IMG/VR virus record: IMGVR_UViG_3300024348_000028
Location: 1-64,000 of that record
Origin: a virus
DNA length: 64,000 bases
Direction: 5' to 3' (one strand)
The notes beneath the pieces are model-generated. The model was not told the origin of the DNA and did no database searches. It saw nothing but the letters and a program-made list of their open reading frames with translations. The stretch's first letter is position 1, and each line of letters begins with the position of its first letter. This document shows, one piece after another, positions 1-64,000 of this stretch. The position numbers and the translations under genes are program-made.

Positions 1-1692
1 ATCAATGGCAAAGCCAACTTCTTTCATTCTACCAGTCTTACGATCATAGAATAGTGCAGTAGCAATACCAGCGCGACCAGTTAGACGATTCTTAAGTACA
101 CGAATTAGAGTTGTATTCGCAATAGTTTCATCTGCATTCTGACGATCACGCTCAAGAGCAACTACAGTATTTGGTACGGATGACAATGCACCTGAACCAC
201 GAAGATCCTGTAGAGTAATACGATCACCCTCTTCATAAGCCTTGTCGGTCTTCTTAAGTTGTGATACAATATCAACATGCACACCAGTACGAACAGCAAG
301 AGATCGTAGTTCCTTCATAAGTGTATCAATAATGATACGCTCTGAGTTACCGCCATCAGTATCTTTATCATGCATACCCATAAGACCAGCGGCGGCAGCA
401 GTAATGTGATCTAGAACAATCACATCAACCTTAAGACTGACAGCCATGTACTCCATACGAGCCAGTAGATTCTGCATTGCGTTATTGCCAAGGTGGTCAT
501 AGATAAAGAAGTTAGTGCCACTAAGCTTACGCTTTGCATCAGCATACTCTTCATCAGATAGATCATCAATATAGTCCATGTTGATTGGTGACTTGCCAAG
601 CTTAACACGAAGATCATTCATCATCCTGCAAGCACGAATAGCACGGACTGGCTTGTTAAGTAATAAGCTAATCATGTCATCCATAGTTTCTTGTGGTGAC
701 TCTTCAAGCATGATTGCACCAACTGATCTGCCTTCTTCAAGATGGTGAATGATAAGCTCACGAAGAATAGTAGACTTACCACTACCAGTTCCACTAGCCC
801 ATAAAGTAATTTCACCACTACGCTGGCCAATAAGATACTCGCTAAGTGAATCGAAGGGAAACGGGTATACTCTAACATTTGCAATATCCTCTCCGTCATT
901 TACAATTGACGAAATATGTAGAATCTCATCTGGAGAATACTGCTGTGCTTCCCAGATAGCAGAAACAACAGCCTTGCCATTGGCATTCATTAAACATTCA
1001 TTAGCATCCTTGTATGGCAACTTAGCAATCTTGCACTTGCCGGGTGGTAGTAATTCAGCCACCTGCTTAGTAGCATTTCTGCCGGGTTCGTCACCGTCAA
1101 AGCAAAGTACAATCTCGTTATAACTGCAAACAAACTCATAGTTATCTTTGATTGCTTTGACGGCAGACTGTGCTCCATTAGGAATAGAAACAACTGGCCA
1201 AGTACCACCAAGCAATTGATTAACCGTCATGCAGTCAATCTCACCCTCAGTAATAACAAGACGCTTGCCACCATTCTTCCAAAGATGCTGGCCGAATAAC
1301 TCTACATTTCGGCTATTACCTTTCCAGAAGAATTGCTTGTTAGGACCACGAAGATGTTGGGCAACAAGTGTACCAGACTTATAGTAGTTTGAGATTTCTA
1401 CTTCCTTACCATTAACCTTAGCTGACTCATAACCATAAAGTCTGCAAGTCTTGTCATCAATATTACGATGAGAAAGGCCAGTTACAGTACCCTTGGTTGG
1501 CTTGAATTCAGTACTAGTAAATGTTGTATCTGTTTCCATAGTTCTAGTTACTCCATCCTTTCCTTCATAGTGTTGACAAGCAAAGCAATACCAATGATCT
1601 GTATACTCTGCAAAATTATTACCTTTGTTATCAAGTCCAGAAGCAGCACACTTTGGACATTGTGTACGCTTGCCAGTAAATGTGCTACTCAT
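1..1692 (-). CDS. T7 gp4-type primase-helicase (C-terminus cut by window edge)
   Basis: Bifunctional replication protein expected to unwind the fork as a hexamer and prime the lagging strand. Translating back from the ATG at 1692 gives an N-terminal zinc-binding module with CPKC near residue 13 and CFAC about 25 residues later. A TOPRIM-like segment follows (ITEGEIDCM, then a region containing CFDGDEPG), and then a RecA-type helicase core with Walker A GTGSGKST near nucleotides 775-795 and a DVIVLDH Walker B-like strand. The reading frame is open to base 1, so the last part of the helicase is missing. The upstream 102-residue gene ends in an ATGA overlap with this start, so the two are translationally coupled. 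The family call is secure; activity of the primase half is inferred from the intact zinc cysteines. Confidence 0.95.
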   Translation of the reverse strand, partial: MSSTFTGKRTQCPKCAASGLDNKGNNFAEYTDHWYCFACQHYEGKDGVTRTMETDTTFTSTEFKPTKGTVTGLSHRNIDDKTCRLYGYESAKVNGKEVEISNYYKSGTLVAQHLRGPNKQFFWKGNSRNVELFGQHLWKNGGKRLVITEGEIDCMTVNQLLGGTWPVVSIPNGAQSAVKAIKDNYEFVCSYNEIVLCFDGDEPGRNATKQVAELLPPGKCKIAKLPYKDANECLMNANGKAVVSAIWEAQQYSPDEILHISSIVNDGEDIANVRVYPFPFDSLSEYLIGQRSGEITLWASGTGSGKSTILRELIIHHLEEGRSVGAIMLEESPQETMDDMISLLLNKPVRAIRACRMMNDLRVKLGKSPINMDYIDDLSDEEYADAKRKLSGTNFFIYDHLGNNAMQNLLARMEYMAVSLKVDVIVLDHITAAAAGLMGMHDKDTDGGNSERIIIDTLMKELRSLAVRTGVHVDIVSQLKKTDKAYEEGDRITLQDLRGSGALSSVPNTVVALERDRQNADETIANTTLIRVLKNRLTGRAGIATALFYDRKTGRMKEVGFAID

Positions 1693-1997
1693 AGTTTTAA
1701 TACCTTATCTTTAGATCTAGTCAATATTTCTACTGTTAAGAATCCTTCTTGAGATGACTCAATAATCTCAATCGACGCAATTCTTTCCTTTTCCGTTCCT
1801 CCATAGAACGACATTGAATCACCCGTGCATACAAAAGGACCGCCATCATAATCAATAAAAGGATATCCATCATTAGAAGTACCTCCTCTATAATAAGCAG
1901 AAGGTCCATCAATAATATACTTATTTCTGGCAACCTTCGTAACTACTCTAGGCTGTCCATACCTTGATATAATTTTAAATGTTTCATTAATTTTCAT
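1689..1997 (-). CDS. hypothetical protein, 102 aa
   Basis: I do not recognise the family. The protein starts MKINETFKII and has a beta-rich, soluble composition with several Gly/Asp turns (YYRGGTSNDG, DYDGGPF), no membrane segment and no signal peptide. It sits between the deaminase gene and the primase-helicase and overlaps both by four bases (ATGA-type junctions at each end), so it is clearly part of the replication/nucleotide operon. The gene is likely real because of this coupling. A role as a small accessory factor of DNA metabolism is only suggested by position. Confidence 0.75.
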   Translation of the reverse strand: MKINETFKIISRYGQPRVVTKVARNKYIIDGPSAYYRGGTSNDGYPFIDYDGGPFVCTGDSMSFYGGTEKERIASIEIIESSQEGFLTVEILTRSKDKVLKL

Positions 1998-2347
1998 AGT
2001 TCAACAAGAATCCCTTCTTCATTAGTATAATAAATTTTATCAAACATATTAGTACACCAAGGCATACAATACTTGCATGGCCTCGACATTCCAATATGAC
2101 CAGTCTTACTAAACCTAGTATTAACAAGAATAAGTTTATCCATACTACATTGAATTTTTCTTACTGCATCTAACTCAGAGTGAAGATAAGGTAACATATA
2201 ACCAAGCTCAACAGTCTTTGGATGTGTTTTCCAGTTATTAGTGCCAACAGCAATTACTTTATTTTTTCTAATAACCAAAGAAATATGAGCACGATCTCTT
2301 TGAACTGTTTCAGAAATTTTACGAGAGAGTTCTATCCAATGATTCAT
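1994..2347 (-). CDS. cytidine/dCMP deaminase-like protein
   Basis: Zinc-dependent deaminase of the cytidine/deoxycytidylate deaminase superfamily, 117 residues. The signature pair is visible: HSELDAV near residues 56-62 (the zinc histidine and proton-shuttling glutamate, with Ser in the usual Ala/Cys position) and PCKYC near residues 90-94 (the two zinc cysteines). In this context it would most simply make dUMP from dCMP, feeding the ThyX encoded directly upstream, but the sequence does not exclude another cytosine or adenine substrate. Its start lies inside the end of thyX (29-base overlap) and its end overlaps the 102-aa gene, so it is translated as part of the same message. The superfamily assignment is firm and the substrate is inference. 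Confidence 0.85.
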   Translation of the reverse strand: MNHWIELSRKISETVQRDRAHISLVIRKNKVIAVGTNNWKTHPKTVELGYMLPYLHSELDAVRKIQCSMDKLILVNTRFSKTGHIGMSRPCKYCMPWCTNMFDKIYYTNEEGILVEL

Positions 2348-2978
2348 TTACTAATGCGCTCCAGCTTATTGGGAATAAATTATTACAAATTGAACCAACA
2401 GCTTTAGCATACACTCTCACTTCTGCCTGTGCCGTATCGTGTGACCGAAGCATAGCCATCCTGAGCCACGCATACAACGAACCTGTCCAGATCCACTCGG
2501 TGTACATGGCCTGCGGCAGAACAGCCCGCGCTTGCTCAGGACACACGCCACGCTCAAGTAGTCTATCGTACATGATCAAGGCAGCCGAACACATGTTTTT
2601 ATAATCAAGCATTATTGATGGATCAGTAATAACTTCATCAGATGAACCTTGCTTTTTATTTTCAGCACGCATTCTAAACGCATCTGGAATCCAACAATCT
2701 GGAGTAAAGTCAACATAACGACGGCTAATTTCATTCCAAGCAAAACCAACCTGATGCTTTGCTAATTGCCGTGCGATAAAAACAGGAGCCTTAAATCTCA
2801 TAGAAATACTTGTATGAGAGAAAGGACTCCAATGCTTATGCTTTGCTAAGAACTTAATAAGTTTATCGTTTTGTTCTGGAGAATAGTTTTCAGCAAGTTT
2901 ATCAAAAGAAACTCTGGCTGCATTAACAACAGAAGCATCAGTACCCATATGATCAATATATTCTACTAACTTATCCAT
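2319..2978 (-). CDS. thyX: flavin-dependent thymidylate synthase ThyX
   Basis: Makes dTMP from dUMP with methylene-tetrahydrofolate and FAD/NADPH. The core motif is seen as KHQVGFAWNEISRRY around residues 75-89, the variant of RHRxxSxNExSxRY in which NExSxRY is intact. HWSPFSH (substrate/flavin loop) lies earlier and VYAKAV and FPISW follow near the C-terminus. The open frame extends to 3023, but I place the start at 2978 (MDKLVEY) because AAGGAGAT stands just upstream. The length of 219 residues is usual for the family. It is followed directly by the deaminase gene, so dCMP deamination and thymidylate synthesis are paired. A roughly 100-base leader upstream has a short GGTGG/CCACC hairpin at 3005-3021 of unknown meaning. 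Confidence 0.95.
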   Translation of the reverse strand: MDKLVEYIDHMGTDASVVNAARVSFDKLAENYSPEQNDKLIKFLAKHKHWSPFSHTSISMRFKAPVFIARQLAKHQVGFAWNEISRRYVDFTPDCWIPDAFRMRAENKKQGSSDEVITDPSIMLDYKNMCSAALIMYDRLLERGVCPEQARAVLPQAMYTEWIWTGSLYAWLRMAMLRSHDTAQAEVRVYAKAVGSICNNLFPISWSALVNESLDRTLS

Positions 2979-3082
2979 AATTAAATCTCCTTTTAAATCG
3001 TTGGGGTGGATTTGCACCACCATCTTTATACACGCTTGGGGTAAATGTATACTGTTCTACTAATTTAAACTACCAAAGACAT

Positions 3083-3460
3083 TTACTTGGGTTTATTAAC
3101 ACCAAGTACAAAATAACCATCAGAGCTTTTATCAGCCCATTCTTTGGTTACATACATGGAAACGATCTGCGAATCGTCTTCCCATAATTTTCCATTCATA
3201 ACATCAAACACAGCCTTAGTGTAATTATCCAAGTCTGCTCTTGGATGACTACGCTCTGTTTTCTTTGGCCTCTTTATATAGAGTTCTAGAGTAATAGCTA
3301 ATGGGCCAGAAAGTAATTCTCTTTCTGTTCCAATTACTTCATATACTTTTGAAGCAGCTTGTTCTCTAAATTCTTTATAAGGACCAGAGTAGTAAGCTCC
3401 CCACTTACCCACTCTTGGCCTAGAAGCAGCGACTGGTGATATTTCAAACTTCCATTCCAT
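3083..3460 (-). CDS. RusA-like Holliday junction resolvase
   Basis: Small endonuclease of the RusA family, 125 residues, expected to cut branched DNA during recombination or before packaging. The family pattern is clear: RPRVGKW near the N-terminus, then PRADLDNYTKAVFDVMNG around residues 73-90 and LWEDDSQI just after, which supply the acidic residues that bind magnesium. It takes the place of the T7 gp3 endonuclease, which I do not see here. The start ATG at 3460 overlaps the SSB stop codon (TAATG), so it is co-translated with SSB. Confidence 0.93.
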   Translation of the reverse strand: MEWKFEISPVAASRPRVGKWGAYYSGPYKEFREQAASKVYEVIGTERELLSGPLAITLELYIKRPKKTERSHPRADLDNYTKAVFDVMNGKLWEDDSQIVSMYVTKEWADKSSDGYFVLGVNKPK

Positions 3461-3990
3461 TAAAACGGAATGTCATCGTCTGTAACTTCTTCTGTCTCTG
3501 TAGTTGATGCAGACTTAGTGTTGGTATTAGCACCAACAAAACCACCTTCTACTGGTGCAAAACCACTACCAGAACCACCACCAAGGTTATTCTTTTCAAT
3601 GATTTGAACACCGTTCAGATATAGACTGAGAGAGTTATCACGACTCAGAACCATTGGCTGAAGCTTTAAGCGAACCTTATCGCCACCAAAAGCAACAACT
3701 TCTGTTTCCTTTGCAAGAGCATCTACACAAGGGAACTTAATCTTGTCGATGTGATTCTTGCTCTTAAACTTTACATACTTAACGCCATCCTTATCTACCA
3801 TGCCATTGATCTTCTTTGCTCCACTCTTCTTAAGAATGTCTGCAAGAGTCTTCTGCAAATCCTTATCAGCAATAACAGTAATATTGTGATTGGCAGAGTT
3901 TTCTCCAAAGTTAGTATCTGGCTTAAGTAGATTACTCCACTTAACTTCAAGAGTATCAGTTACTAGCGGTGGCAACTTCGTTGACTTCAT
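3460..3990 (-). CDS. single-stranded DNA-binding protein, T7 gp2.5-like
   Basis: Coats single-stranded DNA at the replication fork and recruits polymerase and helicase. The 176-residue protein has the layout of T7 gp2.5-type SSBs: an OB-like beta-rich core with many Lys residues (residues 1-130), a Gly/Ser/Thr-rich flexible linker, and an acidic tail ending TDDDIPF that would compete with DNA and contact partner proteins. A terminal aromatic residue is the hallmark of this class. The Shine-Dalgarno AAGGAG precedes the ATG at 3990. Its first 35 bases overlap the small gene upstream, and its stop overlaps the RusA start. The call rests on tail, context and size rather than a catalytic motif. 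Confidence 0.85.
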   Translation of the reverse strand: MKSTKLPPLVTDTLEVKWSNLLKPDTNFGENSANHNITVIADKDLQKTLADILKKSGAKKINGMVDKDGVKYVKFKSKNHIDKIKFPCVDALAKETEVVAFGGDKVRLKLQPMVLSRDNSLSLYLNGVQIIEKNNLGGGSGSGFAPVEGGFVGANTNTKSASTTETEEVTDDDIPF

Positions 3991-4165
3991 TTGAATTCTC
4001 CTTATTTAGATTTGTAGTAGCAGTAGTCTGAGCGGCAATAAGACGAGTAACTTGTTCATTAATATTAGTCGTAATTCCAGCTAGAACTGTGCTAATATTT
4101 GAAAGATACTCAATTACGCTTACTCCAGTTACAGCTGGACCGTTATTTGTAGTTTCTGTATTCAT
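3956..4165 (-). CDS. hypothetical protein, 69 aa
   Basis: A small polar, Thr/Asn/Ala-rich protein (MNTETTNNGPAVTG) without cysteines or a membrane segment. The middle (about residues 18-55) is predicted to be helical. I do not recognise a family. A strong Shine-Dalgarno, AGGAGG, stands upstream of the ATG at 4165, which is the main reason to accept it. The 35-base overlap with SSB in another frame suggests coupling. It is the first gene after a structured intergenic hairpin at 4184-4216 and so may head the SSB-RusA-ThyX message. Confidence 0.75.
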   Translation of the reverse strand: MNTETTNNGPAVTGVSVIEYLSNISTVLAGITTNINEQVTRLIAAQTTATTNLNKENSNEVNEVATASN

Positions 4166-4183
4166 TGTTATACTTCCTCCTTT

Positions 4184-4216
4184 CTGATAGTACCTATCAT
4201 TAGCCCCAACTATCAG
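4184..4216 (-). promoter_or_regulatory. intergenic hairpin with GTTGGGGCTA loop
   Basis: On the minus strand the arms CTGATAGT and ACTATCAG pair over eight bases around a loop containing GTTGGGGCTAATGATAGG. The stop codon of the upstream gene (4213) lies inside the 5' arm and the Shine-Dalgarno of the next gene follows the 3' arm. The same loop core recurs at 11112-11139, 17675-17698 and 59945-59972, each time just behind a stop codon. It could be an RNA processing site, a terminator or a translational element; sequence alone does not decide. Confidence 0.6.
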
Positions 4217-4521
4217 GGCCAGTCGTTATAGAAAACCTTACCATTTCCGTCCTTGTCAAGAACTTCAACGGCATTGGCCTCGTATGCAGATAATAGACGA
4301 AGACCAAGTTCAGACATATCAAGGTCTTTCCATTTGCTTTTAATACATTGTTCAATATTATGCTTCCTCCAACTTTCATCAGTAACAAGACCATCAACGG
4401 TTGGATAAAGATCATTTTCACTAAATGGTTGAGTTAGTGGAAGCCACATTCTAACAGTAAACTTAGGAGTAACAAACTTAAACATTTCTTCAGTAAGCAC
4501 AGCAAACTTCTTTTGTTCCAT
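4213..4521 (-). CDS. hypothetical protein, 102 aa
   Basis: Unrecognised soluble protein. I choose the ATG at 4521 (MEQKKFAVLTEEMF) with GAGG eight bases upstream over the GTG at 4533. It is rich in aromatic and acidic residues, with a segment FTVRMWLPLTQPFSENDLYP and an Asp-rich EVLDKDGNGK near the end that resembles a calcium-loop-like turn but is too short to call. It follows the phosphoesterase gene with a slight overlap, so it belongs to the same operon, and ends inside the intergenic hairpin at 4184-4216. Confidence 0.75.
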   Translation of the reverse strand: MEQKKFAVLTEEMFKFVTPKFTVRMWLPLTQPFSENDLYPTVDGLVTDESWRKHNIEQCIKSKWKDLDMSELGLRLLSAYEANAVEVLDKDGNGKVFYNDWP

Positions 4522-4529
4522 ATTATACC

Positions 4530-5189
4530 TCACATATTCATAAGTTCAAGATAAGGATGACCATCAATTACAACGCCACAAGAGATGACTGGCTTCTTAA
4601 TTAGGTTTTTACCATAAGCCATTTCATATCTATCCTTGTCTACACCGCACCCAACATCCATGCCAAAGATCCTACGATCAGGGCCACAAATCCAATTGAT
4701 GCCAGCAATAGAATGGTGATGTCCCATGACAATGGGGAATGCTGACATCTTAGCCGTATTAAAAGCTGGATATTGAGAAGAAGACCCAGTACCGTGTTGA
4801 TAGCGAACGCCGTCAATAATATGAGCATACATCCACTCCCATTTAGTTGTTGTGTAAACTCCATTATAGTCTTTCAGATAAAAATCTGGAATACCCATAT
4901 TTGAAGCTAATCTATAAACTCTTTCGTCGTGATTACCAATACAAACCTTTAACTCTGGAAACTCTTTTTCCCATTGCTTAATACAAATTGAAGCCTTCTT
5001 ATATTCAGTAACAGCACCCTCGTTTTCAGGATGCTTTGCATGAAACGAAATACAATGGTGATCAACAACATCACCCATATGAACTACTTCATTACACTTG
5101 TACTTATCACGAATCTTTTTAACAAATGTAAAATAATTCTTGTGAACCGCAGGAAAATGCGTGTCACCTATAACTAAAACTCTAGACAT
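4530..5189 (-). CDS. calcineurin-like metallophosphoesterase
   Basis: Two-metal phosphoesterase, 219 residues. All family motifs are visible in order: GDTHF (residues 8-12), GDVVDHH (about 39-45), GNHDER (about 85-90) and GHHHS (about 157-161); these carry the Asp, Asn and His ligands. Phage members act on nucleic-acid ends or nucleotide phosphates, but the substrate cannot be read here. The gene lies directly behind the 80-aa gene downstream of the RNA polymerase, so it is expressed early in this operon. Length matches single-domain members. Family is certain and function is generic. Confidence 0.92.
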   Translation of the reverse strand: MSRVLVIGDTHFPAVHKNYFTFVKKIRDKYKCNEVVHMGDVVDHHCISFHAKHPENEGAVTEYKKASICIKQWEKEFPELKVCIGNHDERVYRLASNMGIPDFYLKDYNGVYTTTKWEWMYAHIIDGVRYQHGTGSSSQYPAFNTAKMSAFPIVMGHHHSIAGINWICGPDRRIFGMDVGCGVDKDRYEMAYGKNLIKKPVISCGVVIDGHPYLELMNM

Positions 5190-5191
5190 TA

Positions 5192-5434
5192 TTAATCCTC
5201 ATTTATATAGATGTTTATGTTCATATCAGTTTGTTCTGGAACATTTTTTAACATCATTTCACTATGACAGTTATCTAAAAATATAGCTGAAAATCTACCA
5301 GTTGGAAACCACAGGTTTATGGTTTTTTTGAGTTGGTCAGACAAAGCCAAATCAACCACACGCTTAACAGCATCTTCCATGTCACCTTCATTTTGTACCT
5401 TTATAATCTTTCTTTTCTTTTTCTTTTTTGACAT
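5192..5434 (-). CDS. hypothetical basic-headed small protein, 80 aa
   Basis: Begins MSKKKKKRKIIK, a run of lysines followed by an acidic helix (EGDMEDAVKRVVDLALSDQ). The remainder is mixed and ends NINIYINED. No recognised family. The basic head could bind nucleic acid or contact the polymerase encoded just upstream, but that is speculation. Spacing to the neighbours is only 2 and 8 bases, in line with an operon. Confidence 0.7.
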   Translation of the reverse strand: MSKKKKKRKIIKVQNEGDMEDAVKRVVDLALSDQLKKTINLWFPTGRFSAIFLDNCHSEMMLKNVPEQTDMNINIYINED

Positions 5435-5442
5435 ATAATTCC

Positions 5443-7938
5443 TTAATGAAAGAAATACTCTGCTTCAAGAACAGAAGAAATATTTAAAGATCCAATTGCA
5501 GGTGTGCTTGGAAGTTCAACTCCTAATGAATTCTCAATTTCTAACTTTAGTTTTTCAAGCAAGGGTTCTTTATGCATAGTATAAAATTCTTCTCTTGTAT
5601 ACTGACGCATCAATGGAACATATGGAGCAGCACACCCATATGAATCATGGACAAAACTAAAATTAGTAATACCAGCCGTAAGCATTTTATCCATAGTCAT
5701 CCACATATGACTTGCATCAAGACTGTGGATATAATTTGGACTTACTGCCAAGTTAACTTGAGTATCATCAATCTGACTTGAATCTGTAGAACCAAAATGA
5801 AGTTCTTTCATATTGAACAATTTTGCAATTGATCTCCTTGTTAGAATTTCATAATACTGATGGACAACTTTAAAACCACATGGAGTAGTCCACTCAAGAT
5901 TCTTACCCATATTGCTTGCTATATCAGCAATTTGCTTTAGCCATACCTTACCATAATTTGCATTAGTTAAAGTATTTTTTAAGCACTTGTCAATATAAGT
6001 AGCCAGCTCCATAACTGCACCAGCAATACGATCTTTGTTAACCCAATCTAAATGTCCTTCAGTCTTACAGTATCTTCGAATACCGTAGAATGTAACACCA
6101 TATGGATCTGTCATAACAGCTCTCTTGCATACTGATCTTGGAATTTTGTTATCCCAATGATTTAAAAATAACTGTGCCCAATCCTTCGTATCTGGATCTG
6201 CATTGTCATCTTTAGAATCCTTTGACATTGAATTAGTCATAGAATCAGCAACAAAACCATATAAATCCTGTGGATCTTTATGTCCAGTAAGATTTACTTT
6301 ATAAGCAAGATCAACATCACGCATAATAGCAGCCCAATGTTGAACACCATTACATGAACCATCAATTTGAATTGGTAGTTGAGTAAAACCATCTGTTCTA
6401 CAAAGTTCAAAGATTGCAGCTAGTCTTTGAAAACTAGGGTTCTTTTTCTTTTTGTCACTAACCCAAAACCATCGTGTTTCAAATGGATCTTTTGCAGTAT
6501 CTTGAATAAGATCAAGATTATCATCAACCCATTTAATACGATCTGCAAATGGTAACTTATCTTGATCAAACAAATTAGCAAGATGAACCTTTAACCAGTA
6601 TCTACCGTTTTCAGTTTGCTTTATTGGTTTAGCAAAGTGAATTAAACTACGATCAAAATCTGAACTCTGTGGTGACAATAAATCACAAGCAGTATAAGCA
6701 CGACCTCTAAAGTCACAGGTATAGATGTGATAAAAGAAACCCCACTTCATCAAATCATTTGCAACCTTAAGCCTCACCAACATACGACCACGGGATCGTT
6801 CTTCTTTATACCAAGAAGACCAAGACTCTTCTTTACGCTGACACCACTTAGCCTTTTCTTCTTTTGTTCCAGTTTCAGGATAATCCTCACCAAAATCAAA
6901 AGCATCAAAGTTATACGCTGGAAGATTAGCTTCCCTTGTATTATTGTGGAACATTGCATTCATTACTGCATAGACTTTATAATTAATAGCCCACTCAGTA
7001 TGCATCAATGCGTTCAATCCACGAACAACCATTTCACTAGGAGTGGAGTTTTTTTGAACTACAGTCTCATCCCAATGAACATCTCTAAACTTCTGAACAA
7101 CTGGTTTACGAATCCAAGGCATTAAGTTACCACCAGATGAAGTAACAGTATGTTCAGCAGGAGGAACAATCATAGGACGATACAATAGACTTGCTCTTGA
7201 GATCAAATCCTTGTGTCTATTATGAAGTTCCTGAAGAAGTTCATCAGTAAAACTTACAACAACTCTTTCATACCAACGATTACCAATACGCTTTCTAAAG
7301 TTTCTGATGATAATGATATTACTCATCTCAGCAATGCGAAGCATATGATGACCAAAATCTTCGCGTTGCTTTCTAGTAAATTGCTTTTTGTTGATGCAAT
7401 TCATTTTACCAGAAAAAGCACGGCATCGCTTAACAGTCCAATTCTTTTGGTAATGAGACTGCTTTAACCAATCATCTCTAAAATCTTTCTTAGCTGCTTG
7501 ATATGAAACAATATCAATAGCCATGTTAGAAATCTGATGTGCCATATGCTGTGCAGATGGTAAAGGTAGGCTATGAATATCTCCATCCTTACCATCCATT
7601 TTACGATCCCAAGTATTTGAGTTAAACCACTCAAGCATTAAACATCGGATAGTAATGTCAGCCATCTTACCAGCACCAACAGCAAACAAAGGATATGCCC
7701 AATCAGGAGTCTTACGATTCTTTGAAACCATATCAATCCACTCTTGATAGAATGGAGTGAGATGAATAACACAACTATCTAATAGACCCTGTTCAGGATA
7801 TCCTTCGTCAGGCGATCTGTTATACTCTTCCCAATATCTATTGTTGGAAAGATTTAACATTTCTTCTTCAAGCATTGCTTGATAGTTTTTTCTACTCTCC
7901 TGAACTTCTGGCTTTAGTAAATCCCATAACTCAGGCAT
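5443..7938 (-). CDS. T7-type single-subunit RNA polymerase
   Basis: Phage RNA polymerase expected to transcribe the middle and late genes from phage-specific promoters. At 831 residues it is a little shorter than T7's 883. The catalytic core is complete: DFRGRAYTACDLLSPQ in the T/DxxGR region near residue 400, motif A as QIDGSCNGVQHWAA (metal Asp), motif B as KRAVMTDPYGV with the Lys and Tyr that bind the nucleotide, and motif C as FVHDSYGCAA with the second metal Asp. It ends in aromatic residues (AEYFFH), like the FAFA end of T7. It lies after the tRNA and small-gene region, which matches the T7 plan in which early genes read by the host enzyme precede it. Its promoter sequence could not be defined from this window. 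Confidence 0.97.
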   Translation of the reverse strand: MPELWDLLKPEVQESRKNYQAMLEEEMLNLSNNRYWEEYNRSPDEGYPEQGLLDSCVIHLTPFYQEWIDMVSKNRKTPDWAYPLFAVGAGKMADITIRCLMLEWFNSNTWDRKMDGKDGDIHSLPLPSAQHMAHQISNMAIDIVSYQAAKKDFRDDWLKQSHYQKNWTVKRCRAFSGKMNCINKKQFTRKQREDFGHHMLRIAEMSNIIIIRNFRKRIGNRWYERVVVSFTDELLQELHNRHKDLISRASLLYRPMIVPPAEHTVTSSGGNLMPWIRKPVVQKFRDVHWDETVVQKNSTPSEMVVRGLNALMHTEWAINYKVYAVMNAMFHNNTREANLPAYNFDAFDFGEDYPETGTKEEKAKWCQRKEESWSSWYKEERSRGRMLVRLKVANDLMKWGFFYHIYTCDFRGRAYTACDLLSPQSSDFDRSLIHFAKPIKQTENGRYWLKVHLANLFDQDKLPFADRIKWVDDNLDLIQDTAKDPFETRWFWVSDKKKKNPSFQRLAAIFELCRTDGFTQLPIQIDGSCNGVQHWAAIMRDVDLAYKVNLTGHKDPQDLYGFVADSMTNSMSKDSKDDNADPDTKDWAQLFLNHWDNKIPRSVCKRAVMTDPYGVTFYGIRRYCKTEGHLDWVNKDRIAGAVMELATYIDKCLKNTLTNANYGKVWLKQIADIASNMGKNLEWTTPCGFKVVHQYYEILTRRSIAKLFNMKELHFGSTDSSQIDDTQVNLAVSPNYIHSLDASHMWMTMDKMLTAGITNFSFVHDSYGCAAPYVPLMRQYTREEFYTMHKEPLLEKLKLEIENSLGVELPSTPAIGSLNISSVLEAEYFFH

Positions 7939-7950
7939 AGCAACCTCCTA

Positions 7951-8340
7951 TCAAAGAATTTCAATATGCTTTTTGATAAATTTAGCAATATCCTTAAAAG
8001 TATACTGCTTATCATAATCTCCATCATTCAAACCAGACAGATTAATACCGTCAACCCAACCCTTATTGCTTGACATTCCAGCCCACTCTTTAACAACAAC
8101 AGGAAGATAGTCAGTTTGATTACCGTATTGAAAGCAAGCAAAGTTTTTGTTTCCATTATATTTTGGATTAGTAATCTTGATAGACTTCTTTTTCTTTTGC
8201 TTACGATCCTTGTCATATAAATCACAAAGAACTCCAAGACAACAGAAACAATCATTATCATTTCTAAGGGCACACTTACCCTGCTTATAGTCACCAGATT
8301 CAAGAGCCTTAATCCACATATTTGCAATCTTTTTATCCAT
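7951..8340 (-). CDS. conserved phage hypothetical with CCLGVLCDL motif, 129 aa
   Basis: Begins MDKKIANMWIKALESGDYKQGKCALRNDND and then has CFCCLGVLCDLYD. This W-x-ALxSG-Y-Q-G / CCLGVLCDL pattern recurs in uncharacterised phage proteins across many tailed phages. The cysteine cluster (four Cys in about eleven residues, counting the one in GKCAL separately) could bind metal. The C-terminal half (YTFKDIAKFIKKHIEIL) looks like an amphipathic helix. It is placed directly upstream of the RNA polymerase. Function is not known. Confidence 0.85.
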   Translation of the reverse strand: MDKKIANMWIKALESGDYKQGKCALRNDNDCFCCLGVLCDLYDKDRKQKKKKSIKITNPKYNGNKNFACFQYGNQTDYLPVVVKEWAGMSSNKGWVDGINLSGLNDGDYDKQYTFKDIAKFIKKHIEIL

Positions 8341-8394
8341 ATATCACCTTCATAATGCGTTATAGGTATGCGCATCCCACCATCAAATTAATGA

Positions 8395-9402
8395 TTAGAC
8401 AAGAGTGAGAGCGTGACGGAAAACCTTCATAGTATCATCCTGAGTAAGTCCTGCAAGGTTATCCCATGCACGATTCTCAGGCTTTGCCACGCGACCTCTA
8501 GCAGCAGTACGATGCTGTATAAACTTGCTAACAGCATTAGCAGCCATCCAGATACTAGCTCTACTCTTAGTCTCATCCCTTTCACGGTCAAAGGTTTCAG
8601 ACCAATTAGACACAGCCTTTAGAGCATTGTCGTAATTATTCTGTTCATGTCCATTGCTTGGATTAGAAACAATAGGAGCCTCAATCATACCCCAAACATC
8701 CATCCAGAACTTCTGAATATCATTCTTGGTAAGTTCACGGCTTGCAAGAGTATTAACAGTCTCACGGAAGAACTTACCACTAGACTTGAATTCACGAAGT
8801 GCTTCACGCATTGCATCCTTCTTGTCTTCCATAGTAGAACCCTTGTGAGTAATTCTAAACATATTCTTTCCACGGCGAGCCTTGGCAATTGCCATGCTAA
8901 GAGTATTCTGACAAACAATACGAACACTTGTTGGCAAGGCAGAGAAAGCAATACTACCATCATGGCTATTGATTAGACCCATGTATTCCGTAACAGTATC
9001 GCCACTAGAGCCAGCAACATCAAAGGTATCACCACGAAGAAGAAGAACAACCTTGCGACCATTCTTAAGACTAAGCGCAGACTCAACCTTAACATCATTA
9101 CTAAGTTCATAAGCCATCTCAAAGTGTTCCTTGTTCTGAATCACCTGATAATCAGCTGACTGAACACTAAGAATTTCTTTCGTGTCTTCACGAATAAGAG
9201 CAGCGTAATCAGTACTAAACACATCATCACAGTCAGGAATACTAGCCTTAATGAAAGAAGACTTGTAAACATTCCAGTCAAGACCAGCAGCACTAAGTGC
9301 ATCATTTGGCGACATATCAGAATCAACAACAGTACCAAGACGATGCCAAGCAGCAACGCGGTTAAACACAGCAGTATCCTTTTCCATAATCTCGTGAGCC
9401 AT
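8395..9402 (-). CDS. DUF932 / TIGR03299 phage-plasmid-like protein
   Basis: A 335-residue protein matching the DUF932 pattern: MAHEI...AAWHRLGT at the N-terminus, AGLDWNVYKSSF, DYQVIQNKEHFE near residue 90, LINSHDGSIAF with SVRIVCQNTLSMA near 150-170, and a basic C-terminal half (KFIQHRTAARGRVAKPENR). The family is widespread in phages and plasmids and has no agreed biochemical role; a link to DNA metabolism or recombination is often suggested. It is the first medium-sized gene behind the tRNA cluster. I am sure of the family and not of the role. Confidence 0.9.
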   Translation of the reverse strand: MAHEIMEKDTAVFNRVAAWHRLGTVVDSDMSPNDALSAAGLDWNVYKSSFIKASIPDCDDVFSTDYAALIREDTKEILSVQSADYQVIQNKEHFEMAYELSNDVKVESALSLKNGRKVVLLLRGDTFDVAGSSGDTVTEYMGLINSHDGSIAFSALPTSVRIVCQNTLSMAIAKARRGKNMFRITHKGSTMEDKKDAMREALREFKSSGKFFRETVNTLASRELTKNDIQKFWMDVWGMIEAPIVSNPSNGHEQNNYDNALKAVSNWSETFDRERDETKSRASIWMAANAVSKFIQHRTAARGRVAKPENRAWDNLAGLTQDDTMKVFRHALTLV

Positions 9403-9435
9403 TATAGCACACCTTTCTGCATCAACAGATGCTAA

Positions 9436-9567
9436 TTAGTAATCAGAACGATCACGAACTTTGAAATCTTCTTTAATACGATCTCTTTTTTGTTTGCCCC
9501 AACCTTTATTTTGTTCTTTCTTTTTATATTTATATCTGTCTTTATCTTTGTTTCTACTTTGTTTCAT
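9436..9567 (-). CDS. small Lys/Arg-rich protein, 43 aa
   Basis: A very short gene: ATG at 9567 preceded by a GGAG Shine-Dalgarno and ending in TAA at 9436. The product begins MKQSRNKDKDRYKYKKKEQN and nearly half of its residues are Lys, Arg or Asp. It starts 15 bases after the 3' end of the tRNA-Glu gene, so it is presumably made from the tRNA-containing transcript. Such charged peptides are common among early phage genes, but no family is recognisable. The ribosome site and absence of any other feature in the interval support it. Confidence 0.6.
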   Translation of the reverse strand: MKQSRNKDKDRYKYKKKEQNKGWGKQKRDRIKEDFKVRDRSDY

Positions 9568-9581
9568 ATAAACTCCAATAG

Positions 9582-9654
9582 TGAGGCTACGGAGATTCGA
9601 ACTCCGGTCAAGAGGATGAAAGCCTCCTATCCTAGACCACTAGACGATAGCCCC
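9582..9654 (-). tRNA. tRNA-Glu (UUC)
   Basis: Full cloverleaf on the minus strand: acceptor GGGGCTA/TAGCCTC (one G-U pair), anticodon stem GGAGG/CCTCT closing the loop CTTTCAT with anticodon TTC, T-arm loop TTCGAAT, discriminator A. The 3' CCA is not encoded. It reads GAA and GAG, frequent codons in this AT-rich genome. Only four bases separate it from tRNA-Leu upstream, so the two are processed from one precursor. Confidence 0.93.
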
Positions 9655-9658
9655 AACA

Positions 9659-9731
9659 TGACCAAGGTGGGATTCGAACCCACACTACAAACATTTTAAG
9701 TGTCTTGACTCTGCCGTTGGTCTACTTGGCC
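9659..9731 (-). tRNA. tRNA-Leu (UAA) with a short variable loop
   Basis: Acceptor GGCCAAG/CTTGGTC, D stem GAC/GTC, anticodon stem AGACA/TGTTT around loop CTTAAAA (anticodon TAA, reading UUA), T stem GTGGG/CCCAC with loop TTCGAAT, discriminator A, 73 nt. The variable region is only five bases (GTAGT), whereas bacterial tRNA-Leu normally carries a long variable arm of ten or more bases. Identity is therefore deduced from the anticodon and the A73 discriminator; charging with leucine is likely but not proven. Confidence 0.85.
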
Positions 9732-9738
9732 GCAGTAT

Positions 9739-9918
9739 TTAAATCTTACCATCAAACAAATCATCAAGCTTCTTAATAATTTTATCTTGTTTTTTTGCAG
9801 TAGTTTTCTTTTTATTCTTTTTCTTACCAAAAATTTCTTCGTAATTCTTATCGTACTGCTCTTTGTTAATAGGACGATATCGACTACCTTTACCACCCTG
9901 CCATTGTCCACTACCCAT
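9739..9918 (-). CDS. small basic protein, 59 aa
   Basis: Starts at the ATG at 9918 (MGSGQWQGGKGSRYRPINKE) because AAGGAGAT lies just upstream; the frame is open further back but without a ribosome site. The N-terminus GGKGSRYRP is followed by a Lys-rich stretch (GKKKNKKKTTAKKQDKI) and an acidic end LDDLFDGKI. The opening resembles a short conserved motif in phage mini-proteins (GKGSxxRP), of unknown function. It lies between the Leu and Arg tRNA genes. Confidence 0.75.
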   Translation of the reverse strand: MGSGQWQGGKGSRYRPINKEQYDKNYEEIFGKKKNKKKTTAKKQDKIIKKLDDLFDGKI

Positions 9919-9922
9919 TATA

Positions 9923-10090
9923 TCACATCTCCTTGCGCTTGTCAAGCTTCTTTACTTCGTAATTATCTGGATGAACAGTATGACTTCTACGCCACTTATC
10001 GGCCTCTTTATCAGATTCCCAATAAGCAATGTCGTTTTTATTTTCCATCATCCAATCTTTTAAATTTTTACACCATAGACCATATTTCAT
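9923..10090 (-). CDS. hypothetical protein, 55 aa
   Basis: Reads MKYGLWCKNLKDWMMENKND and continues IAYWESDKEADKWRRSHTV to a TGA at 9923. It is rich in Trp and charged residues, probably a small helical protein. The start follows the tRNA-Arg 3' end by only four bases and the nearest purine-rich site (AGGAA) lies within the tRNA acceptor, so its translation may depend on whether the tRNA is cut out. The stop lies five bases upstream of the next start. Family not recognised. Confidence 0.65.
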   Translation of the reverse strand: MKYGLWCKNLKDWMMENKNDIAYWESDKEADKWRRSHTVHPDNYEVKKLDKRKEM

Positions 10091-10094
10091 AAAG

Positions 10095-10168
10095 CGTTCC
10101 TGAATGGAATCGAACCATTAGCCTTAGCATTAGAAGTGCCACGCTCTATCCAATTGAGCTACAGGAAC
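10095..10168 (-). tRNA. tRNA-Arg (UCU)
   Basis: Acceptor GTTCCTG/CAGGAAC, D stem GCTC/GAGC, anticodon stem TGGCA/TGCTA with loop CTTCTAA (anticodon TCT), T stem AATGG/CCATT with loop TTCGATT, discriminator G, no encoded CCA, 74 nt. It reads AGA/AGG, which are favoured arginine codons in AT-rich phage genes and often rare in hosts. Confidence 0.95.
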
Positions 10169-10175
10169 ACATAAA

Positions 10176-10571
10176 TCAATTACCCTTGTATGGAGGAGTA
10201 GACTGAACAAAACCATTCAACTCCTTCATAACGGATTGATAAATTGTAGTCACAGCATTGCAAAGACGCTCATCAATAGTAGACTTAATCAGATCATTAA
10301 TATAACGCATATCGTTACTATTAATAGGACTATTGTTCTGCTTAAGTTCTTCAAGCTTATCACCAACAACATCGTTAACCATAGTCTCGACTTCAGAAAG
10401 AATATCTTCCTTCATGTCTGAGATATTAGAATCACACATCTGCTCAGTCTCATAACGAATGTTATCAATCTCATCCTTAAAATCACTACGCTCGGTTTCA
10501 ATCTTTTCATCAATAAGATCACCGACAGTATCCTTAATCAGTTCATCAAGCTGTTCTGCAAAAGTACTCAT
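10176..10571 (-). CDS. acidic coiled-coil-like hypothetical protein, 131 aa
   Basis: Highly acidic helical protein (MSTFAEQLDELIKDTVGDLIDEKIETE). Heptad-like spacing of Leu/Ile/Val through about residues 1-85 suggests a coiled coil, then an Asn-rich break (KQNNSPINSNDM) and a second helix. There is no cysteine cluster or membrane segment. It sits alone between tRNA-Arg and tRNA-Ile with its own purine-rich upstream site. I do not recognise a family; small acidic early proteins often bind host factors, which is only a possibility here. Confidence 0.75.
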   Translation of the reverse strand: MSTFAEQLDELIKDTVGDLIDEKIETERSDFKDEIDNIRYETEQMCDSNISDMKEDILSEVETMVNDVVGDKLEELKQNNSPINSNDMRYINDLIKSTIDERLCNAVTTIYQSVMKELNGFVQSTPPYKGN

Positions 10572-10612
10572 TACACTTTCCTTTCAAATAGAATTAAATA
10601 ACGAAACAATAG

Positions 10613-10686
10613 TAGGGGTGGTGGGACTCGAACCCACATGTACGCGATTATAAGTCACGGCCTTCCTCCAGTTCAGGCACACCCCA
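10613..10686 (-). tRNA. tRNA-Ile (UAU)
   Basis: Anticodon stem CGTGA/TCGCG around loop CTTATAA gives anticodon TAT, reading AUA. The T stem GTGGG/CCCAC with loop TTCGAGT is canonical and the D loop keeps a GG pair. The acceptor pairs as GGGGTG/CACCCC plus a T-T mismatch at the end pair 1-72, and the D stem is only three pairs, so it is slightly degenerate. A UAU anticodon is unusual because bacteria normally read AUA with a lysidine-modified CAU tRNA. Confidence 0.85.
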
Positions 10687-10691
10687 GTAAA

Positions 10692-11024
10692 TCAAGGCTC
10701 TCTAGCATTATCTTTAGCGTACTTGTGACATGCTTCGGAAATGTTGATAGCGAACGCCGAATCAAAGGATTCTATTGGCTTGACTATTGCATTTTCATCA
10801 GCATCGTATTCAATAATAGACACATCTGATACATCAACATCACCAAGTTCCCATTCCCAATCTTCATGGACACCTGTAGCACCATAGTAATCATACCAAC
10901 CAATACCATTATCTACATGATACCAGAATTCAAGGGATCTAAAGTTAACTAAGTAATCAACACAATTAATATTAATATTGATTTCTTCATAGTCTCTAAA
11001 TAACTCTTTCATAAGATTCTCCAT
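10692..11024 (-). CDS. acidic hypothetical protein, 110 aa
   Basis: Begins MENLMKELFRDYEEINININ and is dominated by Asp, Glu and aromatic residues (WYDYYGATGVHEDWEWELGDVDVSDVS), which gives a strongly negative surface of the kind seen in DNA-mimic or inhibitor proteins. No catalytic motif is visible. It lies between the Ile and Lys tRNA genes, starting four bases after the Lys tRNA. The gene call is reasonable from length and composition; the mimic idea is inference. Confidence 0.7.
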   Translation of the reverse strand: MENLMKELFRDYEEINININCVDYLVNFRSLEFWYHVDNGIGWYDYYGATGVHEDWEWELGDVDVSDVSIIEYDADENAIVKPIESFDSAFAINISEACHKYAKDNAREP

Positions 11025-11027
11025 AAG

Positions 11028-11100
11028 TGCCCCCTGTAGGGATCGAACCTACGACCTATTGATTAAAAGTCAACTGCTCTACCAACTGAGCTAAGAGGGC
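11028..11100 (-). tRNA. tRNA-Lys (UUU)
   Basis: Acceptor GCCCTCT/AGGGGGC, D arm GCTC/GAGC, anticodon stem TTGA/TCAA with loop CTTTTAA (anticodon TTT), T loop TTCGATC, discriminator A, 73 nt, no encoded CCA. Reads AAA and AAG, abundant in the basic phage proteins. Confidence 0.96.
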
Positions 11101-11111
11101 GAGTATTGTGG

Positions 11112-11139
11112 TCCCTATCAGTAGCCCCAACTTTAGGGA
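11112..11139 (-). promoter_or_regulatory. hairpin with GTTGGGGCTA loop before tRNA-Lys
   Basis: On the minus strand TCCCTA pairs with TAGGGA around a loop containing GTTGGGGCTACTGA. The stop codon of the 58-aa gene (TAA at 11133-11135) is inside the first arm. It is the second copy of the element at 4184-4216, here between a coding gene and tRNA-Lys, so it could be a processing signal that frees the tRNA. Confidence 0.6.
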
Positions 11140-11309
11140 TAGAAACCAATCAGATTACCGTCTTTATTCTCAAGCCAAGCCTTAAAATTAAAAGCGTCTG
11201 ACTCATCTTCAAAGGCATCAATAACCTCGACATTATTCGAACCGTTACCATAAGAACGGCGGACCTCATACCATCCAGTATTAACCTTCATAACATAGTA
11301 ATTAATCAT
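11133..11309 (-). CDS. hypothetical protein, 58 aa
   Basis: Reads MINYYVMKVNTGWYEVRRSY and ends KDGNLIGFYP. The first ATG (11309) overlaps the stop of the upstream gene and has AAGGA upstream; a second in-frame ATG lies six codons later. The pattern WYEVRRS...AFEDESDAFNFKAWLEN looks like a small alpha/beta protein. No family recognised. The overlap with its neighbour supports real translation. Confidence 0.65.
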   Translation of the reverse strand: MINYYVMKVNTGWYEVRRSYGNGSNNVEVIDAFEDESDAFNFKAWLENKDGNLIGFYP

Positions 11310-11469
11310 TGATCATTTCCTTCATGTCAAACATAAAATCTTCGGGGGACTTACCAAGAAGATAATAGTGGTGCGGCATAAACTGAGCAACATCTTCCCA
11401 AACAAGAGCATCATCAAGTAACATCATATCTAGACGATGAACCCAATCAACATACTTGATATCCATCAT
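11302..11469 (-). CDS. hypothetical protein, 55 aa
   Basis: Starts at ATG 11469 (MMDIKYVDWVHRLDMML), chosen because AAGG lies five bases upstream; the longer frame to 11493 lacks a site. The product is acidic, helical and rich in Met and aromatics (WEDVAQFMPHHYYLLGKSPEDFMFDM). It overlaps both neighbours by 8 and 23 bases, part of the chained small-gene array. Function unknown. Confidence 0.65.
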   Translation of the reverse strand: MMDIKYVDWVHRLDMMLLDDALVWEDVAQFMPHHYYLLGKSPEDFMFDMKEMIND

Positions 11470-11626
11470 CTGAACCTTCTTCCTTAAAAGCATTAAGCAA
11501 ATTAAAATATGCCTCTCCCCTTTCAGTTACACTATAATAATCAACACCATCCTCATCCCAACTAACAGAAACAAGATCATTAATAACAAGCCAATCAAGA
11601 GCATCATTAAGTTCAGCTTCAGACAT
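11447..11626 (-). CDS. hypothetical winged-helix-like small protein, 59 aa
   Basis: Reads MSEAELNDALDWLVINDLVS then VSWDEDGVDYYSVTERGEAYF. The pattern of a helix followed by a DGVDYYSVTERG beta hairpin and a last helix resembles the recognition part of winged-helix DNA-binding proteins (the T-x-x-G wing), though it is too short and divergent for a firm call. It ends inside the next gene in another frame. Confidence 0.6.
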   Translation of the reverse strand: MSEAELNDALDWLVINDLVSVSWDEDGVDYYSVTERGEAYFNLLNAFKEEGSDDGYQVC

Positions 11627-12013
11627 TTACCACCATCCTCTCAGATGAAGATTGTTATCAAGACAAACATTAAAAAACTTAAGAAGGTTACGAACCTCAT
11701 CAACAGTATGAGCATAATCAATCTGCTTTGTATTATAAAACAGTTCATTCAGAAGTTCCTGTGCTTTAGTATCATCAGGATTCTCAGTAAAGAACAAGGC
11801 AAACTGATCAGCAAGTTTACGAAGATCGTCAAAAGGAATAACCTGTTGATAAAGAGTAACCTCATCACCAGTCATCCATTGAACAAGAGACTCGTAGACC
11901 TTACCACGAAAACTAGTAGTATCGGTATGCAACATACCACCACAAAGCTTAATCCCAGCAAACAACTCGGGATCAGCATTCTTGGTTTCCATTGCATAGA
12001 TATCAAGACCCAC
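11627..12013 (-). CDS. hypothetical protein, 128 aa, GTG start
   Basis: I place the start at the GTG at 12013 (GTG-GGT-CTT-GAT), which has GGGAG eight bases upstream and overlaps the end of the preceding gene; the first in-frame ATG (11992) has no clear site. The product is helical, with LRKLADQFALFFTENPDDTKAQELLNELFYNTKQIDYAHTVDEVRNLLKFF and an end LHLRGWW. No family recognised. The gene is well supported by its neighbours on both sides. Confidence 0.65.
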   Translation of the reverse strand: MGLDIYAMETKNADPELFAGIKLCGGMLHTDTTSFRGKVYESLVQWMTGDEVTLYQQVIPFDDLRKLADQFALFFTENPDDTKAQELLNELFYNTKQIDYAHTVDEVRNLLKFFNVCLDNNLHLRGWW

Positions 12014-12206
12014 TATAGTTCTCCCAAAAATATTGGTACAGTTCATTACCAAACTCATCATCTTCTGTCGGCTCAATATGAGAGCCATAGATATCCTCAA
12101 TGTGATCAATCTCAACATGAGGAGCACCATCAGGGTCTTCAATATGACTCAGGTGAGCAACATACTCATCACCCATATATTCAAACTTATATTGACTGTT
12201 ATCCAT
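12003..12206 (-). CDS. acidic hypothetical protein, 67 aa
   Basis: Starts MDNSQYKFEYMGDEYVAHL at 12206 with GGAAGA upstream; the open frame further back is not used. It contains many Asp/Glu/His residues (HIEDPDGAPHVEIDHIEDIYGSHIEPTEDDE), a composition that could bind metal or mimic DNA. It overlaps the next gene by eleven bases and the previous by eight. Function unknown. Confidence 0.65.
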   Translation of the reverse strand: MDNSQYKFEYMGDEYVAHLSHIEDPDGAPHVEIDHIEDIYGSHIEPTEDDEFGNELYQYFWENYSGS

Positions 12207-12408
12207 TCTTAATCTTCCTTGAAAAGTCTGCCTTCCATTGGTCCGCAATGCTAGGATACTGAATATTATTACGCATGATAGGAGCATACACATCCAACTT
12301 ACCATCAAAGTGATCCTTCTGTGTCTGATTCCACGAATCATACAGATCACCCCAACGATAGTGCTTACCATTCAACTTCTTATTAGCCTTCAACTTAAGC
12401 AGTCCCAT
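12199..12408 (-). CDS. hypothetical protein, 69 aa
   Basis: Starts MGLLKLKANKKLNGKHYRWG at 12408; ATAAGGAG stands upstream. It is basic at the N-terminus and contains DLYDSWNQTQKDHFDGKLDVYAPIMRNNI. It ends FSRKIKNG. No family recognised. Overlaps its neighbours by 8 and 14 bases. Confidence 0.65.
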   Translation of the reverse strand: MGLLKLKANKKLNGKHYRWGDLYDSWNQTQKDHFDGKLDVYAPIMRNNIQYPSIADQWKADFSRKIKNG

Positions 12409-12640
12409 CGGTATTCTCCTTATATTGCTTGAGATCATACTCCAACTTATGAATTTTATCAAGTGCAACTTCAAGGTTACGCTTATAGAAATCAATAGAG
12501 TCTAGAATATTTGACAAGCATCCAACATACTCTTCTCCAACACCATTAATACCATAAACCTTACGGAATACAGCAGGATTAACATTTCGTGGATTGTCAT
12601 TAGAAAGACTATTAAACACATGGTATTCAAACAAGAGCAT
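12395..12640 (-). CDS. hypothetical coiled-coil-ended protein, 81 aa
   Basis: Starts at ATG 12640 (MLLFEYHVFNSLSNDNPRN) with AAGGAT upstream. The C-terminal half (YKRNLEVALDKIHKLEYDLKQYKE) is a clear amphipathic helix with heptad leucines, suggesting a dimer. No enzyme motif. Overlaps its neighbours by 14 bases on each side. Confidence 0.65.
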   Translation of the reverse strand: MLLFEYHVFNSLSNDNPRNVNPAVFRKVYGINGVGEEYVGCLSNILDSIDFYKRNLEVALDKIHKLEYDLKQYKENTDGTA

Positions 12641-12989
12641 AGATATCCTTTGTATTGATCTTAGATTCTGCCGAGAACATAACAGCAACTTCAGTATAAG
12701 TAACCATAACAGATTCCTGACCAAGTTGCTTACAAAGTGTATTGATTAGAGCCTGAACACAAGCATCAACTTCTTCCTGTTTGTCATAGGTAATACTAAC
12801 CTTCCACCATTCATCACATTGAACCTTGGTGTCACTCATCTTATAGAATCCCTGTCCTTCAACAACAGAACATCCACCAAAGTGAGTAGACACATACCAA
12901 ACAAAGGTTTCAAAGATAGACTGAGCAACATCAGTCTTAGCATACTGATTGTCATGCTTAGGAATAATCACACTAGTTTCAGTCGGCAT
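12627..12989 (-). CDS. hypothetical protein, 120 aa
   Basis: Starts MPTETSVIIPKHDNQYAKTD at 12989 with AAGGAGAT upstream. A mixed alpha/beta protein with CDEWWKVSITYDKQEEVDACVQALINTLCKQ in the middle, a ferredoxin-like alternation. No family recognised. Overlaps the upstream gene by eleven bases. Confidence 0.7.
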   Translation of the reverse strand: MPTETSVIIPKHDNQYAKTDVAQSIFETFVWYVSTHFGGCSVVEGQGFYKMSDTKVQCDEWWKVSITYDKQEEVDACVQALINTLCKQLGQESVMVTYTEVAVMFSAESKINTKDIYALV

Positions 12990-13494
12990 TCTCAATCTCC
13001 TTTACTTCATAGAAACCATCATCATTTTCAACAAGTTCATACTCACCATCATCAAACATCTCTTGAATACCAAACATCTCAACCAACTCAGCAGGAATAG
13101 GTTCATTATTGATCTCATACGATTCCTCGTAGATACCATCAAGATCAGTACCGTACTTACCAACAAAACCCATACCGGGTTCATAGAAGTAAGCAGTAAT
13201 ATACCAACCATCCTGAATCATAGCCGCATAAACATTCTCAGGAGGACACCAAGCAGACTCAAAAGAAATCTCAAGATAATCATTACCAGTCCTACCATCA
13301 GGGAACTTCATCCAAGAAATACCAGATGCTTCCCACTTGGTAGACCACTTATCAATAGCCTTGTTATATTCCCATTCACCGATAGGAATAATATGCTCAA
13401 AGAACATATCAAGAACAAGAGCATCCCTAAGACCATTAATCTTATTAGGATCAGAGTGCTTTGCAACAACAGTATTCATACACCAATTAGGCAT
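12979..13494 (-). CDS. YubB/DUF1281-like ferredoxin-fold protein, 171 aa
   Basis: Starts MPNWCMNTVVAKHSDPNKIN at 13494, the ATG preceded by GGAGAT. The MPNWC-x-N opening, followed by a phage/plasmid-type segment with FFEHIIPIGEW, NKAIDKWSTKWEASG and SFESAWCPPENV, is the hallmark of DUF1281/YubB-type ferredoxin-like proteins that are common on phages and plasmids. Its biochemical role is not established. The C-terminus is acidic (EMFDDGEYELVENDDGFYEVKE). The gene is secure. Confidence 0.85.
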   Translation of the reverse strand: MPNWCMNTVVAKHSDPNKINGLRDALVLDMFFEHIIPIGEWEYNKAIDKWSTKWEASGISWMKFPDGRTGNDYLEISFESAWCPPENVYAAMIQDGWYITAYFYEPGMGFVGKYGTDLDGIYEESYEINNEPIPAELVEMFGIQEMFDDGEYELVENDDGFYEVKEIENAD

Positions 13495-13699
13495 TTGCGT
13501 TATCTCCAAGATAGGGTTCAAGATCATCACGGTGAACACACACAACATCAGCACCAACAACACCAAACATTGCTTGCATTGCTGCACGATTAGCGTCATA
13601 CTTAGTATCGTGATAACTGAGAGTACGCCACTTGCGATCATCAGCAGTACGATACACTACCCACCAATCCATATAAGTATTAGGTGCACTAGTTTCCAT
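13487..13699 (-). CDS. hypothetical protein, 70 aa
   Basis: Starts METSAPNTYMDWWVVYRTAD at 13699 with AGAGGAA upstream. A WWVVYRTADDRKWRTLSYHDTKYDANRAAMQAMFG pattern suggests a small RRM/ferredoxin-like or double-stranded-RNA-binding-like alpha/beta unit. Overlaps the next gene by eight bases. Family not recognised. Confidence 0.65.
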   Translation of the reverse strand: METSAPNTYMDWWVVYRTADDRKWRTLSYHDTKYDANRAAMQAMFGVVGADVVCVHRDDLEPYLGDNANA

Positions 13700-13820
13700 T
13701 TAGATTCCTCTTATCCTTGTAATAAAGAAACAAGATCACGGGGGACAGTACACAAAGAACAATAACCTTTATGTACCAACTGATAATAACAAACTCATCC
13801 ATTGTTAGTTTGTCCGTCAT
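13689..13820 (-). CDS. small single-span membrane protein, 43 aa
   Basis: Reads MTDKLTMDEFVIISWYIKVI followed by more hydrophobic residues (VLCVLSPVILFLYY) and a basic end KDKRNLNGN, so the C-terminus would stay in the cytoplasm. The start is uncertain: the ATG at 13820 or the later ATG at 13802, which overlaps the upstream stop. No good Shine-Dalgarno is visible, so translation is probably coupled. A role at the membrane, such as superinfection exclusion, is possible but unsupported. Confidence 0.55.
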   Translation of the reverse strand: MTDKLTMDEFVIISWYIKVIVLCVLSPVILFLYYKDKRNLNGN

Positions 13821-14064
13821 TATTGACATAATCACATTGTACATAATCACATTGTGTAACCATGTCATAATATAGCGCACTAACACAAGACATTTTAGAA
13901 GTAAGCATAATCATTTTTGAGTTATAATGAAACTCATCATCTACTACTTCTCTTTCAAATTCAACTTTCTTTATATCATCTGCAAGACTAATCATTTTAT
14001 CTCGCAAACAAGCAAGAACAGTTTCAAATTGTTCCCCACTAAGTGTAGTTTCACGATTCTTCAT
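13795..14064 (-). CDS. hypothetical protein, 89 aa
   Basis: Starts MKNRETTLSGEQFETVLACL at 14064 with AAGGAA upstream. The body is helical; the C-terminus carries a tandem repeat CDYVQCDYV, encoded by a 15-base direct repeat (core ACATAATCACATTGT on the plus strand near 13830-13855). The repeat looks recent and may vary between relatives. Function unknown. Confidence 0.65.
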   Translation of the reverse strand: MKNRETTLSGEQFETVLACLRDKMISLADDIKKVEFEREVVDDEFHYNSKMIMLTSKMSCVSALYYDMVTQCDYVQCDYVNNDGQTNNG

Positions 14065-14164
14065 TTGATTCCTTTGCTTGAATAATAGCGATTATTGCTT
14101 GCTCCAACACACACAACAAATCACAACATCCCGCATAACATTTACAAGACTTTTGTTCTTCCAT
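14051..14164 (-). CDS. cysteine-rich mini-protein, 37 aa
   Basis: A short frame with a consensus Shine-Dalgarno (AGGAGG, six bases before the ATG at 14164). It reads MEEQKSCKCYAGCCDLLCVL and then EQAIIAIIQAKESNEES. Five cysteines fall within twelve residues (C7, C9, C13, C14, C18), enough for a zinc or disulfide-linked fold, followed by an amphipathic helix. It overlaps the next gene by fourteen bases. The strong ribosome site makes it credible despite its size. Confidence 0.65.
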   Translation of the reverse strand: MEEQKSCKCYAGCCDLLCVLEQAIIAIIQAKESNEES

Positions 14165-14200
14165 TATAGTCCTCCTAAAAAAAGAAAAGAACAGAGTAAG

Positions 14201-14336
14201 TTCAATCGTGGGGTGGAATCGAACCACCCAATGCTTATAATTTGTTACAGCAAACTAGGAAAGTAATCTTGGTATTATTCTAGTGTCTGTAAACACTAGC
14301 GATTATTTCCAGCATTTCATCTCCGACACGATTGAA
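14201..14336 (-). ncRNA. tRNA-like domain with long internal insertion
   Basis: A canonical T arm (GGTGG/CCACC around TTCGATT) runs directly into the strand CACGATTGAA, whose perfect ten-base partner TTCAATCGTG lies 136 bases upstream rather than the usual 73. Between them are the hairpin CTAGTGT/ACACTAG, a TAAT/ATTA hairpin, and TTTG/CAAA around CTGTAA. A D stem is not recognisable. This is therefore not a standard tRNA; it resembles the tRNA half of tmRNA in lacking a D stem, though no tag frame or G3-U70 pair is seen. Confidence 0.6.
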
Positions 14337-14514
14337 GATACTCTGCAAGTGTATCGTAGGGGATTCTCCCGAAAGAGAATCCCGTGGCGAACCACTTGCC
14401 TACCTAGGTTATGGACTGCAAGTATACCTAGTACCCTACATGTGTCTCCTTTGTATAGGTGTAGTTGCTATACAACATATGTGGTTATCTAATAGGCTAC
14501 CACGCGAAATGCCT

Positions 14515-14549
14515 AAAGATATCCATAAGATATTTCACCTATGGATACC
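14515..14549 (-). repeat. GAAAUAU-loop hairpin, copy 3
   Basis: Minus strand arms GGTATCCATA and TATGGATATC (ten pairs, one G-U) enclose a loop GGTGAAATATCT. It is nearly identical to copy 4 at 15541-15575. Confidence 0.65.
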
Positions 14550-14783
14550 CGATCTGTTCCTATATATTATTCAGATGGAACAACTCTGGTATGCACTACT
14601 CTGCATAACTGAGTTGACAATAGTTATTGTATTGTTGCCTTGGGTTATCATCCTGCTGCAACCGCAGAAATGAATCACCAATACAACAACCATCATCAAT
14701 AAGACTCCAATAGTATCAGTCAATACTATTGGACGCACTATGCCTAACTTCTATTTATACTCGCATAGTCGAGTTGTTAGAAA

Positions 14784-14818
14784 CATTCCCATGATATTAT
14801 ATTTCTACCATGAGAATG
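14784..14818 (-). repeat. GAAAUAU-loop hairpin, copy 1
   Basis: Minus strand arms CATTCTCATG and CATGGGAATG (ten pairs, one U-G) enclose a loop beginning GTAGAAATAT. A seven-base helix at 14771-14777 with 14833-14839 encloses the whole hairpin. Confidence 0.6.
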
Positions 14819-14847
14819 TAGAGAGTTACGTGACAACTCACAAGAAA

Positions 14848-14877
14848 CACTCCCATGATATTTCTACCATGAGAATG
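14848..14877 (-). repeat. GAAAUAU-loop hairpin, copy 2
   Basis: Same arms as copy 1 with one base change that leaves a T-G pair (CATTCTCATG with CATGGGAGTG) and a loop GTAGAAATAT. The change preserves pairing on the transcribed strand. Confidence 0.6.
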
Positions 14878-14890
14878 CGGGAGAGATCAG

Positions 14891-14980
14891 TTATCCAAGT
14901 TTGTTTACATTGTGCAATGCAACACAAGTAATAACAATACAAGTAACAACAACTAAAGCAATTGCAAGAAGCTCAAACAT
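14891..14980 (-). CDS. tiny membrane protein, 29 aa
   Basis: ATG at 14980 with AGAGG upstream, overlapping the end of the preceding gene. It reads MFELLAIALVVVTCIVITCV then ALHNVNKLG. Residues 3-22 form one hydrophobic membrane span with a short hydrophilic tail. Single-span peptides of this size are frequent among early phage genes. The ribosome site and overlap make it plausible, but the short length leaves doubt. Confidence 0.5.
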   Translation of the reverse strand: MFELLAIALVVVTCIVITCVALHNVNKLG

Positions 14981-15350
14981 TCTCAAACCTCTGAACCTTC
15001 TTCATCAGAGCACGATTCAACATCTGCTCGATTTCAAGACTTGCCTGCAAATCCTTAACAGTATCCTGCAAAGACTTGACAGTATAGCGAAGTTCCTTCA
15101 ACTCAGTATCAGTCAGATCAACACCTGCAATGTCCTTCCAGTTCATACTGTTTTCCTTTATAGTTTCAGGTTCAATAACCTTGGGGTCATACCAACGCTC
15201 ACCACAACACTCACAGAAATCTGTACTAAACCATTCTTGCTTCTTTAGTTCAGCCCAAGCATCATCTACAGATTCAGCACGAACAACAAACTCAACCGGG
15301 CCTTCATAATAGCCGCCGCTATTGTTCTGAACAAACTTATAGGTGTTCAT
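14973..15350 (-). CDS. hypothetical protein with CxCC motif, 125 aa
   Basis: Starts MNTYKFVQNNSGGYYEGPVE at 15350 with AAAGG nine bases upstream; the open frame extends to 15497 but that part is probably a structured leader. An N-terminal alpha/beta segment (FVVRAESVDDAWAELKKQEWF) is followed by FCECCGERWYDP, a possible zinc knuckle, and a C-terminal coiled coil (LTDTELKELRYTVKSLQDTVKDLQASLEIEQML). Proteins with AESxDDAW...CCGxRW are recurrent in phages, without known function. A perfect CCGGC-TAT-GCCGG hairpin lies just upstream of the ribosome site and may control initiation. Confidence 0.75.
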   Translation of the reverse strand: MNTYKFVQNNSGGYYEGPVEFVVRAESVDDAWAELKKQEWFSTDFCECCGERWYDPKVIEPETIKENSMNWKDIAGVDLTDTELKELRYTVKSLQDTVKDLQASLEIEQMLNRALMKKVQRFENV

Positions 15351-15540
15351 GTGCAAACCTTTCCCGGCATAGCCGGATAAGAGAGTGTGGTTTATGTCTA
15401 CAGTTATTCCATAAGGAATAGTTAGAGTCCTTACACAAGACCCAACATTACAAGGTTCACCACAAACCCTAGTTACTTCTACAATCCCAAGGCACACAAA
15501 GAGGGTGCTACTTGTTGCAGAGATAGTAACTATTCAACTA

Positions 15541-15575
15541 AAAGATATCCATAGGATATTTCACCCATGAATACC
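15541..15575 (-). repeat. GAAAUAU-loop hairpin, copy 4
   Basis: Arms GGTATTCAT and ATGGATATC pair with G-U replacements relative to copy 3; the loop contains GGTGAAATATCC. The stem differences keep pairing on the minus strand RNA. Confidence 0.65.
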
Positions 15576-15795
15576 AATATCAGGGAGGATTCTCTGGTTT
15601 GTCGTATCTGGTGAATAGAGTAACGCGGTCCGTGCATATAAGAACCATTGATTATTGAGGGGTCGTTATTTGCACCACATAGCGAGTCTATCCAATACGG
15701 GTCGCTTCCACAATCCTGCCTAGTTACTTGGGGTAACAACTCCTGCCCGTCTATTCTCCAATACTGAAATGGAGGGCATGACCTACAGTACAGGG

Positions 15796-15829
15796 AAAGA
15801 TATCCAATGGTTATTCACCAATGGATACC
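15796..15829 (-). repeat. GAAAUAU-loop hairpin family, copy 5 (divergent)
   Basis: Arms GGTATCCA and TGGATATC enclose a loop beginning TTGGTGAATAACC. The stem and the GGTGAA start of the loop are kept while the rest differs; TGGT and ACCA can extend pairing inside the loop. Confidence 0.55.
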
Positions 15830-15834
15830 AAAGA

Positions 15835-16005
15835 TTACTTTAGTACCCAAGAAACAAGCCGACCAGTCTGGATATCAATAATGGTGATATCCTTACGGCT
15901 TTTGAGACTCCTGATAACTTTCAGGCAATCATCATAAGAACCGCAAAACAAGGTCTTATCAACATAACAACCATTGATAAAACGAATCACTGAAAACTGT
16001 TCCAT
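15835..16005 (-). CDS. hypothetical protein, 56 aa
   Basis: Starts MEQFSVIRFINGCYVDKTLF at 16005 with AAAGGAAT upstream and ends TIIDIQTGRLVSWVLK. A compact beta-alpha-beta layout (GSYDDCLKVIRSLKSRKDITIID). No family recognised. It is surrounded by structured non-coding DNA, and its own base composition is ordinary. Confidence 0.65.
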   Translation of the reverse strand: MEQFSVIRFINGCYVDKTLFCGSYDDCLKVIRSLKSRKDITIIDIQTGRLVSWVLK

Positions 16006-16017
16006 GTTGGATTCCTT

Positions 16018-16242
16018 TCAGCGAATCACAATCATCTTATCCTTCGCATTCCACGACACAGGGGCCGCCTTGTCGATCAGGCGGATAGCCAATACCACAC
16101 GCTTGCCGCTCACCTCATTAGGCTGTACACCATACTTGACAGACAGGAAGGATCGAACGCGGGTAATAAACTCCGCGATACCCTTGCGACTACCGGACAG
16201 ACTCACCCATTCCTTGCGCCAGTCGATACGATGGTGATCCAT
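16018..16242 (-). CDS. hypothetical basic protein, 74 aa, GC-rich
   Basis: Starts MDHHRIDWRKEWVSLSGSRK at 16242 with GGAGA upstream. Basic throughout, with ITRVRSFLSVKYGVQPNEVSGKRVVLAIRLIDKAAPVSW. Codon use is visibly richer in G and C than the small genes at 11-14 kb. The open frame upstream to 16476 overlaps the next gene antiphase and is not used. Function unknown. Confidence 0.65.
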   Translation of the reverse strand: MDHHRIDWRKEWVSLSGSRKGIAEFITRVRSFLSVKYGVQPNEVSGKRVVLAIRLIDKAAPVSWNAKDKMIVIR

Positions 16243-16274
16243 AGTGTCTCCATTTCTCCCATGAAAGGGATAAA

Positions 16275-16294
16275 CCCCGGTATTACTACCGGGG
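16275..16294 (-). terminator. strong GC hairpin between two small genes
   Basis: A perfect eight-pair hairpin, CCCCGGTA/TACCGGGG with a four-base loop, placed between the 94-aa gene end and the 74-aa gene start. On the minus strand it is followed by TTTAT, a weak U tract, so it could be a partial terminator or an RNA processing or stability element. A second small CCC/GGG hairpin lies just downstream (16258-16269). Confidence 0.5.
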
Positions 16295-16312
16295 AGAATC
16301 CATGCCATTGGA

Positions 16313-16597
16313 TTAGAGGCCAAGGTCGATAGACACAGACATAGCCTCGGCCAACTTGCGGGCATTGCGAGTATCGGCATTCTCCACACTAGCGGGAATC
16401 GAAGCCTCCACGAAAGTCTGCCACACAATCTGATTCGTGGTGATCGTGCAGCCGAACAGAGATTCAATCTTGCCACGAATCACGGTAGCGTTGCGCTTAC
16501 CCTTGTTCGACAGAATCCCAGCCTTCACCAGCGCATTGAACACCTTCACGACACAGGCACGCTGATCGGCAATCGACAGACTGTTCCACTTGTTCAT
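16313..16597 (-). CDS. hypothetical protein, 94 aa, GC-rich
   Basis: Starts MNKWNSLSIADQRACVVKVF at 16597, AAGGAT upstream. Helical; residues 10-55 (QRACVVKVFNALVKAGILSNKGKRNATVIRGKIESLFG) resemble a small DNA-binding helical bundle but no family is recognisable. Composition is GC-rich like its neighbour. It is the first gene after the GC-rich non-coding stretch, and a CCC-GGAAT-GGG hairpin sits right before its ribosome site. Confidence 0.65.
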   Translation of the reverse strand: MNKWNSLSIADQRACVVKVFNALVKAGILSNKGKRNATVIRGKIESLFGCTITTNQIVWQTFVEASIPASVENADTRNARKLAEAMSVSIDLGL

Positions 16598-17253
16598 TCG
16601 GAATCCTTGCCCATTCCGGGCGGTTATAGTAACCCTATGCACCAGACCATCTGATGCATGGGATTCGATACCCTACCATAGCAGGATACCGAATCCCCCC
16701 CGAACGGGTTGCCAAGGATTCCTGATATTCACGCTGTATCTTTCGGGAACCATGCGGGTGCATGGACTCGGTACTCGACCATCGCTAGAAAAGAGCAGGA
16801 ATCCACCCATTCGGGGAGGATCGGAAATAGATTGATTAGCCGTAGAATTGCATGGTAGCGGATTACACCGATACATTACCATGCACGCCCATTTCGGGCG
16901 GCCTTGACCGATCCACACACACTAGCGGACCCCCGATCATGCAGGGACCATTGCGCCTTCCGGGCACTAGTGGCAGAACCTCGGCCAACCATCCAATCGC
17001 GTGGATGGAGAAACCGCGTAGGCGATACCCTCGACCTCGCATCGTGTGCATCACGCAGGGGATAACTGTTACCTTGTTGCCGCCCAACTAGCGCGGAGTC
17101 CAACATAGAGTACTGGTTTCACCACCCATGATGCCCTTGCGGGTCATTAGAGATCGTTGAATGTCGCATTTGCGCCCCACCCCCGCACAACTCGGGGGAC
17201 ACCCCATCATAGCGGATACCCAATTCCCCACTAACCCATTCCGGGTGTTTGTC

Positions 17254-17312
17254 GTTATCGGCCCCGTGGGTGTAGGCCGTCCGATAACCTGCACAGGGCC
17301 GTGTCCGATAAC
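17254..17312 (-). repeat. one helix arm with two alternative partners
   Basis: GTTATCGG at 17254-17261 can pair perfectly with CCGATAAC at 17281-17288 or with an identical copy at 17305-17312. The two partner copies lie in a direct repeat (GGCCGT followed by CCGATAAC, with GT inserted in the second copy). Only one pairing can form at a time. Confidence 0.6.
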
Positions 17313-17316
17313 GCGA

Positions 17317-17354
17317 GGGGGGCACGGGGGGACGCGCGCGGGGGATTTAGGGGG
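17317..17354 (+). other. G-quadruplex-forming tract
   Basis: Four guanine runs of 6, 6, 5 and 5 bases on the plus strand, separated by loops of 3, 8 and 5 bases. That meets the usual definition of an intramolecular G-quadruplex several times over. The plus strand is the template for all genes here, so a folded tract would obstruct transcription of, or replication through, this spot next to tRNA-Asn. Nothing comparable was noticed elsewhere in the window. Confidence 0.7.
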
Positions 17355-17397
17355 ATACCCTCTTATAAATTTTTGACCCCTAAGCCGATTTTCCAAA

Positions 17398-17470
17398 CTC
17401 TCCCAGATGGACTTGAACCAACGACCCGAGAGTTAACAGCTCTCTGCTCTACCGACTGAGCTATAGGAGA
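17398..17470 (-). tRNA. tRNA-Asn (GUU)
   Basis: Acceptor TCTCCTA/TGGGAGA, D stem GCTC/GAGC, anticodon stem GAGAG/CTCTC with loop CTGTTAA (anticodon GTT), T loop TTCAAGT with one mismatch in the T stem, discriminator G, 73 nt. It is separated from the other tRNAs by more than 6 kb and lies directly before the GC-rich structured region. Confidence 0.93.
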
Positions 17471-17580
17471 ATGTACCCCACAGGTATCTGGGGCTACCGT
17501 AGGGGATTGTATTATTCAATTTATATCGAAATCGACCGGGATCATAGTGTAGTGTTATTTTGTATTGATTACAATGAATC

Positions 17581-17608
17581 CCCTTAGATCCCTTTCGGGA
17601 ACTAAAGG
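17581..17608 (-). other. GAAA tetraloop hairpin
   Basis: On the minus strand CCTTTAGTTCCC pairs with GGGATCTAAGGG (twelve positions, one mismatch and one wobble) around a GAAA tetraloop. On the plus strand the loop would be TTTC, so the transcribed strand is the functional one. Confidence 0.6.
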
Positions 17609-17641
17609 TATAAATACAAATATTTTAAAAACTATAGAATT

Positions 17642-17674
17642 CCCATAGGAGTATCTTAAGGATACCCCTATGGG
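17642..17674 (-). terminator. long hairpin behind the giant virion gene
   Basis: Minus strand arms CCCATAGGGGTATC and GATACTCCTATGGG form fourteen continuous pairs with one G-U, loop CTTAA. It lies 27 bases behind the stop of the 3542-aa gene. A TTTTT run follows about eleven bases later, so it fits a late transcription terminator, though the spacing is looser than usual. Confidence 0.65.
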
Positions 17675-17698
17675 AAATATCTATAGCTCCAACTATTT
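17675..17698 (-). promoter_or_regulatory. hairpin with GTTGGAGCTA loop behind the giant gene
   Basis: AAATA pairs with TATTT directly around the loop GTTGGAGCTATAGA on the minus strand. The stem sequence differs completely from the copies at 4184-4216 and 11112-11139 while the loop is kept, which is the pattern expected of a conserved RNA hairpin. Confidence 0.6.
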
Positions 17699-17700
17699 GT

Positions 17701-20700
17701 TTACTGATTATTGGACATGTCTTTCAATAGGTTGGCCAAGTCTGTAGATACACCTTTATTATTGGTATATGTTATTGGTCTTTGTATTGAATTCTTTCTA
17801 TCTTGTAAGAACTTGTTGGTTTCTTCTAGGTATCTAGCTCTATTATCCTTTAGTTTGTTTTCGATTTCTCTAGACTGAACTGGGACAATATTATGATTAC
17901 TAGCAACATTCTCAGGTTTATTAATATACTTATTCTTTCCTTTTTGGATAAGCTTAAGGTATTTATTTAATGAGTTGTTTTCATCAATTACTTCTAGTTC
18001 TTGTAATAACCTAGCTGGTACTGCAACTGGGCTTTTATTGAATGTAATGTTATAAGGAATAATATCACCGAACTTGGCAATCATTTCTTCCTTAGACATT
18101 TCACCACCCTTAGCTAATAATTCCTTACCAGAACCCATTGCCTTGCTTACATAAGCATTGAGTACACTAAAGGCTGGAGGAGAAACTGGGTTTGAGAATC
18201 CCTTGTAGGTTCCTCCAGTTAGTTCTGAGAAGGTAGCTAGCGTTCCTGAGAATAGGCCGGATAGAGAACCAAAGACTGGGAGTGTACTGGCCATTCTAAA
18301 TACTGATGTACTTGGGTCTTTTAACTCTTCCTTAATATCTTTAACATCTCTGCCATTTAACCAATCTATTATAAGTTCAGACATATATGTTAAAGCTGAG
18401 TATAGAATAACTATTTCAGCTAGAACAACTGTTGGTTTCTTTAGCTGTAGGTTTTCAAGTACACCGCTTTTGAATGATTGTGACCATTGCAATAGCGATC
18501 TAATAAATCTACCAATACCAGTTTTAGAGGTAATTGAAATATCTTTATTTAATCCTCTTGATTCTGAAATTAAACCATCAGTTGAGATCTGTGTTTCAAG
18601 TGCGTATACAAAATCACTAAAGGCTTCATCTAATACTTCTTTTGGAATAGGACCAATGGGGCCAGTCATATAAGCATCTACCTTTGCTTGTAGTGCTGTT
18701 AGATTAAAGACTCCATTCTTGTTAGTTCCTGTTTGTTCCATGATATACTTTAGTGCCTTTAACTTATCAGCATCTAGTAATCTAAATCTCATAAAAGTTA
18801 AAGCATGATCCCAGTTACCACCAAACCCAGCTTCTCTAGCTAGTTTCTTTTGAAGAGCTGCTAATTGTCTATCTGCCTTTTCTGAAGTAATAGATAATGC
18901 TTGTAGTCTTTCTAGTTCTGCTTTATTGGCTGGATTTTCCATTAATGCCAACAGTCTTAAAGCAGCTCCGCTTACAATATACTTAGCATTTCTTTGTGTA
19001 AATCTTCCTAGTGCAAAGTGTTTTGAAATACCAGTAATATACTTTACTGAACCAACTTCTACACCAAGATTACCTATTGTTTCAAGAGCAGCTGTTAGTT
19101 TATTGCTATCTTCTCTTGTCTTAGTCAATCTTTTCCACCAACTATCATTTAAAGATGGAACACCTGAAACGGAGTTTGTTTGTAAATATCTATCTTCAAT
19201 TTCAGAAAGATAACTACGAATTCCGTGTACGGTTAAGAATGCTTGTTGTTTTAATGCTTCTGATGGTCTTCTATCTAAGAACATCTTAAATACACCAAAC
19301 GCATTATTTATAGTTTCTTTAATACCAACTTCTGGTAGTGCTGTAATAACATTGATAAAGGATTCAGCAGTGCTGCGAAGACCCCAACCTTGACCTGATG
19401 TTGCTCTTAGAATACCACCAGCAGATCTACTAAGTTGTTCTCCTGTTTCACCGTATGCAGACATAATGCGGGGATTTCTACCAGCATATTCAGCATAATC
19501 TTCAGCTAGTCTTTTCATACCACCTTGAAGATCTTTCTGTAGTGATTCATTTGATCCAGCCATTCTCATTAGTAGTTTACTGGCTGCATCAAATAGTTCA
19601 TAGATACGAACACCCTTTACACCAAGCATTCTATCTAGTTCTGCTTGTACCAATAATTCAAAGCCTCTATGATTAATTAGATTATCATAAGCAGCTAGTG
19701 GATTGGTTCTGATAATATCTTTTATTAGAGGACTATTAAATACTTCCTTCCAATCAAGATTCTTAACAGCAAATCCTTGATTATCTCCACCCTTACCAAA
19801 TAATTGTAAGAATGCGTTATCACCCATTTCTGGCTTTTGAATATATCTATGGTAATTACCTTCTCTTAATTTAAAGGCTAGTAGTTCTTCCATCATAACT
19901 TGAAGAACTGGTTTTGTATTACCAAAGTTAGCCTTCCATTGATCTGCAATGTGAGTAGTAACTCCATCTACTGTTTCCATATATCTAGCCAAATCTCTTG
20001 GACTTAGATCGTCTACCTTTTCTGGAATAGCGCAGATTACAATTTGACCTGTTGCTGGATCTTCATAAGAGAAGAACTTAGTATCAGCTTCTCTTCTAAT
20101 TTCAGGAATCTTCTTAAGATCAGTACCGGGAGCATATCGTCTATTACCAGCCTTAGCCTCTAGTCTTGAAAGAGTATCAGCATCAAAACCAGTCTCTCCA
20201 ATATGTAGTTGATCTCTACCTTCCTTACCACGGCTTGTTAATGGGTTTGATTCTGTATCCCATAACCAACCCATAGCAAGCATAATACTACGATCTAATG
20301 TTTCATCGTTTCTAATAGTATCTTTTCTTACTCTAACCATTTCATCAACGATTTGAGTACGATCATTCTTAGTTACTTTATCACGATCAAATGTTAGTGC
20401 AAAGTAGTTTTCAGCTGGAACTGGATTACCAGCGTCATCCTTAATACTAATCCATTCAGTAGAATTTTCTAGATCTAGGATGAACTTATTTCTACGAATT
20501 GTTTCATCTCTTAGATTCTTTGCTGAAGTAAAGACAGCATCAATGTATGCTGGTTGAGCAGATGAGTTAATAGCAAGAACTGCTGTTTGAATATCTGCTC
20601 TTTGTAGTGGTCGTTTAGTTGATACTAAAGATTTAACAATTTCTAGTTCAACTGCTTGCATTACTCGTAGATCTCCTGTTTGAATAGCAAGATCTCTGTT

Positions 20701-23700
20701 TAATGTAATCAAAGCTCTCTTTGATCTTTGAACCTGATTAGCAACGCCTTCCCAAGTTTTAAATGCGTGTGTACCAGACTTTACTAACTGGTGTGTCATT
20801 ACTTTTCCGTTTTCTGCCATTGAAGAAAGCCATCGTAGTAGGTTGTTCATACTACGAAGAGTTTTGCCTTCACCAGTAGCAAATGAGGTAAGACCAGACA
20901 TCCAACTTAGTGTTTTTCTAAATGCGTTTCTATTTGTCTTTTCAGATCCTCTAAACAAACTAGCAATCCAGTTAGTAGATCTAAATACTTCTGTATGCTC
21001 TGTTGCTAGGTTATTTAAGAAGTTAATTAAGATACCTTGTGTTGGTGGTAGCTTTTCTGGTTCTATATCAATTAGTACACCTAAACCTAAATCTCTTTTA
21101 GCGGATTCAATATCTACTTTTACTTTTGCTCCAGCATAAGTTTGTGCTGCATAACTACCCTTTTTCATTCTAACTTTATCAGGATAGTTTAGTGTAATGT
21201 TATCTGCACTAAATACAAAGTCATGTGGAGATGGTGGTCTAGTAAATTCTGGTAAATCTGTGCCATATCTTGCGTTATAAGACGCAATAGCTTGATCAGT
21301 CTTTGCTTTTGCAAAGTCTAGAATTTGATCCATAGTCTTTACTGAGATTTGTTCAGTTGGAGTACTTCTTGCATCTAGTTCTTTTGCAATTTCAATATCA
21401 TAGTATGACCAGAAAATATTATTAATTGTTTCAAATCTAGTACCAAACTTTTCTTGATTAATATTAGAAATTGTTGAATAGATGTTATATACTTTATCTA
21501 AGAAGTGTAAGAATTGATCTGGAATTGTTTCGATCTTCTTACCAAGATTTTCTCTTAATCCAGAAGTAATTCTATGGAAGTTAAGTAGTAGAATCTTAAC
21601 AAACTTAGGATCTGTTCCAGAGTTTCTAAGTAAAGATTCTCCAGCCATCATCTGAGCATCAAACTTATCTACATCATTAAGAACAACTGTTTCAGCTTTT
21701 CCTGCTTTAATCTTTGGATCAGTAGCTGGTGTTCTACCAGTCTTTGGGTCCATATCAACAGGAAGTTTTTCTGGATTAACTACTGGCTTATCTATAATAA
21801 CTTTTGGATCGTCAGCTACAGGAGGTTCTGTTGGTTTTCTTATTACTGGTAGTCTACTAGTTGTATCAAGCGTTGTTTCTTTCTTAACTACACCTTCTTT
21901 AGTTGGAACAACAGCTACAGTTTTTTCTTTTTTCATAAAGCTAACTAAATCAATATTTTGTTCTTTTAAAATATCAATTAGTGTTGTTTCTGGTGTTTCA
22001 GATTCTTTTACAATAGAAATTAAAATATCTTTTTCTAAACCAAAATCAGAAAATCGTTCTTCTGGTGTTGCTTCTAAAGCAGAGATAATATCTGGTTTAT
22101 CTAAAACTAAAGTTAATGTTCTAGTAGTACTTTTAACCTTTGTTGTACTTACAAAAATTGGTTCAGTTTTATCTGCTGATACAGTTACTTTATCTTCTGG
22201 TAATAGTACAGAACCACCTTTAATTGAATCATCTTTAGTTTCACCAGAAACAAACATAACAGTTTCTCCAACTTCAGTTTTAACTTCTGGCATTGCTACT
22301 GGAAGTTCAGTTGTTTGTTTTGAAACAGCGGCTTCAATATTAGTTCTAATTTTTCTAGATGCTTCTAGTTTTGCTCTAGCTTCTTCTAATGAAACAACCT
22401 TTGGTTTTTCTTCACCACTAAGAATAGCATCAGACTTTTTGGCAATTATTGCTTTTGCTGTTTCTGTAATATTTTCAGTTAAAGATGTTGGTCTTACTTC
22501 GTCATTAACAAGTTTAATTTCCCCATCAATTTGCTGTACTTGTTTTCTTAAAGCAGCCTTAGCATTCATTACTTGTTTATCAGTAATTCCAAGTAGTTTT
22601 GCAATACCCTTATCAGTTATTTCTGGATTATTTTGTTTAGCAATTAGATACTTAGAAACTATATCCTTTACACTTGGAGATAGTGTTGTTTGTGTAACAA
22701 TAGAAAGAACATTTTCTGCTTGTTCTTTAGAAATTGGTTTACTACTTTCAACCGCTATTCTTGCATCAGGAATATCAATCTCTTTTCCATCTTCTCTAAC
22801 AAGACCATAAGAAACTTTTTGTGCTTTGCGCTTTTGTTTTACCGCAGCTTCTTTTGCTACATTATTAGCAAAACCAAAAGCATAATTAAACTTTTCTTTT
22901 TCTGTAGTCATCTGAGACAAGGCAGCATTAACCTTATCTCTATTCATAAGAATTTTTTCAATGACTTTTTGTACTAGGTCTTCTACAGATTCTGTTTTAA
23001 TACCACTCCAGTTATCTTTTAAATACTTTCTAATACTAGCACCAAGTTTTGTTTTTGCTGTTACTTTTAGACCGGATACTCCAGCTTCTCTTTCTTTTTT
23101 AGTAGATACTGTTTTAGTTACAACCTCTCCAATCATAGTTACAAAGGTATCAGCATCTTTAATTTGACCGATGTCTTCTGTTATGTATGTATCAGGAATT
23201 TTAACTTCTTCTTGTTTTTCTGGAATCTTTGCCATAAGTTTTTCACGAAGAGCGTTAAACTTTGTTTCTTGATTAGCAACAAGCTTAGGGTTTCCTTCTC
23301 TAACTATAACTGTACCGCGAGAAACAATCTTTCCATCTTTACGAACAACTGGAGCAATAGTTTTTACTATATATGGTTCTTCGCTTGCTTGACCTTCAAC
23401 ATATGGTTCAAACATAAGTACTTCAACTTCACTTTGTCCATCAAGATAAGGTTTACCAGTTAAGTCATCAATATATTCTCCTTCTTTAAGAGAAGCCTTA
23501 ACTTGTTCCATTTGTGACTTAAATTTTTTTGGTTTCTCTGGTACTTCTACAACCTTTTCAACTAGCTTTCTTTCTTTCTTAATCTTCTTTTTCTTTTCAT
23601 CAACAAGAAGACCAGATAGTGCTTTAGCAAATCCATCAATATCTGGATTTTCTTTTGCTGCGTTTAATAGCTGTGCTTCAAATGCTTTATCTGTTTCAAG

Positions 23701-26700
23701 ACGCTGGAAAACTGGTTGTAGGCTAAATACCTTACCTACTTCTGTGTCTTTCATGTAAGTTTCTAGTAAATACTTAATAATACTATTTTCGGTAGTTGTG
23801 TCTAATAAAGCATTTATAAGAGTATCAAAATCTTTAATACCATGTGGTTGGTTTGGGTTTCTAGATAATTTGGTTACTATTATATTATCATTAAATACAA
23901 ATTCTCTTGCAAATCTTTCTTCAATACCGGATAGAATTAAGTTTTCTGTGCTTTGATATAACTTGTGATCAATAGTAATTCCAGTATACTCTGCAATATT
24001 ATTTAATACATCCTCAAAGAAAGTAAACTGAGTTAGGTATTGTCCAGCTATAGTTTGTGTTGTTTCGTATGCTTTATCTACAAAGAAACTACCAATTTTA
24101 TTTTGTAAAACTTCAGTAGCTTCTTTATCGTTTTTAATTCGTTTTAAAAAGTCTACAATACTATTAACATTCCTATACATTTCAGCCATAGTAATGTTTT
24201 CTTCAAACAAAGATGGTAAAACAAAGGCAATAGATTTTGCTTTATATCTATCTGAAAGATCGGATAATTCTATAAAGTTTTTTATAAAGTCTGATGTGTC
24301 GTTTGTAGTGAGTTTTTCTCCTGTTGGAACAAACATTTTATAGTAATTTGCTTGTAATAGTTCTTGTACTTTATCTGGAATTAACCAATAAGATAATGCT
24401 AGTAAGTTTGTATAATAATCATCTTTATATGTAATAACATCTTTTATTAAATCTTTAATATCAGAGTCTACAAAATTACTTAAGCTTTCTACCTGTTCTC
24501 TACTTAATGTACCATCGTATAATCTTGTTAATAACTTTCGTTGTACTTCTCTTACACTAGTAGCATCTAAAGTTGTTTCTGCAATTATATCAGCAAGTAA
24601 TTTAGATGGTTTATCAACCGATGCTTTTTCCATTAAAGTTTCAAAAATAGAATCTATATAACTAGTGTAAGAAATACCATCAAAAGTTTTTCCAAGATTT
24701 TGTGCTAATCTTGTTTGAACTTGGAATGAGTGTAATCCTAAAGAAGCTGCATTAGTAACAGTTCTATAATCAATTTCATCAGCTGTTTCAATTAAACCAT
24801 TAATAATATTATCTAGATCATTAAATTCTGATTTTCTTATAATATTAGATAGTTTACCCCATACATCTTTAATAAACTTAAAGAATGGACTCATTACTCT
24901 TGTAAGTAAGCTTTGGTTTTCTAGTTTAGAAATAGCCTCAACTGATTTAGAGTATACAAGGCTTTCAAACATATTAGCAAAAAATTCTGCTACATTTCCA
25001 AAAGAATAAACAAAATTACCGTTTAAATTTCCCTTTTCAAATACTGCGTTATCAAGATCAGTAAAGAATCTTACTAAATCAAAATCTACATAATCTGAGT
25101 ATGCTTTATATAATTCTATTTGTTGATCAATATCTAATACGAATGAGTAGATATGACCCAATTCGTGTAAAGCAACTTTAGTTATTAGATGTGCTGTTTG
25201 GTTTGGTGTTAAAGAACCAGCTTCAGCTCCTTTTAATATTTCATTAACAAATACAGAAAAACCAAATTTAACTTCTCTTACACCAGCATCCTGTAGTGCT
25301 TCACCATAGACACCACTTTCACCAATTCTTTCTAAATAAGTTACTAGTTTAGTTGGATTTAGTTTTAGATTAGCAATAGCAGAAGCAATTAACTTTACTG
25401 TTTTTTCTTTAAGTTCTTTTGCAGCTTTAATATCAGTATGTGGGAAACTATTATCAAAATATTTTTGTAATACTTTTTCAAAATAATTTATAAGCTTTTC
25501 ATGTTCTGGTGAAATTTTCTTAGCAAAAGAAATATCTGTAAATGCTTTTTGTGCTTTCTTTGTTTGAGCAGCATTTAATGATCTTGGTTTAGTCTTTCGA
25601 TTAGCAAGAATAGCATTTTCTTTTTGCTTTAGTTTTCTAACTAATGGAGAATCTGTGTCTTTAACCTTTAGTGTTTCAGTTGGTTTTTCTTTACCAAAAA
25701 GATATTCACTTAATGCTTTTCTAAACTTTCTATTAAGATTCTTTTCTTCGTTAATACGACGATCAAAATCTTCTCTTGAAACATCTTTATATTTTTCAGC
25801 TAGTTCTAAGAATTGAGTTTTCTTTTCATTGCTTAAAGTAGAGAAGCCTTTGTTTTCTTTTCCAATTAGATCTCGTTCTAGTTTTTGTAAATCAGCAATG
25901 TGTCGATTTAAGTTTATTTCTTGATCTGTAAACCAAGTAGAGTCTTTGGCTGTTCTTCCACTTTCTTTTAATTGCTTAAGAACATCTAAAGATCTTGTTG
26001 CAAGTTCTTTTATTTTTCTAATCTTCAAATAAGGTTTTGGTTCAGCTTGAATAGTTTTAATATCTTCAGCTGTTGCTACAACTCTTAACCAATCCTTTTC
26101 ATCTTTTATTTGATTAGCATCAATAGATCTCTTACCGTAATCTAAAGTACTTTCTCCAGTAACCTTATTAAAGATTGGAGACTCTGGAGCAGAACCCAGC
26201 TTACCTGCTCTACCGTCTTCTTTAATTGTAGCAGAGTCAGCTGCTTTTTCAGCATCGCTAGCAATTCGTTCTAGTCTAGTAGGAGCTTCCCCAGTAACTG
26301 GAGGTAATCCTTCTACCTCAACAGCTCTAATCTTAGCTTCATCTAAACTTAGTTTTGGTATTTCATAGATACCATCTTCTCTTCTAATATATACATTTTC
26401 AATAGTGTTTTGTTTTGCTGTTTCATCTATCTTTCTAATTTCGTCTTCTCTAAACTTATACTTAGTACCTTCAATATCAAGGTCTATTGTTCTAACGCCT
26501 TCTACTGCTGGTACGGCTGTAATTGGATCTACTTTAGTTTCTTCAACAGCTAATGTAGCAGTTTCAATGATAGCATCTTTTGTAAGTGGGGTTGGGCTGG
26601 TAACAACAGCATCAGTTCCTTCTGGTGTTTCTAAACGAGCAACGCCAGTTTCATCTGTTTTCTTAAATAGTTTATTCTTTAATTTACCAAGTCCCTGAGT

Positions 26701-28329
26701 TGCGCCGTATAAACTTGTTCCAAATAGGAAACCTACAGTACCAGCAATAGCTAATTCTTTTTTAGAATACTCAAATTCATGGTCTGTTTGAAGACCAGTC
26801 ATTGACATAGCTATTCTTGTTGTTTGGTCCTTTGCGCTTGCAATTGTATTTAATACAGCACCGGAACCACCGATATAACTAAGTCTTTTTAAATGACCCA
26901 TCTTTTGCATAAAGCTTGGTAGTTCACCTGTTGCAAAGGCGGTACTAATACTAAGTCCCTTTTGTATAGTCTGTAATGATTTTTGTAATCTAATTGCTTT
27001 ATTAGTATAACCAGCTGCCTTTAGTGCTGCAAGTCCACCCTTTGCTGCTGTTCCAAAACCAGCAGTAGCTACTGTGGCTGCAATACCAATTCCAAGGTCT
27101 GGATCGTTAATTGCTGTAGTAAAGAAATCGGCAGCAAAACCAATAACATCACCAGCAAAGTTATCAAATAATATACTATCTTTTTGGTATGCTTCTACTT
27201 TTTCTTTAAGAGTTGATTTAAATACCTTATCCTGTAATATAAATAAAGCATGATCCTTATTGTTTGTTCCAATAAAATCAATACCATCAACACCCTTTTT
27301 TGATAAAGTTTCTTTTACTTCTTTTGGTAGATTAAGTTGATTAAACCACTTTGCTCCATCAAAGTTTGGATCTTTTTTATCAATAAGCGTTTTAAGATCG
27401 TCCGCAATTGATCCAACTCCCTGTTCAAAAATATCAAAGCCGCTGTTATATTTTGCTAAAGATAATTGAATTGCTGATTGTTTAGCATATTCATCGTCTA
27501 AGTTATTTTTATATAGTGGGTTGTCAAATGCGGTATCAACCAAAGCACCAACAAGAGCGTTACCAGATAGATAACCACCTTCAGCTTGTGTAGATAACAT
27601 CCATCTACTAATTGAACCAGCATCTATAAATGCTTTGTTTCTTTCCTTAAACTGCTCTAGTGTCATTGGTTCTGGTACTACATGTGATGGAATTTCTTTA
27701 CCATCATACTTAATATCTACACCACCACTAGATGACCATGCTAGCTTGCCTTCTGCTGTTTTTGGAACACCTTCTTCATAGTAAGCAACTGGTTCATTAT
27801 CATTACCAAGATTTACTTTAACAGCTTGCTTTGCTGCTTTAATTTGATTTAAATAATCATTATAATCCTTTTCAACCTGATCCATGTTTTCAATTAATGG
27901 ATTTTGAATCTTGAAATAAGGACCACTCCAATAGCCTCTCTTTGCTCTCTCTAAAGCAAATCTATCTACATCTCTGCCCAAGAAACCAGAACCAGCTCCT
28001 CCAGTTAATAAATAGTTTGCTTTTCTAAATTCCCAAAAATCATCATTGTTTGGTTTTTTAGTTGACCAATTTTCCTTTGAACTAATAGCCTGTAGATTAG
28101 TATCAGGCATTACACCATAACGCTCTGCTTCAGCTCCTTCTAGTGTATTAAAAGTAAATGGGGCTGTTAAGGTTTGCCAGTTATTAAAGAAAGATCTACC
28201 AAACATTACTGGAGCAGTTGCTGTAAAGTAAAGTTCTGGTAGTTCTTGTTCTGGTTTATAGTTAACACTTGGACCTAGTTGAAAATTAAAATTATTTAAA
28301 CCATCAATGTTGATTTTTTCTGTACTCAT
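17701..28329 (-). CDS. giant virion (ejection-type) protein, 3542 aa
   Basis: Last and largest gene of the virion block, in the place of T7 gp16, so probably packed in the head and ejected with the DNA. The start at 28329 has AAAGGTAAC upstream. Parts visible: a hydrophobic Ala/Gly segment near residues 395-445 (GFAADFFTTAINDPD...AAT); an HExxH metallopeptidase motif, ALHELGHIYSF, near residue 1055; Lys/Glu-rich linkers; an ECF-sigma-like unit near residues 1760-1930 (DLVQKVIEKI and NNVAKEAAVKQKRKA, then the helix-turn-helix-like GIAKLLGITDKQVMNAKAALRK); a Thr/Val/Lys-rich linker to about 2190; and a long helical C-terminal part with AGGILRATSGQGWGLR near 2960 and a membrane-like segment VVLAEIVILYSALTYMSELI near 3320. 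I considered an N4-type virion RNA polymerase, but none of its motifs are present. The virion role is inferred from position and size. Confidence 0.85.
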   Translation of the reverse strand: MSTEKINIDGLNNFNFQLGPSVNYKPEQELPELYFTATAPVMFGRSFFNNWQTLTAPFTFNTLEGAEAERYGVMPDTNLQAISSKENWSTKKPNNDDFWEFRKANYLLTGGAGSGFLGRDVDRFALERAKRGYWSGPYFKIQNPLIENMDQVEKDYNDYLNQIKAAKQAVKVNLGNDNEPVAYYEEGVPKTAEGKLAWSSSGGVDIKYDGKEIPSHVVPEPMTLEQFKERNKAFIDAGSISRWMLSTQAEGGYLSGNALVGALVDTAFDNPLYKNNLDDEYAKQSAIQLSLAKYNSGFDIFEQGVGSIADDLKTLIDKKDPNFDGAKWFNQLNLPKEVKETLSKKGVDGIDFIGTNNKDHALFILQDKVFKSTLKEKVEAYQKDSILFDNFAGDVIGFAADFFTTAINDPDLGIGIAATVATAGFGTAAKGGLAALKAAGYTNKAIRLQKSLQTIQKGLSISTAFATGELPSFMQKMGHLKRLSYIGGSGAVLNTIASAKDQTTRIAMSMTGLQTDHEFEYSKKELAIAGTVGFLFGTSLYGATQGLGKLKNKLFKKTDETGVARLETPEGTDAVVTSPTPLTKDAIIETATLAVEETKVDPITAVPAVEGVRTIDLDIEGTKYKFREDEIRKIDETAKQNTIENVYIRREDGIYEIPKLSLDEAKIRAVEVEGLPPVTGEAPTRLERIASDAEKAADSATIKEDGRAGKLGSAPESPIFNKVTGESTLDYGKRSIDANQIKDEKDWLRVVATAEDIKTIQAEPKPYLKIRKIKELATRSLDVLKQLKESGRTAKDSTWFTDQEINLNRHIADLQKLERDLIGKENKGFSTLSNEKKTQFLELAEKYKDVSREDFDRRINEEKNLNRKFRKALSEYLFGKEKPTETLKVKDTDSPLVRKLKQKENAILANRKTKPRSLNAAQTKKAQKAFTDISFAKKISPEHEKLINYFEKVLQKYFDNSFPHTDIKAAKELKEKTVKLIASAIANLKLNPTKLVTYLERIGESGVYGEALQDAGVREVKFGFSVFVNEILKGAEAGSLTPNQTAHLITKVALHELGHIYSFVLDIDQQIELYKAYSDYVDFDLVRFFTDLDNAVFEKGNLNGNFVYSFGNVAEFFANMFESLVYSKSVEAISKLENQSLLTRVMSPFFKFIKDVWGKLSNIIRKSEFNDLDNIINGLIETADEIDYRTVTNAASLGLHSFQVQTRLAQNLGKTFDGISYTSYIDSIFETLMEKASVDKPSKLLADIIAETTLDATSVREVQRKLLTRLYDGTLSREQVESLSNFVDSDIKDLIKDVITYKDDYYTNLLALSYWLIPDKVQELLQANYYKMFVPTGEKLTTNDTSDFIKNFIELSDLSDRYKAKSIAFVLPSLFEENITMAEMYRNVNSIVDFLKRIKNDKEATEVLQNKIGSFFVDKAYETTQTIAGQYLTQFTFFEDVLNNIAEYTGITIDHKLYQSTENLILSGIEERFAREFVFNDNIIVTKLSRNPNQPHGIKDFDTLINALLDTTTENSIIKYLLETYMKDTEVGKVFSLQPVFQRLETDKAFEAQLLNAAKENPDIDGFAKALSGLLVDEKKKKIKKERKLVEKVVEVPEKPKKFKSQMEQVKASLKEGEYIDDLTGKPYLDGQSEVEVLMFEPYVEGQASEEPYIVKTIAPVVRKDGKIVSRGTVIVREGNPKLVANQETKFNALREKLMAKIPEKQEEVKIPDTYITEDIGQIKDADTFVTMIGEVVTKTVSTKKEREAGVSGLKVTAKTKLGASIRKYLKDNWSGIKTESVEDLVQKVIEKILMNRDKVNAALSQMTTEKEKFNYAFGFANNVAKEAAVKQKRKAQKVSYGLVREDGKEIDIPDARIAVESSKPISKEQAENVLSIVTQTTLSPSVKDIVSKYLIAKQNNPEITDKGIAKLLGITDKQVMNAKAALRKQVQQIDGEIKLVNDEVRPTSLTENITETAKAIIAKKSDAILSGEEKPKVVSLEEARAKLEASRKIRTNIEAAVSKQTTELPVAMPEVKTEVGETVMFVSGETKDDSIKGGSVLLPEDKVTVSADKTEPIFVSTTKVKSTTRTLTLVLDKPDIISALEATPEERFSDFGLEKDILISIVKESETPETTLIDILKEQNIDLVSFMKKEKTVAVVPTKEGVVKKETTLDTTSRLPVIRKPTEPPVADDPKVIIDKPVVNPEKLPVDMDPKTGRTPATDPKIKAGKAETVVLNDVDKFDAQMMAGESLLRNSGTDPKFVKILLLNFHRITSGLRENLGKKIETIPDQFLHFLDKVYNIYSTISNINQEKFGTRFETINNIFWSYYDIEIAKELDARSTPTEQISVKTMDQILDFAKAKTDQAIASYNARYGTDLPEFTRPPSPHDFVFSADNITLNYPDKVRMKKGSYAAQTYAGAKVKVDIESAKRDLGLGVLIDIEPEKLPPTQGILINFLNNLATEHTEVFRSTNWIASLFRGSEKTNRNAFRKTLSWMSGLTSFATGEGKTLRSMNNLLRWLSSMAENGKVMTHQLVKSGTHAFKTWEGVANQVQRSKRALITLNRDLAIQTGDLRVMQAVELEIVKSLVSTKRPLQRADIQTAVLAINSSAQPAYIDAVFTSAKNLRDETIRRNKFILDLENSTEWISIKDDAGNPVPAENYFALTFDRDKVTKNDRTQIVDEMVRVRKDTIRNDETLDRSIMLAMGWLWDTESNPLTSRGKEGRDQLHIGETGFDADTLSRLEAKAGNRRYAPGTDLKKIPEIRREADTKFFSYEDPATGQIVICAIPEKVDDLSPRDLARYMETVDGVTTHIADQWKANFGNTKPVLQVMMEELLAFKLREGNYHRYIQKPEMGDNAFLQLFGKGGDNQGFAVKNLDWKEVFNSPLIKDIIRTNPLAAYDNLINHRGFELLVQAELDRMLGVKGVRIYELFDAASKLLMRMAGSNESLQKDLQGGMKRLAEDYAEYAGRNPRIMSAYGETGEQLSRSAGGILRATSGQGWGLRSTAESFINVITALPEVGIKETINNAFGVFKMFLDRRPSEALKQQAFLTVHGIRSYLSEIEDRYLQTNSVSGVPSLNDSWWKRLTKTREDSNKLTAALETIGNLGVEVGSVKYITGISKHFALGRFTQRNAKYIVSGAALRLLALMENPANKAELERLQALSITSEKADRQLAALQKKLAREAGFGGNWDHALTFMRFRLLDADKLKALKYIMEQTGTNKNGVFNLTALQAKVDAYMTGPIGPIPKEVLDEAFSDFVYALETQISTDGLISESRGLNKDISITSKTGIGRFIRSLLQWSQSFKSGVLENLQLKKPTVVLAEIVILYSALTYMSELIIDWLNGRDVKDIKEELKDPSTSVFRMASTLPVFGSLSGLFSGTLATFSELTGGTYKGFSNPVSPPAFSVLNAYVSKAMGSGKELLAKGGEMSKEEMIAKFGDIIPYNITFNKSPVAVPARLLQELEVIDENNSLNKYLKLIQKGKNKYINKPENVASNHNIVPVQSREIENKLKDNRARYLEETNKFLQDRKNSIQRPITYTNNKGVSTDLANLLKDMSNNQ

Positions 28330-28370
28330 ATGTTACCTTTCTGGGAACTTGTGTGCCATGAATAAGTATA

Positions 28371-31300
28371 TTATTTAGACCAAAGATCAGCTTCAGCTTT
28401 TCTTCGTCTTGCTAAACCTTTTGATTTTTTACCACCAGTCTTATTATAAAGTAATAATGCTGTTGGTACATCTTTAAAATTATCTACTGAAGATACGGCT
28501 TTAGTTAATGTTTCAAAACCTTTACGACCATAGAAATTTTGACCGTTCTTCATATTATAAGCAAATGAAATTAATGCTGCTTGTTGATTAGGATTCATTT
28601 CATTCCAAGTTGGAATTGTCTCAGACAATCTAGGAATAATCTTAGTATCTACAAAATCTTGCATTAGATTATCTGCTTCTTCTTTAGAAATTTTATCTCC
28701 CTTTTTAACTGGAGTTCCATTTCTATAAGTAGTTGTGCCTTTACCTATTGTCCATACTTTTCCGGTATCATCCCAATAAGCTTCTGTCTTCATTCCTTCA
28801 AACTCAGAGATTAAATTAATATATGGTTTTTCACCAACAGAACCGGGAGATGTTTCTTTCTGTGTTTTTTCTCCAGTAAAGAAATCTCTAATCATTCCAA
28901 TTGCTCCACCATACTTGAAATTAGGATCACTAGTAAATGTTTGTTCTTTTACTACTGGTACTTTTTCCCAAGATAGTGTATCATAGTTCCATTCCATCTT
29001 TGTTTGTGGAGTGGTTTCTTGTTTTTTTATCTCTGCTTGTTCAATAGCCTGTGCCATTAACTTGGTTGGTGTAATTGTAATTCTATCTTGAATACCTTTT
29101 AAGATATCGTTATTACTAGAATCTATTGGTGGTAAATTTGGAACGTTTGTTTGTGCGTTATTTAAAAACTGTTTTGTAGATAGAGTTACATCTGCTAAAG
29201 TAACAATAAATTGTTTTCCTTTTGCTTTTTCAAATAACGCAGCAGATGTTTCATCTGTTAATAGGGCTGAATATAATTCAACAGCTTGTTGCTGATTTAA
29301 CCCCATATTTTGTTGTGCGTTCTTGACCAAGAAAGGCATCTCGGATTGTAATGCCATTCTAAATTCTGCAATTGTATCCATACTAGAATCTTGACCAACA
29401 AAAATAGAATCTTTACTAGTATTTCTATTTGGTGTTTTTAATAAACTATCTTTAATTTCACCAACTAATTCATCTTTAGTTTTTGGTGCAACAAAGTAAT
29501 CAATCTGATTCTGTACAGTTTTTGGACTAGTTGTTAGTTTAATCTGATTTGGGTTTGTTCCACTTTGTAGACTATTTGCCCATACATTAAAATCAGAAGC
29601 AGGACCATAAATATCTATTGCTCCGCTTTCGTCTTTAATATCAGAAAAGAATGACATAGACTGTCCATTTACTGGGTTAATAAATGAACGCCCATTTTTC
29701 ATTTCAATTGGTATTACTGTTGAGTCTGTTAATAGCTCTCCTACTCCATCTTTATTATATAGTGGAATGCTTGTTAAAACCATATCTACTCTGGCTTCAC
29801 CCATAGTTTTATTTCTATAGGCTCCTTTTGATTCAGATAGGTTTGGAGTCCAGCCCCATTGATCTGCTGTTGGAATTGCTTCCATAGCGGCATAAAAAGA
29901 TCTTTGAATTTCTTCTTCGGTTTGTGGTCTTACTCCACCATTAAACTTAGTCAATACTTGGTCGCTAGATGCAAAAGCAAGCTTATAAATAGTTGCCTTA
30001 TTTGGACCAGCGTCATAAGTTTGACCAGTACTTGGATTAGTTCTTTCAATACGAATTGTAGACACTAATCGCTGTAGTTTGTCTACTGGGAATAAGGTTC
30101 TTTGTTGAAAAAATGATTCGTCAATACTACTAGCAATAACTCCTGTATAGCCACTAACATCACCTTCTAAATTAGTCATTGCTAGTTGAGAAGCATAACC
30201 AAGTTTCAATTCCCCAGTTGAGCCATCATTTAAAGATTCTTTTATTGACTTTGGTAATAGTTGGTTTTGTTTTAATTGCTGTAAAGTTCTTTTTGTTGGC
30301 TCTGGTCTAAAAATAGAATTTGGAGATACTAAGCCAGTACGAGTAAATCTTGGATTATTGTTTGCATCTACACCTTTGATTGTATAGGTAGATGGTGTTA
30401 ATAAAGAAGATACAATAATATTTTGAGATACTTTTTCTCGCTCATCCTTGTTTAACTCTTGGTCTGGTGTAATATAAAAAGATAAACCAGACATATAGGC
30501 TTCTCTAATATCTCTATTTTCTCTTAGAGTTTGGTTTAAATTATCTTGTGTAATATTTAATCCAGATGTTTTTAATTGATCAATAAAGAAGGATGAATAT
30601 GAGTTTTCTAATGAAGTATACTTACTACCAATACCACTAACACCAGCCTGTTGACTTAATGATGTTCGTGTTGACATTGCTTTTGTTAGTGCACCCATTG
30701 TTTCTAGGTTTGTTTTACTAACAAGTTGTAATACTTCACCACTTGATTTATTTGTATTTCTTGAAAGATATCTAATAATTCTAAGTCTATTCATTCCCTC
30801 TTCAGAAATATTACTATCTTGAGTTTGCATATACTCAAAAGATTCGTCACTAATTTGTGGAGCAATGTGATAAAACATATCAAATGTTTTTGGATTTTCT
30901 GTTCCTAAAGAAGGAGCTGAAGCTAGAGCAGTAGCAAGTCTTTTAAATTGATCTGGTACTTGAATACCTGCTTGCGGGTAATATTCTTGAACATATTGTG
31001 CATATTGTTGTTTTCTAATATCTTCAGGAAGTTCCATAAATCTATTATTATCAACTAATGTAATTCCAGTATTTGGGTCTTGCTGAATAATTAAACTTTT
31101 ATCTTGAAGTAAATCTGCTTGTTCTTTTGGCAATAGGATTTGTTTTAATCCCGGTTCATTTTGATCTACTACTTGATTGTATTTCTTTTGTGCATCTGTT
31201 GGTTGAATTTTACCAAGCTTGCCGTTATTAAAAGCATTTGCTAGATTCATTTGTTCATTCATAGTTAGCAAAGCATCTCTTTGAACTCTTTCTCCTGCTT

Positions 31301-31868
31301 CTGCTAATGACTTATAACCTCTTCTGGCGTTATCAATTACATCAAACCACCTACTACCAAAACCATCATACTTAAATGATTCATTTGATTTATAGTTTCC
31401 ATTTGCATCTTTAACAAATAAAGGATTTTCAAATTCAAATACACTATTTATTTTTTCGGCAGCTTCATTTTGTTGCTTATAAAAACCATCTTGTATATTG
31501 TTTATGCCGTTTACTGCATCATCTGATGCAAAGTCAGAAGGCAGTCCTTGTTGCTTTTTGTTTGAGTATGAGTCATATACTTTAGTTTCTGCATCATAAA
31601 TAATATCAGAAATTTCAGCACCCTTTTTTTGAATATTATATTCTAATACTCTTGGAAGGATATTACCAGCTACCTCAAATGCTTTTGCTCCAACACCATA
31701 CCAATCAAAAGCACTAGTATCAATACCACCAATCATTTCTCTTGGAGCGGCCATAGATACTTCACCTTCTTTTACAAAGGTAGCTCCTGCAATTTGTTCC
31801 TGAACTTTTGGTGCTTGTATATTTACTTGGTCTGGATTAATTATAAAATTATTTGGTGTTGGGGGCAT
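28371..31868 (-). CDS. internal virion protein with C-terminal GH24 lysozyme domain, 1165 aa
   Basis: The C-terminal ~150 residues are a phage-lysozyme (GH24) domain: ISEFEGMKTEAYWDDTGKVW then TIGKGTT supply the catalytic Glu, Asp and Thr, and later NPNQQAALISFAYNMKNG and GLARRRKAEADLW match the family. It should cut peptidoglycan glycan strands during DNA entry, as the transglycosylase of T7 gp16 does. The first ~1000 residues are a helical, Gln/Asn-rich virion part with no other recognised domain. AAGGAGAT precedes the start. It lies between the 351-aa and 3542-aa proteins, so the hydrolase sits on a different internal protein than the giant one. Lysis at the end of infection is a less likely role for so large a protein. 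Confidence 0.88.
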   Translation of the reverse strand: MPPTPNNFIINPDQVNIQAPKVQEQIAGATFVKEGEVSMAAPREMIGGIDTSAFDWYGVGAKAFEVAGNILPRVLEYNIQKKGAEISDIIYDAETKVYDSYSNKKQQGLPSDFASDDAVNGINNIQDGFYKQQNEAAEKINSVFEFENPLFVKDANGNYKSNESFKYDGFGSRWFDVIDNARRGYKSLAEAGERVQRDALLTMNEQMNLANAFNNGKLGKIQPTDAQKKYNQVVDQNEPGLKQILLPKEQADLLQDKSLIIQQDPNTGITLVDNNRFMELPEDIRKQQYAQYVQEYYPQAGIQVPDQFKRLATALASAPSLGTENPKTFDMFYHIAPQISDESFEYMQTQDSNISEEGMNRLRIIRYLSRNTNKSSGEVLQLVSKTNLETMGALTKAMSTRTSLSQQAGVSGIGSKYTSLENSYSSFFIDQLKTSGLNITQDNLNQTLRENRDIREAYMSGLSFYITPDQELNKDEREKVSQNIIVSSLLTPSTYTIKGVDANNNPRFTRTGLVSPNSIFRPEPTKRTLQQLKQNQLLPKSIKESLNDGSTGELKLGYASQLAMTNLEGDVSGYTGVIASSIDESFFQQRTLFPVDKLQRLVSTIRIERTNPSTGQTYDAGPNKATIYKLAFASSDQVLTKFNGGVRPQTEEEIQRSFYAAMEAIPTADQWGWTPNLSESKGAYRNKTMGEARVDMVLTSIPLYNKDGVGELLTDSTVIPIEMKNGRSFINPVNGQSMSFFSDIKDESGAIDIYGPASDFNVWANSLQSGTNPNQIKLTTSPKTVQNQIDYFVAPKTKDELVGEIKDSLLKTPNRNTSKDSIFVGQDSSMDTIAEFRMALQSEMPFLVKNAQQNMGLNQQQAVELYSALLTDETSAALFEKAKGKQFIVTLADVTLSTKQFLNNAQTNVPNLPPIDSSNNDILKGIQDRITITPTKLMAQAIEQAEIKKQETTPQTKMEWNYDTLSWEKVPVVKEQTFTSDPNFKYGGAIGMIRDFFTGEKTQKETSPGSVGEKPYINLISEFEGMKTEAYWDDTGKVWTIGKGTTTYRNGTPVKKGDKISKEEADNLMQDFVDTKIIPRLSETIPTWNEMNPNQQAALISFAYNMKNGQNFYGRKGFETLTKAVSSVDNFKDVPTALLLYNKTGGKKSKGLARRRKAEADLWSK

Positions 31869-32904
31869 TTACATCTCCTTGAAATAAATCTTTATATTGA
31901 TTTAAAGCCATATATAAAGTTTTCATTATATCCTTTTCGTTTTTTACACGACCGCTGTTAATTTCTCCCATCATACCTCTCTCAATTAGAGTTTGATATT
32001 CTGGTTTTGCAAACATAGAAAAAGCCTCATTCCACTTATCTGGTGTTAATGAACCAGTTTCAAGCATATTGGCAGCAACACCTTCTGATGCTTTATTGTC
32101 TAAGTTTATTTTAGCTCGTTGATTTGCAACATTAGTTTTAACAAAGTTTTTAATAAACTCTGGTGCTAGCTCATCAACCATAAGTTGTTCATCTGTATTT
32201 GGAGTTCCATATGGATCTTGTGGAAACACTTGAGATCTATCTTCCAAATCAAAAGCTGGAGTAAAAGCACCATCTTTATTTGCTACACCAAAGCGTCCGT
32301 TTATTGCATTAGATACATCTAAAAGATTCATTCTTTCTAGTTTTAATAAATCTTCAATATGAGCATCTTCTGATACATCGGGATCTAATTCTTTAGGAGT
32401 CAGTTGTTTAAGTCTTTTACTAAGATCATCTTTATAAACTTGCTTTGCTTTATTAAGATTAATATCTGCGTTTCTAGTTGAGAAGTTTTGAAGATCATCT
32501 TTAAATTCTTCTACCATCCACTTTGGCCATCTTGAAACTTTATCTCTTAAGAAATGTTCTTTTTCAGTTGGACTTTGAAACATTTCCATTTCTCTTTCTG
32601 TTCTAGAAATAAGTTCTTCTTTAGCTTTGGATTCTCCGTCTGGGTGTAACTCAAGATACTTTTTCCAATACTGTTCTTTTATTTTATCTGTTGGTAATGG
32701 AAGTTCTTTTGTTGCTTGTAACCAAGTATTAAAAAACTCTTGTTTATTATTTGGGTACATTTGTTTAATACTGGCTTCAATTTTTTCTAGTTTGTTTTTA
32801 GTTTGGTCAGCTCTTATATCTGAAAATCTTTTACTATTAGTTTTTCCAGTATAAGTTGTACCTTCAGCTATTTGTTGTAGTTTGTTTAATTTATCAGTAT
32901 TCAT
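31849..32904 (-). CDS. internal virion-like protein, 351 aa
   Basis: I start it at the ATG at 32904 (MNTDKLNKLQQIAEGTTYTG) with AGAGAGAT upstream rather than the longer frame to 32964. It is highly charged and helical (KEELISRTEREMEMFQSPTEKEHFLRDKVSRWP) without cysteine or membrane segments. Its place between the gp14-like protein and the lysozyme-bearing internal protein suggests a component of the ejected core, comparable to part of T7 gp15. It overlaps the next gene by 20 bases. Similarity to a named family is not visible. Confidence 0.75.
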   Translation of the reverse strand: MNTDKLNKLQQIAEGTTYTGKTNSKRFSDIRADQTKNKLEKIEASIKQMYPNNKQEFFNTWLQATKELPLPTDKIKEQYWKKYLELHPDGESKAKEELISRTEREMEMFQSPTEKEHFLRDKVSRWPKWMVEEFKDDLQNFSTRNADINLNKAKQVYKDDLSKRLKQLTPKELDPDVSEDAHIEDLLKLERMNLLDVSNAINGRFGVANKDGAFTPAFDLEDRSQVFPQDPYGTPNTDEQLMVDELAPEFIKNFVKTNVANQRAKINLDNKASEGVAANMLETGSLTPDKWNEAFSMFAKPEYQTLIERGMMGEINSGRVKNEKDIMKTLYMALNQYKDLFQGDVNAPNTK

Positions 32905-32915
32905 TTTATCTCTCT

Positions 32916-33653
32916 TTATGCTGCGCCCATAGCACTTCCACCGATAGATGAAGCATTGCCCCAATCAGTTATACTCTCACCAAGACTACCACTAGGACCG
33001 CCACCACTACCTTTACCGTATAATAGACCAGCTGTAATACCAGCTTGTAGGCCACTAAGAGCACCGCTAGCAAGAATCTGTCCAGTATTGTTTGCACTAA
33101 TCATTCCATCATAACCGGGTAAATAAGTCTGTAGTTCTTGATAATTAAAATCTCTTTGTGCTAGTTTATTTTGATAACTAGTTTGAATATCTCTCATTTG
33201 ATTCATTCTATTTACTCTGAGATTTGCCATATTAACTGTAGCGTTTTCAAGATTTTGTCTTAATAATGCTCTGGCTGTTCCTGAAGATGCTGATATATTT
33301 CTACCGCTTACACTAGATAGTAATGCTGAGTTTACTTGGTTTGTTTGTTTACTAAATTGACCTTTTGCATTATCATAACCAAGTTCTGTATAAACTTCTT
33401 GAATTGCTCGTTCGCTAAGCGCGGTTCTTTCAATTGCTTTATTATTAATTGCTTTAGCTAAATTAGCTTTTTCAATATTACGATTATTTGCTTGAATTTG
33501 AGATTTTCTTTGGAAATTAGCGTTTTGTGCAATTAATTGTTGTTGCATTGCTTGGGCTTGTGCTTGATTAGAAGCACCCAAACCCTGCATTAAGCTTTGA
33601 CCAATAGACAAAGCAGCCATTCCACCACCAACTGCTAATGTTGCATATGACAT
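32916..33653 (-). CDS. T7 gp14-like internal virion protein, 245 aa
   Basis: Ala/Gln/Asn-rich protein with an N-terminal hydrophobic glycine segment (MSYATLAVGGGMAALSIGQS), a long helical middle (QAQAMQQQLIAQNANFQRKSQIQANNRNIEKANLAKAI), a segment LLSSVSGRNISASSGTARALL that is characteristic of this family, and a Gly/Ala/Ser-rich C-terminus that could cross a membrane (ILASGALSGLQAGITAGLLYG). T7 gp14 enters the cell envelope at the start of infection to form the outer-membrane part of the DNA channel. Order and composition support the call. Confidence 0.82.
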   Translation of the reverse strand: MSYATLAVGGGMAALSIGQSLMQGLGASNQAQAQAMQQQLIAQNANFQRKSQIQANNRNIEKANLAKAINNKAIERTALSERAIQEVYTELGYDNAKGQFSKQTNQVNSALLSSVSGRNISASSGTARALLRQNLENATVNMANLRVNRMNQMRDIQTSYQNKLAQRDFNYQELQTYLPGYDGMISANNTGQILASGALSGLQAGITAGLLYGKGSGGGPSGSLGESITDWGNASSIGGSAMGAA

Positions 33654-33655
33654 TA

Positions 33656-34114
33656 TTAATTTCCTTTATCAATAAGTATTGTATTCTTTTTTATTTTTTC
33701 TGTCTGTAGTTTTTCAATTTCACTTGTAAATTCTTTTTCAGCTTCTTCAACACTAGTTTTGTTTGTGTGTATTAGCGTAGTCCAATATGTATCAGCATGG
33801 GCTATTCCAGCTCTCTTTGCACCCCGTATAGCAGGGATAACATGATAACCAGTAAAGCGTTGTGGACCATCGTTTGTAGTGACTGTTATATCACCACTTA
33901 TAATACAGATATTATCTATATTTGAAAAAGCACCAGTAATTAGAGTACCTGCTGGTATAAAAATTGTTCTTGAATACATAGATCCAAATATAAGACCTTC
34001 TGTTTGTAGAAATACTTGTGGCATATCTGAAGCAATTTTTTCCAACTCAGTTACTTTTTGATTATTAATTCTTTGTAGTTCTTCTTTATCAACTATTGGG
34101 AGTATATCTGTCAC
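33656..34114 (-). CDS. cupin-like hypothetical protein, 152 aa
   Basis: Starts with GTG at 34114, overlapping the terminase stop (GTGA) and preceded by AGGAGA. The middle (residues about 35-115) is a run of beta strands: GSMYSRTIFIPAGTLITGA then IDNICIISGDITVTTNDGP then FTGYHVIPAIRGAKRAGIA, a layout typical of a single cupin barrel. Metal-binding histidines of classic cupins are mostly missing. It lies between terminase and internal virion proteins; related small proteins occur at this place in other aquatic podoviruses. Function unknown. Confidence 0.75.
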   Translation of the reverse strand: MTDILPIVDKEELQRINNQKVTELEKIASDMPQVFLQTEGLIFGSMYSRTIFIPAGTLITGAFSNIDNICIISGDITVTTNDGPQRFTGYHVIPAIRGAKRAGIAHADTYWTTLIHTNKTSVEEAEKEFTSEIEKLQTEKIKKNTILIDKGN

Positions 34115-35799
34115 CTTCTAAATCTCCTTTTTATGATGCTTGGATATAGTTTTTGGTTAATATTTGGATTGCCATTAACTATTAAAGCACCACTTACTCT
34201 TTCTCCAAGTAATCCTAAAGATCTTTTATTACTCATCCAATCTTTAATCTGCTGTTTATATTCTTCTTTTTTATTCTTTTGTATTTGAGAATCAGCATCA
34301 ATTGATAAAGAATCTTGCCAATAGGCTACAGCACTAGCTAAAATATCTACTCTATCGTCATGCTTAAGACTTCCACGACGCTCTGTTATTCTTGTTATTT
34401 GTTTTTGATTTTCTTGATTCTTAATAGCTTTGGTATTAAAAATTAATTTATGTACTGCCATTATTGGTTCAAGAACTCTAATAATTCTTTGCTCTTTATT
34501 TCCAGTAACTTTAAAATCTTCTATTGCTACTTGTCCACAGATCTCAGAAACGACTGGCCTTAGTAAATTACAATACATAGCATCACCAAAGTTAGCTTCA
34601 ACTCTAATTAGATTAATATCATATTGATAAGCTAACTTAGCAATCTTCTTTAATAAGGCTTCTTCGTATCCTCCTTGCAAACCAAGCAATTCATGTACGA
34701 TGACATAGCCATTGACAAATGACGCAATGCAAATAGCCGTTTCATCTGATCCACGGCCACTAGGGTCAATAAACATTGCAGTCTGCATATACGGTATAAA
34801 ATTAGGGCTAATCCATTGTGGTTCATATAGTAGATCTCCTGAAATACCAAACGATTCAATTTGTTTCTTTGGAGTACGCTTTTCCCAAGTAATCTTTTCA
34901 GGGAATACTTCAGGATTAACATCAATAACTATTAAATCTTCTAACTTAAGGGGATACTTAGCTCTATCACTAAGGGTAGGATCTAATTTGTAGTGAAGTG
35001 CAAATAATCTTGGACCAATCTTAGCTTCTCTAGACTTAAGTACATCTATAGGGAATCTCTCTGGTTGTGTTGATTCTCCTACTTCTAGCTCCAACTTTAG
35101 GATATATTCTGCACAGTTATCTATTTCACCCGGAACATCTGGATTTGGCATAACTGCTGGAAACTTTATAATAGGATAAGAGTTAGATAATTTAAGATAA
35201 ATACTATCTGTTGATTGATATGTTCCTAGAATACGAATACAACCATCTGGTGTATTGTTTCTAATTTGTTCTAACTCAGCCAACTTATTTAAAAGTTTTT
35301 CTCTTGCTGAAGGAGTATCTGCGTTTTCTTCAATCTCAACATCGTCTACAATAATATCGTCGGCGTGGCTACCAGTTATCTGACCAGTAATACCTCTAGC
35401 ATAGCAAGATAAATCCTGACCGAATACTGTACGACAACCAATATTAAAACCGAATGCACTATCTTTATCAAACTCTTTTGGTTTAAGATGGTTGCAGTAT
35501 GGAACAACTTCTAGGATTTGTCTTACCTGAGCAATAAAGTTAATTGCTCTTAAAGTTGTTGCAGAGATAACCATAATAGTTCTATCTGGATTTGTTAGTA
35601 ATCTCCAACTAGCAAAGCAAGCATTGATTACAGATTTACCTGCACCACGACCAGCCTGTAATTGGAAGTCTCTTGGTCCAGTTTGCATTAGATCTGCCAT
35701 AGCGTATTGTAATGGTGTTGGCTCTCCAAGACCTAAGTACTTAAAACAGGCCCATAGGTGGTTTCTAAAGTCTTCAACCATTTCTTGTGGTGCTTGCAT
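34111..35799 (-). CDS. terminase large subunit (T7 gp19-like)
   Basis: DNA packaging motor ATPase and nuclease, 562 residues. Walker A is QAGRGAGKSV near residue 50; the Walker B strand is DDIIVDDVEIEE near 150; the C-terminal nuclease carries MFIDPSGRGSDETAI near 340 and later Asp residues including KHDDRVDILASAVAYW near 480. Length and order match T7 gp19 (586 aa). The start has TGGAGGA upstream. The small subunit is encoded 50 bases upstream, as expected. Confidence 0.96.
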   Translation of the reverse strand: MQAPQEMVEDFRNHLWACFKYLGLGEPTPLQYAMADLMQTGPRDFQLQAGRGAGKSVINACFASWRLLTNPDRTIMVISATTLRAINFIAQVRQILEVVPYCNHLKPKEFDKDSAFGFNIGCRTVFGQDLSCYARGITGQITGSHADDIIVDDVEIEENADTPSAREKLLNKLAELEQIRNNTPDGCIRILGTYQSTDSIYLKLSNSYPIIKFPAVMPNPDVPGEIDNCAEYILKLELEVGESTQPERFPIDVLKSREAKIGPRLFALHYKLDPTLSDRAKYPLKLEDLIVIDVNPEVFPEKITWEKRTPKKQIESFGISGDLLYEPQWISPNFIPYMQTAMFIDPSGRGSDETAICIASFVNGYVIVHELLGLQGGYEEALLKKIAKLAYQYDINLIRVEANFGDAMYCNLLRPVVSEICGQVAIEDFKVTGNKEQRIIRVLEPIMAVHKLIFNTKAIKNQENQKQITRITERRGSLKHDDRVDILASAVAYWQDSLSIDADSQIQKNKKEEYKQQIKDWMSNKRSLGLLGERVSGALIVNGNPNINQKLYPSIIKRRFRR

Positions 35800-35848
35800 A
35801 CATCCTCCATAATAAGAACTACAACAATTATGTCATAGTTCCTTGTTA

Positions 35849-36079
35849 TCAGCCATTGGCTGCTTTAAATTTAAATGGAGCCTTGGAAGCCATCTTAGCT
35901 TCTAGCTCATCTAGCGTAGCATGGGAGATACCATCCAGTACCTCCCTATTGTCGTTTATAAGCCCTCTGATGACCGTATAAAGCCCCGGAGTACATCGGG
36001 TGGGGTCATCTAGGTCTAAGAGCAGCTGGCTCAGTAAACGGTCGTTAAGGCGTTTAATGAGATCATTGTTATCGGACAT
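35849..36079 (-). CDS. terminase small subunit (T7 gp18-like)
   Basis: Starts MSDNNDLIKRLNDRLLSQLL at 36079, AAAGGCT upstream. The segment LLLDLDDPTRCTPGLYTVIRGLIND matches the ADLSDHERRSPQLYNAI region of T7 gp18. The 76-residue length is close to gp18's 89. It recognises concatemer DNA and feeds it to the large subunit encoded downstream. Confidence 0.88.
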   Translation of the reverse strand: MSDNNDLIKRLNDRLLSQLLLDLDDPTRCTPGLYTVIRGLINDNREVLDGISHATLDELEAKMASKAPFKFKAANG

Positions 36080-36081
36080 AT

Positions 36082-36192
36082 TCAGCCTTTGATCCAAGTC
36101 TTGATCTTATCAACACTTACAATATGACCAGCTACATAACCAGCAAATAACATAAAGCAACCAAACCAAACACTTCCTAAAAATGATTCCAT
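36082..36192 (-). CDS. tiny membrane protein, holin candidate, 36 aa
   Basis: ATG at 36192 with AAGGAG upstream and stop three bases before the small terminase start. It reads MESFLGSVWFGCFMLFAGYV then AGHIVSVDKIKTWIKG: one membrane span (residues 6-24) and a short basic tail. T7 places its holin (gp17.5) directly before gp18, so position suggests a holin or holin-like peptide, but it is about half the size of gp17.5. Other membrane candidates lie at 39803-40539. Confidence 0.55.
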   Translation of the reverse strand: MESFLGSVWFGCFMLFAGYVAGHIVSVDKIKTWIKG

Positions 36193-36193
36193 A

Positions 36194-36355
36194 TTATTCT
36201 CCTTCTACAAAAGATTTATTAACATAAGACCACCCAGTACTTACTGGGGAATCTTCAGATAGTTCTACTAACTCAAAGTTTCCACCTAAATCAATAAAAC
36301 CAATTATAACATTTATTACTTTATTTGTTTCTTTATTAACTATTGCATATCTCAT
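36194..36355 (-). CDS. hypothetical protein, 53 aa
   Basis: Reads MRYAIVNKETNKVINVIIGF then IDLGGNFELVELSEDSPVSTGWSYVNKSF. The pattern (VNxETxKVxNVI ... GxxYV) resembles short proteins encoded behind tail fibre genes in many phages, some of which act with fibre assembly, but this is not certain. ATGA overlap with the Gly-rich gene upstream. Confidence 0.7.
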   Translation of the reverse strand: MRYAIVNKETNKVINVIIGFIDLGGNFELVELSEDSPVSTGWSYVNKSFVEGE

Positions 36356-37383
36356 AATAGTGTGATTATTTTACAATAACCATTTCCTCCTCTTCCTCCA
36401 GCCCCACCAGTAGCGTTTCCACCACCTATGTTTCCACAAGCACCGCCACCGCCTCCTCCACCACCTCGCCATCCTTCACCACCAGCACCCGCTACTAAAG
36501 CACCAGCAGAAGAGTTAGACCTAGCTCCTCCTCCACCGCCACCGTAACCAGCACCTTCTTGGGCATTGAATAAAAGATTATCATTTGTATAACCAGTTGA
36601 TCCATAGTAACCTGTTGTCATAATATCATATGGAGCAGATCCACCATCAATATAGGTTGTGCTTGTATCTGGGAATGTTCCGGCAGTTCCGGCAGTTCCG
36701 TTGGCGTTTCCTGATCTACCACCACCGCCACCACCGCTAGTGTCTGGATTAGAGCCTAAAGCTCCCTGTGCTCCGTTAAACGCGGTTCCTGCTGTTATGG
36801 ATATCCCACCGCCTCCACCGCCACCCGGACCAGTTAGACCCGGAATAGCGGGATTTGTAGCAGCAGCAGTAATAGATGAAGCACCACCAGCACCAGAAAC
36901 AAAACCGTTAAAGCCTCTAGTTGCTCCACCGGACGCAGCAGCAGTAGTACCACCAACTCCAGCTAAACCAGCTCTAGCATAAAAACCATATACAGTTGGG
37001 TTATTAAAGTTAGCAGCAAAACCCGGTGGCCTACCAAAAACACTTTCTCCACCGTTAGACCCGGTATTTCCGTTTGTGTTTGCTCCACCAGAACCACCGT
37101 TTCCACCAGCTCCAATAAGAACTTCACAAAGATCTGGTAAAAGAGAAGCTGGATAAAACATCCAACCACCAGAGCCACCAGAGCCACCACCCCCACCTGA
37201 AGCAGCAGATGTTCTATTTTGTCTTCCATGACCACCACCACCTCCACCTCCCGCTCCAACCATATATACCCAAACTAATTTAGCACCTTTTGGTTTTCTC
37301 CAGAATCCAGTAGAATCAAATTCTTGAATATTAATACCCTCATTTGGGCTTTGAGAAGGAAAACCAAAAAAGCCTAAGTTCAT
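36352..37383 (-). CDS. glycine-rich tail fibre tip / adhesin-like protein, 343 aa
   Basis: After an N-terminal beta segment (FDSTGFWRKPKGAKLVWVYM) the protein consists largely of Gly-rich blocks (GAGGGGGGGHG, GGGGGSGGSGG and others), interrupted by short conserved beta strands, and ends GGRGGNGYCKIITLL. This is the plan of phage Gly-rich adhesins built from packed polyglycine-II helices, in which variable loops between Gly runs touch the receptor. It is encoded among tail fibre genes, which fits a receptor-binding role. The simple repeats make it prone to recombination. Confidence 0.78.
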   Translation of the reverse strand: MNLGFFGFPSQSPNEGINIQEFDSTGFWRKPKGAKLVWVYMVGAGGGGGGGHGRQNRTSAASGGGGGSGGSGGWMFYPASLLPDLCEVLIGAGGNGGSGGANTNGNTGSNGGESVFGRPPGFAANFNNPTVYGFYARAGLAGVGGTTAAASGGATRGFNGFVSGAGGASSITAAATNPAIPGLTGPGGGGGGGISITAGTAFNGAQGALGSNPDTSGGGGGGRSGNANGTAGTAGTFPDTSTTYIDGGSAPYDIMTTGYYGSTGYTNDNLLFNAQEGAGYGGGGGGARSNSSAGALVAGAGGEGWRGGGGGGGGACGNIGGGNATGGAGGRGGNGYCKIITLL

Positions 37384-37805
37384 AGTGTACCGCTTTCGAC
37401 AACAATATTAAAAGTTTCTGAAATATTTGTAGATGCATACAAGTTTGTTGCATTGCTACTGACTGTACCGGGCAATACTAAACCAACTAGTTCAGGTACT
37501 TCTGCTCTAAATGGTGGAGTAGTACCAGCAGTTGCTGTAATAGCAGGAATAACTCTTTCAACCAATAATCTTTTTGTAGTTCCACCGTCTGTTGAAATGA
37601 ATATTCTTACTGCATTAGCCAATGTTGTTGCTGTACCACAAATAGTAATTCTTAAAATTCTTTTACCAATTCCAGCAGCAGATGCTGAAGATGGACCTGC
37701 ACATATTAGTGTGGTTGTGGATGGTGCTGTTCTACTAGTGTCGGCTGTAGTTACTTGAGAAACTTCAATAACTGGAGTAGAAACATATTGTGCTGTTGTA
37801 GCCAT
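37380..37805 (-). CDS. hypothetical structural protein, 141 aa
   Basis: Thr/Ala/Ser-rich beta protein (MATTAQYVSTPVIEVSQVTT), with RIFISTDGGTTKRLLVERVIPAITATAG in the middle. It resembles small tail- or fibre-associated beta sandwich proteins. It overlaps the Gly-rich adhesin start by four bases and follows the 422-aa protein directly, so it is in the fibre module. No named family recognised. Confidence 0.7.
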   Translation of the reverse strand: MATTAQYVSTPVIEVSQVTTADTSRTAPSTTTLICAGPSSASAAGIGKRILRITICGTATTLANAVRIFISTDGGTTKRLLVERVIPAITATAGTTPPFRAEVPELVGLVLPGTVSSNATNLYASTNISETFNIVVESGTL

Positions 37806-39074
37806 TTAAATTATTCCTTTATCAAATAATAAGTAATCTAATCTTGGTTGTATATTTAATGCTTCAATAGATTTATTTACCCATTGAGATGTTGATGAAT
37901 CATAACTTAATAAATCATTATTAGTAACACTAGTAATTGTAACATCACCAAAGTCATCAATAACAGAATAAGAAACACCGCCACCACCAATATTTGCAGT
38001 ATTTCTAAATAAACCTGATGCAATAAACTTAGCATTACTTGTGTTATCTAAAGCAGTTGCGTTTCCTCTTACAATTAAATAACCAAGAAATACACCTTGA
38101 GTTGCTGTTGAATCATTTTCAGAGAAAGTTTCATATTGAATATTTGCTTGAGCTGATTCAATCGAATTATATAACTGCCTTCCATAATAAGAACCCATAA
38201 CTAAAGGTTGATTTGGAAGAGCAAATAATCTTTGTACTGTGTATTGACCACCAGATACCGAGTTTAAAGTACCTGTTCCATCATCCCATTTAGTTGGATC
38301 TATTGCTGAATTAACAACTGTAGTAAACCCACCAGAACCATTTCTATACCAACGATATACGGTTGTTACTGGATTTGCATTTGTATCTGTAACAATATTA
38401 GGATTATTTGGATCTGTTGGATAGTTTCTACCAAGTGCATACGATTTACCAGTACTTTTATTTACTTGAAGATTAGCACCATTTGCTGATATTTCATATC
38501 CAGATAATTTTAATGGACCGAATGCTCTAATAAACGGGTCCATTTGAGATGGTTGTCCATATGAAACATGTGGATATGCTTTTGCAATATTAATAGTTGC
38601 TCTATCTGGATGTACTAAAGCACCTAGTGGAATCTGTGCTTCATATTGTGTATCTGTCCAGCTATTTGATTGTTGTACAATAGTACCACTAGAGTTTATT
38701 GAAATCCAAGTTTCATCAGTACTTGCTAAGTTTGTTAAAGTAATTCCTGTTTGTGCTGCCCAAGTTACATTTGTTACAGTTGGGTTTGGCATTGCAGTAA
38801 GAGTAGCCCCAGTACTAACGATCATGCCAGCACCAGCAGTAAGGTCAAATTTACTAGGATCACTAGCGTTAATACTAACTAGACCACCATATAGAATGCC
38901 TGTTTGTAAGTTCTCTATAAGACGATCATTTGGAACTCCATCCCAATTACCATAAAAGTTAACAGCAGTTACATCTCCAGTAGTGGTTGTATAATTACCA
39001 GAAGAATCTATAAGATCTACTGGTGGGTGGTTTATAGAAAAACCAGCTCTTCCATTAAATTTTTGAATAGCCAT
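37806..39074 (-). CDS. tail fibre-associated hypothetical protein, 422 aa
   Basis: Begins MAIQKFNGRAGFSINHPPVD and has a beta-rich body (LIENLQTGILYGGLVSINAS, TAGAGMIVSTGA, WRYRNGSGG-like turns). The LxxGxxISxxxxxxxFDLxAGxGxIV pattern is typical of phage base or fibre proteins with a coat-like trimeric region. Encoded between the 246-aa and 141-aa structural proteins. A virion location is likely; the exact role is not known. Confidence 0.72.
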   Translation of the reverse strand: MAIQKFNGRAGFSINHPPVDLIDSSGNYTTTTGDVTAVNFYGNWDGVPNDRLIENLQTGILYGGLVSINASDPSKFDLTAGAGMIVSTGATLTAMPNPTVTNVTWAAQTGITLTNLASTDETWISINSSGTIVQQSNSWTDTQYEAQIPLGALVHPDRATINIAKAYPHVSYGQPSQMDPFIRAFGPLKLSGYEISANGANLQVNKSTGKSYALGRNYPTDPNNPNIVTDTNANPVTTVYRWYRNGSGGFTTVVNSAIDPTKWDDGTGTLNSVSGGQYTVQRLFALPNQPLVMGSYYGRQLYNSIESAQANIQYETFSENDSTATQGVFLGYLIVRGNATALDNTSNAKFIASGLFRNTANIGGGGVSYSVIDDFGDVTITSVTNNDLLSYDSSTSQWVNKSIEALNIQPRLDYLLFDKGII

Positions 39075-39084
39075 ATATTATTCC

Positions 39085-39825
39085 TTATTCAATTGCAATA
39101 TAACCAGTACTCCACTGTTTATCAATACCAAGTGTACATAAAGCGGTAACTCTATGAAACATTCTTGATGTTAATAAAGGAGCAACACGCAATTCAAACA
39201 TTTTATCTACAGAATCATAAACAACGCTATAGACTGCAAAATCAGAAACTGAAGTATATGTATTTCCATACTCTACAAAATTAACTGAAGGTGTTTGAGT
39301 TATACCATATGCTTCATAGTCGTGATTTAAAGCTGCTAATATTTTTGTAATTTTTCTTTTTGTTAGTTTTGTTGGTAAGGTAGAACCAGTAGTATTTCCT
39401 ACTTCTGTTTGAATAGTAAACTCAATACAACCAATAACATTATAATCATTGGTTGCTAGGTTTCCTTCATATAAAGGAAATTGCATTATAGGAACAACTG
39501 TTGTGCTTCCAGTTAATAGGTTTGCGGTTACAATTTTAGAGGTTGTATCTATCTTTATTGTATTAATAACAGGTTCGTTTATTTCTGGTTCATTTATTGT
39601 TGGAGTTGTCCCAAATATTAAACTACCAGATCCAGATTCATCTGTAATAATTGCCGCTAGTTCTGCTGAAGTAGTAGCACCAAACTGACCCAAAGAGTTT
39701 TCTTTATTAGCAAATCCAGAAAGATTTTCTTCTTTAAGATTATGTATTACTCCAGTAGTATTTCTTTTTAGAATACCACGGTCTGCTGAGTGTTGTCCAA
39801 TATCAATCGGTCTTTTTCCCGGCAT
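39085..39825 (-). CDS. tail fibre-associated hypothetical protein, 246 aa
   Basis: Starts MPGKRPIDIGQHSADRGILK at 39825, AAAGGAAA upstream; the 31 codons further up overlap the lipoprotein gene and have no ribosome site. The N-terminal part (NKENSLGQFGATTSAELAAIITDESGSGSLIFGT) is the sequence often seen in marine phage fibre proteins just before the variable region. The rest is beta-rich. Probably a fibre or adhesin subunit. Confidence 0.7.
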   Translation of the reverse strand: MPGKRPIDIGQHSADRGILKRNTTGVIHNLKEENLSGFANKENSLGQFGATTSAELAAIITDESGSGSLIFGTTPTINEPEINEPVINTIKIDTTSKIVTANLLTGSTTVVPIMQFPLYEGNLATNDYNVIGCIEFTIQTEVGNTTGSTLPTKLTKRKITKILAALNHDYEAYGITQTPSVNFVEYGNTYTSVSDFAVYSVVYDSVDKMFELRVAPLLTSRMFHRVTALCTLGIDKQWSTGYIAIE

Positions 39826-40282
39826 TGTTATTTTCCTTTCTCCATGCAGCATCGAATTCAGGATCGCTAAGTCGCCTAGCTGCAATCCACTCTCTAATAC
39901 CCTCTGGTTTAGATTCATCTAATACCGATTGAGCTAGAGCAGCTTCTTTCTTTTTATTACTTGGTATCCATCCTATGGCAAGACGGATAGCTTGGCCTAT
40001 ACCTGTCTGCCACAGAATGATTACAATACCAATAAAGATAATAGAGATAAATCCATATTGAATTAAAGAAGCCCACCAAGGGGTAATATCTTTAACTCCA
40101 CTAATGGCATCTGCTATATCTTTTGTTTCACCTAAAATAATTTCCGCGTGTTTATGAGCAATAGTTATATCTTGAGTATCAAGAATTTTAATTGCGTTTT
40201 CTTGAACTATATGGTTACTAGTAGATATCTGATTAACAGATGAGCAACCACATAGTAACAACATAGTTAAGAATTTTTTCAT
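39803..40282 (-). CDS. lipoprotein with one membrane span, 159 aa, lysis-type candidate
   Basis: The N-terminus MKKFLTMLLLCGCSSVNQIS is a short lipoprotein signal with a lipobox-like LLCGC; a second hydrophobic stretch, WASLIQYGFISIIFIGIVII near residues 70-90, spans the membrane; a basic, helical tail follows. A lipoprotein signal plus an inner-membrane span is the layout of a unimolecular spanin, which would fuse inner and outer membranes at lysis. The overlap with the downstream membrane protein gene supports a lysis pair. The order of the two signals relative to known u-spanins needs comparison. Confidence 0.55.
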   Translation of the reverse strand: MKKFLTMLLLCGCSSVNQISTSNHIVQENAIKILDTQDITIAHKHAEIILGETKDIADAISGVKDITPWWASLIQYGFISIIFIGIVIILWQTGIGQAIRLAIGWIPSNKKKEAALAQSVLDESKPEGIREWIAARRLSDPEFDAAWRKENNNAGKKTD

Positions 40283-40539
40283 AGACTTCTTTCTAATACC
40301 TCAATACGATGTCTTAGTTCTTTAAGATCACCCATCATAACAATTATGCTTTTACCTTGTTCAATATCTGTTTTAACAAGATCTTTTGCAATATCTCGTA
40401 ATACAATTAATTCTTCTATATTACGATCTATCATAGCATCTCTTTTTCCTAATTTAAGAATAACGGTAACTACACCAACAGTCAGAATAGCCAACTGCAT
40501 CATAGCTACATAAATACCAATATTATTTTGATCTGACAT
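40279..40539 (-). CDS. single-span membrane protein with coiled coil, 86 aa
   Basis: Residues 8-28 (IYVAMMQLAILTVGVVTVIL) form one membrane span; the cytoplasmic remainder is a charged helix with heptad hydrophobics (IEELIVLRDIAKDLVKTDIEQG, LKELRHRIEVLERSL). This layout occurs in haemolysin-XhlA-like and holin-associated phage proteins. It overlaps the lipoprotein gene by four bases. I read the two as a lysis module with modest confidence. AAGGAA stands before the start. Confidence 0.55.
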   Translation of the reverse strand: MSDQNNIGIYVAMMQLAILTVGVVTVILKLGKRDAMIDRNIEELIVLRDIAKDLVKTDIEQGKSIIVMMGDLKELRHRIEVLERSL

Positions 40540-40551
40540 GATATAGTTCCT

Positions 40552-43500
40552 TTATGAAGCGGTCATGTACGTTATGTTAAAAGTTAACCAAGTAGTAGTA
40601 TTTGCAAGCATTTGAGCAAATGTTGCAGATGCTAGTCCTGTTTGTAAAGTAGTAAAACGAAGTCTTCCATTTGTATCTATTTTTAACATAACAGTACCAT
40701 AATTATTCGCAACACCAGAAAATACAACTCCAGCAGCCAAACCAACAACCATTTGTACTGGTGCTGGTAAACCCAATAACTGGTATTCGGATTCCGAAAA
40801 TGTTTTAGCGACGCTTGCTCTTACAGCACCGCTTAATGTTATAAATCTTCCTTGTTTTATATATCTAGTTTGTGGAAAATTAGTTGTATCGTATTGTTCA
40901 TATCCCGTATTAAATCTAAAACCAGTAGTAGCTGATGCAGCTTGAGCTGAAACTGATGTTTCTGAATAAGCTAATGGGACTTCCCCATACAGCGGTGGGT
41001 TGGCAAATACAACTACACCACTAGAGTTAATAGTCATATCTGCGGTAGTACCACCAGAAGCATCATAATCACCACGGAATTGTAAAGTACCAGTACTTTG
41101 AATTACATCTGTTTCAACTGTTGGAGATATTAGTTTCTTTGCAGATCCTATAGTAACATTGTCATTAAATGTGGTTGCTGCATTAAATGTGTTTGCTGTA
41201 TTAAATGAATTTTGATTACTAGTGTTTGTTACAAAATTTGCTATAGGAGTACTACCAGCATAATTTAATGTATAATTACTAGTACTTGTAATAGCGTCGG
41301 TGAATGCCCATCCTGATGACCAAATAGCATCTGTTGTACTAGCATAACCAATATAAATACTAGATAAATTAATTCTAGGATAAGACCAAACTGTTGTTGT
41401 TTCTCCAAGAAGAATTACTGGTTTATTAGTTGTTGTGTTATAACCAAGTCTAACTACATTAAATGGACATTTTCCTGTAATTTCAACACCACTACTATGC
41501 CATTGTGTAGCAGATGCGTAATGATAGGCACTAATTTTTACTTGCCAAGATGCTGATGGATCATAATTAGCTCCATCAATAGTAATATTTAGCATTGTGT
41601 TAATGTTAGCATTACTTGCATTTTGCCAGTTTGTTGTTGGAAGGGCTATTTCTACTATTCCAGTTTTATTTCCCGATAAATAGCCATAGTTAGCAACATC
41701 TCTATAATGAATAGTATTAACTGATGCGGTTTGAGTAACAAGTGGTTTATTATAGATATGTAAACCATTTAATGGACTGTTAGTATTAATACCAATATTA
41801 CCAGCAGAATCAATACGCATTCGTTCTGTCATGCTACTAGCTGTAGATCCATTTGGTGTTGTATTAAAAGCAAGAGCTGTTCCATTAGCAGTAGTAGACC
41901 AATTTTCAGTAGTTACAATATCCATACCACCAGTTTGTGCGGTAAAAGCACTTCCATTATAACCAAGACCGCGAATAGAGCCAAGTAAATTACCACTTAC
42001 AACTGCTGTTGGGCTTGCTTTTGAACCTTTTGCTCTAAAAGATCTAATAGCATTTCCAGCATCAGTATCGCCATAGTGATATAGACCAATAGCAGAATCT
42101 GTTCCTGCTGTTACTGTTTCTAGTTTTAAACCGTTTGGAAACGATGCATTAGTAACTTTTGTACTAGAGCCTATTACTACAGTACTGGTGGGTGTAAAAG
42201 CTATTGTTGGATCTGTTGGTACACTTTGGTTATCAGCATTAACACTAGCAATAGTAGAAATATTTAAACCACCAGTGTTATCGCTTTTTAAAACAGCACC
42301 AGCTAAACCAAATGTTCTATATGTATTGTTGTTTGTGCCAGCACCACAGTTAAAAGCAATAAAAGGAGCACCACTTTGTACTTCAGCCCCAATTACTGAG
42401 CCATAACCAGCAGCATTGCTGTGACCAAACTCATATTGATTTCCGGGTTGTCTTGTACCAATTTGTGGTGAGTATTGTGGACTTAAGTTTGCTACTTGTA
42501 GTTTTGCTACTGGACTTGTAGTACCAATACCAACATTTCCAGAAGAATCAATACGCATTCGTTCTGTATTACTAGTACCAAGCAGCAAAGAAGACGCTTC
42601 TCCCTGCATTAAATACGCTGCTCCACCAGCATCAACTCGCAACTGCAAACCATCTTCTATAGAGCTTCCTGTTGTAGAATTAGTCAACTGAATACGAGCG
42701 GTTGCTGCTGATGCAAGATGCGTGTGCAACAAATTTGATGTGCTGTTTGTTCCAATACCAACATTACCAGTAGAATCAATCCGCATTCGCTCTGTGTCAT
42801 TTGTTCCAAAACGCATGTAACCATTTTCTGCATTCCAAATCACCGTATTGGTACTATCAAGTGAAAACAAAAAACCATCCGTTGAAGATGATCCGCTGGT
42901 GCTATTTGCTAATTGGAAAGTAGGTGCAGTTGAATCGAAAATTGAAAGCGTGCGAGTCGTTGGAGTCATCCCGATGCCAACGCGCCCAGAAGAATCAATA
43001 GTAACTTTTTCTGTAACTCCAATACGAATTTTAAAATCGCTTGCTCTTAAGTCCATTGTATCATAGGTACTATCAGATCTATTATAACTTTGAAGAACTG
43101 TGCTACCTGCGCCATTTCCGGGTACAATTTCTAAACCTTCTGAACCAGCATTTGAAACAACAAGTTTGTGTTGTGGGCTTGTAGTACCAATACCAACACG
43201 ATTATTAGTAGCATCAACAAATAATGTATTTGTGTCTACAGTCAGATTACTACTTAGTGTCATAGCACCGCTAAATGTTTTATTTCCAGCAACGGTTTCA
43301 TTACCAGAAAGACCAACATAATTAGCTAAGGTTGTAGTGCTAACTTGATTCCAAGCACTTCCATCATAAATCTTAAAAGAAGTATTTGCAGAATCATACC
43401 AAATAGAACCAGCAATTGGGTTTGTTGGGGAACTAGAACCATATGTTGCTGTAGCTCTTCCGGTAAGGTTTCCATATTGGTCGATTGCATTTACTTCAGT

Positions 43501-44775
43501 ATTACTTGAATTTTTAAATGCAATGATTTTTTGTGTTGAAGCACCCTTGAAGGTTGGTACTGTTGCAGAATCTGCGTTAACAGTAAATGTACCAGTCAAG
43601 CTTAATACTGATGTTGTGTTACCAGTTAGATTAAGAACACCAGTTTGCGTTATATTACCAGTTTGTGATAGATTTCCAGCTAATGTTAGTACTGTTGGGC
43701 TAGTGCCGCTAGGAGTAATTGTAAAGTTTGCTGTGCTATCTTTAGTTCCATTAGCACCAGCATATACAATTCTACCCTGAGCGTGACCATTAAAGATGGT
43801 GTTTGTACTGGTCGTTACTGCATTAGTTACATAATCATCAATAGCGTTTACTGCTGTAATGATATCAGAACCATTAGCAACAATAGTACCAGTTACAGTA
43901 CCAGCACCAACTTTTGTCTGTAGTGCTGAGATATTACTTGTTTGTGTTGTGTTGGTAGACTCTACAGAGGTTACTCTAGATTCTACAGAAGTTGTTCTTG
44001 TGTCTAAACCATTTACGGCTGCTGATAGGTTAGATGCTGAATATGTTCCAGTAAGACTGGTAGATGGACTTACTCTTGTATTTAGTGTATTAATGCTAGA
44101 TGTTTGTGATGTATTTAATGATTCAATAGCATCAAGTCTACCGTTTTGTGTTGTATTCATATCAACAGCTGATGTAATTTGGTTTTGTAAATTTGTATCA
44201 GCTGTGTCAATATAGGATTTAACAGTAGTTGAAATAGCACCAATTCTTCCTTCAACCCAACTTCTTGTTGACCACTTGTAACCAAAGTTATAATCTAGGT
44301 CTGTAGCGGTAACAAACTCATAATTCATTCTATCAAGAATTTCTTGAACAACGCTTATTAATTGAGATGTTTGAAGATTTAATTGGCTAGCGGTAAGTCT
44401 AGTACCATCAACCCAATTAACTAATGATTCACTGGTAATGCTCTTTCTTCTTATAGCAATAACAGCACCATTTGTAATTGCTGGTACTGCAACAATTGTT
44501 CCACCAACAGTAGTGTATGATGGAAGGCTTGCTGAGAAAGCAGTAATCTTTTTACCTGTTTCGTCAACGGTATAATTAGCAGCAGGAACTACATAAATTT
44601 TTCTAAAATCTTCTTGTGTTAAAACAGTTCCGCTTGGTGCAGTAAAAACTCTTTCAACTTCTAGTTGATCTTTATGAGAAATTCCTGTTATAGTTGGTAT
44701 TTGTGAGTAAGATAAACCTGTTGATGAATCCCAAGTTCCACTTACATTAGTTTTTAATAAAGCATTAGTAGGCAT
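40552..44775 (-). CDS. tail fibre protein with T7 gp17-like N-terminus, 1407 aa
   Basis: The first ~150 residues (PTITGISHKDQLEVERVFTA, then LTQEDFRKIYVVPAANYTV, then TRLTASQLNLQTSQLISVVQEILDRM) match the T7 gp17 N-terminal domain, which anchors fibres to the tail tube. It is followed by a coiled-coil or trimeric region rich in NTQTSNI and VESRVTSVEST repeats (to about residue 330). Then come at least four copies of TERMRIDSSGNVGIGT-type repeats between about 600 and 1020, common in aquatic phage fibres, and a C-terminal receptor-facing part. The repeats could recombine. It is encoded directly after tail tubular protein B. Confidence 0.9.
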   Translation of the reverse strand: MPTNALLKTNVSGTWDSSTGLSYSQIPTITGISHKDQLEVERVFTAPSGTVLTQEDFRKIYVVPAANYTVDETGKKITAFSASLPSYTTVGGTIVAVPAITNGAVIAIRRKSITSESLVNWVDGTRLTASQLNLQTSQLISVVQEILDRMNYEFVTATDLDYNFGYKWSTRSWVEGRIGAISTTVKSYIDTADTNLQNQITSAVDMNTTQNGRLDAIESLNTSQTSSINTLNTRVSPSTSLTGTYSASNLSAAVNGLDTRTTSVESRVTSVESTNTTQTSNISALQTKVGAGTVTGTIVANGSDIITAVNAIDDYVTNAVTTSTNTIFNGHAQGRIVYAGANGTKDSTANFTITPSGTSPTVLTLAGNLSQTGNITQTGVLNLTGNTTSVLSLTGTFTVNADSATVPTFKGASTQKIIAFKNSSNTEVNAIDQYGNLTGRATATYGSSSPTNPIAGSIWYDSANTSFKIYDGSAWNQVSTTTLANYVGLSGNETVAGNKTFSGAMTLSSNLTVDTNTLFVDATNNRVGIGTTSPQHKLVVSNAGSEGLEIVPGNGAGSTVLQSYNRSDSTYDTMDLRASDFKIRIGVTEKVTIDSSGRVGIGMTPTTRTLSIFDSTAPTFQLANSTSGSSSTDGFLFSLDSTNTVIWNAENGYMRFGTNDTERMRIDSTGNVGIGTNSTSNLLHTHLASAATARIQLTNSTTGSSIEDGLQLRVDAGGAAYLMQGEASSLLLGTSNTERMRIDSSGNVGIGTTSPVAKLQVANLSPQYSPQIGTRQPGNQYEFGHSNAAGYGSVIGAEVQSGAPFIAFNCGAGTNNNTYRTFGLAGAVLKSDNTGGLNISTIASVNADNQSVPTDPTIAFTPTSTVVIGSSTKVTNASFPNGLKLETVTAGTDSAIGLYHYGDTDAGNAIRSFRAKGSKASPTAVVSGNLLGSIRGLGYNGSAFTAQTGGMDIVTTENWSTTANGTALAFNTTPNGSTASSMTERMRIDSAGNIGINTNSPLNGLHIYNKPLVTQTASVNTIHYRDVANYGYLSGNKTGIVEIALPTTNWQNASNANINTMLNITIDGANYDPSASWQVKISAYHYASATQWHSSGVEITGKCPFNVVRLGYNTTTNKPVILLGETTTVWSYPRINLSSIYIGYASTTDAIWSSGWAFTDAITSTSNYTLNYAGSTPIANFVTNTSNQNSFNTANTFNAATTFNDNVTIGSAKKLISPTVETDVIQSTGTLQFRGDYDASGGTTADMTINSSGVVVFANPPLYGEVPLAYSETSVSAQAASATTGFRFNTGYEQYDTTNFPQTRYIKQGRFITLSGAVRASVAKTFSESEYQLLGLPAPVQMVVGLAAGVVFSGVANNYGTVMLKIDTNGRLRFTTLQTGLASATFAQMLANTTTWLTFNITYMTAS

Positions 44776-44790
44776 TTATTTAGGCTCCTA

Positions 44791-47700
44791 TTAGGTATTT
44801 AAGGAAGTATATGTTTGAGTAAACTTACCTTTAAGTTCCATGTTAATTATATTTACTGGTGTTGGATAATCAGAAACTATTTGAATTCTTGTTGTATCAG
44901 AGAATCCAAATACTTTTGCAACAAACTCTCCACTCTTTTCTGTATTCTCAATACTAAGAGTATCTAAGTTATTGTTAGTTACCAAAGCAGAGAATTTAGA
45001 TTGAATAACAGACTTTCCTCTTCTTGTTGCAATAATATCATAATTACCAGTATCGGCGTGTCTTAATGCAAGTGTTTTTAGATTTAGAACACCATCAATA
45101 ACATTGTTATTTTGATCTCTTACAAACTGTGTACTTAGTTCTACATTCATAGTAAACTTAGTACCAATATATAATCTAGCTTGGTTAACTGCATAATTAC
45201 CATTTACAGTAAAGATGTAACCAATTCCATTAGCATTAGCTACATAATCTGGTTTAATAACAGTATATTTTCTTTCTCCCCATCTTGAGTCACTAGGGTC
45301 TGTTATTAACAGAACTTTACTTGGATCAAAGGAGTAGGGGAATACAATATTAAATCTTGTTTCGTTAGTAGATGTGTTATAAGAACAGTTAGAGTTTACA
45401 TATAGATTCATTAAAGAATAATTATCTAACTTTGGAATTCCCTTATCTTGTTTTTGTAGATAAGTTCTTTGAATATAGTATTCATATTTTGAACCATCTT
45501 GGGATTTCTTTTTAATAACTACATGTAAATAGTTATCATATACTTGACTAGATTCAATTTCATTTCCTGTTTCTAGAATATATCTATAAAAAGCATTTTG
45601 TAATACTTTATCACCAGAGAATCTGTTAGTATATAGATATAGATAGTTTGGATTATCATCATCTACGGTTACAATAGTATTTTGAGCGGGGCATGAACAA
45701 GTTGCTCTATAGTTTGTTGGTAGATAGTCACCACAATGACTTGAGATTTCTTGAGCTGTGCTCAAAGATGATCCCTGTTGTGTCATATACATATACAATC
45801 TACGCTTATCAAAGAAGTAAATTAATGAACCCATTAAAATTGGCTCTGTTAATTTAGCTGTAGCATAGAAAGATGTGGGAGCAATCTGTGCGGTAAGGGG
45901 TGTAATTTGATTTTCAGAACCCCTCAATTCAAACTGAATGTCACCCTTAGTATTAACAAATAAGAAATCACTAAAGGGAGTAATAGATGAAATTTCAGCA
46001 TATGTTTTAGAAGATGCTCTAATATCTATTGGATCTGATGACACAATGTTACTAGGATCTGCTAAGAATAGGTCTTCATAAATACCTAATTGAGTTGAAA
46101 AGATAACATCTTCGGCAGCAAAATAAAGTCTATCTCTAAATGTTGAAATAGCATTTATTTTGACTTGTCTTGCTGTTTTTTTATCAGCTGATAAGAATAC
46201 ACTTGGTCCGGGATTAGAATATCTATTACCAGTTGTTTTGGGTTCCCATGCAATTGGAGCAAATACCCAGTCACTATTTATGCCTGTTGGTGCTTCATTA
46301 AATGTAAGCTTTTGTGGCATTCTTCGCTCATCAATAACAGAGTATAAATCTGGAGAACGAACCTTTTGTGTATAGGGTCTACCTTTACCGTTTATTCTAT
46401 TAGAGCCGTCTTTATAAGAGATAGATTCTGGAAAATTAACAATTCTATAATAACCAGAAGTTTGACTTAAGTATGGTCCTGCTGTATAATAAATTTTACC
46501 TCTACCATTAAGTGCGTTTTGTGATTGTAGTGGATGATCAGCATCATATAATGCAGCAAGCATTGTTTTTGCTGAATCATCAACAGTATACGCACCAACA
46601 AAGTTTCCGTTATTTGCGTATACCTCAGTTGCTTCTGGTGGGAATCTAATTTCACTAAAGTCTGCGAAAGACTGCCCAAGCCAAGGTTGTGTTGAGTCCT
46701 TGTAGATAAAGTCTTCTACTGGAACAAAGACACCCCATAAAATAGCCCACGATGTGTTGGCTACTGTATCTGCTGCAAGAGTTGGGCTAATGTAATTAAC
46801 ATCTACAGTCATACACTCGTAACCAATGTTTTTTGCTGTTGCATCTGCTGTAGTTTTTGCTTTTAAGGTAGCACTTACAAAATTAACTTTAACAGTAAGA
46901 GTTGTACCCGATGCTGCTGTAATAGTGCCAGTAAAATAGTTATCAGCATCAATCCAAACAAGAACATTTTGATTAACTGCAATTTGTGATGGAATAGCGG
47001 CAGAAGTTGTTAAAGAAATAGAACTATTTAAAAGAGCGTTTCCAGTAATAGATGTTGATGTTGTTTGTTTAAATGCTGCTGGTGTATCTGCAAACTTTAG
47101 CGTATTAGCGTCACTATTAAAGATAGCAGTTACTGTTCCGGTTAAATACTTTGAGTTTGTGGCTGAATTACTAGCAGAAGAATTATAAAACAATACTGTT
47201 TGATTTAATATTGAAGTATCTGGAATAACAGTAGCACATGTAAAGGGATCTGGAACAGCATTTCCTGTTATAGAAATTGTAGCAGTACTTGAAGATGCGT
47301 TTGTTTCAAGGCTTCCTGTTGTTCCTGATACTCTACTAGATGTATAATAAGTTACTTTTTTACCTTTAGTATCTGGTAAGGAACTATCTTCAGCACCATT
47401 TAATGTAAATAAAAACCCATTATCACTAGAGGTAAATCCAGCTTTAACTAAAGTATTTAATACAATAATACTAGAACCAACAGTAGTTGCTTTTAGAATA
47501 TCTCTTGCTTTATAAGAATTACTACTACCATAAGTAATATATGCTCTAGTTGAAGTAGAAACAATAGCTGTTCCTTGTTCGTTTGTTGCCGTTGTTGGTG
47601 TGATATCTTCCCAAGTATTTGCATTAATTTTAAATACATAGAATAAAACTGAATTAGCAACACTAGCTTTATAATCAATACCAATTAAAAATCTATTATT

Positions 47701-48015
47701 TTCATTAATAGTAAACCAATACCACCAGAAATCTTTATTAGCGTCTTGCGCTAGGTTTTCAACACATCTAAATAAATCTAAACGATTTGAATCAGCGGTT
47801 GAGTTATTTCCTGTAAAAGTAATCTGTGGAAGAATTTCAAATCCGGGTCTTTTTTCAAAAGATCTTTCTAATGATAATAAGGCATTATCCATAACTTCTG
47901 CTTCTAACGGAAGTCTTTTGCTTGGTGCTTGTGTTGATACACCACTAGATAAACTTAAAATAGGAATTCTAGTACTAGCCTTGGCTCCGGGTGGTCTTCT
48001 TTTCATTGGGGGCAT
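44791..48015 (-). CDS. tail tubular protein B (T7 gp12-like nozzle), 1074 aa
   Basis: Forms the nozzle of the short tail. The N-terminus is typical: PILSLSSGVSTQAPSKRLPLEAEVMDNALLSLERSFEKRPGFEIL, with the LxxGVSxQxPxxR...NxxxSxxxGxxKRPG pattern of this family. The middle includes long beta regions (RMPQKLTFNEAPTG, FRDRLYFAAEDVIFSTQL and DIQFELRG...ITPLTA), which are diagnostic. At 1074 residues it is longer than T7 gp12 (794), the surplus lying mainly in an inserted Ser/Thr-rich beta region around residues 200-400. GGAGAGGAAAT precedes the start. Confidence 0.92.
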   Translation of the reverse strand: MPPMKRRPPGAKASTRIPILSLSSGVSTQAPSKRLPLEAEVMDNALLSLERSFEKRPGFEILPQITFTGNNSTADSNRLDLFRCVENLAQDANKDFWWYWFTINENNRFLIGIDYKASVANSVLFYVFKINANTWEDITPTTATNEQGTAIVSTSTRAYITYGSSNSYKARDILKATTVGSSIIVLNTLVKAGFTSSDNGFLFTLNGAEDSSLPDTKGKKVTYYTSSRVSGTTGSLETNASSSTATISITGNAVPDPFTCATVIPDTSILNQTVLFYNSSASNSATNSKYLTGTVTAIFNSDANTLKFADTPAAFKQTTSTSITGNALLNSSISLTTSAAIPSQIAVNQNVLVWIDADNYFTGTITAASGTTLTVKVNFVSATLKAKTTADATAKNIGYECMTVDVNYISPTLAADTVANTSWAILWGVFVPVEDFIYKDSTQPWLGQSFADFSEIRFPPEATEVYANNGNFVGAYTVDDSAKTMLAALYDADHPLQSQNALNGRGKIYYTAGPYLSQTSGYYRIVNFPESISYKDGSNRINGKGRPYTQKVRSPDLYSVIDERRMPQKLTFNEAPTGINSDWVFAPIAWEPKTTGNRYSNPGPSVFLSADKKTARQVKINAISTFRDRLYFAAEDVIFSTQLGIYEDLFLADPSNIVSSDPIDIRASSKTYAEISSITPFSDFLFVNTKGDIQFELRGSENQITPLTAQIAPTSFYATAKLTEPILMGSLIYFFDKRRLYMYMTQQGSSLSTAQEISSHCGDYLPTNYRATCSCPAQNTIVTVDDDNPNYLYLYTNRFSGDKVLQNAFYRYILETGNEIESSQVYDNYLHVVIKKKSQDGSKYEYYIQRTYLQKQDKGIPKLDNYSLMNLYVNSNCSYNTSTNETRFNIVFPYSFDPSKVLLITDPSDSRWGERKYTVIKPDYVANANGIGYIFTVNGNYAVNQARLYIGTKFTMNVELSTQFVRDQNNNVIDGVLNLKTLALRHADTGNYDIIATRRGKSVIQSKFSALVTNNNLDTLSIENTEKSGEFVAKVFGFSDTTRIQIVSDYPTPVNIINMELKGKFTQTYTSLNT

Positions 48016-48683
48016 TATCTATTTCCTCTCCAGTAACGGTATCTTGATGGATCATAAGTATAAGGATTTCTGAATACAGCACCACGAACATTTGCATCTC
48101 CACTTTGGAAGATGTTTCTTTTCTTATCGTTAATGTCAGATGCTCTACCTTTTAAATGAAACATTTGTTCATTATATTCAAGGTATCTATCAGCTTCTCC
48201 ATCGCCTTGAGTAATGATTTGATATTGTCTCATAGCACTAGCCATAATAGCTCTTTGAACTGGAGTGTCAAGATGTTCCCATCTTAGTTTTTTAATTACT
48301 TCAACATAGTAATCACCACTAATCCAAATATCTGTTTCATCTGTATAGTTATATAGTCTTGGCGGACTATCACTAAATAGTTTAGCTGTTATTTGAATAC
48401 CATCAGTATTTAAATGCCATGATATTAGTTCTGCTGAAATAATACCCTCTTCATCAGAGTCAGCGGAATCAAAGATAATTTTACCAGATGAGTCTGGATT
48501 AAACTTTCGTACTAGTTTATTATTAGCTAGACCTCTCATTTGCATGTCTAGACTTGCTTGTTCAAGAATTGTCTCAGCAATTCCAGTATCAATACCTGAG
48601 TTGTTATTTAGGTCGGCTACTAGAGATTCGCCAGCCGTTAATAACATTTGATTAATTGCTTGTAGCTTTGTTATAAAACCCAT
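48015..48683 (-). CDS. tail tubular protein A (T7 gp11-like)
   Basis: Gatekeeper or adaptor ring between portal and nozzle, 222 residues. The N-terminus AINQMLLTAGESLVADLNNNSGIDTGIAETILEQASLDMQMRG and the following WHLNTDG, RLYNYTDETDIW and RWEHLDTPVQRAIMASAMRQ segments are the family pattern. Start with AAGGAGG upstream. One-base overlap with the gp12-like gene. Confidence 0.94.
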   Translation of the reverse strand: MGFITKLQAINQMLLTAGESLVADLNNNSGIDTGIAETILEQASLDMQMRGLANNKLVRKFNPDSSGKIIFDSADSDEEGIISAELISWHLNTDGIQITAKLFSDSPPRLYNYTDETDIWISGDYYVEVIKKLRWEHLDTPVQRAIMASAMRQYQIITQGDGEADRYLEYNEQMFHLKGRASDINDKKRNIFQSGDANVRGAVFRNPYTYDPSRYRYWRGNR

Positions 48684-48689
48684 ATAGCC

Positions 48690-48740
48690 TCCTTAAAAAA
48701 GAAAAAATAAACCACCCGACTCCCATTTAAGGGAGCCGGG
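48690..48740 (-). terminator. rho-independent-type terminator behind the major capsid gene
   Basis: Minus strand arms CCCGGCTCCC and GGGAGTCGGG pair over ten positions with one G-U (the plus strand would have an A-C mismatch instead), loop TTAAAT, followed by TGGTTTATTTTTTCTTTTTT. T7 also places its main terminator directly behind capsid gene 10, so partial termination here would raise capsid over tail proteins. Confidence 0.85.
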
Positions 48741-48813
48741 GGTAGATGTAAGATCACCTCCTGTCAAACATGTTTAAACAAATAAACGATATTAACAGTA
48801 AGATTAATCATTA

Positions 48814-50133
48814 TCAGGCAGTTACTTTGTATTCTGCGCTGAAACCGTTAGTTAGGTTGTCAGTTTTAGCAGTGCCAGTTACGCCCCAACCGTTAAGGTG
48901 GTTGCGTAGACCTTCACGACCAGTTGCAACTATTGGAGTACCGCCAGTTGGGGTAGTACCAGAGATTAGAGCCTTGCATAGTTCTGGACGAATAATACCA
49001 GTACCCTTCATCATGCTAGCTACGGTGAACTGAGTATTTCGACGGACATCCTGTACGGTGTCAACCTTCATACCCTGTAGTGATAGACCAGCTACTGCTT
49101 CGGTCTGGAATAGGAATCCATAAACGCTGAATGCACTAAAACCAGTACCGTTAGCACTATCAAATGCAGTAGAAGCAAAGTTAAGATTGTACTTGCTTGA
49201 ACCGATTTGAGTGGTTGCGGAAGCTGCTAGATTGGTCTTTGGAATGTGATTGCTCTTAACAATCTTTACGCCCATATAATCTAGTGCATCGCCCATCATG
49301 TTCATACCAGAGCCAATACCCATACCAGCGTTATAATCGTCGCTGGCGGTGAATAGTGGAGTACTTGCATAAGTACCGTTTCCGTATGCAGTAATTGCAG
49401 TAGAACTCTTTGGAATACCAAGAGAACGGATTAGCTGGAATACCTTTGGTGTTACTACGCAATAAACATTACCAACAGGTAAGTCGTTTTCTTGGCAGGC
49501 AACAAGGTAATTTTCAATTTCTTTTAGAATAGCTAAACATTCGGTTTCAGATACTGAATCGCTTGTTTTAACTGAAGTTGAAATTATACCGGGAGCTTGG
49601 AAAGCATTGCTAGTAAAATCACTGCCGCGTGGATCGCTAGCTAGAGAATCTACTGCACAGGCTGCAAGTAGAGATACTGCTAGTTGTCTATCGCGGGTAT
49701 TAGCAAGTTGTAGACCAGCTTGACGAGCTAGCTCGCTGCGGTAATCCCATTGGGTTACTAGAAGATCTACATTGTCGCATTCAAAGTGAGCGGCCATTGG
49801 ACGCTTATCAAGATTTACCTTGAAAGTTGTGCTGGTAGCATCACCACCAATTAGTTCTTCGCCTGCATCCCAAGATGGATTTAGGGCGATAGTACCAGTA
49901 ACTGGGAATTCGTAAGAATAACCACCAGTTAGTGACTTGGTAGTAATCATGTTTTCAAACATGTTGTATTGATCGTAAGCGTGAATTACTTCACCACTCC
50001 ATAGTGGTAGCCATAGCTTGTTAGCACCAGCTGCGCCACCATTTGGTGCGCCGCTAACATCGTTTTGTGAATCACGCATTACTAGTGCATCGTAACCTAA
50101 ATTACCTGATCCTGTTGAATTGGCTTGTGCCAT
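48814..50133 (-). CDS. major capsid protein (T7 gp10-like), 439 aa
   Basis: Shell protein of the icosahedral head. Begins MAQANSTGSGNLGYDALVMR. The body shows the expected SGEVIHAYDQYNMFENMITTKSLTGGYSYEFPVTG and DKRPMAAHFECDNVDLLVTQWDYRSELARQAGLQLANTRDRQL segments, and GNVYCVVTPKVFQLIRSLG later. Length is a little longer than gp10A (345). Start AAGGAGA. Codon choice here leans to C/G-ending codons more than the neighbouring genes, as often seen in highly expressed capsid genes. The region 50134-50301 upstream is non-coding. Confidence 0.93.
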   Translation of the reverse strand: MAQANSTGSGNLGYDALVMRDSQNDVSGAPNGGAAGANKLWLPLWSGEVIHAYDQYNMFENMITTKSLTGGYSYEFPVTGTIALNPSWDAGEELIGGDATSTTFKVNLDKRPMAAHFECDNVDLLVTQWDYRSELARQAGLQLANTRDRQLAVSLLAACAVDSLASDPRGSDFTSNAFQAPGIISTSVKTSDSVSETECLAILKEIENYLVACQENDLPVGNVYCVVTPKVFQLIRSLGIPKSSTAITAYGNGTYASTPLFTASDDYNAGMGIGSGMNMMGDALDYMGVKIVKSNHIPKTNLAASATTQIGSSKYNLNFASTAFDSANGTGFSAFSVYGFLFQTEAVAGLSLQGMKVDTVQDVRRNTQFTVASMMKGTGIIRPELCKALISGTTPTGGTPIVATGREGLRNHLNGWGVTGTAKTDNLTNGFSAEYKVTA

Positions 50134-50301
50134 AGTTAAAGTCTCCTTATTAGTTTAAGTTAATTAGTAATTAATAAAATAGAACAAGTGACAAATCTTA
50201 AACTAACATTAAAACCGATTTTTCCAAAAGGAGTCTCTTTAATGTTTGTTTTGTTATATTGACATCCATTACCATAAGGGGGATTTTCTTTATAACTAAA
50301 C
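50134..50301 (-). other. non-coding leader between scaffold and capsid genes
   Basis: 168 bases without a gene. On the minus strand CATTAAA pairs with TTTAATG around a 24-base loop (near 50193-50243). An AT-rich section, then the capsid ribosome site AAGGAG, follows. A phage promoter would be expected before the capsid gene by analogy with T7 phi-10, but I could not define a consensus to confirm it. Confidence 0.4.
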
Positions 50302-51276
50302 TTAGTTTGGAAGACGGGTAATATCCGTCATCATTATGCGCTGTTCTACGGCCTGACGGAATTTGGTATCATTCCCATATCTTGGGTTGCCTCTGTCAGC
50401 ATAGAATTCGCGCTTTGTCTTATAGGGTTGAAGTGCCTGCTTTGTTGAGGCCACATTGACCTGCTTTTTATTAGCTGGCATTTCCTTACCCTTAGCTGTA
50501 TTTACGGTAGCTTTTTCATACTTAGCTTGCAGACCAAGTAATGCAATTTCCCAACTTGGGCTAGCTAGGTTTGCATTAATTTCTGCTTGCTGTTGAGCAC
50601 TCATTGTTTTTGCAGCCCATACAAAAAGAGATGAAAGCTTTTCTTTTCCACCGACAACATCAGCAGCCTTACCAAAGGCTTCTCGGGATCTTGCTCGTTG
50701 TCCCTCTACATAATCTCCAATCATTCTATCAGTAAATCCAGTCTTAGTTTTAATTTCTGAAACTGTTTCATCAGATAGTTTATTACTAACAGCAACTTCC
50801 ATAGACCACTTAGACCAATCTTCTTCAGAAATAACAGATGATGTTGGCTTTACTGTTTCTTCTTGTTTTTTGATTTCTGGAATTCTAAGTTCTTCTGGAA
50901 TTTTTTCAATTTGTGGTTCTGGATCTACTTGAGAATTTGAACCTTCTGAGACTGGCTCTGTATAATTAGGATTTACAGCACCAGTTTTTTCATATGTTTT
51001 CTTAAGATCAGAAATTTCTTGTCTTGCTTTAGTATATTCTTTTTGGGCATTCTTTAGTGAATCAAACCAAGAATTACTATCCTTAAAGTTTTTTGGAATT
51101 TCAAGACCTTGGTTTTTAACATATGCTTCAAATGCAACACGCTCTCTTGCAACTTGAACATCTTCTGGACTAGAGACTAGAGATTTTTCAACCTTGTTAG
51201 CTTGAACATCAGCCTCAGCTACTGCTGGTGGTTGTTGATATTCAAATTGTTGAGTCTCATTTGTTTCTTCTGTCAT
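50302..51276 (-). CDS. scaffolding protein-like (T7 gp9 position), 324 aa
   Basis: Acidic Glu/Gln/Pro-rich N-terminal half (TEETNETQQFEYQQPPAVAE) with helical heptads (LKNAQKEYTKARQEISDLKKTYE). The C-terminal part is basic (KGKEMPANKKQVNVASTKQALQPYKTKREFYADRGNPRYG, ending EQRIMMTDITRLPN). The FYADRGNPRYG...F..AV..R...S element is the conserved C-terminal capsid-binding segment of T7-like scaffold proteins. It directly precedes the capsid gene. Start AAGGAG. Confidence 0.88.
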   Translation of the reverse strand: MTEETNETQQFEYQQPPAVAEADVQANKVEKSLVSSPEDVQVARERVAFEAYVKNQGLEIPKNFKDSNSWFDSLKNAQKEYTKARQEISDLKKTYEKTGAVNPNYTEPVSEGSNSQVDPEPQIEKIPEELRIPEIKKQEETVKPTSSVISEEDWSKWSMEVAVSNKLSDETVSEIKTKTGFTDRMIGDYVEGQRARSREAFGKAADVVGGKEKLSSLFVWAAKTMSAQQQAEINANLASPSWEIALLGLQAKYEKATVNTAKGKEMPANKKQVNVASTKQALQPYKTKREFYADRGNPRYGNDTKFRQAVEQRIMMTDITRLPN

Positions 51277-51285
51277 ACATGCTCC

Positions 51286-51522
51286 TTAGTTATTGTCTTT
51301 ACGACGATTTGTGCGTCGGGGTACTACTCTAAGATTTCTTAGACTATTAGTACCACCTTTAGATAACGCCTTCTTGTGATCGACATCTTTGCCATCACCC
51401 TTACGAACACGGCCTTGTTTTTCTAATTTACGGCGAGCCGTTACTCTTAGAGATCTGCGCTTACGATAAGCAGCAGTACCGTGATATTTAGCATATTCTT
51501 TTTTATAGTTTCTTTTAATCAT
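51286..51522 (-). CDS. small HNH-like basic protein, 78 aa
   Basis: Very basic. The segment DGKDVDHKKALSKGGTNSLRNLRVVPRRTNRRK carries the DH...GG..N..NL..... N pattern of HNH nucleases, although the first His/Asn pair is partly degenerate. Similar proteins sit in this place in other aquatic T7-like phages. It could nick DNA during packaging or simply bind DNA. No Shine-Dalgarno is visible and translation is likely coupled to the 185-aa gene, which it overlaps by four bases. Confidence 0.75.
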   Translation of the reverse strand: MIKRNYKKEYAKYHGTAAYRKRRSLRVTARRKLEKQGRVRKGDGKDVDHKKALSKGGTNSLRNLRVVPRRTNRRKDNN

Positions 51523-52076
51523 GGTTGTATAGTATTTGGACCAGATGGTAGTTTATTATCTAGTACAAATGTATCCTTATTTGTTGAACTTGACTTAATA
51601 AATCGTTTCCATAAAGTTATATTTGTTGGAGCAGCAATCCAAGATGATGATGCTCCAGATGAACTTGTTTGGATTCTTTTAATATTTTTTATGTCAATTG
51701 GAAGTAATTCACCATTCTTAACTCTTATTTCTACAATGTATTCTGAGTCTGTATTTAAACCTACTGATGTTCCAGCATAGTTTATTACATTAAAATTAGA
51801 TACAAACCCAGTATCATATACAATCTGAGCAACTACAACATTAGATGGTAATTGTGTTGTTGTGTTTGGACTAGCACCAAATGAAATATAATCAATGTCT
51901 AAATTCTTAACATAATCTGGAATAGTAATACTAAGAGCTGTTGTGCTATATAAAGTATTTGTATTTCCAGAAATACCACCTACACCAGATGTGTTTGAAT
52001 TATAAGGCAGTAAATTACATACTGGCAATATATAAAAAAATTCATTGTTTACGACCGCGTTTAAATAATTAGACAT
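51519..52076 (-). CDS. hypothetical virion-type protein, paralogue 1, 185 aa
   Basis: Begins MSNYLNAVVNNEFFYILPVC and matches the next gene upstream in the opening (YLNA-V...F-YILPVCNL), in IPDY-KN--IDYISF, in the EIR-KNG-L--IDIKNI segment and in the end ITLWK-FI-SSSTNK-. A beta-rich body. It was therefore duplicated in tandem. Likely a head or tail decoration subunit, by location between the portal region and scaffold, but there is no recognised family. Confidence 0.78.
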   Translation of the reverse strand: MSNYLNAVVNNEFFYILPVCNLLPYNSNTSGVGGISGNTNTLYSTTALSITIPDYVKNLDIDYISFGASPNTTTQLPSNVVVAQIVYDTGFVSNFNVINYAGTSVGLNTDSEYIVEIRVKNGELLPIDIKNIKRIQTSSSGASSSWIAAPTNITLWKRFIKSSSTNKDTFVLDNKLPSGPNTIQP

Positions 52077-52085
52077 TATTAATCC

Positions 52086-52757
52086 TTATGGAATAAAGTT
52101 TGGGTTGATATATTCATTACAACCAGCTGGCAATGAATCTGTTTTTACAAATATGTTTTTATTTGTAGAAGAAGTGTTTAAAAACTTTTTCCATAAAGTA
52201 ATATTATATGGACGAGCTTTGTTATTTTTATCTGGAGACTCTGTTGGAGCTGGAATAAAATCTATATATGTTTCAACAATATCTCGTATTGAATATAAAT
52301 TATTAAAATCAATACGAATTAATTTACCGTTTTCAGATTTTACTTGTATATAATATTTAGCTTCTTCTGTTAAATTATAAGAATTACCGTTTCCATCAAT
52401 AAATGGATTCGCCCCGTCTTTAATTTCATAAACCAAATTAAAAACAACTTCATTAACATCTTGTCCAGCTGTTGTTGCAGCACCAGATGGTGTAGAACTA
52501 AATGAAATATAATCAATTCCTATTTGTTTAATATAATTTGGAATTACTATTTCATTAAAGTTATCATTATATTGACCAAGATTTTGACCACCAGTTGTTC
52601 CTATAGCATATCCAGTAGTAGTCCATTCAGTTATAAATTCTTGATCTGATAGATAATCATTTGCTTCAAGTGGAACTGATGGATTAATAGATAAATTACA
52701 TACTGGAAGAATATAAAACTTTTCTGATTGAACTAAAGCATTTAAATAATCACTCAT
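52086..52757 (-). CDS. hypothetical virion-type protein, paralogue 2, 223 aa
   Basis: Begins MSDYLNALVQSEKFYILPVC. It is the longer copy of the 185-aa protein, with an extra segment of about 30 residues after the opening (PLEANDYLSDQEFITEWTTTGY). Shared blocks include IPNYIKQIGIDYISFSS, VKSENGKLIRIDFNN and ITLWKKFLNTSSTNKN. AAGGAT precedes the start, and the upstream mini-gene ends in an ATGA overlap. Family not recognised. Confidence 0.78.
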   Translation of the reverse strand: MSDYLNALVQSEKFYILPVCNLSINPSVPLEANDYLSDQEFITEWTTTGYAIGTTGGQNLGQYNDNFNEIVIPNYIKQIGIDYISFSSTPSGAATTAGQDVNEVVFNLVYEIKDGANPFIDGNGNSYNLTEEAKYYIQVKSENGKLIRIDFNNLYSIRDIVETYIDFIPAPTESPDKNNKARPYNITLWKKFLNTSSTNKNIFVKTDSLPAGCNEYINPNFIP

Positions 52758-52912
52758 AGTTCACCATCCTTTAGTTTTTTCAGTAGTTTATGATACTTCA
52801 TTCTTATATGTTTTAACGCTTTTTTAAACTCTTCATCTTTGAGGAAGCTGTCGTATTCTTCTTTGATTCTGCTTGTTTCCCCGTCATTCTCGTTGTTGTT
52901 CCGCAATTGCAT
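52754..52912 (-). CDS. small coiled-coil-like protein, 52 aa
   Basis: Reads MQLRNNNENDGETSRIKEEY then DSFLKDEEFKKALKHIRMKYHKLLKKLKDGEL. A charged single helix; ATGA overlap with the following paralogue gene supports coupling. It has no clear ribosome site and lies over the 38-aa frame, so one or both may be translated. Confidence 0.5.
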   Translation of the reverse strand: MQLRNNNENDGETSRIKEEYDSFLKDEEFKKALKHIRMKYHKLLKKLKDGEL

Positions 52913-52929
52913 TTGAATTTAGTCTTCAT
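52813..52929 (-). CDS. overlapping mini-protein with CNCG motif, 38 aa
   Basis: Reads MKTKFKCNCGTTTRMTGKQA then ESKKNTTASSKMKSLKKR. A CxC at the start could bind zinc. Its ATG overlaps the TGA of the upstream cationic protein, which suggests coupling. It shares about 100 bases with the 52-aa frame in another phase. Confidence 0.45.
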   Translation of the reverse strand: MKTKFKCNCGTTTRMTGKQAESKKNTTASSKMKSLKKR

Positions 52930-53147
52930 TTCCAAGACACCCTTTTTGATGAGTTTTTTCTTCGTGTACCTTTTTTATTACACATTGATTTAGTAGGACG
53001 GCAAGCAGGATATCCCTTACGCTTGTCTTTAGAACCAGATCTACCACAAGGCTTACCAGTCTTGCAGTCTACCCAACCTTTACCTTTATTACGACTAAAC
53101 CAACCATGTAATCCTTTTTTCTTTTCTAAAGAAAACTTACTTGCCAC
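52926..53147 (-). CDS. cationic cysteine-containing phage protein, 73 aa, GTG start
   Basis: Start GTG at 53147. The sequence WVDCKTGKPCGRSGSKDKRK and then GYPACRPTKSMCNKKG matches a family of small basic proteins known from cyanophages and other aquatic phages (DUF5872-type). The spaced cysteines (DCKTGKPCGRS ... YPACRP ... SMCNKKG) look metal-binding. Very basic, so it probably contacts DNA or RNA; role unknown. Confidence 0.8.
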   Translation of the reverse strand: MASKFSLEKKKGLHGWFSRNKGKGWVDCKTGKPCGRSGSKDKRKGYPACRPTKSMCNKKGTRRKNSSKRVSWK

Positions 53148-53286
53148 GGCGAACTCGCTTTGCTAGAAACCCCTTACCCTTACGACATTGAACAGCAGCA
53201 CCGCTAGCATAGGCACTAGGCCATACTTTGTAAGCAGCCTTAGCTGCTTTAGCACAAGCATCTAATGGTTTCTTTTTCTTTTTCAT
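53137..53286 (-). CDS. cationic small protein, 49 aa
   Basis: Reads MKKKKKPLDACAKAAKAAYK then VWPSAYASGAAVQCRKGKGFLAKRVRRGK. The VWPSAYASGAAVQCR core is a recurring motif in small phage proteins, in which it follows a Lys-rich start. The high pI suggests nucleic-acid contact. It overlaps the next gene by eleven bases. Confidence 0.72.
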   Translation of the reverse strand: MKKKKKPLDACAKAAKAAYKVWPSAYASGAAVQCRKGKGFLAKRVRRGK

Positions 53287-53414
53287 TTTTTCTTTTTTTT
53301 CTTAGCGTATTTAGGAAGTGATTTTATTGAGCCAGTTTTTTTAGCCCATTTTTTAGCAAGTTTAGGTTGCGTAGCAAACATAAACTTTGCTTGTTGTTTT
53401 GATTTAAAAGGCAT
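53283..53414 (-). CDS. cationic small protein, 43 aa
   Basis: Reads MPFKSKQQAKFMFATQPKLA then KKWAKKTGSIKSLPKYA and six terminal lysines. The MPxKSKxQAKFMxxxxPxxAKxWAKxT pattern is a common small phage protein family of unknown function. The A-rich end of the gene (AAG AAA AAA AAG AAA AAA) is a potential slippage site. Four-base overlap with the next gene. Confidence 0.72.
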   Translation of the reverse strand: MPFKSKQQAKFMFATQPKLAKKWAKKTGSIKSLPKYAKKKKKK

Positions 53415-53713
53415 TATTTCTTACACTTTCTTCCCTTAGGGCAACTTGCTTTAGAACCACCGGGACCAGCCCATAGATTCTTGCAAGCCCAATACTTTGC
53501 GGTAAGTTTATTTGTTGCTGATGAACAATTATGTCTTGCTTTAAAAGATTTACGAGCTTTAGCTGAATAATTATGACCATATCCAGTAGCACCATAATGA
53601 ATAATCTTTTCTTGTCCATTAGCACATGCTTTTACAACACGCTTTTTATTTGGGTTAGGAGATTTTCGTGGTTTATTGCATGGCATACTAGCTTTATTTA
53701 GTTTTCTTTTCAT
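53414..53713 (-). CDS. cationic cysteine-rich protein, 99 aa
   Basis: Begins MKRKLNKASMPCNKPRKSPN. MPCNKPRxxP...KKxVVKACxxGxEKIIxxGxxGYG...SFKARHxC...KLTAKYWACKxLW is a recognisable pattern of small proteins from aquatic phages that lie beside the portal gene. Eight cysteines and high basic content. An alternative start is the ATG at 53686 (MPCNKP). Function unknown. The stop of the portal overlaps this start. Confidence 0.75.
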   Translation of the reverse strand: MKRKLNKASMPCNKPRKSPNPNKKRVVKACANGQEKIIHYGATGYGHNYSAKARKSFKARHNCSSATNKLTAKYWACKNLWAGPGGSKASCPKGRKCKK

Positions 53714-54687
53714 AGTTGAATACCTAATTGTTGGGCCATAGCAGCAATACCTTGACCTCCATTTTGTTGTAGGTCTTGTTGTGCTGCTTGTGTGGCTGTG
53801 TTTATAACGCCATTAGAAGCTGCTTGGCTGGCTTGTTGTTGGATTGCTTGCTGTTGCATTGCTGCTCTTTCCTGAGCAATCTGATCTTCGCTCTTAACCC
53901 ACATTCTTGGATCAAAACCAAGAGATGAAATTAAAGCTTTTGAATAAGCATCCCATTTAAAAGTTTGTAATGCTTCTTGTGGTAAGTTTCTAACCATATC
54001 ACCCATTTGCATTAACTTCTGTAAATCAGAGTCTCTTGATAATGCTTGTAGTCCTGTTACAATCTCAACATTTAAAGTACCGTCTTTTTCAAAGAATTGT
54101 TCATTCATTCTTTCATCCATGTCACCGTTTGAAAGCATTACAAAGACTGTTCTTTTTACAATTGGTTCCATAAGATCTCTGGCAATAGCAGAGAAAGCAC
54201 CACCAAGTACTGTTTCTAATTCAGAGCCAATCATTCTTACGGCTGTTGCTGTTACACGATCACCAGTAGGAATAGCACCGCGTGTCATTAAGAAAGCTTC
54301 AGCAACTTCTGTACGCATTTCTTGAACAGCAGCCTGAGTAGATGCAATTTGTGGGTTTAATGTATTTGCTGGACTTACACAAAATATATCTGCTTGTCTT
54401 GCTGGAATAAATGAACCATTACTAGATGATGCTATGTCATCAATTTCAGTTAAACCACTTGGATCTACACCAATCCAGAATGTTGATCCAGCAGCCATAC
54501 CTTCAATATGGGCCTGTGTATAGTTTTCTAGGCTTGTTAGATCTCCAAGGATATCTTCGCAATGGGATCTACCATAGTTTTCACCAACAATACCATACCA
54601 TCTTAGTGGAATAATAGGAATAACTGAATAATCACCAGTAGAGAATACCTCTCCATTTTCTACCAATCCATGTTTTTTCATCTTCAT
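53710..54687 (-). CDS. portal protein, C-terminal part (downstream of a frameshift)
   Basis: C-terminal ~310 residues of the T7 gp8-type head-tail connector. The reading frame contains GEVFSTGDYSVIPIIPLRWY, NYGRSHCEDILGDLTSLENY, AEAFLMTRGAIPTGDRVTATAVRMIGSELETVLGG and a Gln-rich end (AMQQQAIQQQASQAAS), all portal landmarks. The frame runs 325 codons but its first ~8 codons (MKMKKHGL) are probably not protein-coding in the native frame. It is in the +1 frame relative to the upstream half at 54632-55285. Together the halves are about 530 residues, as expected for a whole portal (T7: 536). Confidence 0.88.
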   Translation of the reverse strand: MKMKKHGLVENGEVFSTGDYSVIPIIPLRWYGIVGENYGRSHCEDILGDLTSLENYTQAHIEGMAAGSTFWIGVDPSGLTEIDDIASSSNGSFIPARQADIFCVSPANTLNPQIASTQAAVQEMRTEVAEAFLMTRGAIPTGDRVTATAVRMIGSELETVLGGAFSAIARDLMEPIVKRTVFVMLSNGDMDERMNEQFFEKDGTLNVEIVTGLQALSRDSDLQKLMQMGDMVRNLPQEALQTFKWDAYSKALISSLGFDPRMWVKSEDQIAQERAAMQQQAIQQQASQAASNGVINTATQAAQQDLQQNGGQGIAAMAQQLGIQL

Positions 54688-55285
54688 CTAAAGTATACTG
54701 ACAATACAATGTCTTATAACCTTTTCTTGTTTCAAGATTTCCACCATTAGATTGTTCTATGTATTCTTCAACTGGATCAATAGGAACATACTCAAGATAA
54801 ATAACTTCTATTACTTTACCATGAACATTTCGTTGTATTACATACTGATCAATTCTTAAGTTTCTAAATGAAAACTCATCATCCATTACAACCATTACAT
54901 CACCTACAATTATAAGATGTTGTAGTGCTTGGAAGATAGTATCTCTTAAGTTGTTAGATACAATTTTATTATATACTTGGAAACTAAGAGTTTCAAGATA
55001 TGATTTAATTTCCGGTGTTGGTTCTGCTCCATTTTTCAAACCAAACTTAAAGAATGGAGAGTCGTTTAATGGCATAAGGGCAGATAACATTCTGCTTGCC
55101 ATTGCTGTTACACCACGACTTGCTATAGATGAGTATGGTTGTGGGAGGTTTGCGTCTTCAGCCCAACCTCTTGGTGGCAGAACAGAAGGAATAGTTAGGC
55201 TAGCACACTTTCTAGCAATGTCGATTCGGTACTGTCTTCTACCATCTAGTGTTCTAAAGCGTTCAGCTAATGTTTGTTCTGCCAT
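54632..55285 (-). CDS. portal protein, N-terminal part (upstream of a frameshift)
   Basis: N-terminal ~205 residues of the portal, from ATG 55285 (MAEQTLAERFRTLDGRRQYR) with AGGTG upstream. RARKCASLTIPSVLPPRGWAED-like, YSSIASRGVTAMASRMLSALMPLNDSPFFKF and HLIIVGDVMVVMDDE match gp8 proteins. The last ~12 residues (GRKWRGILYW) fit no portal, so the frame should change near the six-A run at about 54667-54677. This could be programmed frameshifting, a mutation, or a sequencing error in the A run. Confidence 0.88.
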   Translation of the reverse strand: MAEQTLAERFRTLDGRRQYRIDIARKCASLTIPSVLPPRGWAEDANLPQPYSSIASRGVTAMASRMLSALMPLNDSPFFKFGLKNGAEPTPEIKSYLETLSFQVYNKIVSNNLRDTIFQALQHLIIVGDVMVVMDDEFSFRNLRIDQYVIQRNVHGKVIEVIYLEYVPIDPVEEYIEQSNGGNLETRKGYKTLYCQYTLDEDEKTWIGRKWRGILYW

Positions 55286-55297
55286 GTTTATCACCTA

Positions 55298-55639
55298 TTA
55301 ACCTTGTGGTCTTTGTAAATAACTGTCAAGACCTTGATATAATGAACCATAAGTATCTTGAAGTTTCTTAACTTCATCTCCACTTAATCCAACATCTTTT
55401 GCTTTAACTTCACTAGCTATTTCACTTTCTGCTGCCTGTTGTTGTTCAACAGAAAGTCTTTCAGCATCTTTCATAGCCTGAAGTTGTGCTTGTTCATTTT
55501 CTTTTCGAAGTTTTTCGTACTCTAAAAGATTCTTTTGTCTTGTTGTTTCTGCTTCTTTAGCAATTTCAGCTTGCTTTGTAAGCATAGAATCATATTCGGC
55601 AGCTGACATACCGCCTTGAATTGAAGGTGCTCCACCCAT
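55298..55639 (-). CDS. coiled-coil hypothetical protein, 113 aa
   Basis: Starts MGGAPSIQGGMSAAEYDSML with AAGGAGA upstream. Residues 20-80 are a long charged helix (KQAEIAKEAETTRQKNLLEYEKLRKENEQAQLQAMKDAER). It lies directly upstream of the portal gene, where T7-like phages often have small assembly or virion proteins. No family recognised. Confidence 0.72.
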   Translation of the reverse strand: MGGAPSIQGGMSAAEYDSMLTKQAEIAKEAETTRQKNLLEYEKLRKENEQAQLQAMKDAERLSVEQQQAAESEIASEVKAKDVGLSGDEVKKLQDTYGSLYQGLDSYLQRPQG

Positions 55640-55649
55640 ATGTATCTCC

Positions 55650-57098
55650 TTATGCTGGTCTTGAAATAAATGTTGCTCTTGGTGTTGAAGTACCAGAGAA
55701 CGATGTTGTTCTATCTAATTGGTTATTTAATAAATCTCTTCTAATTTGCTGTGCATCTAAATCACTTAGTGAGTGTTGTGCACCAGAAACACTAGTTTTA
55801 CTTTTAATAGTACTAAGAATTGAATCAAGACCACTAAGAGTAGAAGCCTTAGTTTTATTCATTGTATCCCAATTAATCTTAGCTGATTGAATTGCTTTTT
55901 CAAGTTCATTATAAGCAGAAGAATAAGAATTATAAACAAGTTGTCCGGTTTTTTTAGCTGTGTCTACATAACCAGATTTAATATTATTAAAACTAACTGT
56001 TTGTGGTTGACCTCTGTAACCTGAACTTAAACCTGCTGTATTAGTATATTCAGATAAATTTTTAAACATGGATGTTTCTTGTGCTTTTGCATCAGCTATT
56101 AATGCTTTATACCCAGACAAATCTATAATAGAAAGATATGGGTTTTTTAAATTAGATTGTAAAAGAGTTTCTTCTTTTGTTTTAAGATCATTTAGTTTTG
56201 TTAAAAAAGAACTTTCAACATCATTTTCTTTTACTTTTAATCCCTCTAAGAAATTAACTTTATATCTTTCTTTTTCAATAGAAATTGGATCTACTGTAAT
56301 TCTAGTATCGTTTGGGTTGTTTCCAAATTGAACTGGTTTTATAAAGTTTTGTATATAACTAGTACTATCTTTATTAATTAAATCACTAAATAATGAATTA
56401 ATTCCAATTGTGTTAAGGCGATCTTGTGTGATTGTATTGTAGTTATTTTTATTACTTTTTTTATCGTATTGATCAGGAGAGTGAAAATAAGCTGCTCTAT
56501 TTTCTGCCATTGTTTTTAATACATACATTTCCTGATCTGTAAAAGTAGCTTGATTTTTTCTTGTTTGTTGATTATATATAGTTGGATTTGTTAACAATTT
56601 ATTAAATTGATCTTCTGTTATAGATACTGGTTTTGTAACAAATCCTCCTTGCCAATTTCTAGGACCAAAAGATTCAAATGTTTGCATTGTTTGAGCTAGT
56701 CCAGCTTGTCCAGCTTTTTCTAATAAACCACCTTTTATAAACAAGTTGTTTATATCAGAAACTTGTTGAATACCAAATTTAGTTTTTTCAACCATATTTT
56801 CTTGGTATGTTTTTCCAGCAGAAGAAATATCGCTTATTGAAGTAACTAATTTATCTGTTATAGTTGGTTCAATTGATTTTGCTTGTTGCTGTAAAGATCT
56901 TAATTGAGCAACTTCTCTACTAGTAAATTTTTGCTTTGGTTGGGTAGTTGTTTGTTTATATCCACCAGAGTAGTTAGATTCTGAAATAGCACTAGCTCTT
57001 TTTGTTGCAGAATATTTTTCAATATTAGCTGATCTTTGTTGTGCTATATCAGAAGCTCTTTTCATAATATCTGTTAAATACGATGAGAAATTAGACAT
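55650..57098 (-). CDS. hypothetical virion-type protein, 482 aa
   Basis: A long helical protein with basic N-terminus (MSNFSSYLTDIMKRASDIAQQ), Gln/Ser/Asn-rich, with several coiled-coil stretches (EVAQLRSLQQQAKSIEPTITDKLVTSI, LKTKEETLLQSNLKN). The C-terminus carries GLDSILSTIKSKTSVSGAQHSLSDLDAQQIRRDLLNNQLD. No enzyme motif. Encoded before the portal, so a virion or assembly role is the most likely. Start AAGGAGAG. Confidence 0.7.
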   Translation of the reverse strand: MSNFSSYLTDIMKRASDIAQQRSANIEKYSATKRASAISESNYSGGYKQTTTQPKQKFTSREVAQLRSLQQQAKSIEPTITDKLVTSISDISSAGKTYQENMVEKTKFGIQQVSDINNLFIKGGLLEKAGQAGLAQTMQTFESFGPRNWQGGFVTKPVSITEDQFNKLLTNPTIYNQQTRKNQATFTDQEMYVLKTMAENRAAYFHSPDQYDKKSNKNNYNTITQDRLNTIGINSLFSDLINKDSTSYIQNFIKPVQFGNNPNDTRITVDPISIEKERYKVNFLEGLKVKENDVESSFLTKLNDLKTKEETLLQSNLKNPYLSIIDLSGYKALIADAKAQETSMFKNLSEYTNTAGLSSGYRGQPQTVSFNNIKSGYVDTAKKTGQLVYNSYSSAYNELEKAIQSAKINWDTMNKTKASTLSGLDSILSTIKSKTSVSGAQHSLSDLDAQQIRRDLLNNQLDRTTSFSGTSTPRATFISRPA

Positions 57099-57285
57099 TT
57101 AATCTCTCCTTTTGTTGTTTTTCAAACATACTTTTTAATTTATTTACTACATCCATTTGACCAGCAGAAAATGCAGATTCCCTAGTAAAGTCTTCACTGC
57201 TTAAAGATGGATCGTAAACTAAAGGACGATACATCTTTTCTAGAATCTTTATCAGTTCCTCGTCTATCCTCGGGTACTTGTTCAT
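57091..57285 (-). CDS. hypothetical protein, 64 aa
   Basis: Begins MNKYPRIDEELIKILEKMYR and ends FSAGQMDVVNKLKSMFEKQQ plus KERLNV. The FxAGQxDVVxxLKxxxE ending is common in small phage proteins next to head genes. It overlaps the 83-aa gene by 92 bases in a different frame, a deep overlap, so one of the two may be shorter in reality. No strong ribosome site. Confidence 0.6.
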   Translation of the reverse strand: MNKYPRIDEELIKILEKMYRPLVYDPSLSSEDFTRESAFSAGQMDVVNKLKSMFEKQQKERLNV

Positions 57286-57445
57286 TTATTTTATCCACTT
57301 TTTCTGGTGTTACATTAATGGCGTTAATTTTATTTTCAAGTTCTTCAATTTTTTCTAATAGAGATTTAACTACTAAAATTAATTCTGATGTTGAAATAGT
57401 TGCACCAAGTTTTAGTCTAGTTGACATTTGTTCTTTTGAATACAT
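57194..57445 (-). CDS. hypothetical coiled-coil protein, 83 aa
   Basis: Begins MYSKEQMSTRLKLGATISTS with GAGGT upstream. Residues 15-45 are a leucine-rich helix (SELILVVKSLLEKIEELENKINAI), a probable dimer. The C-terminal 30 residues overlap the next gene out of frame. Function unknown. Confidence 0.62.
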   Translation of the reverse strand: MYSKEQMSTRLKLGATISTSELILVVKSLLEKIEELENKINAINVTPEKVDKINEQVPEDRRGTDKDSRKDVSSFSLRSIFKQ

Positions 57446-57453
57446 ATTTTACC

Positions 57454-59337
57454 TCAAGAAAGATCTACAATTTCGCAAGCCCCAGCTGTACAAGCCATAG
57501 CGTGTGATGCTTTTGTTGAATCTTCTTTTTCATAGTTTTGTAGTAATGACCAATCAACCTCAATCTTTGGAGTCATGTTATAGGTTCTTGCATCAATTTC
57601 TTCAAATGGTGCTTGAGCATAAACATGGTCTGATTTAGGAAGGAAAGAAATACCAGAAATTTCATTAAAGTTTTCATATACCCATTGACCGATTGATAAG
57701 AACTCATCATCACCATAAGATACAGTAATAGATGGCTTGTGGTGGCAATAGGATTGCTGATATGTATTCCATAGTTCTAGATGATCTAGAGCCTTTAGAT
57801 TCTTTTGTGTAATAGAATCTGCTGGTGCTTTCTGAGCAAATGTAAAGATTGTTGTTGAATCTGGGTTTACAACACAATCTTCTGATTGAACACCAGAATC
57901 CTTTAGGAATGCACACATTGGATCTTTCTTATCCATACGAACTCTTCGGTAATAGAACTGGGCATATCTTGGATGAAGACCGCTGGCTGAATCAGCAAGG
58001 CAACTAGTAGTTCCTTCTGGCTTAATACAAGTAATTGACTTACTTGGGTTAATACCAAGCTTTTCAGACCACTCTAAATTAACTTTTGTTGAGTGTTCTC
58101 TAAATGATTCAAGAGCATGGGCTAGTTTACCCATTCCTTTGGAGCCATTCATAAGCGCATTATCAAAGATACCAGTCATCGAAACTCCAAGTAGTCTTTC
58201 TTCTTCACAATTCTTTTGCCAATCGCTCGAAAGATATGGGAAGTTTGTAAACATACTTTGAACTGTACCAATAATGGTAGCTATTTCAATTTTCTTTTTA
58301 ATAGAAACAACTGTATCTTCTGGCTTAAGTACAATAGTACTTAGGTTACAGAATTGATTTGGTCGTAGAATAATTTCTGAGCATGGGTTAGTACCATACT
58401 CAACATTTTCATTTCGACCTGCTTTAACTGCAATAGCTCTCATAGCTTGTCTATTACAAATACCACGCTCACCTGAGTGGCTGTTGTATAATTCAGTCCA
58501 CTCTTCTAGGAATTGCCCTAGTGATGGACGGCTATAGTATACGGCAGAGTTGTTAGCAAGTGCTCTATGGCCACTAGATGCCCACCAAGATCCGCTCTTA
58601 CACTTAGCCATCTCTCTGTCTGATAGATCTGACAATGAGATCATGGCTGATCTACGAACACCACCTACAATTACTGACTGTGCAATCTTGCAGCAAATGT
58701 CATGGCATTCTAGTGCTGTAAGGGATCTACCTTGAGCGGTATAGAATGTTTGTGTAATAAATCTAAAGACTTCTTCAAGAGGACCGGGGCCACTAGCGCG
58801 ACCACCAAAGGTCTTTAACTTAGCACCAGATGGTCTTACCTTACTGGTGTCCCACTTTGGATGGATACCTTCATAAAGATTGGTTATTAGATTAAATAGT
58901 GCATTGCACCATCCTTCTCTTGAGTCACCTACTTCAACAATCTTATTAAAATTCTTTTCAATTTTTGCTGGTACTTGTCCTAGTTTGCTAGTACATCGTT
59001 GTTCTACAGAGTAGCCAACGCCAGTACCACACATAAGAATATACATAAGATTACTGAATGATTTAATTGAGTCTATTTCTAGATATGAGCAATTATATAA
59101 TGCTGTATGGTCTTTATCAAGGGCTGGTCCTGCTGTCATTAGACCACGCATACTTGGAAGTACTTCTAGATTTAGAATAGCTTCCTTAATATCTGGCCGT
59201 TCTAGAAGGACAGATGCCTTGCTAGAAAAGTAGTTCCACCAACGGTCTACTGTTTCTTCCCAAGTTTCTCTACGACCCTCAGATTCAATCCAACGACTAT
59301 AACGACTAAGTGCAATAAAATTTTGAAATGTATTCAT
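57454..59337 (-). CDS. nrdJ: class II (adenosylcobalamin-dependent) ribonucleotide reductase
   Basis: Monomeric RNR-like enzyme, 627 residues, that turns ribonucleoside triphosphates into deoxy forms using vitamin B12 and needs neither oxygen nor a small subunit. Visible are LPSMRGLMTAGPAL, the ALYNCSYLEID strand with the first active-site Cys, the GTGVGYSVEQ glycine-rich turn, YGTNPCSEIILRPNQFCNLS with the radical Cys and catalytic Glu, and ERLLGVSMTGIFDN. The C-terminal CTAGACEIVDLS provides a redox cysteine pair for re-reduction. It stands between the dUTPase and head genes. Infection would depend on B12 in the host. Confidence 0.95.
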   Translation of the reverse strand: MNTFQNFIALSRYSRWIESEGRRETWEETVDRWWNYFSSKASVLLERPDIKEAILNLEVLPSMRGLMTAGPALDKDHTALYNCSYLEIDSIKSFSNLMYILMCGTGVGYSVEQRCTSKLGQVPAKIEKNFNKIVEVGDSREGWCNALFNLITNLYEGIHPKWDTSKVRPSGAKLKTFGGRASGPGPLEEVFRFITQTFYTAQGRSLTALECHDICCKIAQSVIVGGVRRSAMISLSDLSDREMAKCKSGSWWASSGHRALANNSAVYYSRPSLGQFLEEWTELYNSHSGERGICNRQAMRAIAVKAGRNENVEYGTNPCSEIILRPNQFCNLSTIVLKPEDTVVSIKKKIEIATIIGTVQSMFTNFPYLSSDWQKNCEEERLLGVSMTGIFDNALMNGSKGMGKLAHALESFREHSTKVNLEWSEKLGINPSKSITCIKPEGTTSCLADSASGLHPRYAQFYYRRVRMDKKDPMCAFLKDSGVQSEDCVVNPDSTTIFTFAQKAPADSITQKNLKALDHLELWNTYQQSYCHHKPSITVSYGDDEFLSIGQWVYENFNEISGISFLPKSDHVYAQAPFEEIDARTYNMTPKIEVDWSLLQNYEKEDSTKASHAMACTAGACEIVDLS

Positions 59338-59933
59338 TATTTAACTCCAGTTGATCCAAAACCACCAGTATTTCTTTTAGTATCTGAAAGTTGTCTTACT
59401 TGTTTTAATTGAGGCGTGAAGCAATCAATTATAAGCAATTGAGCAATTCTTTCACCTTTATTAATCGAAGCTCTTTTAGATTGGGATGTATTTCTAATTG
59501 GAACTAGAATTTCACCTCTATAATCTGAATCAATTAAACCAACACCATTTGCTAATGAAAGTGGTGTTTTAGATGCAAGACTAGATCTAATTAAAAGCAA
59601 TCCACACTTTCCTTTTGGAATTTCAATACTAAGACCAGTTGGAACTAAGTGGACATCTCCTGCTCTAAATAACAAAAATGACTCTTGAAAATTTGCAATT
59701 AAATCGTAAGCAGCAGCACCCTCAGTCTTTAGTTCTGGGGTATAGTTATTACACTTTATATTAATAACTTGTTTTTGTTCTTGCTTTTTTCTTTTTGGAA
59801 TAAAGTAAAAACTACTGGCTACATACGAACTTTTTTTATTTCCAGAAAAATACCTTTTAATAACTAACCAAAGATTCTGTGGTAGGTATACAACCCATCT
59901 TTTAATAAACATTTTAAAACTAAATTCACTCAT
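59337..59933 (-). CDS. dut: dUTPase with an N-terminal extension, 198 aa
   Basis: Hydrolyses dUTP to dUMP, feeding ThyX and keeping uracil from DNA. The five dUTPase motifs are in order: TEGAAAYDL, LLIRSSLASK, NGVGLIDSDYRGE, KGERIAQLLI and RNTGGFGSTG near the end. The core of about 140 residues is normal, but it is preceded by about 60 residues (FIKRWVVYLPQNLWLVIKRY followed by a Lys/Arg-rich segment) not found in ordinary dUTPases. The extension has no other start inside, so it appears to be translated. GGTTGG-type weak ribosome site. Confidence 0.93.
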   Translation of the reverse strand: MSEFSFKMFIKRWVVYLPQNLWLVIKRYFSGNKKSSYVASSFYFIPKRKKQEQKQVINIKCNNYTPELKTEGAAAYDLIANFQESFLLFRAGDVHLVPTGLSIEIPKGKCGLLLIRSSLASKTPLSLANGVGLIDSDYRGEILVPIRNTSQSKRASINKGERIAQLLIIDCFTPQLKQVRQLSDTKRNTGGFGSTGVK

Positions 59934-59944
59934 TTGCCAACCTT

Positions 59945-59972
59945 TCTGAAAATATCTTTTAGCTCCAACAAT
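59945..59972 (-). promoter_or_regulatory. GTTGGAGCTA element behind the exonuclease gene
   Basis: The loop core GTTGGAGCTAAAAGATATTT overlaps the stop codon of the exonuclease gene (TAA within GCTAA). Flanking pairing is weak here (about three pairs). It matches the other three copies in sequence, with the GATATTT ending shared with the copy at 17675-17698. Confidence 0.45.
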
Positions 59973-60714
59973 TGGGAGTCCAAAGATTAATTTCTTTATC
60001 TACATTCTTTTGTGTGATTTTATTGACCGATAACGCACCATAACGCAATATTCTTACACACCTAGCCATAGCTATGCAATAATCATAAGTATATCTATTT
60101 TTATTTCTATCTAAAGCTTGCTCATAAGTTGCTAAAACAGCCGCAGTTCTATTAGAAATAGAAACACTATCTATTATCTTAGATGCTTTGGCTGGTCCCA
60201 TTTTCCAGATACCCGGAATATTGTCCGTAGTATCTCCTGTTAACCATTGTAGGTGGAAGTTTCTATCGGCTTCTTCCTCAGACACTAGGACAGGCTCTGC
60301 TTCCTTGTCAGGGTTCCAATGCCATCCCGGCACACTACGGAGATCCTTGTCGATTGTGACGGCTATACAGCCCCTAGATGGGCTAGAGGCAGCAATACCC
60401 ATGAAGTCATCAGCCTCAATTTGATTACCTACTACAAACTTATCACATACATTTTTAACAATTTGTTCTACTTCTAATCTACAATCAGGAGCATGGCTTC
60501 CGGTATCTCTATGGGCTTTATAGAGTTCCCATATTTTTCGCCTAAAGTTTTTAGACCGTGGGCATGAAAAAGCTAGGAGAACTTCGGTTACATTTGGCGG
60601 GGTCCAAGAGGATATGGCGTGTTCTGCCCATAGTTCAATATCCTCTAGACCCTCAGCCTCTGCCCTAAAAGCTAATCTATAAGCTATAATATCGCCATCC
60701 AAGATTGCTTTCAT
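59959..60714 (-). CDS. 5'-3' exonuclease (T7 gp6 / FEN-like)
   Basis: Removes RNA primers and resects DNA ends during replication and recombination. The FEN family acidic residues are visible: LDGDIIAYR near the N-terminus, EADDFMGIAA near residue 100, TIDKDLRSVPG near 120, and LTGDTTDNIPGI near 158 with the KMGPAKASKII helix-hairpin-helix-like turn. At 251 residues it is near the gp6 type (300). It overlaps the kinase-like gene by four bases. Confidence 0.93.
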   Translation of the reverse strand: MKAILDGDIIAYRLAFRAEAEGLEDIELWAEHAISSWTPPNVTEVLLAFSCPRSKNFRRKIWELYKAHRDTGSHAPDCRLEVEQIVKNVCDKFVVGNQIEADDFMGIAASSPSRGCIAVTIDKDLRSVPGWHWNPDKEAEPVLVSEEEADRNFHLQWLTGDTTDNIPGIWKMGPAKASKIIDSVSISNRTAAVLATYEQALDRNKNRYTYDYCIAMARCVRILRYGALSVNKITQKNVDKEINLWTPNCWS

Positions 60715-61442
60715 TCTTTACCTTCTTCTTCTTCAAGAGCTTTATCAAGTAAATCCATTAATTCTTGGATTACCTTATCTTGATTAGGCTCTCTACCTTC
60801 TCTATTAGCTTTGCATAGTTCGCAATCACAATCAGCTCTACTTGTGTCCGCAATAAGATTTAACCAAGTAGGAATGTTCTTTAAACAATGCTTTTTAAAT
60901 ACATCTAAAGTACTATCGTTTGTAAGTTTATATTGAAATACTTCACCATAATCTTTGTGATTATTTTCAATATTGTTTGCCATTTCTTCGCTTGGATGAC
61001 TACGCCACTCAGCCTGATCTTCAATAAGTTTTCTTTTACCTTGCTTAATAAAGATTGTTGTAGCACCATATTCTCTAGCCTTAGCTACTTCATTCATATA
61101 ACGACAATCATCTACAATAACAACTCTTTCTTTCCAGATATCATCCCTCTCAAGTAGAGTTTGTTCTTCTTTTCTAATTGCTTCTACAGCAGCAGTCCAC
61201 TCATTTACCCAATGATCTGGATTCTTAATTCGCATAGATTCGCCTAATGTCTGGCAAAACTTTCTATACTCTTCTGAATTCTTATCCTTAGTTAGTCCTT
61301 TACTTTCAGCGGCTTTCTTAAGACCATAAGCAAATGGAACCATCTTAGGAGTAAGGTTATTATTTAGACAATACTCAGCAATAATATTTGCCATTGTAGT
61401 CTTACCGACTCTTGCCTTACCGCCAATCATTACTATGATCAT
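60711..61442 (-). CDS. P-loop kinase-like protein (dNMP kinase type), 243 aa
   Basis: The N-terminal Walker A is GGKARVGKTT. It is followed by a PFAYGLKKAAESKGL segment, LGESMRIKNPDHWVNEW near 90 and VVIVDDCRYMNEVAKAREYGA near 120, the pattern of phage deoxynucleoside monophosphate kinases (T4 gp1-like group). It would phosphorylate dNMPs released from host DNA or made by ThyX. The C-terminal 60 residues contain DCDCELCKANREG, a small Cys cluster, and an acidic coiled-coil end not typical of the family. Start GAGGAGG. Confidence 0.8.
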   Translation of the reverse strand: MIIVMIGGKARVGKTTMANIIAEYCLNNNLTPKMVPFAYGLKKAAESKGLTKDKNSEEYRKFCQTLGESMRIKNPDHWVNEWTAAVEAIRKEEQTLLERDDIWKERVVIVDDCRYMNEVAKAREYGATTIFIKQGKRKLIEDQAEWRSHPSEEMANNIENNHKDYGEVFQYKLTNDSTLDVFKKHCLKNIPTWLNLIADTSRADCDCELCKANREGREPNQDKVIQELMDLLDKALEEEEGKE

Positions 61443-61890
61443 GTTGTACCTCCTCTAGTAAAAGACTAGGAATGTTTCTGTTTTGTAGTTTGTAACCAAG
61501 ATTACTATTTAACCAATCAACTGCTAGCGTACCACAATGGTGTGGCTTATACTTAATAAATCTACCAAAGAAAAACCAAAAGATTAACTTATACCAAGTA
61601 CTTACTTTGTGTGTTTCTGTTACTTTTTTAATTTCTTCAATACAAGTATCATAACTTCCCATGTACTTTTTGTAGATTAAAACCGCTCCTTTTTTCTCAA
61701 GGATATATGTAGTAAGTAATCTACATCTTTCACCATCTAAAACCATAGGAGTTAAACTAGCAAAAGGTAAATCAAATATTAAAGCAACATGAGTTACTTT
61801 AGATCTTGTTAATAGTTTTATTAAAGTACTTCTAAACCAGCCTAAACCAGTAGTGTTATCATAAAATGCTAAATATATATCTGCTTTCAT
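61417..61890 (-). CDS. permuted papain-like (YiiX/NlpC-P60-like) protein, 157 aa
   Basis: Contains a likely catalytic His early (KVTHVALIFDL, about residue 34) and a Cys late (KPHHCGTLAVDWLN, about residue 118), the order of circularly permuted NlpC/P60 enzymes such as the YaeF/YiiX group (amidases or peptidases). It also has a hydrophobic aromatic segment, YKLIFWFFFGRFI. It is placed between DNA polymerase and the exonuclease, near where T7 keeps its lysozyme gene 3.5, so an endolysin-like role is possible. The start has no clear ribosome site and overlaps the polymerase stop. Function inferred from motif order only. Confidence 0.55.
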   Translation of the reverse strand: MKADIYLAFYDNTTGLGWFRSTLIKLLTRSKVTHVALIFDLPFASLTPMVLDGERCRLLTTYILEKKGAVLIYKKYMGSYDTCIEEIKKVTETHKVSTWYKLIFWFFFGRFIKYKPHHCGTLAVDWLNSNLGYKLQNRNIPSLLLEEVQHDHSNDWR

Positions 61891-63587
61891 TAATGTGTTT
61901 CACTCCAGTTAGAGCCAATAGAATAGTTTGCATCAATCCGTATCTTAAGGCCCAACTTTTCGCCAGCCTCTGTAGCAGCTAGAGTTACGATCTTACCTAC
62001 TTCATCAGCAATAGTTTTACTACATGAATATTGTAGTTCGTCGTGAACATAAGCAACTTGATAAACTTGATTACCAAACTTTTTCTTTAAATTAACATAG
62101 GCAATGCACATCCATAGTTTACTGACGATAGCACCTGAACCCTGTAGAAGTGTGTTTAGTGCAGCGTGTTCTGATCTTACTGGAACAGTACGACCATCTG
62201 GTAACTGTACACCCTTAGTCTTTGCTACAGAAAACTTTACTTCTTGTTGTACCTTGTCAAGAGCAGGAATTTCTTTTTGGAATTTAGATCTAATCTGACT
62301 ACCAGCATTTCTATTACCACCAATAATTTTTCCTAGCTTTTCATCTCCAGCTCCATAGCAATATGCATAGATAAAGGTCTTGGCAGCATCTCTGTTAGGA
62401 AGTCCTGCTGCTTTTTGATTATAGGTATGAATATCATCGTTTAAGATTTTATCACCATACTTACCGTTGTCATACTTTGCCATGAAATGAGATAGCATTC
62501 TCAATTCAAGACCTTGCAAGTCAGCACCAACTAGAACATGATCCTTTTGTACGGGGCAGAATAAAGCCCTAGCACGGGGATCTTTGCTAACCTGTGCCAT
62601 GTTGGGTTGGCTGTGTGTGCAACGCCCTGTGGCGGCTCCCTGTGCGTTTACAAGCCCGTGAATCCGTCCATCCCTAGAGTGATGAGATCGTGTGTTCCAA
62701 TCTTCTACTTGACCCATTAATTTAATACAATCAAAGTATTGAACTAGTTTCTTTGCTTCAGGAAAGTCAAGCTTTGACAAAACTGCTTCATCAACCTTTG
62801 GATTTCCTTTGTCTGTGAGGGGTGCTTCCCATCCATACTTTTCAAATAGTCTACTTGCAATTTGCTGACGAGAACCGGGATTAAAAATTTCAATTTTATC
62901 TTTGAGGCGTTTATTTGTTTTTTGTGAATAACGCTCAATAATCTTGTCTGGAAAGATTTGACGCATCTCGTCTTCAATCTTAGCCCTTTCAATTAAGAGT
63001 TCACCAATTAGTTTATCACCAGCACTTGAGTTAAAACCAATACCGGAAGTAGTTTGCTCTGCAAGAATCTTTGATACCAGATGCTCAAACTTAACTACAC
63101 GGTCTGGAACCTTGCAATGGATTTGTTGATAGCGAAAGATATCTGCGGTAAGCATAACATCTTGCACACAGTAAGTTAACATTTCTTCTGAGAATGTTTC
63201 CCATCCACCTTGGTAATCAATCTTATCATTCTTGAGGAACTTGCCCCAAGACTGTAGAGAGTTATCTCCAAGCGGGTGGTCATTAATATCTGGATACATT
63301 AACTTTGATATGATGAGCGTGTCGTGATACTTAGTACACTTGAAGTCACCAACAATCTTACGAACAGCAGAAATATCAAAGAAAATATTATGGCCGATTA
63401 TAATTGTTGCTTTATCTAAAAGACTTAGTAGGGCCATGATATTATCTTTAGTAAACTTATAAGTAGTACCTGAATCAAGATCATGTGCTACGGCACAATG
63501 GATAGTGTCAGCTTCTTTGATGATCTTGTTACCATCAAGAGAAACTTCATTCAAACCGTTTGCCTCAACATCAAGTACTAGTCTCAT
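61890..63587 (-). CDS. DNA polymerase family A (T7 gp5-like)
   Basis: Replicative polymerase, 565 residues from the ATG at 63587 (MRLVLDVEANGLNE), which has AAGGAG upstream; a longer frame begins at 63605. The exonuclease half keeps LDVEANGL (the DxE pair), NIFFD and YCVQDVMLT (C-terminal Asp). Polymerase motifs: A as VGADLQGLELRMLSHFM, B as NRDAAKTFIYAYCYGAG, C as VAYVHDELQYS. Shorter than T7 gp5 (704), mainly in the thumb and exonuclease insertions; a thioredoxin-binding insertion of the T7 kind is not evident. Confidence 0.95.
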   Translation of the reverse strand: MRLVLDVEANGLNEVSLDGNKIIKEADTIHCAVAHDLDSGTTYKFTKDNIMALLSLLDKATIIIGHNIFFDISAVRKIVGDFKCTKYHDTLIISKLMYPDINDHPLGDNSLQSWGKFLKNDKIDYQGGWETFSEEMLTYCVQDVMLTADIFRYQQIHCKVPDRVVKFEHLVSKILAEQTTSGIGFNSSAGDKLIGELLIERAKIEDEMRQIFPDKIIERYSQKTNKRLKDKIEIFNPGSRQQIASRLFEKYGWEAPLTDKGNPKVDEAVLSKLDFPEAKKLVQYFDCIKLMGQVEDWNTRSHHSRDGRIHGLVNAQGAATGRCTHSQPNMAQVSKDPRARALFCPVQKDHVLVGADLQGLELRMLSHFMAKYDNGKYGDKILNDDIHTYNQKAAGLPNRDAAKTFIYAYCYGAGDEKLGKIIGGNRNAGSQIRSKFQKEIPALDKVQQEVKFSVAKTKGVQLPDGRTVPVRSEHAALNTLLQGSGAIVSKLWMCIAYVNLKKKFGNQVYQVAYVHDELQYSCSKTIADEVGKIVTLAATEAGEKLGLKIRIDANYSIGSNWSETH

Positions 63588-63597
63588 AGTATACTCC

Positions 63598-64000
63598 TTA
63601 TTCAAAGAAATCGTTAAGCTGTCTGTTAACTCTTACGAATGTAGTTCTTTTTGGTAGATCCTTTAGTTTATCTGCGCCAACATAAGTACAGGCAGAACGA
63701 ACACCACCAAGAATTGATTGCATTGTTTCTGAAACAGGGCCAGTATATGGTACATTGACAGTCTTACCTTCAGATGCTCTATAAGTAGCTACGCCACCAG
63801 AATACTTACCCATAGCAGTATCTGATGACATACCATAAAACTGTCTTGCAACTGGATTACCAGAATCATCAAACACAGTAGTACCACCAGCTTCATCACA
63901 ACCAGCAAACATACCACCAACCATTACAAAATCTGCACCCGCTCCAAATGCCTTGGCAACATCTCCCGGACAAGTGCAACCACCATCCGATAGAACATAG
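63598..64000 (-). CDS. guaC: GMP reductase / IMP dehydrogenase family protein (5' part beyond the window)
   Basis: The last 133 codons of an IMPDH/GMPR-fold barrel. Reading from the edge: [20 protein letters not shown] then [17 protein letters not shown], then [44 protein letters not shown] and a last [29 protein letters not shown] and GMSSDTAM...SEGK are typical of GMP reductase rather than IMPDH (which has SSGI/SQGAV and CxE). The enzyme turns GMP to IMP with NADPH. The start and catalytic Cys loop lie outside the window. Confidence 0.85.

What the first reader, a model, noticed from the sequence alone, without database searches (positions are those of the whole stretch)
14201..14890. Second large RNA candidate whose 3' end is a tRNA-like domain
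About 690 bases fold into at least eight hairpins and nested helices and end in a T arm joined to a perfect ten-base acceptor-like helix. Large phage RNAs of the GOLLD/ROOL type are known to sit beside or contain tRNA sequences. Such an RNA between a 29-aa gene and a 37-aa gene would be an abundant early transcript.
Basis: partly seen in the sequence, partly recalled or inferred. Interest (0 to 1): 0.82.

Follow-up and report, generated by a model that had tools for sequence, protein, structure and literature searches.

The report
Modular self-cleaving early phage RNA
Between two tiny early genes of an uncultured T7-like phage lies a roughly 700-base noncoding RNA tract built from interchangeable folded modules, one of them a Pistol self-cutting ribozyme, that related phages shuffle and re-pair while keeping its core; it is a real and apparently undescribed structured RNA, but its tRNA-like end is not a conserved tRNA mimic and its function is unproven.

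Summary
The 726-nt gap between a 29-aa and a 37-aa gene folds far below shuffles (z -10.1), has no conserved ORF, and contains the T-arm hairpin and ten-bp helix. Rfam finds no GOLLD, ROOL or tmRNA, but a clear Pistol ribozyme at 14774-14700 (59.5 bits). Eight related T7-like phages carry the same core (about 170 nt) in 247-489-nt gaps, with compensatory changes and a loop pseudoknot re-paired in two lineages. The tract is modular: hairpin P, optional modules ending in a conserved hairpin H, core, optional terminal domain, pyrimidine tract, Shine-Dalgarno. H covaries, occurs only in this region, and recurs in two distant relatives. Modules, including Pistol, move between this tract and a second one 1 kb upstream. 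The supposed acceptor helix closes a pseudoknotted domain rebuilt with different sequence in two other phages; the T-arm is a peripheral hairpin found only in the window and near-identical G008. Flanking genes change while the core stays. Best reading: a self-cleaving early noncoding RNA locus assembled from exchangeable modules. Function is inferred only.

The parts
14891..14980 (-). 29-aa upstream gene (MFELLAIALVVVTCIVITCVALHNVNKLG), looks like a single membrane segment; similar tiny proteins end just upstream of the tract in several relatives
14839..14886 (-). hairpin P (GCATTCTCATGGTA-GAAA-TATCATGGGAGTGT), opens the tract; present in all nine phages
14780..14827 (-). second copy of hairpin P, directly upstream of the Pistol module
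14700..14774 (-). Pistol ribozyme (RF02679, 59.5 bits, gathering 34.5); predicted self-cleavage between G14705 and U14704, by analogy with the family
   Evidence: same element in G002, G006, G008
14553..14699 (-). body of the Pistol module, structured, with compensatory changes between window and G002/G006/G008
14514..14552 (-). hairpin H (12 bp, loop GUGAAAUA), separator in front of the core
14347..14514 (-). core of the RNA, conserved in all nine phages; helices h3, h5, h7, h9, pseudoknot CTACA/TGTAG, long-range pairing GTGGT/ACCAC, UUCG tetraloop
14192..14345 (-). terminal domain: outer helix 14345-14339/14198-14192, closing helix 14336-14327/14210-14201, inner helix 14316-14311/14235-14230, hairpin 14299-14293/14286-14280, pseudoknot 14292-14287/14250-14245
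14211..14229 (-). T-arm-like hairpin GGGTGG-TTCGATT-CCACCC; only in window and G008 (terminal domain 99% identical)
14184..14194 (-). CTGTTCTTTTC pyrimidine tract, kept in all nine phages just upstream of the Shine-Dalgarno sequence
14051..14164 (-). 37-aa downstream gene (MEEQKSCKC...) with AGGAGG; shared only with G008, other genes stand here in the other relatives
15382..15832 (-). second tract (RNA1): H (15832-15795), module A, module B-like, H (15578-15540), module F; its counterpart holds the Pistol module in G002, G006 and G008
17206..17234 (-). candidate early promoter TTAGTG-N17-TATGAT, hexamers kept in L003, L004 and L121 while the spacer changes in L121
   Evidence: the -35 match to consensus is weak

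Best explanation
A noncoding RNA locus of the phage's early region. A transcript in the direction of the genes passes through two tracts of independently folding RNA modules. In the second tract (this finding) a P hairpin opens, optional modules each ending in hairpin H follow, then a pseudoknotted core, an optional pseudoknotted terminal domain, and a pyrimidine tract before the next ribosome-binding site. In this phage one module carries a Pistol ribozyme that should cut the transcript at G14705/U14704, so the downstream RNA (module body, H, core, terminal domain) starts with a 5' hydroxyl, separated from the upstream messenger. H and P probably act as separators, perhaps processing sites for a double-strand nuclease such as host RNase III. 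The modules most likely act as stable structural RNAs, cut loose from or carried in the early transcript, and are exchanged between phages by recombination at H and P. Shown: structure, strand, conservation, modularity, homology to Pistol. Inferred: transcription timing, cleavage in vivo, processing at H, and action in trans.
For: Fold z -10.1. Pistol 59.5 bits and in three relatives. Core: h9 and h3 double changes, loop pseudoknot CTACA/TGTAG replaced by CATC/GATG in G001 and CCTC/GAGG in G006, h7 C-G to T-A. H: 96.3% of cells paired versus 85.3% in shuffles, 26 double-change cells versus 7.6, covariation 0.423 versus 0.217; pair 5-34 is G-U in 16 of 20, which would be A-C on the other strand, so the RNA strand is minus. 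H found only in this region of each genome. Terminal domain: closing helix of 10, 12 or 17 bp at the same offset with different sequence, plus a hairpin-loop pseudoknot; both together in 0 of 5000 shuffles for each of three sequences. Module map shows exchange. Core constant while downstream genes differ (37, 111, 89, 70 or 75 aa). Early position: between the last late gene (17701) and the T7-like RNA polymerase gene (5443-7938), same layout in G015, candidate promoter.
Against: No transcript data. All core sequences come from one phage clade, with many invariant pairs. Each tract stops just before a Shine-Dalgarno sequence, which also fits a leader. The Pistol P2 stem is weak (3 of 4 pairs in the window, one mismatch in G002/G008). 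No partner or target is known, and Pistol lies in this tract in only one of nine phages (in the other tract in three).
Confidence: 0.6

Rival explanations
1. Cis-acting early messenger leader: the folded tract, the pyrimidine tract and the Shine-Dalgarno sequence protect the downstream mRNA from exonucleases or tune translation; Pistol and H only trim the 5' end.
For: The tract always ends shortly before a Shine-Dalgarno sequence with CTGTTCTTTTC between them; pseudoknots and a 5' hydroxyl end can block 5'-dependent decay (established knowledge).
Against: Five different genes stand downstream among nine phages while the core stays; a generic stabiliser does not explain the many different modules.
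Confidence: 0.25
2. A GOLLD/ROOL-like ornate RNA that assembles into a homo-oligomeric cage.
For: Similar size in this phage, pseudoknot richness and company of tRNA genes; GOLLD and ROOL are phage RNAs often near tRNA islands that form nanocages (PMC12286853).
Against: No Rfam match to either family even at E up to 5; in relatives the tract shrinks to 247 nt, shorter than the 659 nt and 800+ nt reported for ROOL and GOLLD; modular exchange was not mentioned in the passages of the paper that I read.
Confidence: 0.1
3. tRNA-like or tmRNA-like RNA whose 3' end is processed by RNase P/Z.
For: A textbook T-loop (TTCGATT) on a 6-bp stem next to a perfect ten-bp helix; a T-loop-like hairpin ATACGG-TTCGACT-CCGTAT also lies in the RNA of distant relative G015 (L107:1253-1271).
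Against: ARAGORN and Rfam find no tRNA or tmRNA; T-arm absent in G001 and G006, whole domain absent in five phages; 16 stacked bp, no CCA.
Confidence: 0.03
4. The repeats H and P are only DNA recombination or mobile repeat sequences, with RNA structure a by-product.
For: Module borders coincide with H and P.
Against: H keeps pairing through changes on both sides and tolerates G-U pairs on one strand only; copies are all in one orientation and only in this region; core and terminal domain, which lack H, also covary.
Confidence: 0.02

Closest known systems
Pistol self-cleaving ribozyme (Rfam RF02679)
   Same: Window 14774-14700 matches the whole model at 59.5 bits with P1, P3, the loop pseudoknot and the AUAAAUA and UUAGGC blocks; a phage setting is typical for Pistol (PMC4604425).
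   Different: Here it is one exchangeable module of a larger noncoding tract, followed by a structured body and hairpin H; P2 is weak.
GOLLD and ROOL RNAs
   Same: Large pseudoknotted phage noncoding RNA in a region with tRNA genes.
   Different: No sequence or covariance-model match; made of interchangeable modules separated by a common hairpin; length 247-726 nt between close relatives; carries a ribozyme.
T7 early-region RNase III hairpins (comparison from general knowledge)
   Same: Hairpins between early genes of a T7-like phage.
   Different: H has a conserved loop (GUGAAAUA) and tail (AUCUUU), and delimits noncoding modules, not only genes; cleavage was not tested.
Theta ribozymes of gut phages (PMC10879173)
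   Same: Self-cleaving ribozymes in phages with tRNA genes.
   Different: Different ribozyme class; here the ribozyme is not beside a tRNA.

Membership tests
Pistol ribozyme | Covariance-model match above gathering score over the whole model | tested here: met
   59.5 versus 34.5 bits, positions 1-68 of 68
Pistol ribozyme | P1 and loop-junction pseudoknot | tested here: met
   ACTCG/CGAGT and CTATG/CATAG, identical in four phages
Pistol ribozyme | P2 stem at the cleavage site | tested here: inconclusive
   3 of 4 pairs in window, 4 of 4 with G-U in G006, one mismatch in G002/G008
Pistol ribozyme | Self-cleavage | not testable with these tools
   needs in-vitro transcription
GOLLD / ROOL | Match to the Rfam covariance model | tested here: not met
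   no match at gathering or at E up to 5 with relaxed filters
GOLLD / ROOL | Homo-oligomeric RNA cage | not testable with these tools
   needs cryo-EM or native gels
GOLLD / ROOL | Phage location near tRNA genes (frequent, not strictly defining) | tested here: met
   six tRNAs at 9.6-17.5 kb
tmRNA / tRNA-like RNA | tRNA or tmRNA model match | tested here: not met
   ARAGORN and Rfam find none here
tmRNA / tRNA-like RNA | 7-bp acceptor plus 5-bp T stem, 3' CCA or CCA-ready end | tested here: not met
   10-bp helix plus 6-bp T stem, no CCA (sequence)
tmRNA / tRNA-like RNA | T-arm conserved in homologues | tested here: not met
   present only in window and G008 (99% identical); absent from the G001 and G006 domains
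Group I/II intron | Rfam intron match | tested here: not met

The most novel reading that the evidence does not exclude
A combinatorial RNA-cassette system: T7-like phages keep an early locus in which about a dozen families of independently folding noncoding RNA modules, separated by a common hairpin and in some cases released by a ribozyme, are gained, lost and reshuffled like anti-defence genes, each acting in trans on a host component.
Probability: 0.25. Interest if true: 0.88.

Novelty: new variant of a known kind. Interest (0 to 1): 0.64.

Why it matters
Large ornate phage RNAs are known but few, and none found in the literature searched is described as a string of interchangeable modules with a common separator hairpin and a built-in ribozyme. 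The system is compact (core about 170 nt), lies in the early region of a T7-like phage and has several natural variants, so it offers a direct way to ask what such RNAs do during takeover of the host and why their modules turn over so fast.

Tried and rejected
Rfam at gathering and relaxed thresholds: no GOLLD, ROOL, tmRNA or intron; only Pistol and tRNAs. blastn against annotated phages with 13800-15300: no match. Scan of GTDB genomes with the H pattern: one hit in a Flammeovirgaceae MAG contig, 18 bits, broken stem, taken as chance. Anchor-protein scan (MPNWC protein): mostly unrelated phages without H. Core model in G015, L125 and other Pistol phages: no credible hit. Host-type promoter scan found no more sites than shuffles. 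Coding potential: the longest ORF in the gap differs between phages on both strands (23-55 aa on the transcribed strand, 25-113 aa on the other). A T7 RNA polymerase class II terminator reading of TCTGTT-CTTTT is suggestive from memory only and was not pursued. RNAalifold places CAAGTG/CACTTG nested around h9, so that pair is not claimed as a pseudoknot.

Full report
Setting. The window is nearly all of a 65,843-base virus record. It encodes a T7-type RNA polymerase (Pfam RNA_pol, 5443-7938), a T7-type terminase (34111-35799) and a 3542-aa protein ending at 17701, all on the minus strand. No isolate in the phage collection is close: the listed RNA polymerase matches are at about 25-30% identity. 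The gene order puts the tract between the last late gene and the RNA polymerase gene, the early region of a T7-like genome; a distant relative (G015, terminase 62%, polymerase 43% identical) has the same layout. A candidate promoter TTAGTG-N17-TATGAT at 17234-17206 keeps both hexamers in four phages. Early transcription is therefore likely but not shown.

Observation. The fold is far below dinucleotide shuffles, z -10.1.

What is there. Rfam gives one hit in the tract, a full-length Pistol ribozyme at 14774-14700. Scans of 2.9 million virus contigs with a conserved core word and with a second core pattern return the same eight contigs; a pattern of hairpin H returns five of these plus one new contig, G015. 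In all eight the tract has the same order as in the window: P hairpin, optional modules, core, optional terminal domain, CTGTTCTTTTC, Shine-Dalgarno sequence, gene. The gap is 247 to 726 nt, the window's being the longest.

Core. Nine sequences, many invariant positions, but the main variable helices keep pairing: h9 has G-C/T-A, T-A/C-G and C-G/T-A exchanges with a constant UUCG loop, h3 an A-T/G-C exchange, h7 a C-G/T-A exchange, and the loop pseudoknot CTACA/TGTAG is rebuilt as CATC/GATG in G001 and CCTC/GAGG in G006 at the same loop position. Helix h5 is only partly kept in G001 and G006 (two of six pairs broken).

Hairpin H. Twenty copies: 96.3% of cells paired, 26 double-change cells against 7.6 in shuffles, covariation 0.423 against 0.217 and at most 0.132 in slid controls. 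A model finds three copies in the window, two to four in each of six relatives and none elsewhere in those genomes, one in G015 at 58.7 bits and one in L125 at 33.6 bits. The model was built with the G015 copy included, so the L125 copy is the independent one. One pair is G-U in 16 of 20 copies, which fits RNA of the minus strand only.

Terminal domain. In window, G001 and G006 a closing helix of 10, 12 or 17 bp starts at the same offset with different sequence, encloses an inner helix at offset 28-30, and a 7-bp hairpin whose loop pairs downstream (TTACAG/CTGTAA in the window; GTATAG/CTATAC in G001 and G006). Closing helix and pseudoknot together occur in 0 of 5000 shuffles of each sequence. 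The T-arm sits as an appendix between the inner and closing helices; G001 has a 4-bp hairpin there and G006 none. The 'tRNA-like end' is thus a local feature of one lineage.

Modules. About a dozen module families appear in different orders in two tracts: for example the Pistol module lies in this tract in the window but in the upstream tract in G002, G006 and G008; modules A, B, C, E, F, N and X are combined differently in the upstream tract. Borders coincide with H or P in most cases. Genes on both sides of the core differ between phages.

How it probably works. Shown by sequence: a structured, modular noncoding RNA on the gene strand with a ribozyme motif. Inferred: the early transcript self-cleaves at G14705/U14704, H and P separate modules and may be cut by a double-strand nuclease, and the released or carried modules act as structural RNAs. 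A generic leader role is the main rival.

Novelty. No matching description was found in Rfam or in eight literature searches; those searches cover open-licence papers only, so absence there is weak evidence. I file it as a new variant of large structured phage RNA, not as GOLLD, ROOL or tmRNA.

Noticed in passing
window 15382-15832 (minus): A second tract of H-delimited RNA modules 1 kb upstream, which exchanges modules with the tract of this finding.
   Followed up: partly
window 16640-17360 (minus): A further GC-rich noncoding stretch with hairpins and a CTGCTCTTTTCT motif at 16798, between tRNA-Asn and the first early gene; partly conserved in relatives.
   Followed up: partly
window 17636-17680: Strong, nearly symmetric hairpin just after the 3542-aa gene, probably the late terminator (chance Rfam hits to MIR398 on both strands).
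   Followed up: no
L107:1253-1271: A T-loop hairpin ATACGG-TTCGACT-CCGTAT follows hairpin H in the distant relative G015, without a tRNA model match nearby.
   Followed up: partly
L125:1692-2120 and L026:1925-2335: A small P-loop kinase (AAA_33; the L026 copy also matches a PHROG polynucleotide kinase family) is encoded close to the H-bearing RNA in two distant relatives; it could act on 5'-hydroxyl RNA ends.
   Followed up: partly
L013:359-2041: Three Pistol ribozymes within 1.7 kb of one unrelated phage contig.
   Followed up: no
L125:1165-1680: A 516-nt noncoding stretch (z -4.9) ending in hairpin H before the kinase gene; no credible Rfam match.
   Followed up: partly

What the first reader, a model, noticed from the sequence alone, without database searches (positions are those of the whole stretch)
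14515..15829. Five copies of a hairpin with a conserved GGURGAAAUAU loop
Copies at 14515-14549, 14784-14818, 14848-14877, 15541-15575 and 15796-15829 share a stem with loop GGU(A)GAAAUAU(C), the last copy diverging after GGTGAA. Stem changes between copies keep pairing through G-U replacements on the minus strand, so selection acts on an RNA hairpin. Copies lie on both sides of a coding gene, so they are a reused module. The loop may bind a protein or form loop-loop contacts that bring RNA copies together.
Basis: seen in the sequence. Interest (0 to 1): 0.75.

Follow-up and report, generated by a model that had tools for sequence, protein, structure and literature searches.

The report
Repeated RNA hairpins separating phage RNA cassettes
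An uncultured T7-like phage reuses one RNA hairpin as a divider between small genes and structured non-coding RNAs, one led by a self-cutting ribozyme, and related phages gain, lose or swap the pieces between dividers.

Summary
Five hairpins lie on the minus strand, which is the gene strand (z -4.2 to -6.0). In 19 copies from eight phage records the 13-bp stem covaries: 18 double-sided changes, 93% paired, against 38-56% when slid. A model built without the window finds three of its copies at E ~1e-11. HP2 and HP3 are a second stem type with the same loop region and a U-rich tail. G-U pairs outnumber A.C oppositions 49 to 4, so selection acts on minus-strand RNA.

A Pistol self-cleaving ribozyme (59.5 bits) lies between HP2 and HP1. 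In relatives the hairpins are the edges of gained, lost or swapped segments. Hairpins sit just after stop codons or at the ends of structured non-coding segments.

Best reading: RNA punctuation that forms or protects 3' ends, and whose shared sequence also allows cassette shuffling. 3'-end formation is inferred; termination, RNase processing and protein binding remain open. Loop-loop contact is not supported. The nearest known systems are T4 PeSLs and T7 RNase III sites; it fails a defining feature of each.

The parts
14517..14550 (-). HP1: 13-bp hairpin, 3' boundary of the Pistol cassette; tail UUUAGG
14783..14819 (-). HP2: 14-bp hairpin of the second stem type, loop GAAAUAUAA, directly upstream of the Pistol ribozyme
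14847..14878 (-). HP3: 14-bp hairpin of the second stem type, GAAA loop, 12 nt after a stop codon; kept in nine relatives, at the same place where compared
15544..15575 (-). HP4: 12-bp hairpin between non-coding segment S5 and the leader of the 125-aa gene
15799..15829 (-). HP5: hairpin with GAAUA loop, 5 nt after a stop codon
14700..14774 (-). Pistol self-cleaving ribozyme (Rfam RF02679), 59.5 bits, gathering 34.5; expected cut at G|U near its 3' end
14551..14699 (-). structured RNA between the Pistol cut and HP1 (long helix, hairpin, probable H-type pseudoknot with A-rich loop)
   Evidence: z -3.9 without HP1 for 14551-14705, z -5.0 with it; counterparts in L003, L004, L017, L018
14517..14846 (-). 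segment present in the window and absent from L003, L004, L005, G006 and G020, where HP3 runs straight into TTT(C)AGGCATTTCGCG
15576..15798 (-). S5: non-coding segment between HP5 and HP4, homologous to segments between hairpins in L003, L004, L005 and L009
   Evidence: z -0.9 by MFE; weak covariation of a long-range helix
15351..15543 (-). structured leader of the 125-aa gene, downstream of HP4
   Evidence: z -2.2
14180..14516 (-). strongly structured RNA downstream of HP1, with crossing helices and a T-arm-like hairpin
   Evidence: z -6.1; counterparts in L003, L009, L018
14973..15350 (-). 125-aa gene (DUF7296) between the hairpins; likely start at 15350, not the GTG at 15497
   Evidence: upstream part split off in L004 and L005

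Best explanation
The hairpins are punctuation marks in minus-strand transcripts of a T7-like phage. Each marks the 3' boundary of one unit, either a short mRNA or a structured non-coding RNA. The stem followed directly by a U-rich tail forms or protects that 3' end, as a weak terminator or as a stop for 3' exonucleases. In the Pistol cassette, the ribozyme would cut the 5' end of a ~185-nt RNA and HP1 would close its 3' end. Because all copies share sequence, they also act as homology patches at which cassettes are gained, lost and swapped between related phages. Shown: RNA-level selection on the hairpin, placement outside genes, the linked Pistol motif, and cassette turnover bounded by hairpins. 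Inferred: 3'-end formation, Pistol activity, and recombination at the hairpins as the route of turnover.
For: Covariation and G-U bias (49 G-U to 4 A.C) show RNA-level selection on the gene strand. Of 32 copies in 11 records none lies inside a convincing ORF; several start 5-12 nt after a stop codon. TTT follows or overlaps the end of the HP1-type stem in every aligned copy. The unit Pistol - structured RNA - GAUCGG - HP - UUU recurs in five records. In distant Pistol phages the same place holds other hairpins with U-rich tails, such as CAGUCUAUGGG-GAAA-CCUGUAGACUG-UCUUUC and a GC-rich one ending UUUUUC. Alignment breaks fall in or within 5 nt of a hairpin 89 times in 286, against 25.6 +/- 4.8 by chance. 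The slot after HP3 has an empty form and at least two hairpin-closed filled forms.
Against: The U-tract is short (3-4 U in most copies), while other hairpins of this genome have longer runs; only HP3 and HP4 pass a loose terminator rule. The loop region is more conserved than a terminator needs. In G007 a hairpin lies about 20 nt after a promoter-like sequence and inside a larger structured RNA, which does not suit a 3' end. No RNA-seq is available. The breakpoint counts come from seven related genomes and are not independent.
Confidence: 0.48

Rival explanations
1. The hairpins are sites for an endoribonuclease, such as host RNase III or a phage-encoded enzyme, that cuts the polycistronic transcript into units, as RNase III sites do in T7.
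For: [quoted passage not shown] The terminase is nearest to T7-like phages, an RNA polymerase of the phage type is present, and the hairpins lie between units. The conserved loop region would suit a sequence-reading enzyme.
Against: The stems are 12-14 bp with no internal loop, shorter than the 60-nt R1.1 substrate of T7. No nuclease was identified.
Confidence: 0.24
2. The hairpin is the binding site of a phage or host protein, or an RNA contact element, acting as a regulon-like switch on the neighbouring units.
For: The loop region GGU(A)GAAAUA is conserved across two stem types with different stem sequences.
Against: The pairing register of the loop differs between the two types. AUAU, the only self-complementary loop piece, is not conserved. 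Units on either side differ widely in content.
Confidence: 0.15
3. The hairpin acts on DNA, as a recombination or transposition site comparable to integron attC sites, by which cassettes of RNA plus hairpin are inserted after an existing hairpin.
For: Cassettes enter directly after a hairpin and end in a hairpin; breaks fall at hairpins.
Against: G-U pairs and compensatory changes point to RNA. attC-like core motifs (RYYYAAC, GTTRRRY) are absent at the stem bases on inspection. No linked recombinase was seen. Ordinary recombination between 20-35 nt repeats suffices.
Confidence: 0.08

Closest known systems
PeSLs, promoter-early stem-loops of T4-type phages (Arbiol et al. 2010; Comeau et al. 2014, cited in PMC4503421)
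   Same: short repeated stem-loop at module junctions in a variable region, associated with shuffling of small cassettes
   Different: no early promoter attached; the phage is T7-like; several cassettes are structured non-coding RNAs, one led by a Pistol ribozyme; the stems covary while the loop region stays fixed
RNase III processing sites of phage T7
   Same: hairpins between units of a phage transcript
   Different: simple 12-14 bp stems without internal loop; confined to one variable locus; cleavage unknown
Pistol ribozymes (RF02679)
   Same: one sits between HP2 and HP1 and fits the family consensus in full
   Different: here it heads a structured RNA closed by the repeated hairpin; the hairpin itself is not part of the ribozyme
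Theta ribozymes next to phage tRNAs (PMC10879173)
   Same: self-cleaving ribozyme in a phage region with tRNAs, probably maturing a small RNA
   Different: HDV-like, not Pistol; its cut lies at the 3' end of a tRNA, here upstream of a non-tRNA structured RNA

Membership tests
PeSL (T4-type phages) | stem-loop repeated at junctions of shuffled modules | tested here: met
PeSL (T4-type phages) | early promoter joined to the stem-loop | tested here: not met
   the only minus-strand sigma-70-like site between 14.4 and 15.9 kb is a 9/12 match at 14448-14421, not next to a hairpin; no repeated sequence apart from the hairpins follows them
intrinsic terminator | GC-rich stem followed by a U-run | tested here: inconclusive
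   stem followed by U's in all window copies but only 3-4 in most; HP3 and HP4 pass a loose rule
T7-type RNase III site | placed between units on the transcribed strand | tested here: met
T7-type RNase III site | long irregular stem with internal loop | tested here: not met
   12-14 bp, mostly uninterrupted, 4-9 nt loop
T7-type RNase III site | cut by RNase III | not testable with these tools
   needs RNA or enzyme
Pistol ribozyme RF02679 | score above the curated cut-off over the whole model | tested here: met
   59.5 bits against 34.5; full-length match 1-68 with no non-standard pairs marked
Pistol ribozyme RF02679 | self-cleavage | not testable with these tools
   needs an in vitro assay
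integron attC site | RYYYAAC / GTTRRRY core boxes at the stem base | tested here: not met
   stem bases read GGTATC...GATATC or GCATTC...GAGTGT by inspection
integron attC site | linked tyrosine integrase | not tested
   no systematic search for an integrase was made

The most novel reading that the evidence does not exclude
The locus is an exchangeable array of structured non-coding RNA cassettes, each closed by the same RNA hairpin and one headed by a Pistol ribozyme: a dedicated cassette system for phage RNAs, with its own processing or insertion machinery reading the hairpin.
Probability: 0.1. Interest if true: 0.85.

Novelty: new variant of a known kind. Interest (0 to 1): 0.56.

Why it matters
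Pistol ribozymes are associated with phage DNA (PMC4604425), and I know of no established role for them there. Here one recurs as the head of a structured RNA closed by a repeated hairpin, inside a hypervariable locus. That gives a concrete, testable reason for a Pistol to be there: to mature a small phage RNA. The hairpins also show module exchange bounded by repeated stem-loops, as proposed for T4-type phages, in a T7-like phage and with non-coding RNAs as the modules.

Tried and rejected
Loop-loop kissing: AUAU is not conserved. CRISPR repeats: stems vary with compensation and the spacings are irregular, 28 to about 670 nt. Mimicry of the 16S rRNA 690 loop (GGUGAAAU, from memory): the stem register does not match and HP2/HP3 differ. 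GOLLD, ROOL or other Rfam RNAs: no hit besides Pistol and tRNAs at the gathering threshold, and only weak sub-threshold matches in this region. The hairpin in bacterial genomes: none; the Pistol subfamily in bacterial genomes: none. Close relatives among sequenced phages: no DNA match, no match of the giant protein's C-terminus. Faulty patterns of mine gave empty or misleading scans and are not evidence. Structure of S5 by folding energy alone: not above chance. Covariation of its long-range helix: suggestive only, with five sequences.

Full report
THE OBSERVATION. Five similar hairpins lie at 14517-14550 (HP1), 14783-14819 (HP2), 14847-14878 (HP3), 15544-15575 (HP4) and 15799-15829 (HP5), read on the minus strand. 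As minus-strand RNA they fold at -15.0 to -17.8 kcal/mol with z-scores -4.2 to -6.0, and no shuffle in 200 folds as well. As plus-strand RNA they fold at -5.2 to -10.6. All large structural genes identified lie on the minus strand. There are two stem types: HP1, HP4 and HP5 (GGUAUYCAU..., ending GAUAUCUUU) and HP2 and HP3 (CAUUCUCAUG...CAUGGGARUG, ending UGUUUC). They share the loop region GGU(A)GAAAUAUC and a U-rich tail; HP5 has the shorter apex GGU-GAAUA-ACC.

MORE THAN CHANCE. Nineteen HP1-type copies from eight phage records were aligned. The 13-pair stem has 93.3% standard pairs and 18 cells changed on both sides. Sliding the partners by 1-3 columns gives 38-56% and 1-6 cells; no shuffle in 500 reaches the observed covariation score. 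An alignment without the window gives 25 such cells. The model built from it finds HP1, HP4 and HP5 in the window at E 1.3e-11, 3.3e-11 and 8.5e-11, with the next hit at 0.59. Over 23 copies folded one by one, G-U pairs number 49 while A.C oppositions, which would be G-U on the other strand, number 4. Three copies in two records fold better on the opposite strand, and one more about equally, so the strand bias is strong but not universal. The strand under selection is the minus strand as RNA. The most telling change is in G007, where CCAUAGG/CCUAUGG has become CCGUGGG/CCCACGG.

WHERE IT LIES. The record is an uncultured viral contig of 65,843 bases. Its terminase is nearest to those of T7-like phages at 36-38% identity, it encodes a phage-type RNA polymerase, and no sequenced phage matches this region. 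In the IMG/VR collection relatives were found by protein and by pattern. Strong hits of the HP1-type model occur in nine records, in one locus each, on the gene strand, between the 3' end of the giant virion-protein gene and the tRNA genes where this could be seen. The HP3 type is found in nine relatives. None of 32 copies in 11 records lies inside a convincing ORF (one overlaps a 26-aa mechanical ORF); HP5 starts 5 nt and HP3 12 nt after a stop codon.

THE PISTOL RIBOZYME. Between HP2 and HP1 lies a full Pistol ribozyme (14774-14700, 59.5 bits, gathering 34.5). Behind its expected cut follow about 150 nt of structured RNA (z -3.9 without the hairpin) and then HP1. The same order, Pistol - structured RNA - GAUCGG - hairpin - UUU, recurs in G001, G002, G005 and G006. 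In most of these the structured part ends in what looks like an H-type pseudoknot with an A-rich loop; the two stems differ in sequence but remain pairable. This was read by eye, not tested statistically. In distant Pistol phages (L022, L029, L023/L025/L027) the RNA also ends in a hairpin with a U-rich tail, but of another sequence. The hairpin at the 3' end is therefore a recurrent feature, and the loop sequence is not.

HAIRPINS AS EDGES OF CASSETTES. In L003, L004, L005, G006 and G020, HP3 is followed at once by TTT(C)AGGCATTTCGCG. In the window the same flank comes only after HP2, the Pistol cassette and HP1. In G021 it comes after a different segment of about 150 nt that again ends in a hairpin (GGTATTCTATGGTGAAATATCCATAGAATATC) and TTTAGGCATTTCGCG. 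L009 and G022 carry a further insertion there that has no second hairpin. Upstream of the 125-aa gene, or of the gene in its place, the segments between hairpins also differ: S5 alone in the window; S5-like, a 94-nt segment and the long Pistol cassette in L003; S5-like and Pistol in L004; two other segments in L005; S5-like in L009; short segment and Pistol in G006; only the 94-nt segment in G021. Over seven genomes 89 of 286 alignment ends fall in or within 5 nt of a hairpin, against 25.6 +/- 4.8 for random places, maximum 47 in 5000 trials. These ends are not independent, and repeat homology draws alignments to the hairpin edge; the break must still lie near one.

HOW IT MOST LIKELY WORKS. 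I read the hairpins as punctuation: each closes a unit, a small mRNA or a non-coding RNA, and its stem with the directly following U-rich tail forms or guards the 3' end. Shared sequence then makes the hairpins convenient crossover points, so that the locus evolves by whole units. The first part is inferred from placement, tail and comparison with the distant Pistol phages; the second from comparison of relatives. Against plain termination stands the short U-tract, and against any 3'-end role stands G007, where the hairpin follows a promoter-like sequence by about 20 nt and caps a larger structure. Endonucleolytic processing, as RNase III does in T7 (PMC4858673), is the main rival. Protein binding to the conserved loop region cannot be excluded and could be part of either.

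COMPARISON. PeSLs of T4-type phages are the nearest match in evolutionary behaviour (described in PMC4503421, citing Arbiol et al. 2010 and Comeau et al. 2014; the 2014 original was not held). The attached early promoter that defines them is missing here. T7 RNase III sites are the nearest match in placement, but their longer, irregular stem is not met. The Pistol element is an ordinary, good member of its family. The finding is therefore a new variant of a known kind: repeated boundary stem-loops, here between structured non-coding RNA units in a T7-like phage.

Noticed in passing
window 14192-14345 (minus): A ~150-nt tRNA-like element: 19-nt arms CAGAGTATCTTCAATCGTG / CACGATTGAACTTACTCTG around a T-arm-like GGGTGGTTCGATTCCACCC, followed by TTCTTTTCTTTTTTT. 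L004, L005, G020, G021 and G022 lack it; L009 and L018 have a different insert with another pairable closing stem.
   Followed up: partly
window 14344-14407 (minus): Conserved crossing helices GUAG/CUAC and CAAGUG/CACUUG around a hairpin (GUAGGCAAGUGGUUCGCCACGG...CCCUACGAUACACUUGC), with a C-G to U-A change in L009; a pseudoknotted RNA of unknown class.
   Followed up: partly
window 15576-15715; L003, L004, L005, L009 counterparts: Conserved non-coding element with fixed words CGCUAUG, ACCG, AUACGA and a mostly fixed ACCACAGAAUC, and a long-range helix whose pairs change together in part.
   Followed up: partly
L003 9514-9630, L004 9520-9630, L022 and L029 upstream of the Pistol: A shared structured RNA (CCGUUGCAACGG ... 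CAAUAGGAU ... hairpin ... AAACGC) upstream of the Pistol in distant phages; no Rfam match in L022 and L029.
   Followed up: no
L019 6414-6570 (G007): A hairpin copy in a different setting: after a promoter-like GGCGGTATATAAGTAGGG and before a tRNA-like RNA with T-arm ACGGUUCGACUCCGU, z -4.4.
   Followed up: partly
L030 (G012) 8164-11595 minus: A different phage has its own repeated intergenic hairpins, TCCCCCTAGG-ATAAAA-CCTAGGGGGA-TTTCTTTATG and variants, which look like true terminators.
   Followed up: no
window 9945-9917 (minus): Perfect sigma-70 promoter (TTGACA-17-TATAAT, extended -10) in front of tRNA-Leu/tRNA-Glu and the phage RNA polymerase gene.
   Followed up: no
window 17701-28329 (minus): A single 3542-aa ORF with no match in sequenced phages for its C-terminal 599 aa; place and size suggest a virion or ejection protein.
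   Followed up: no
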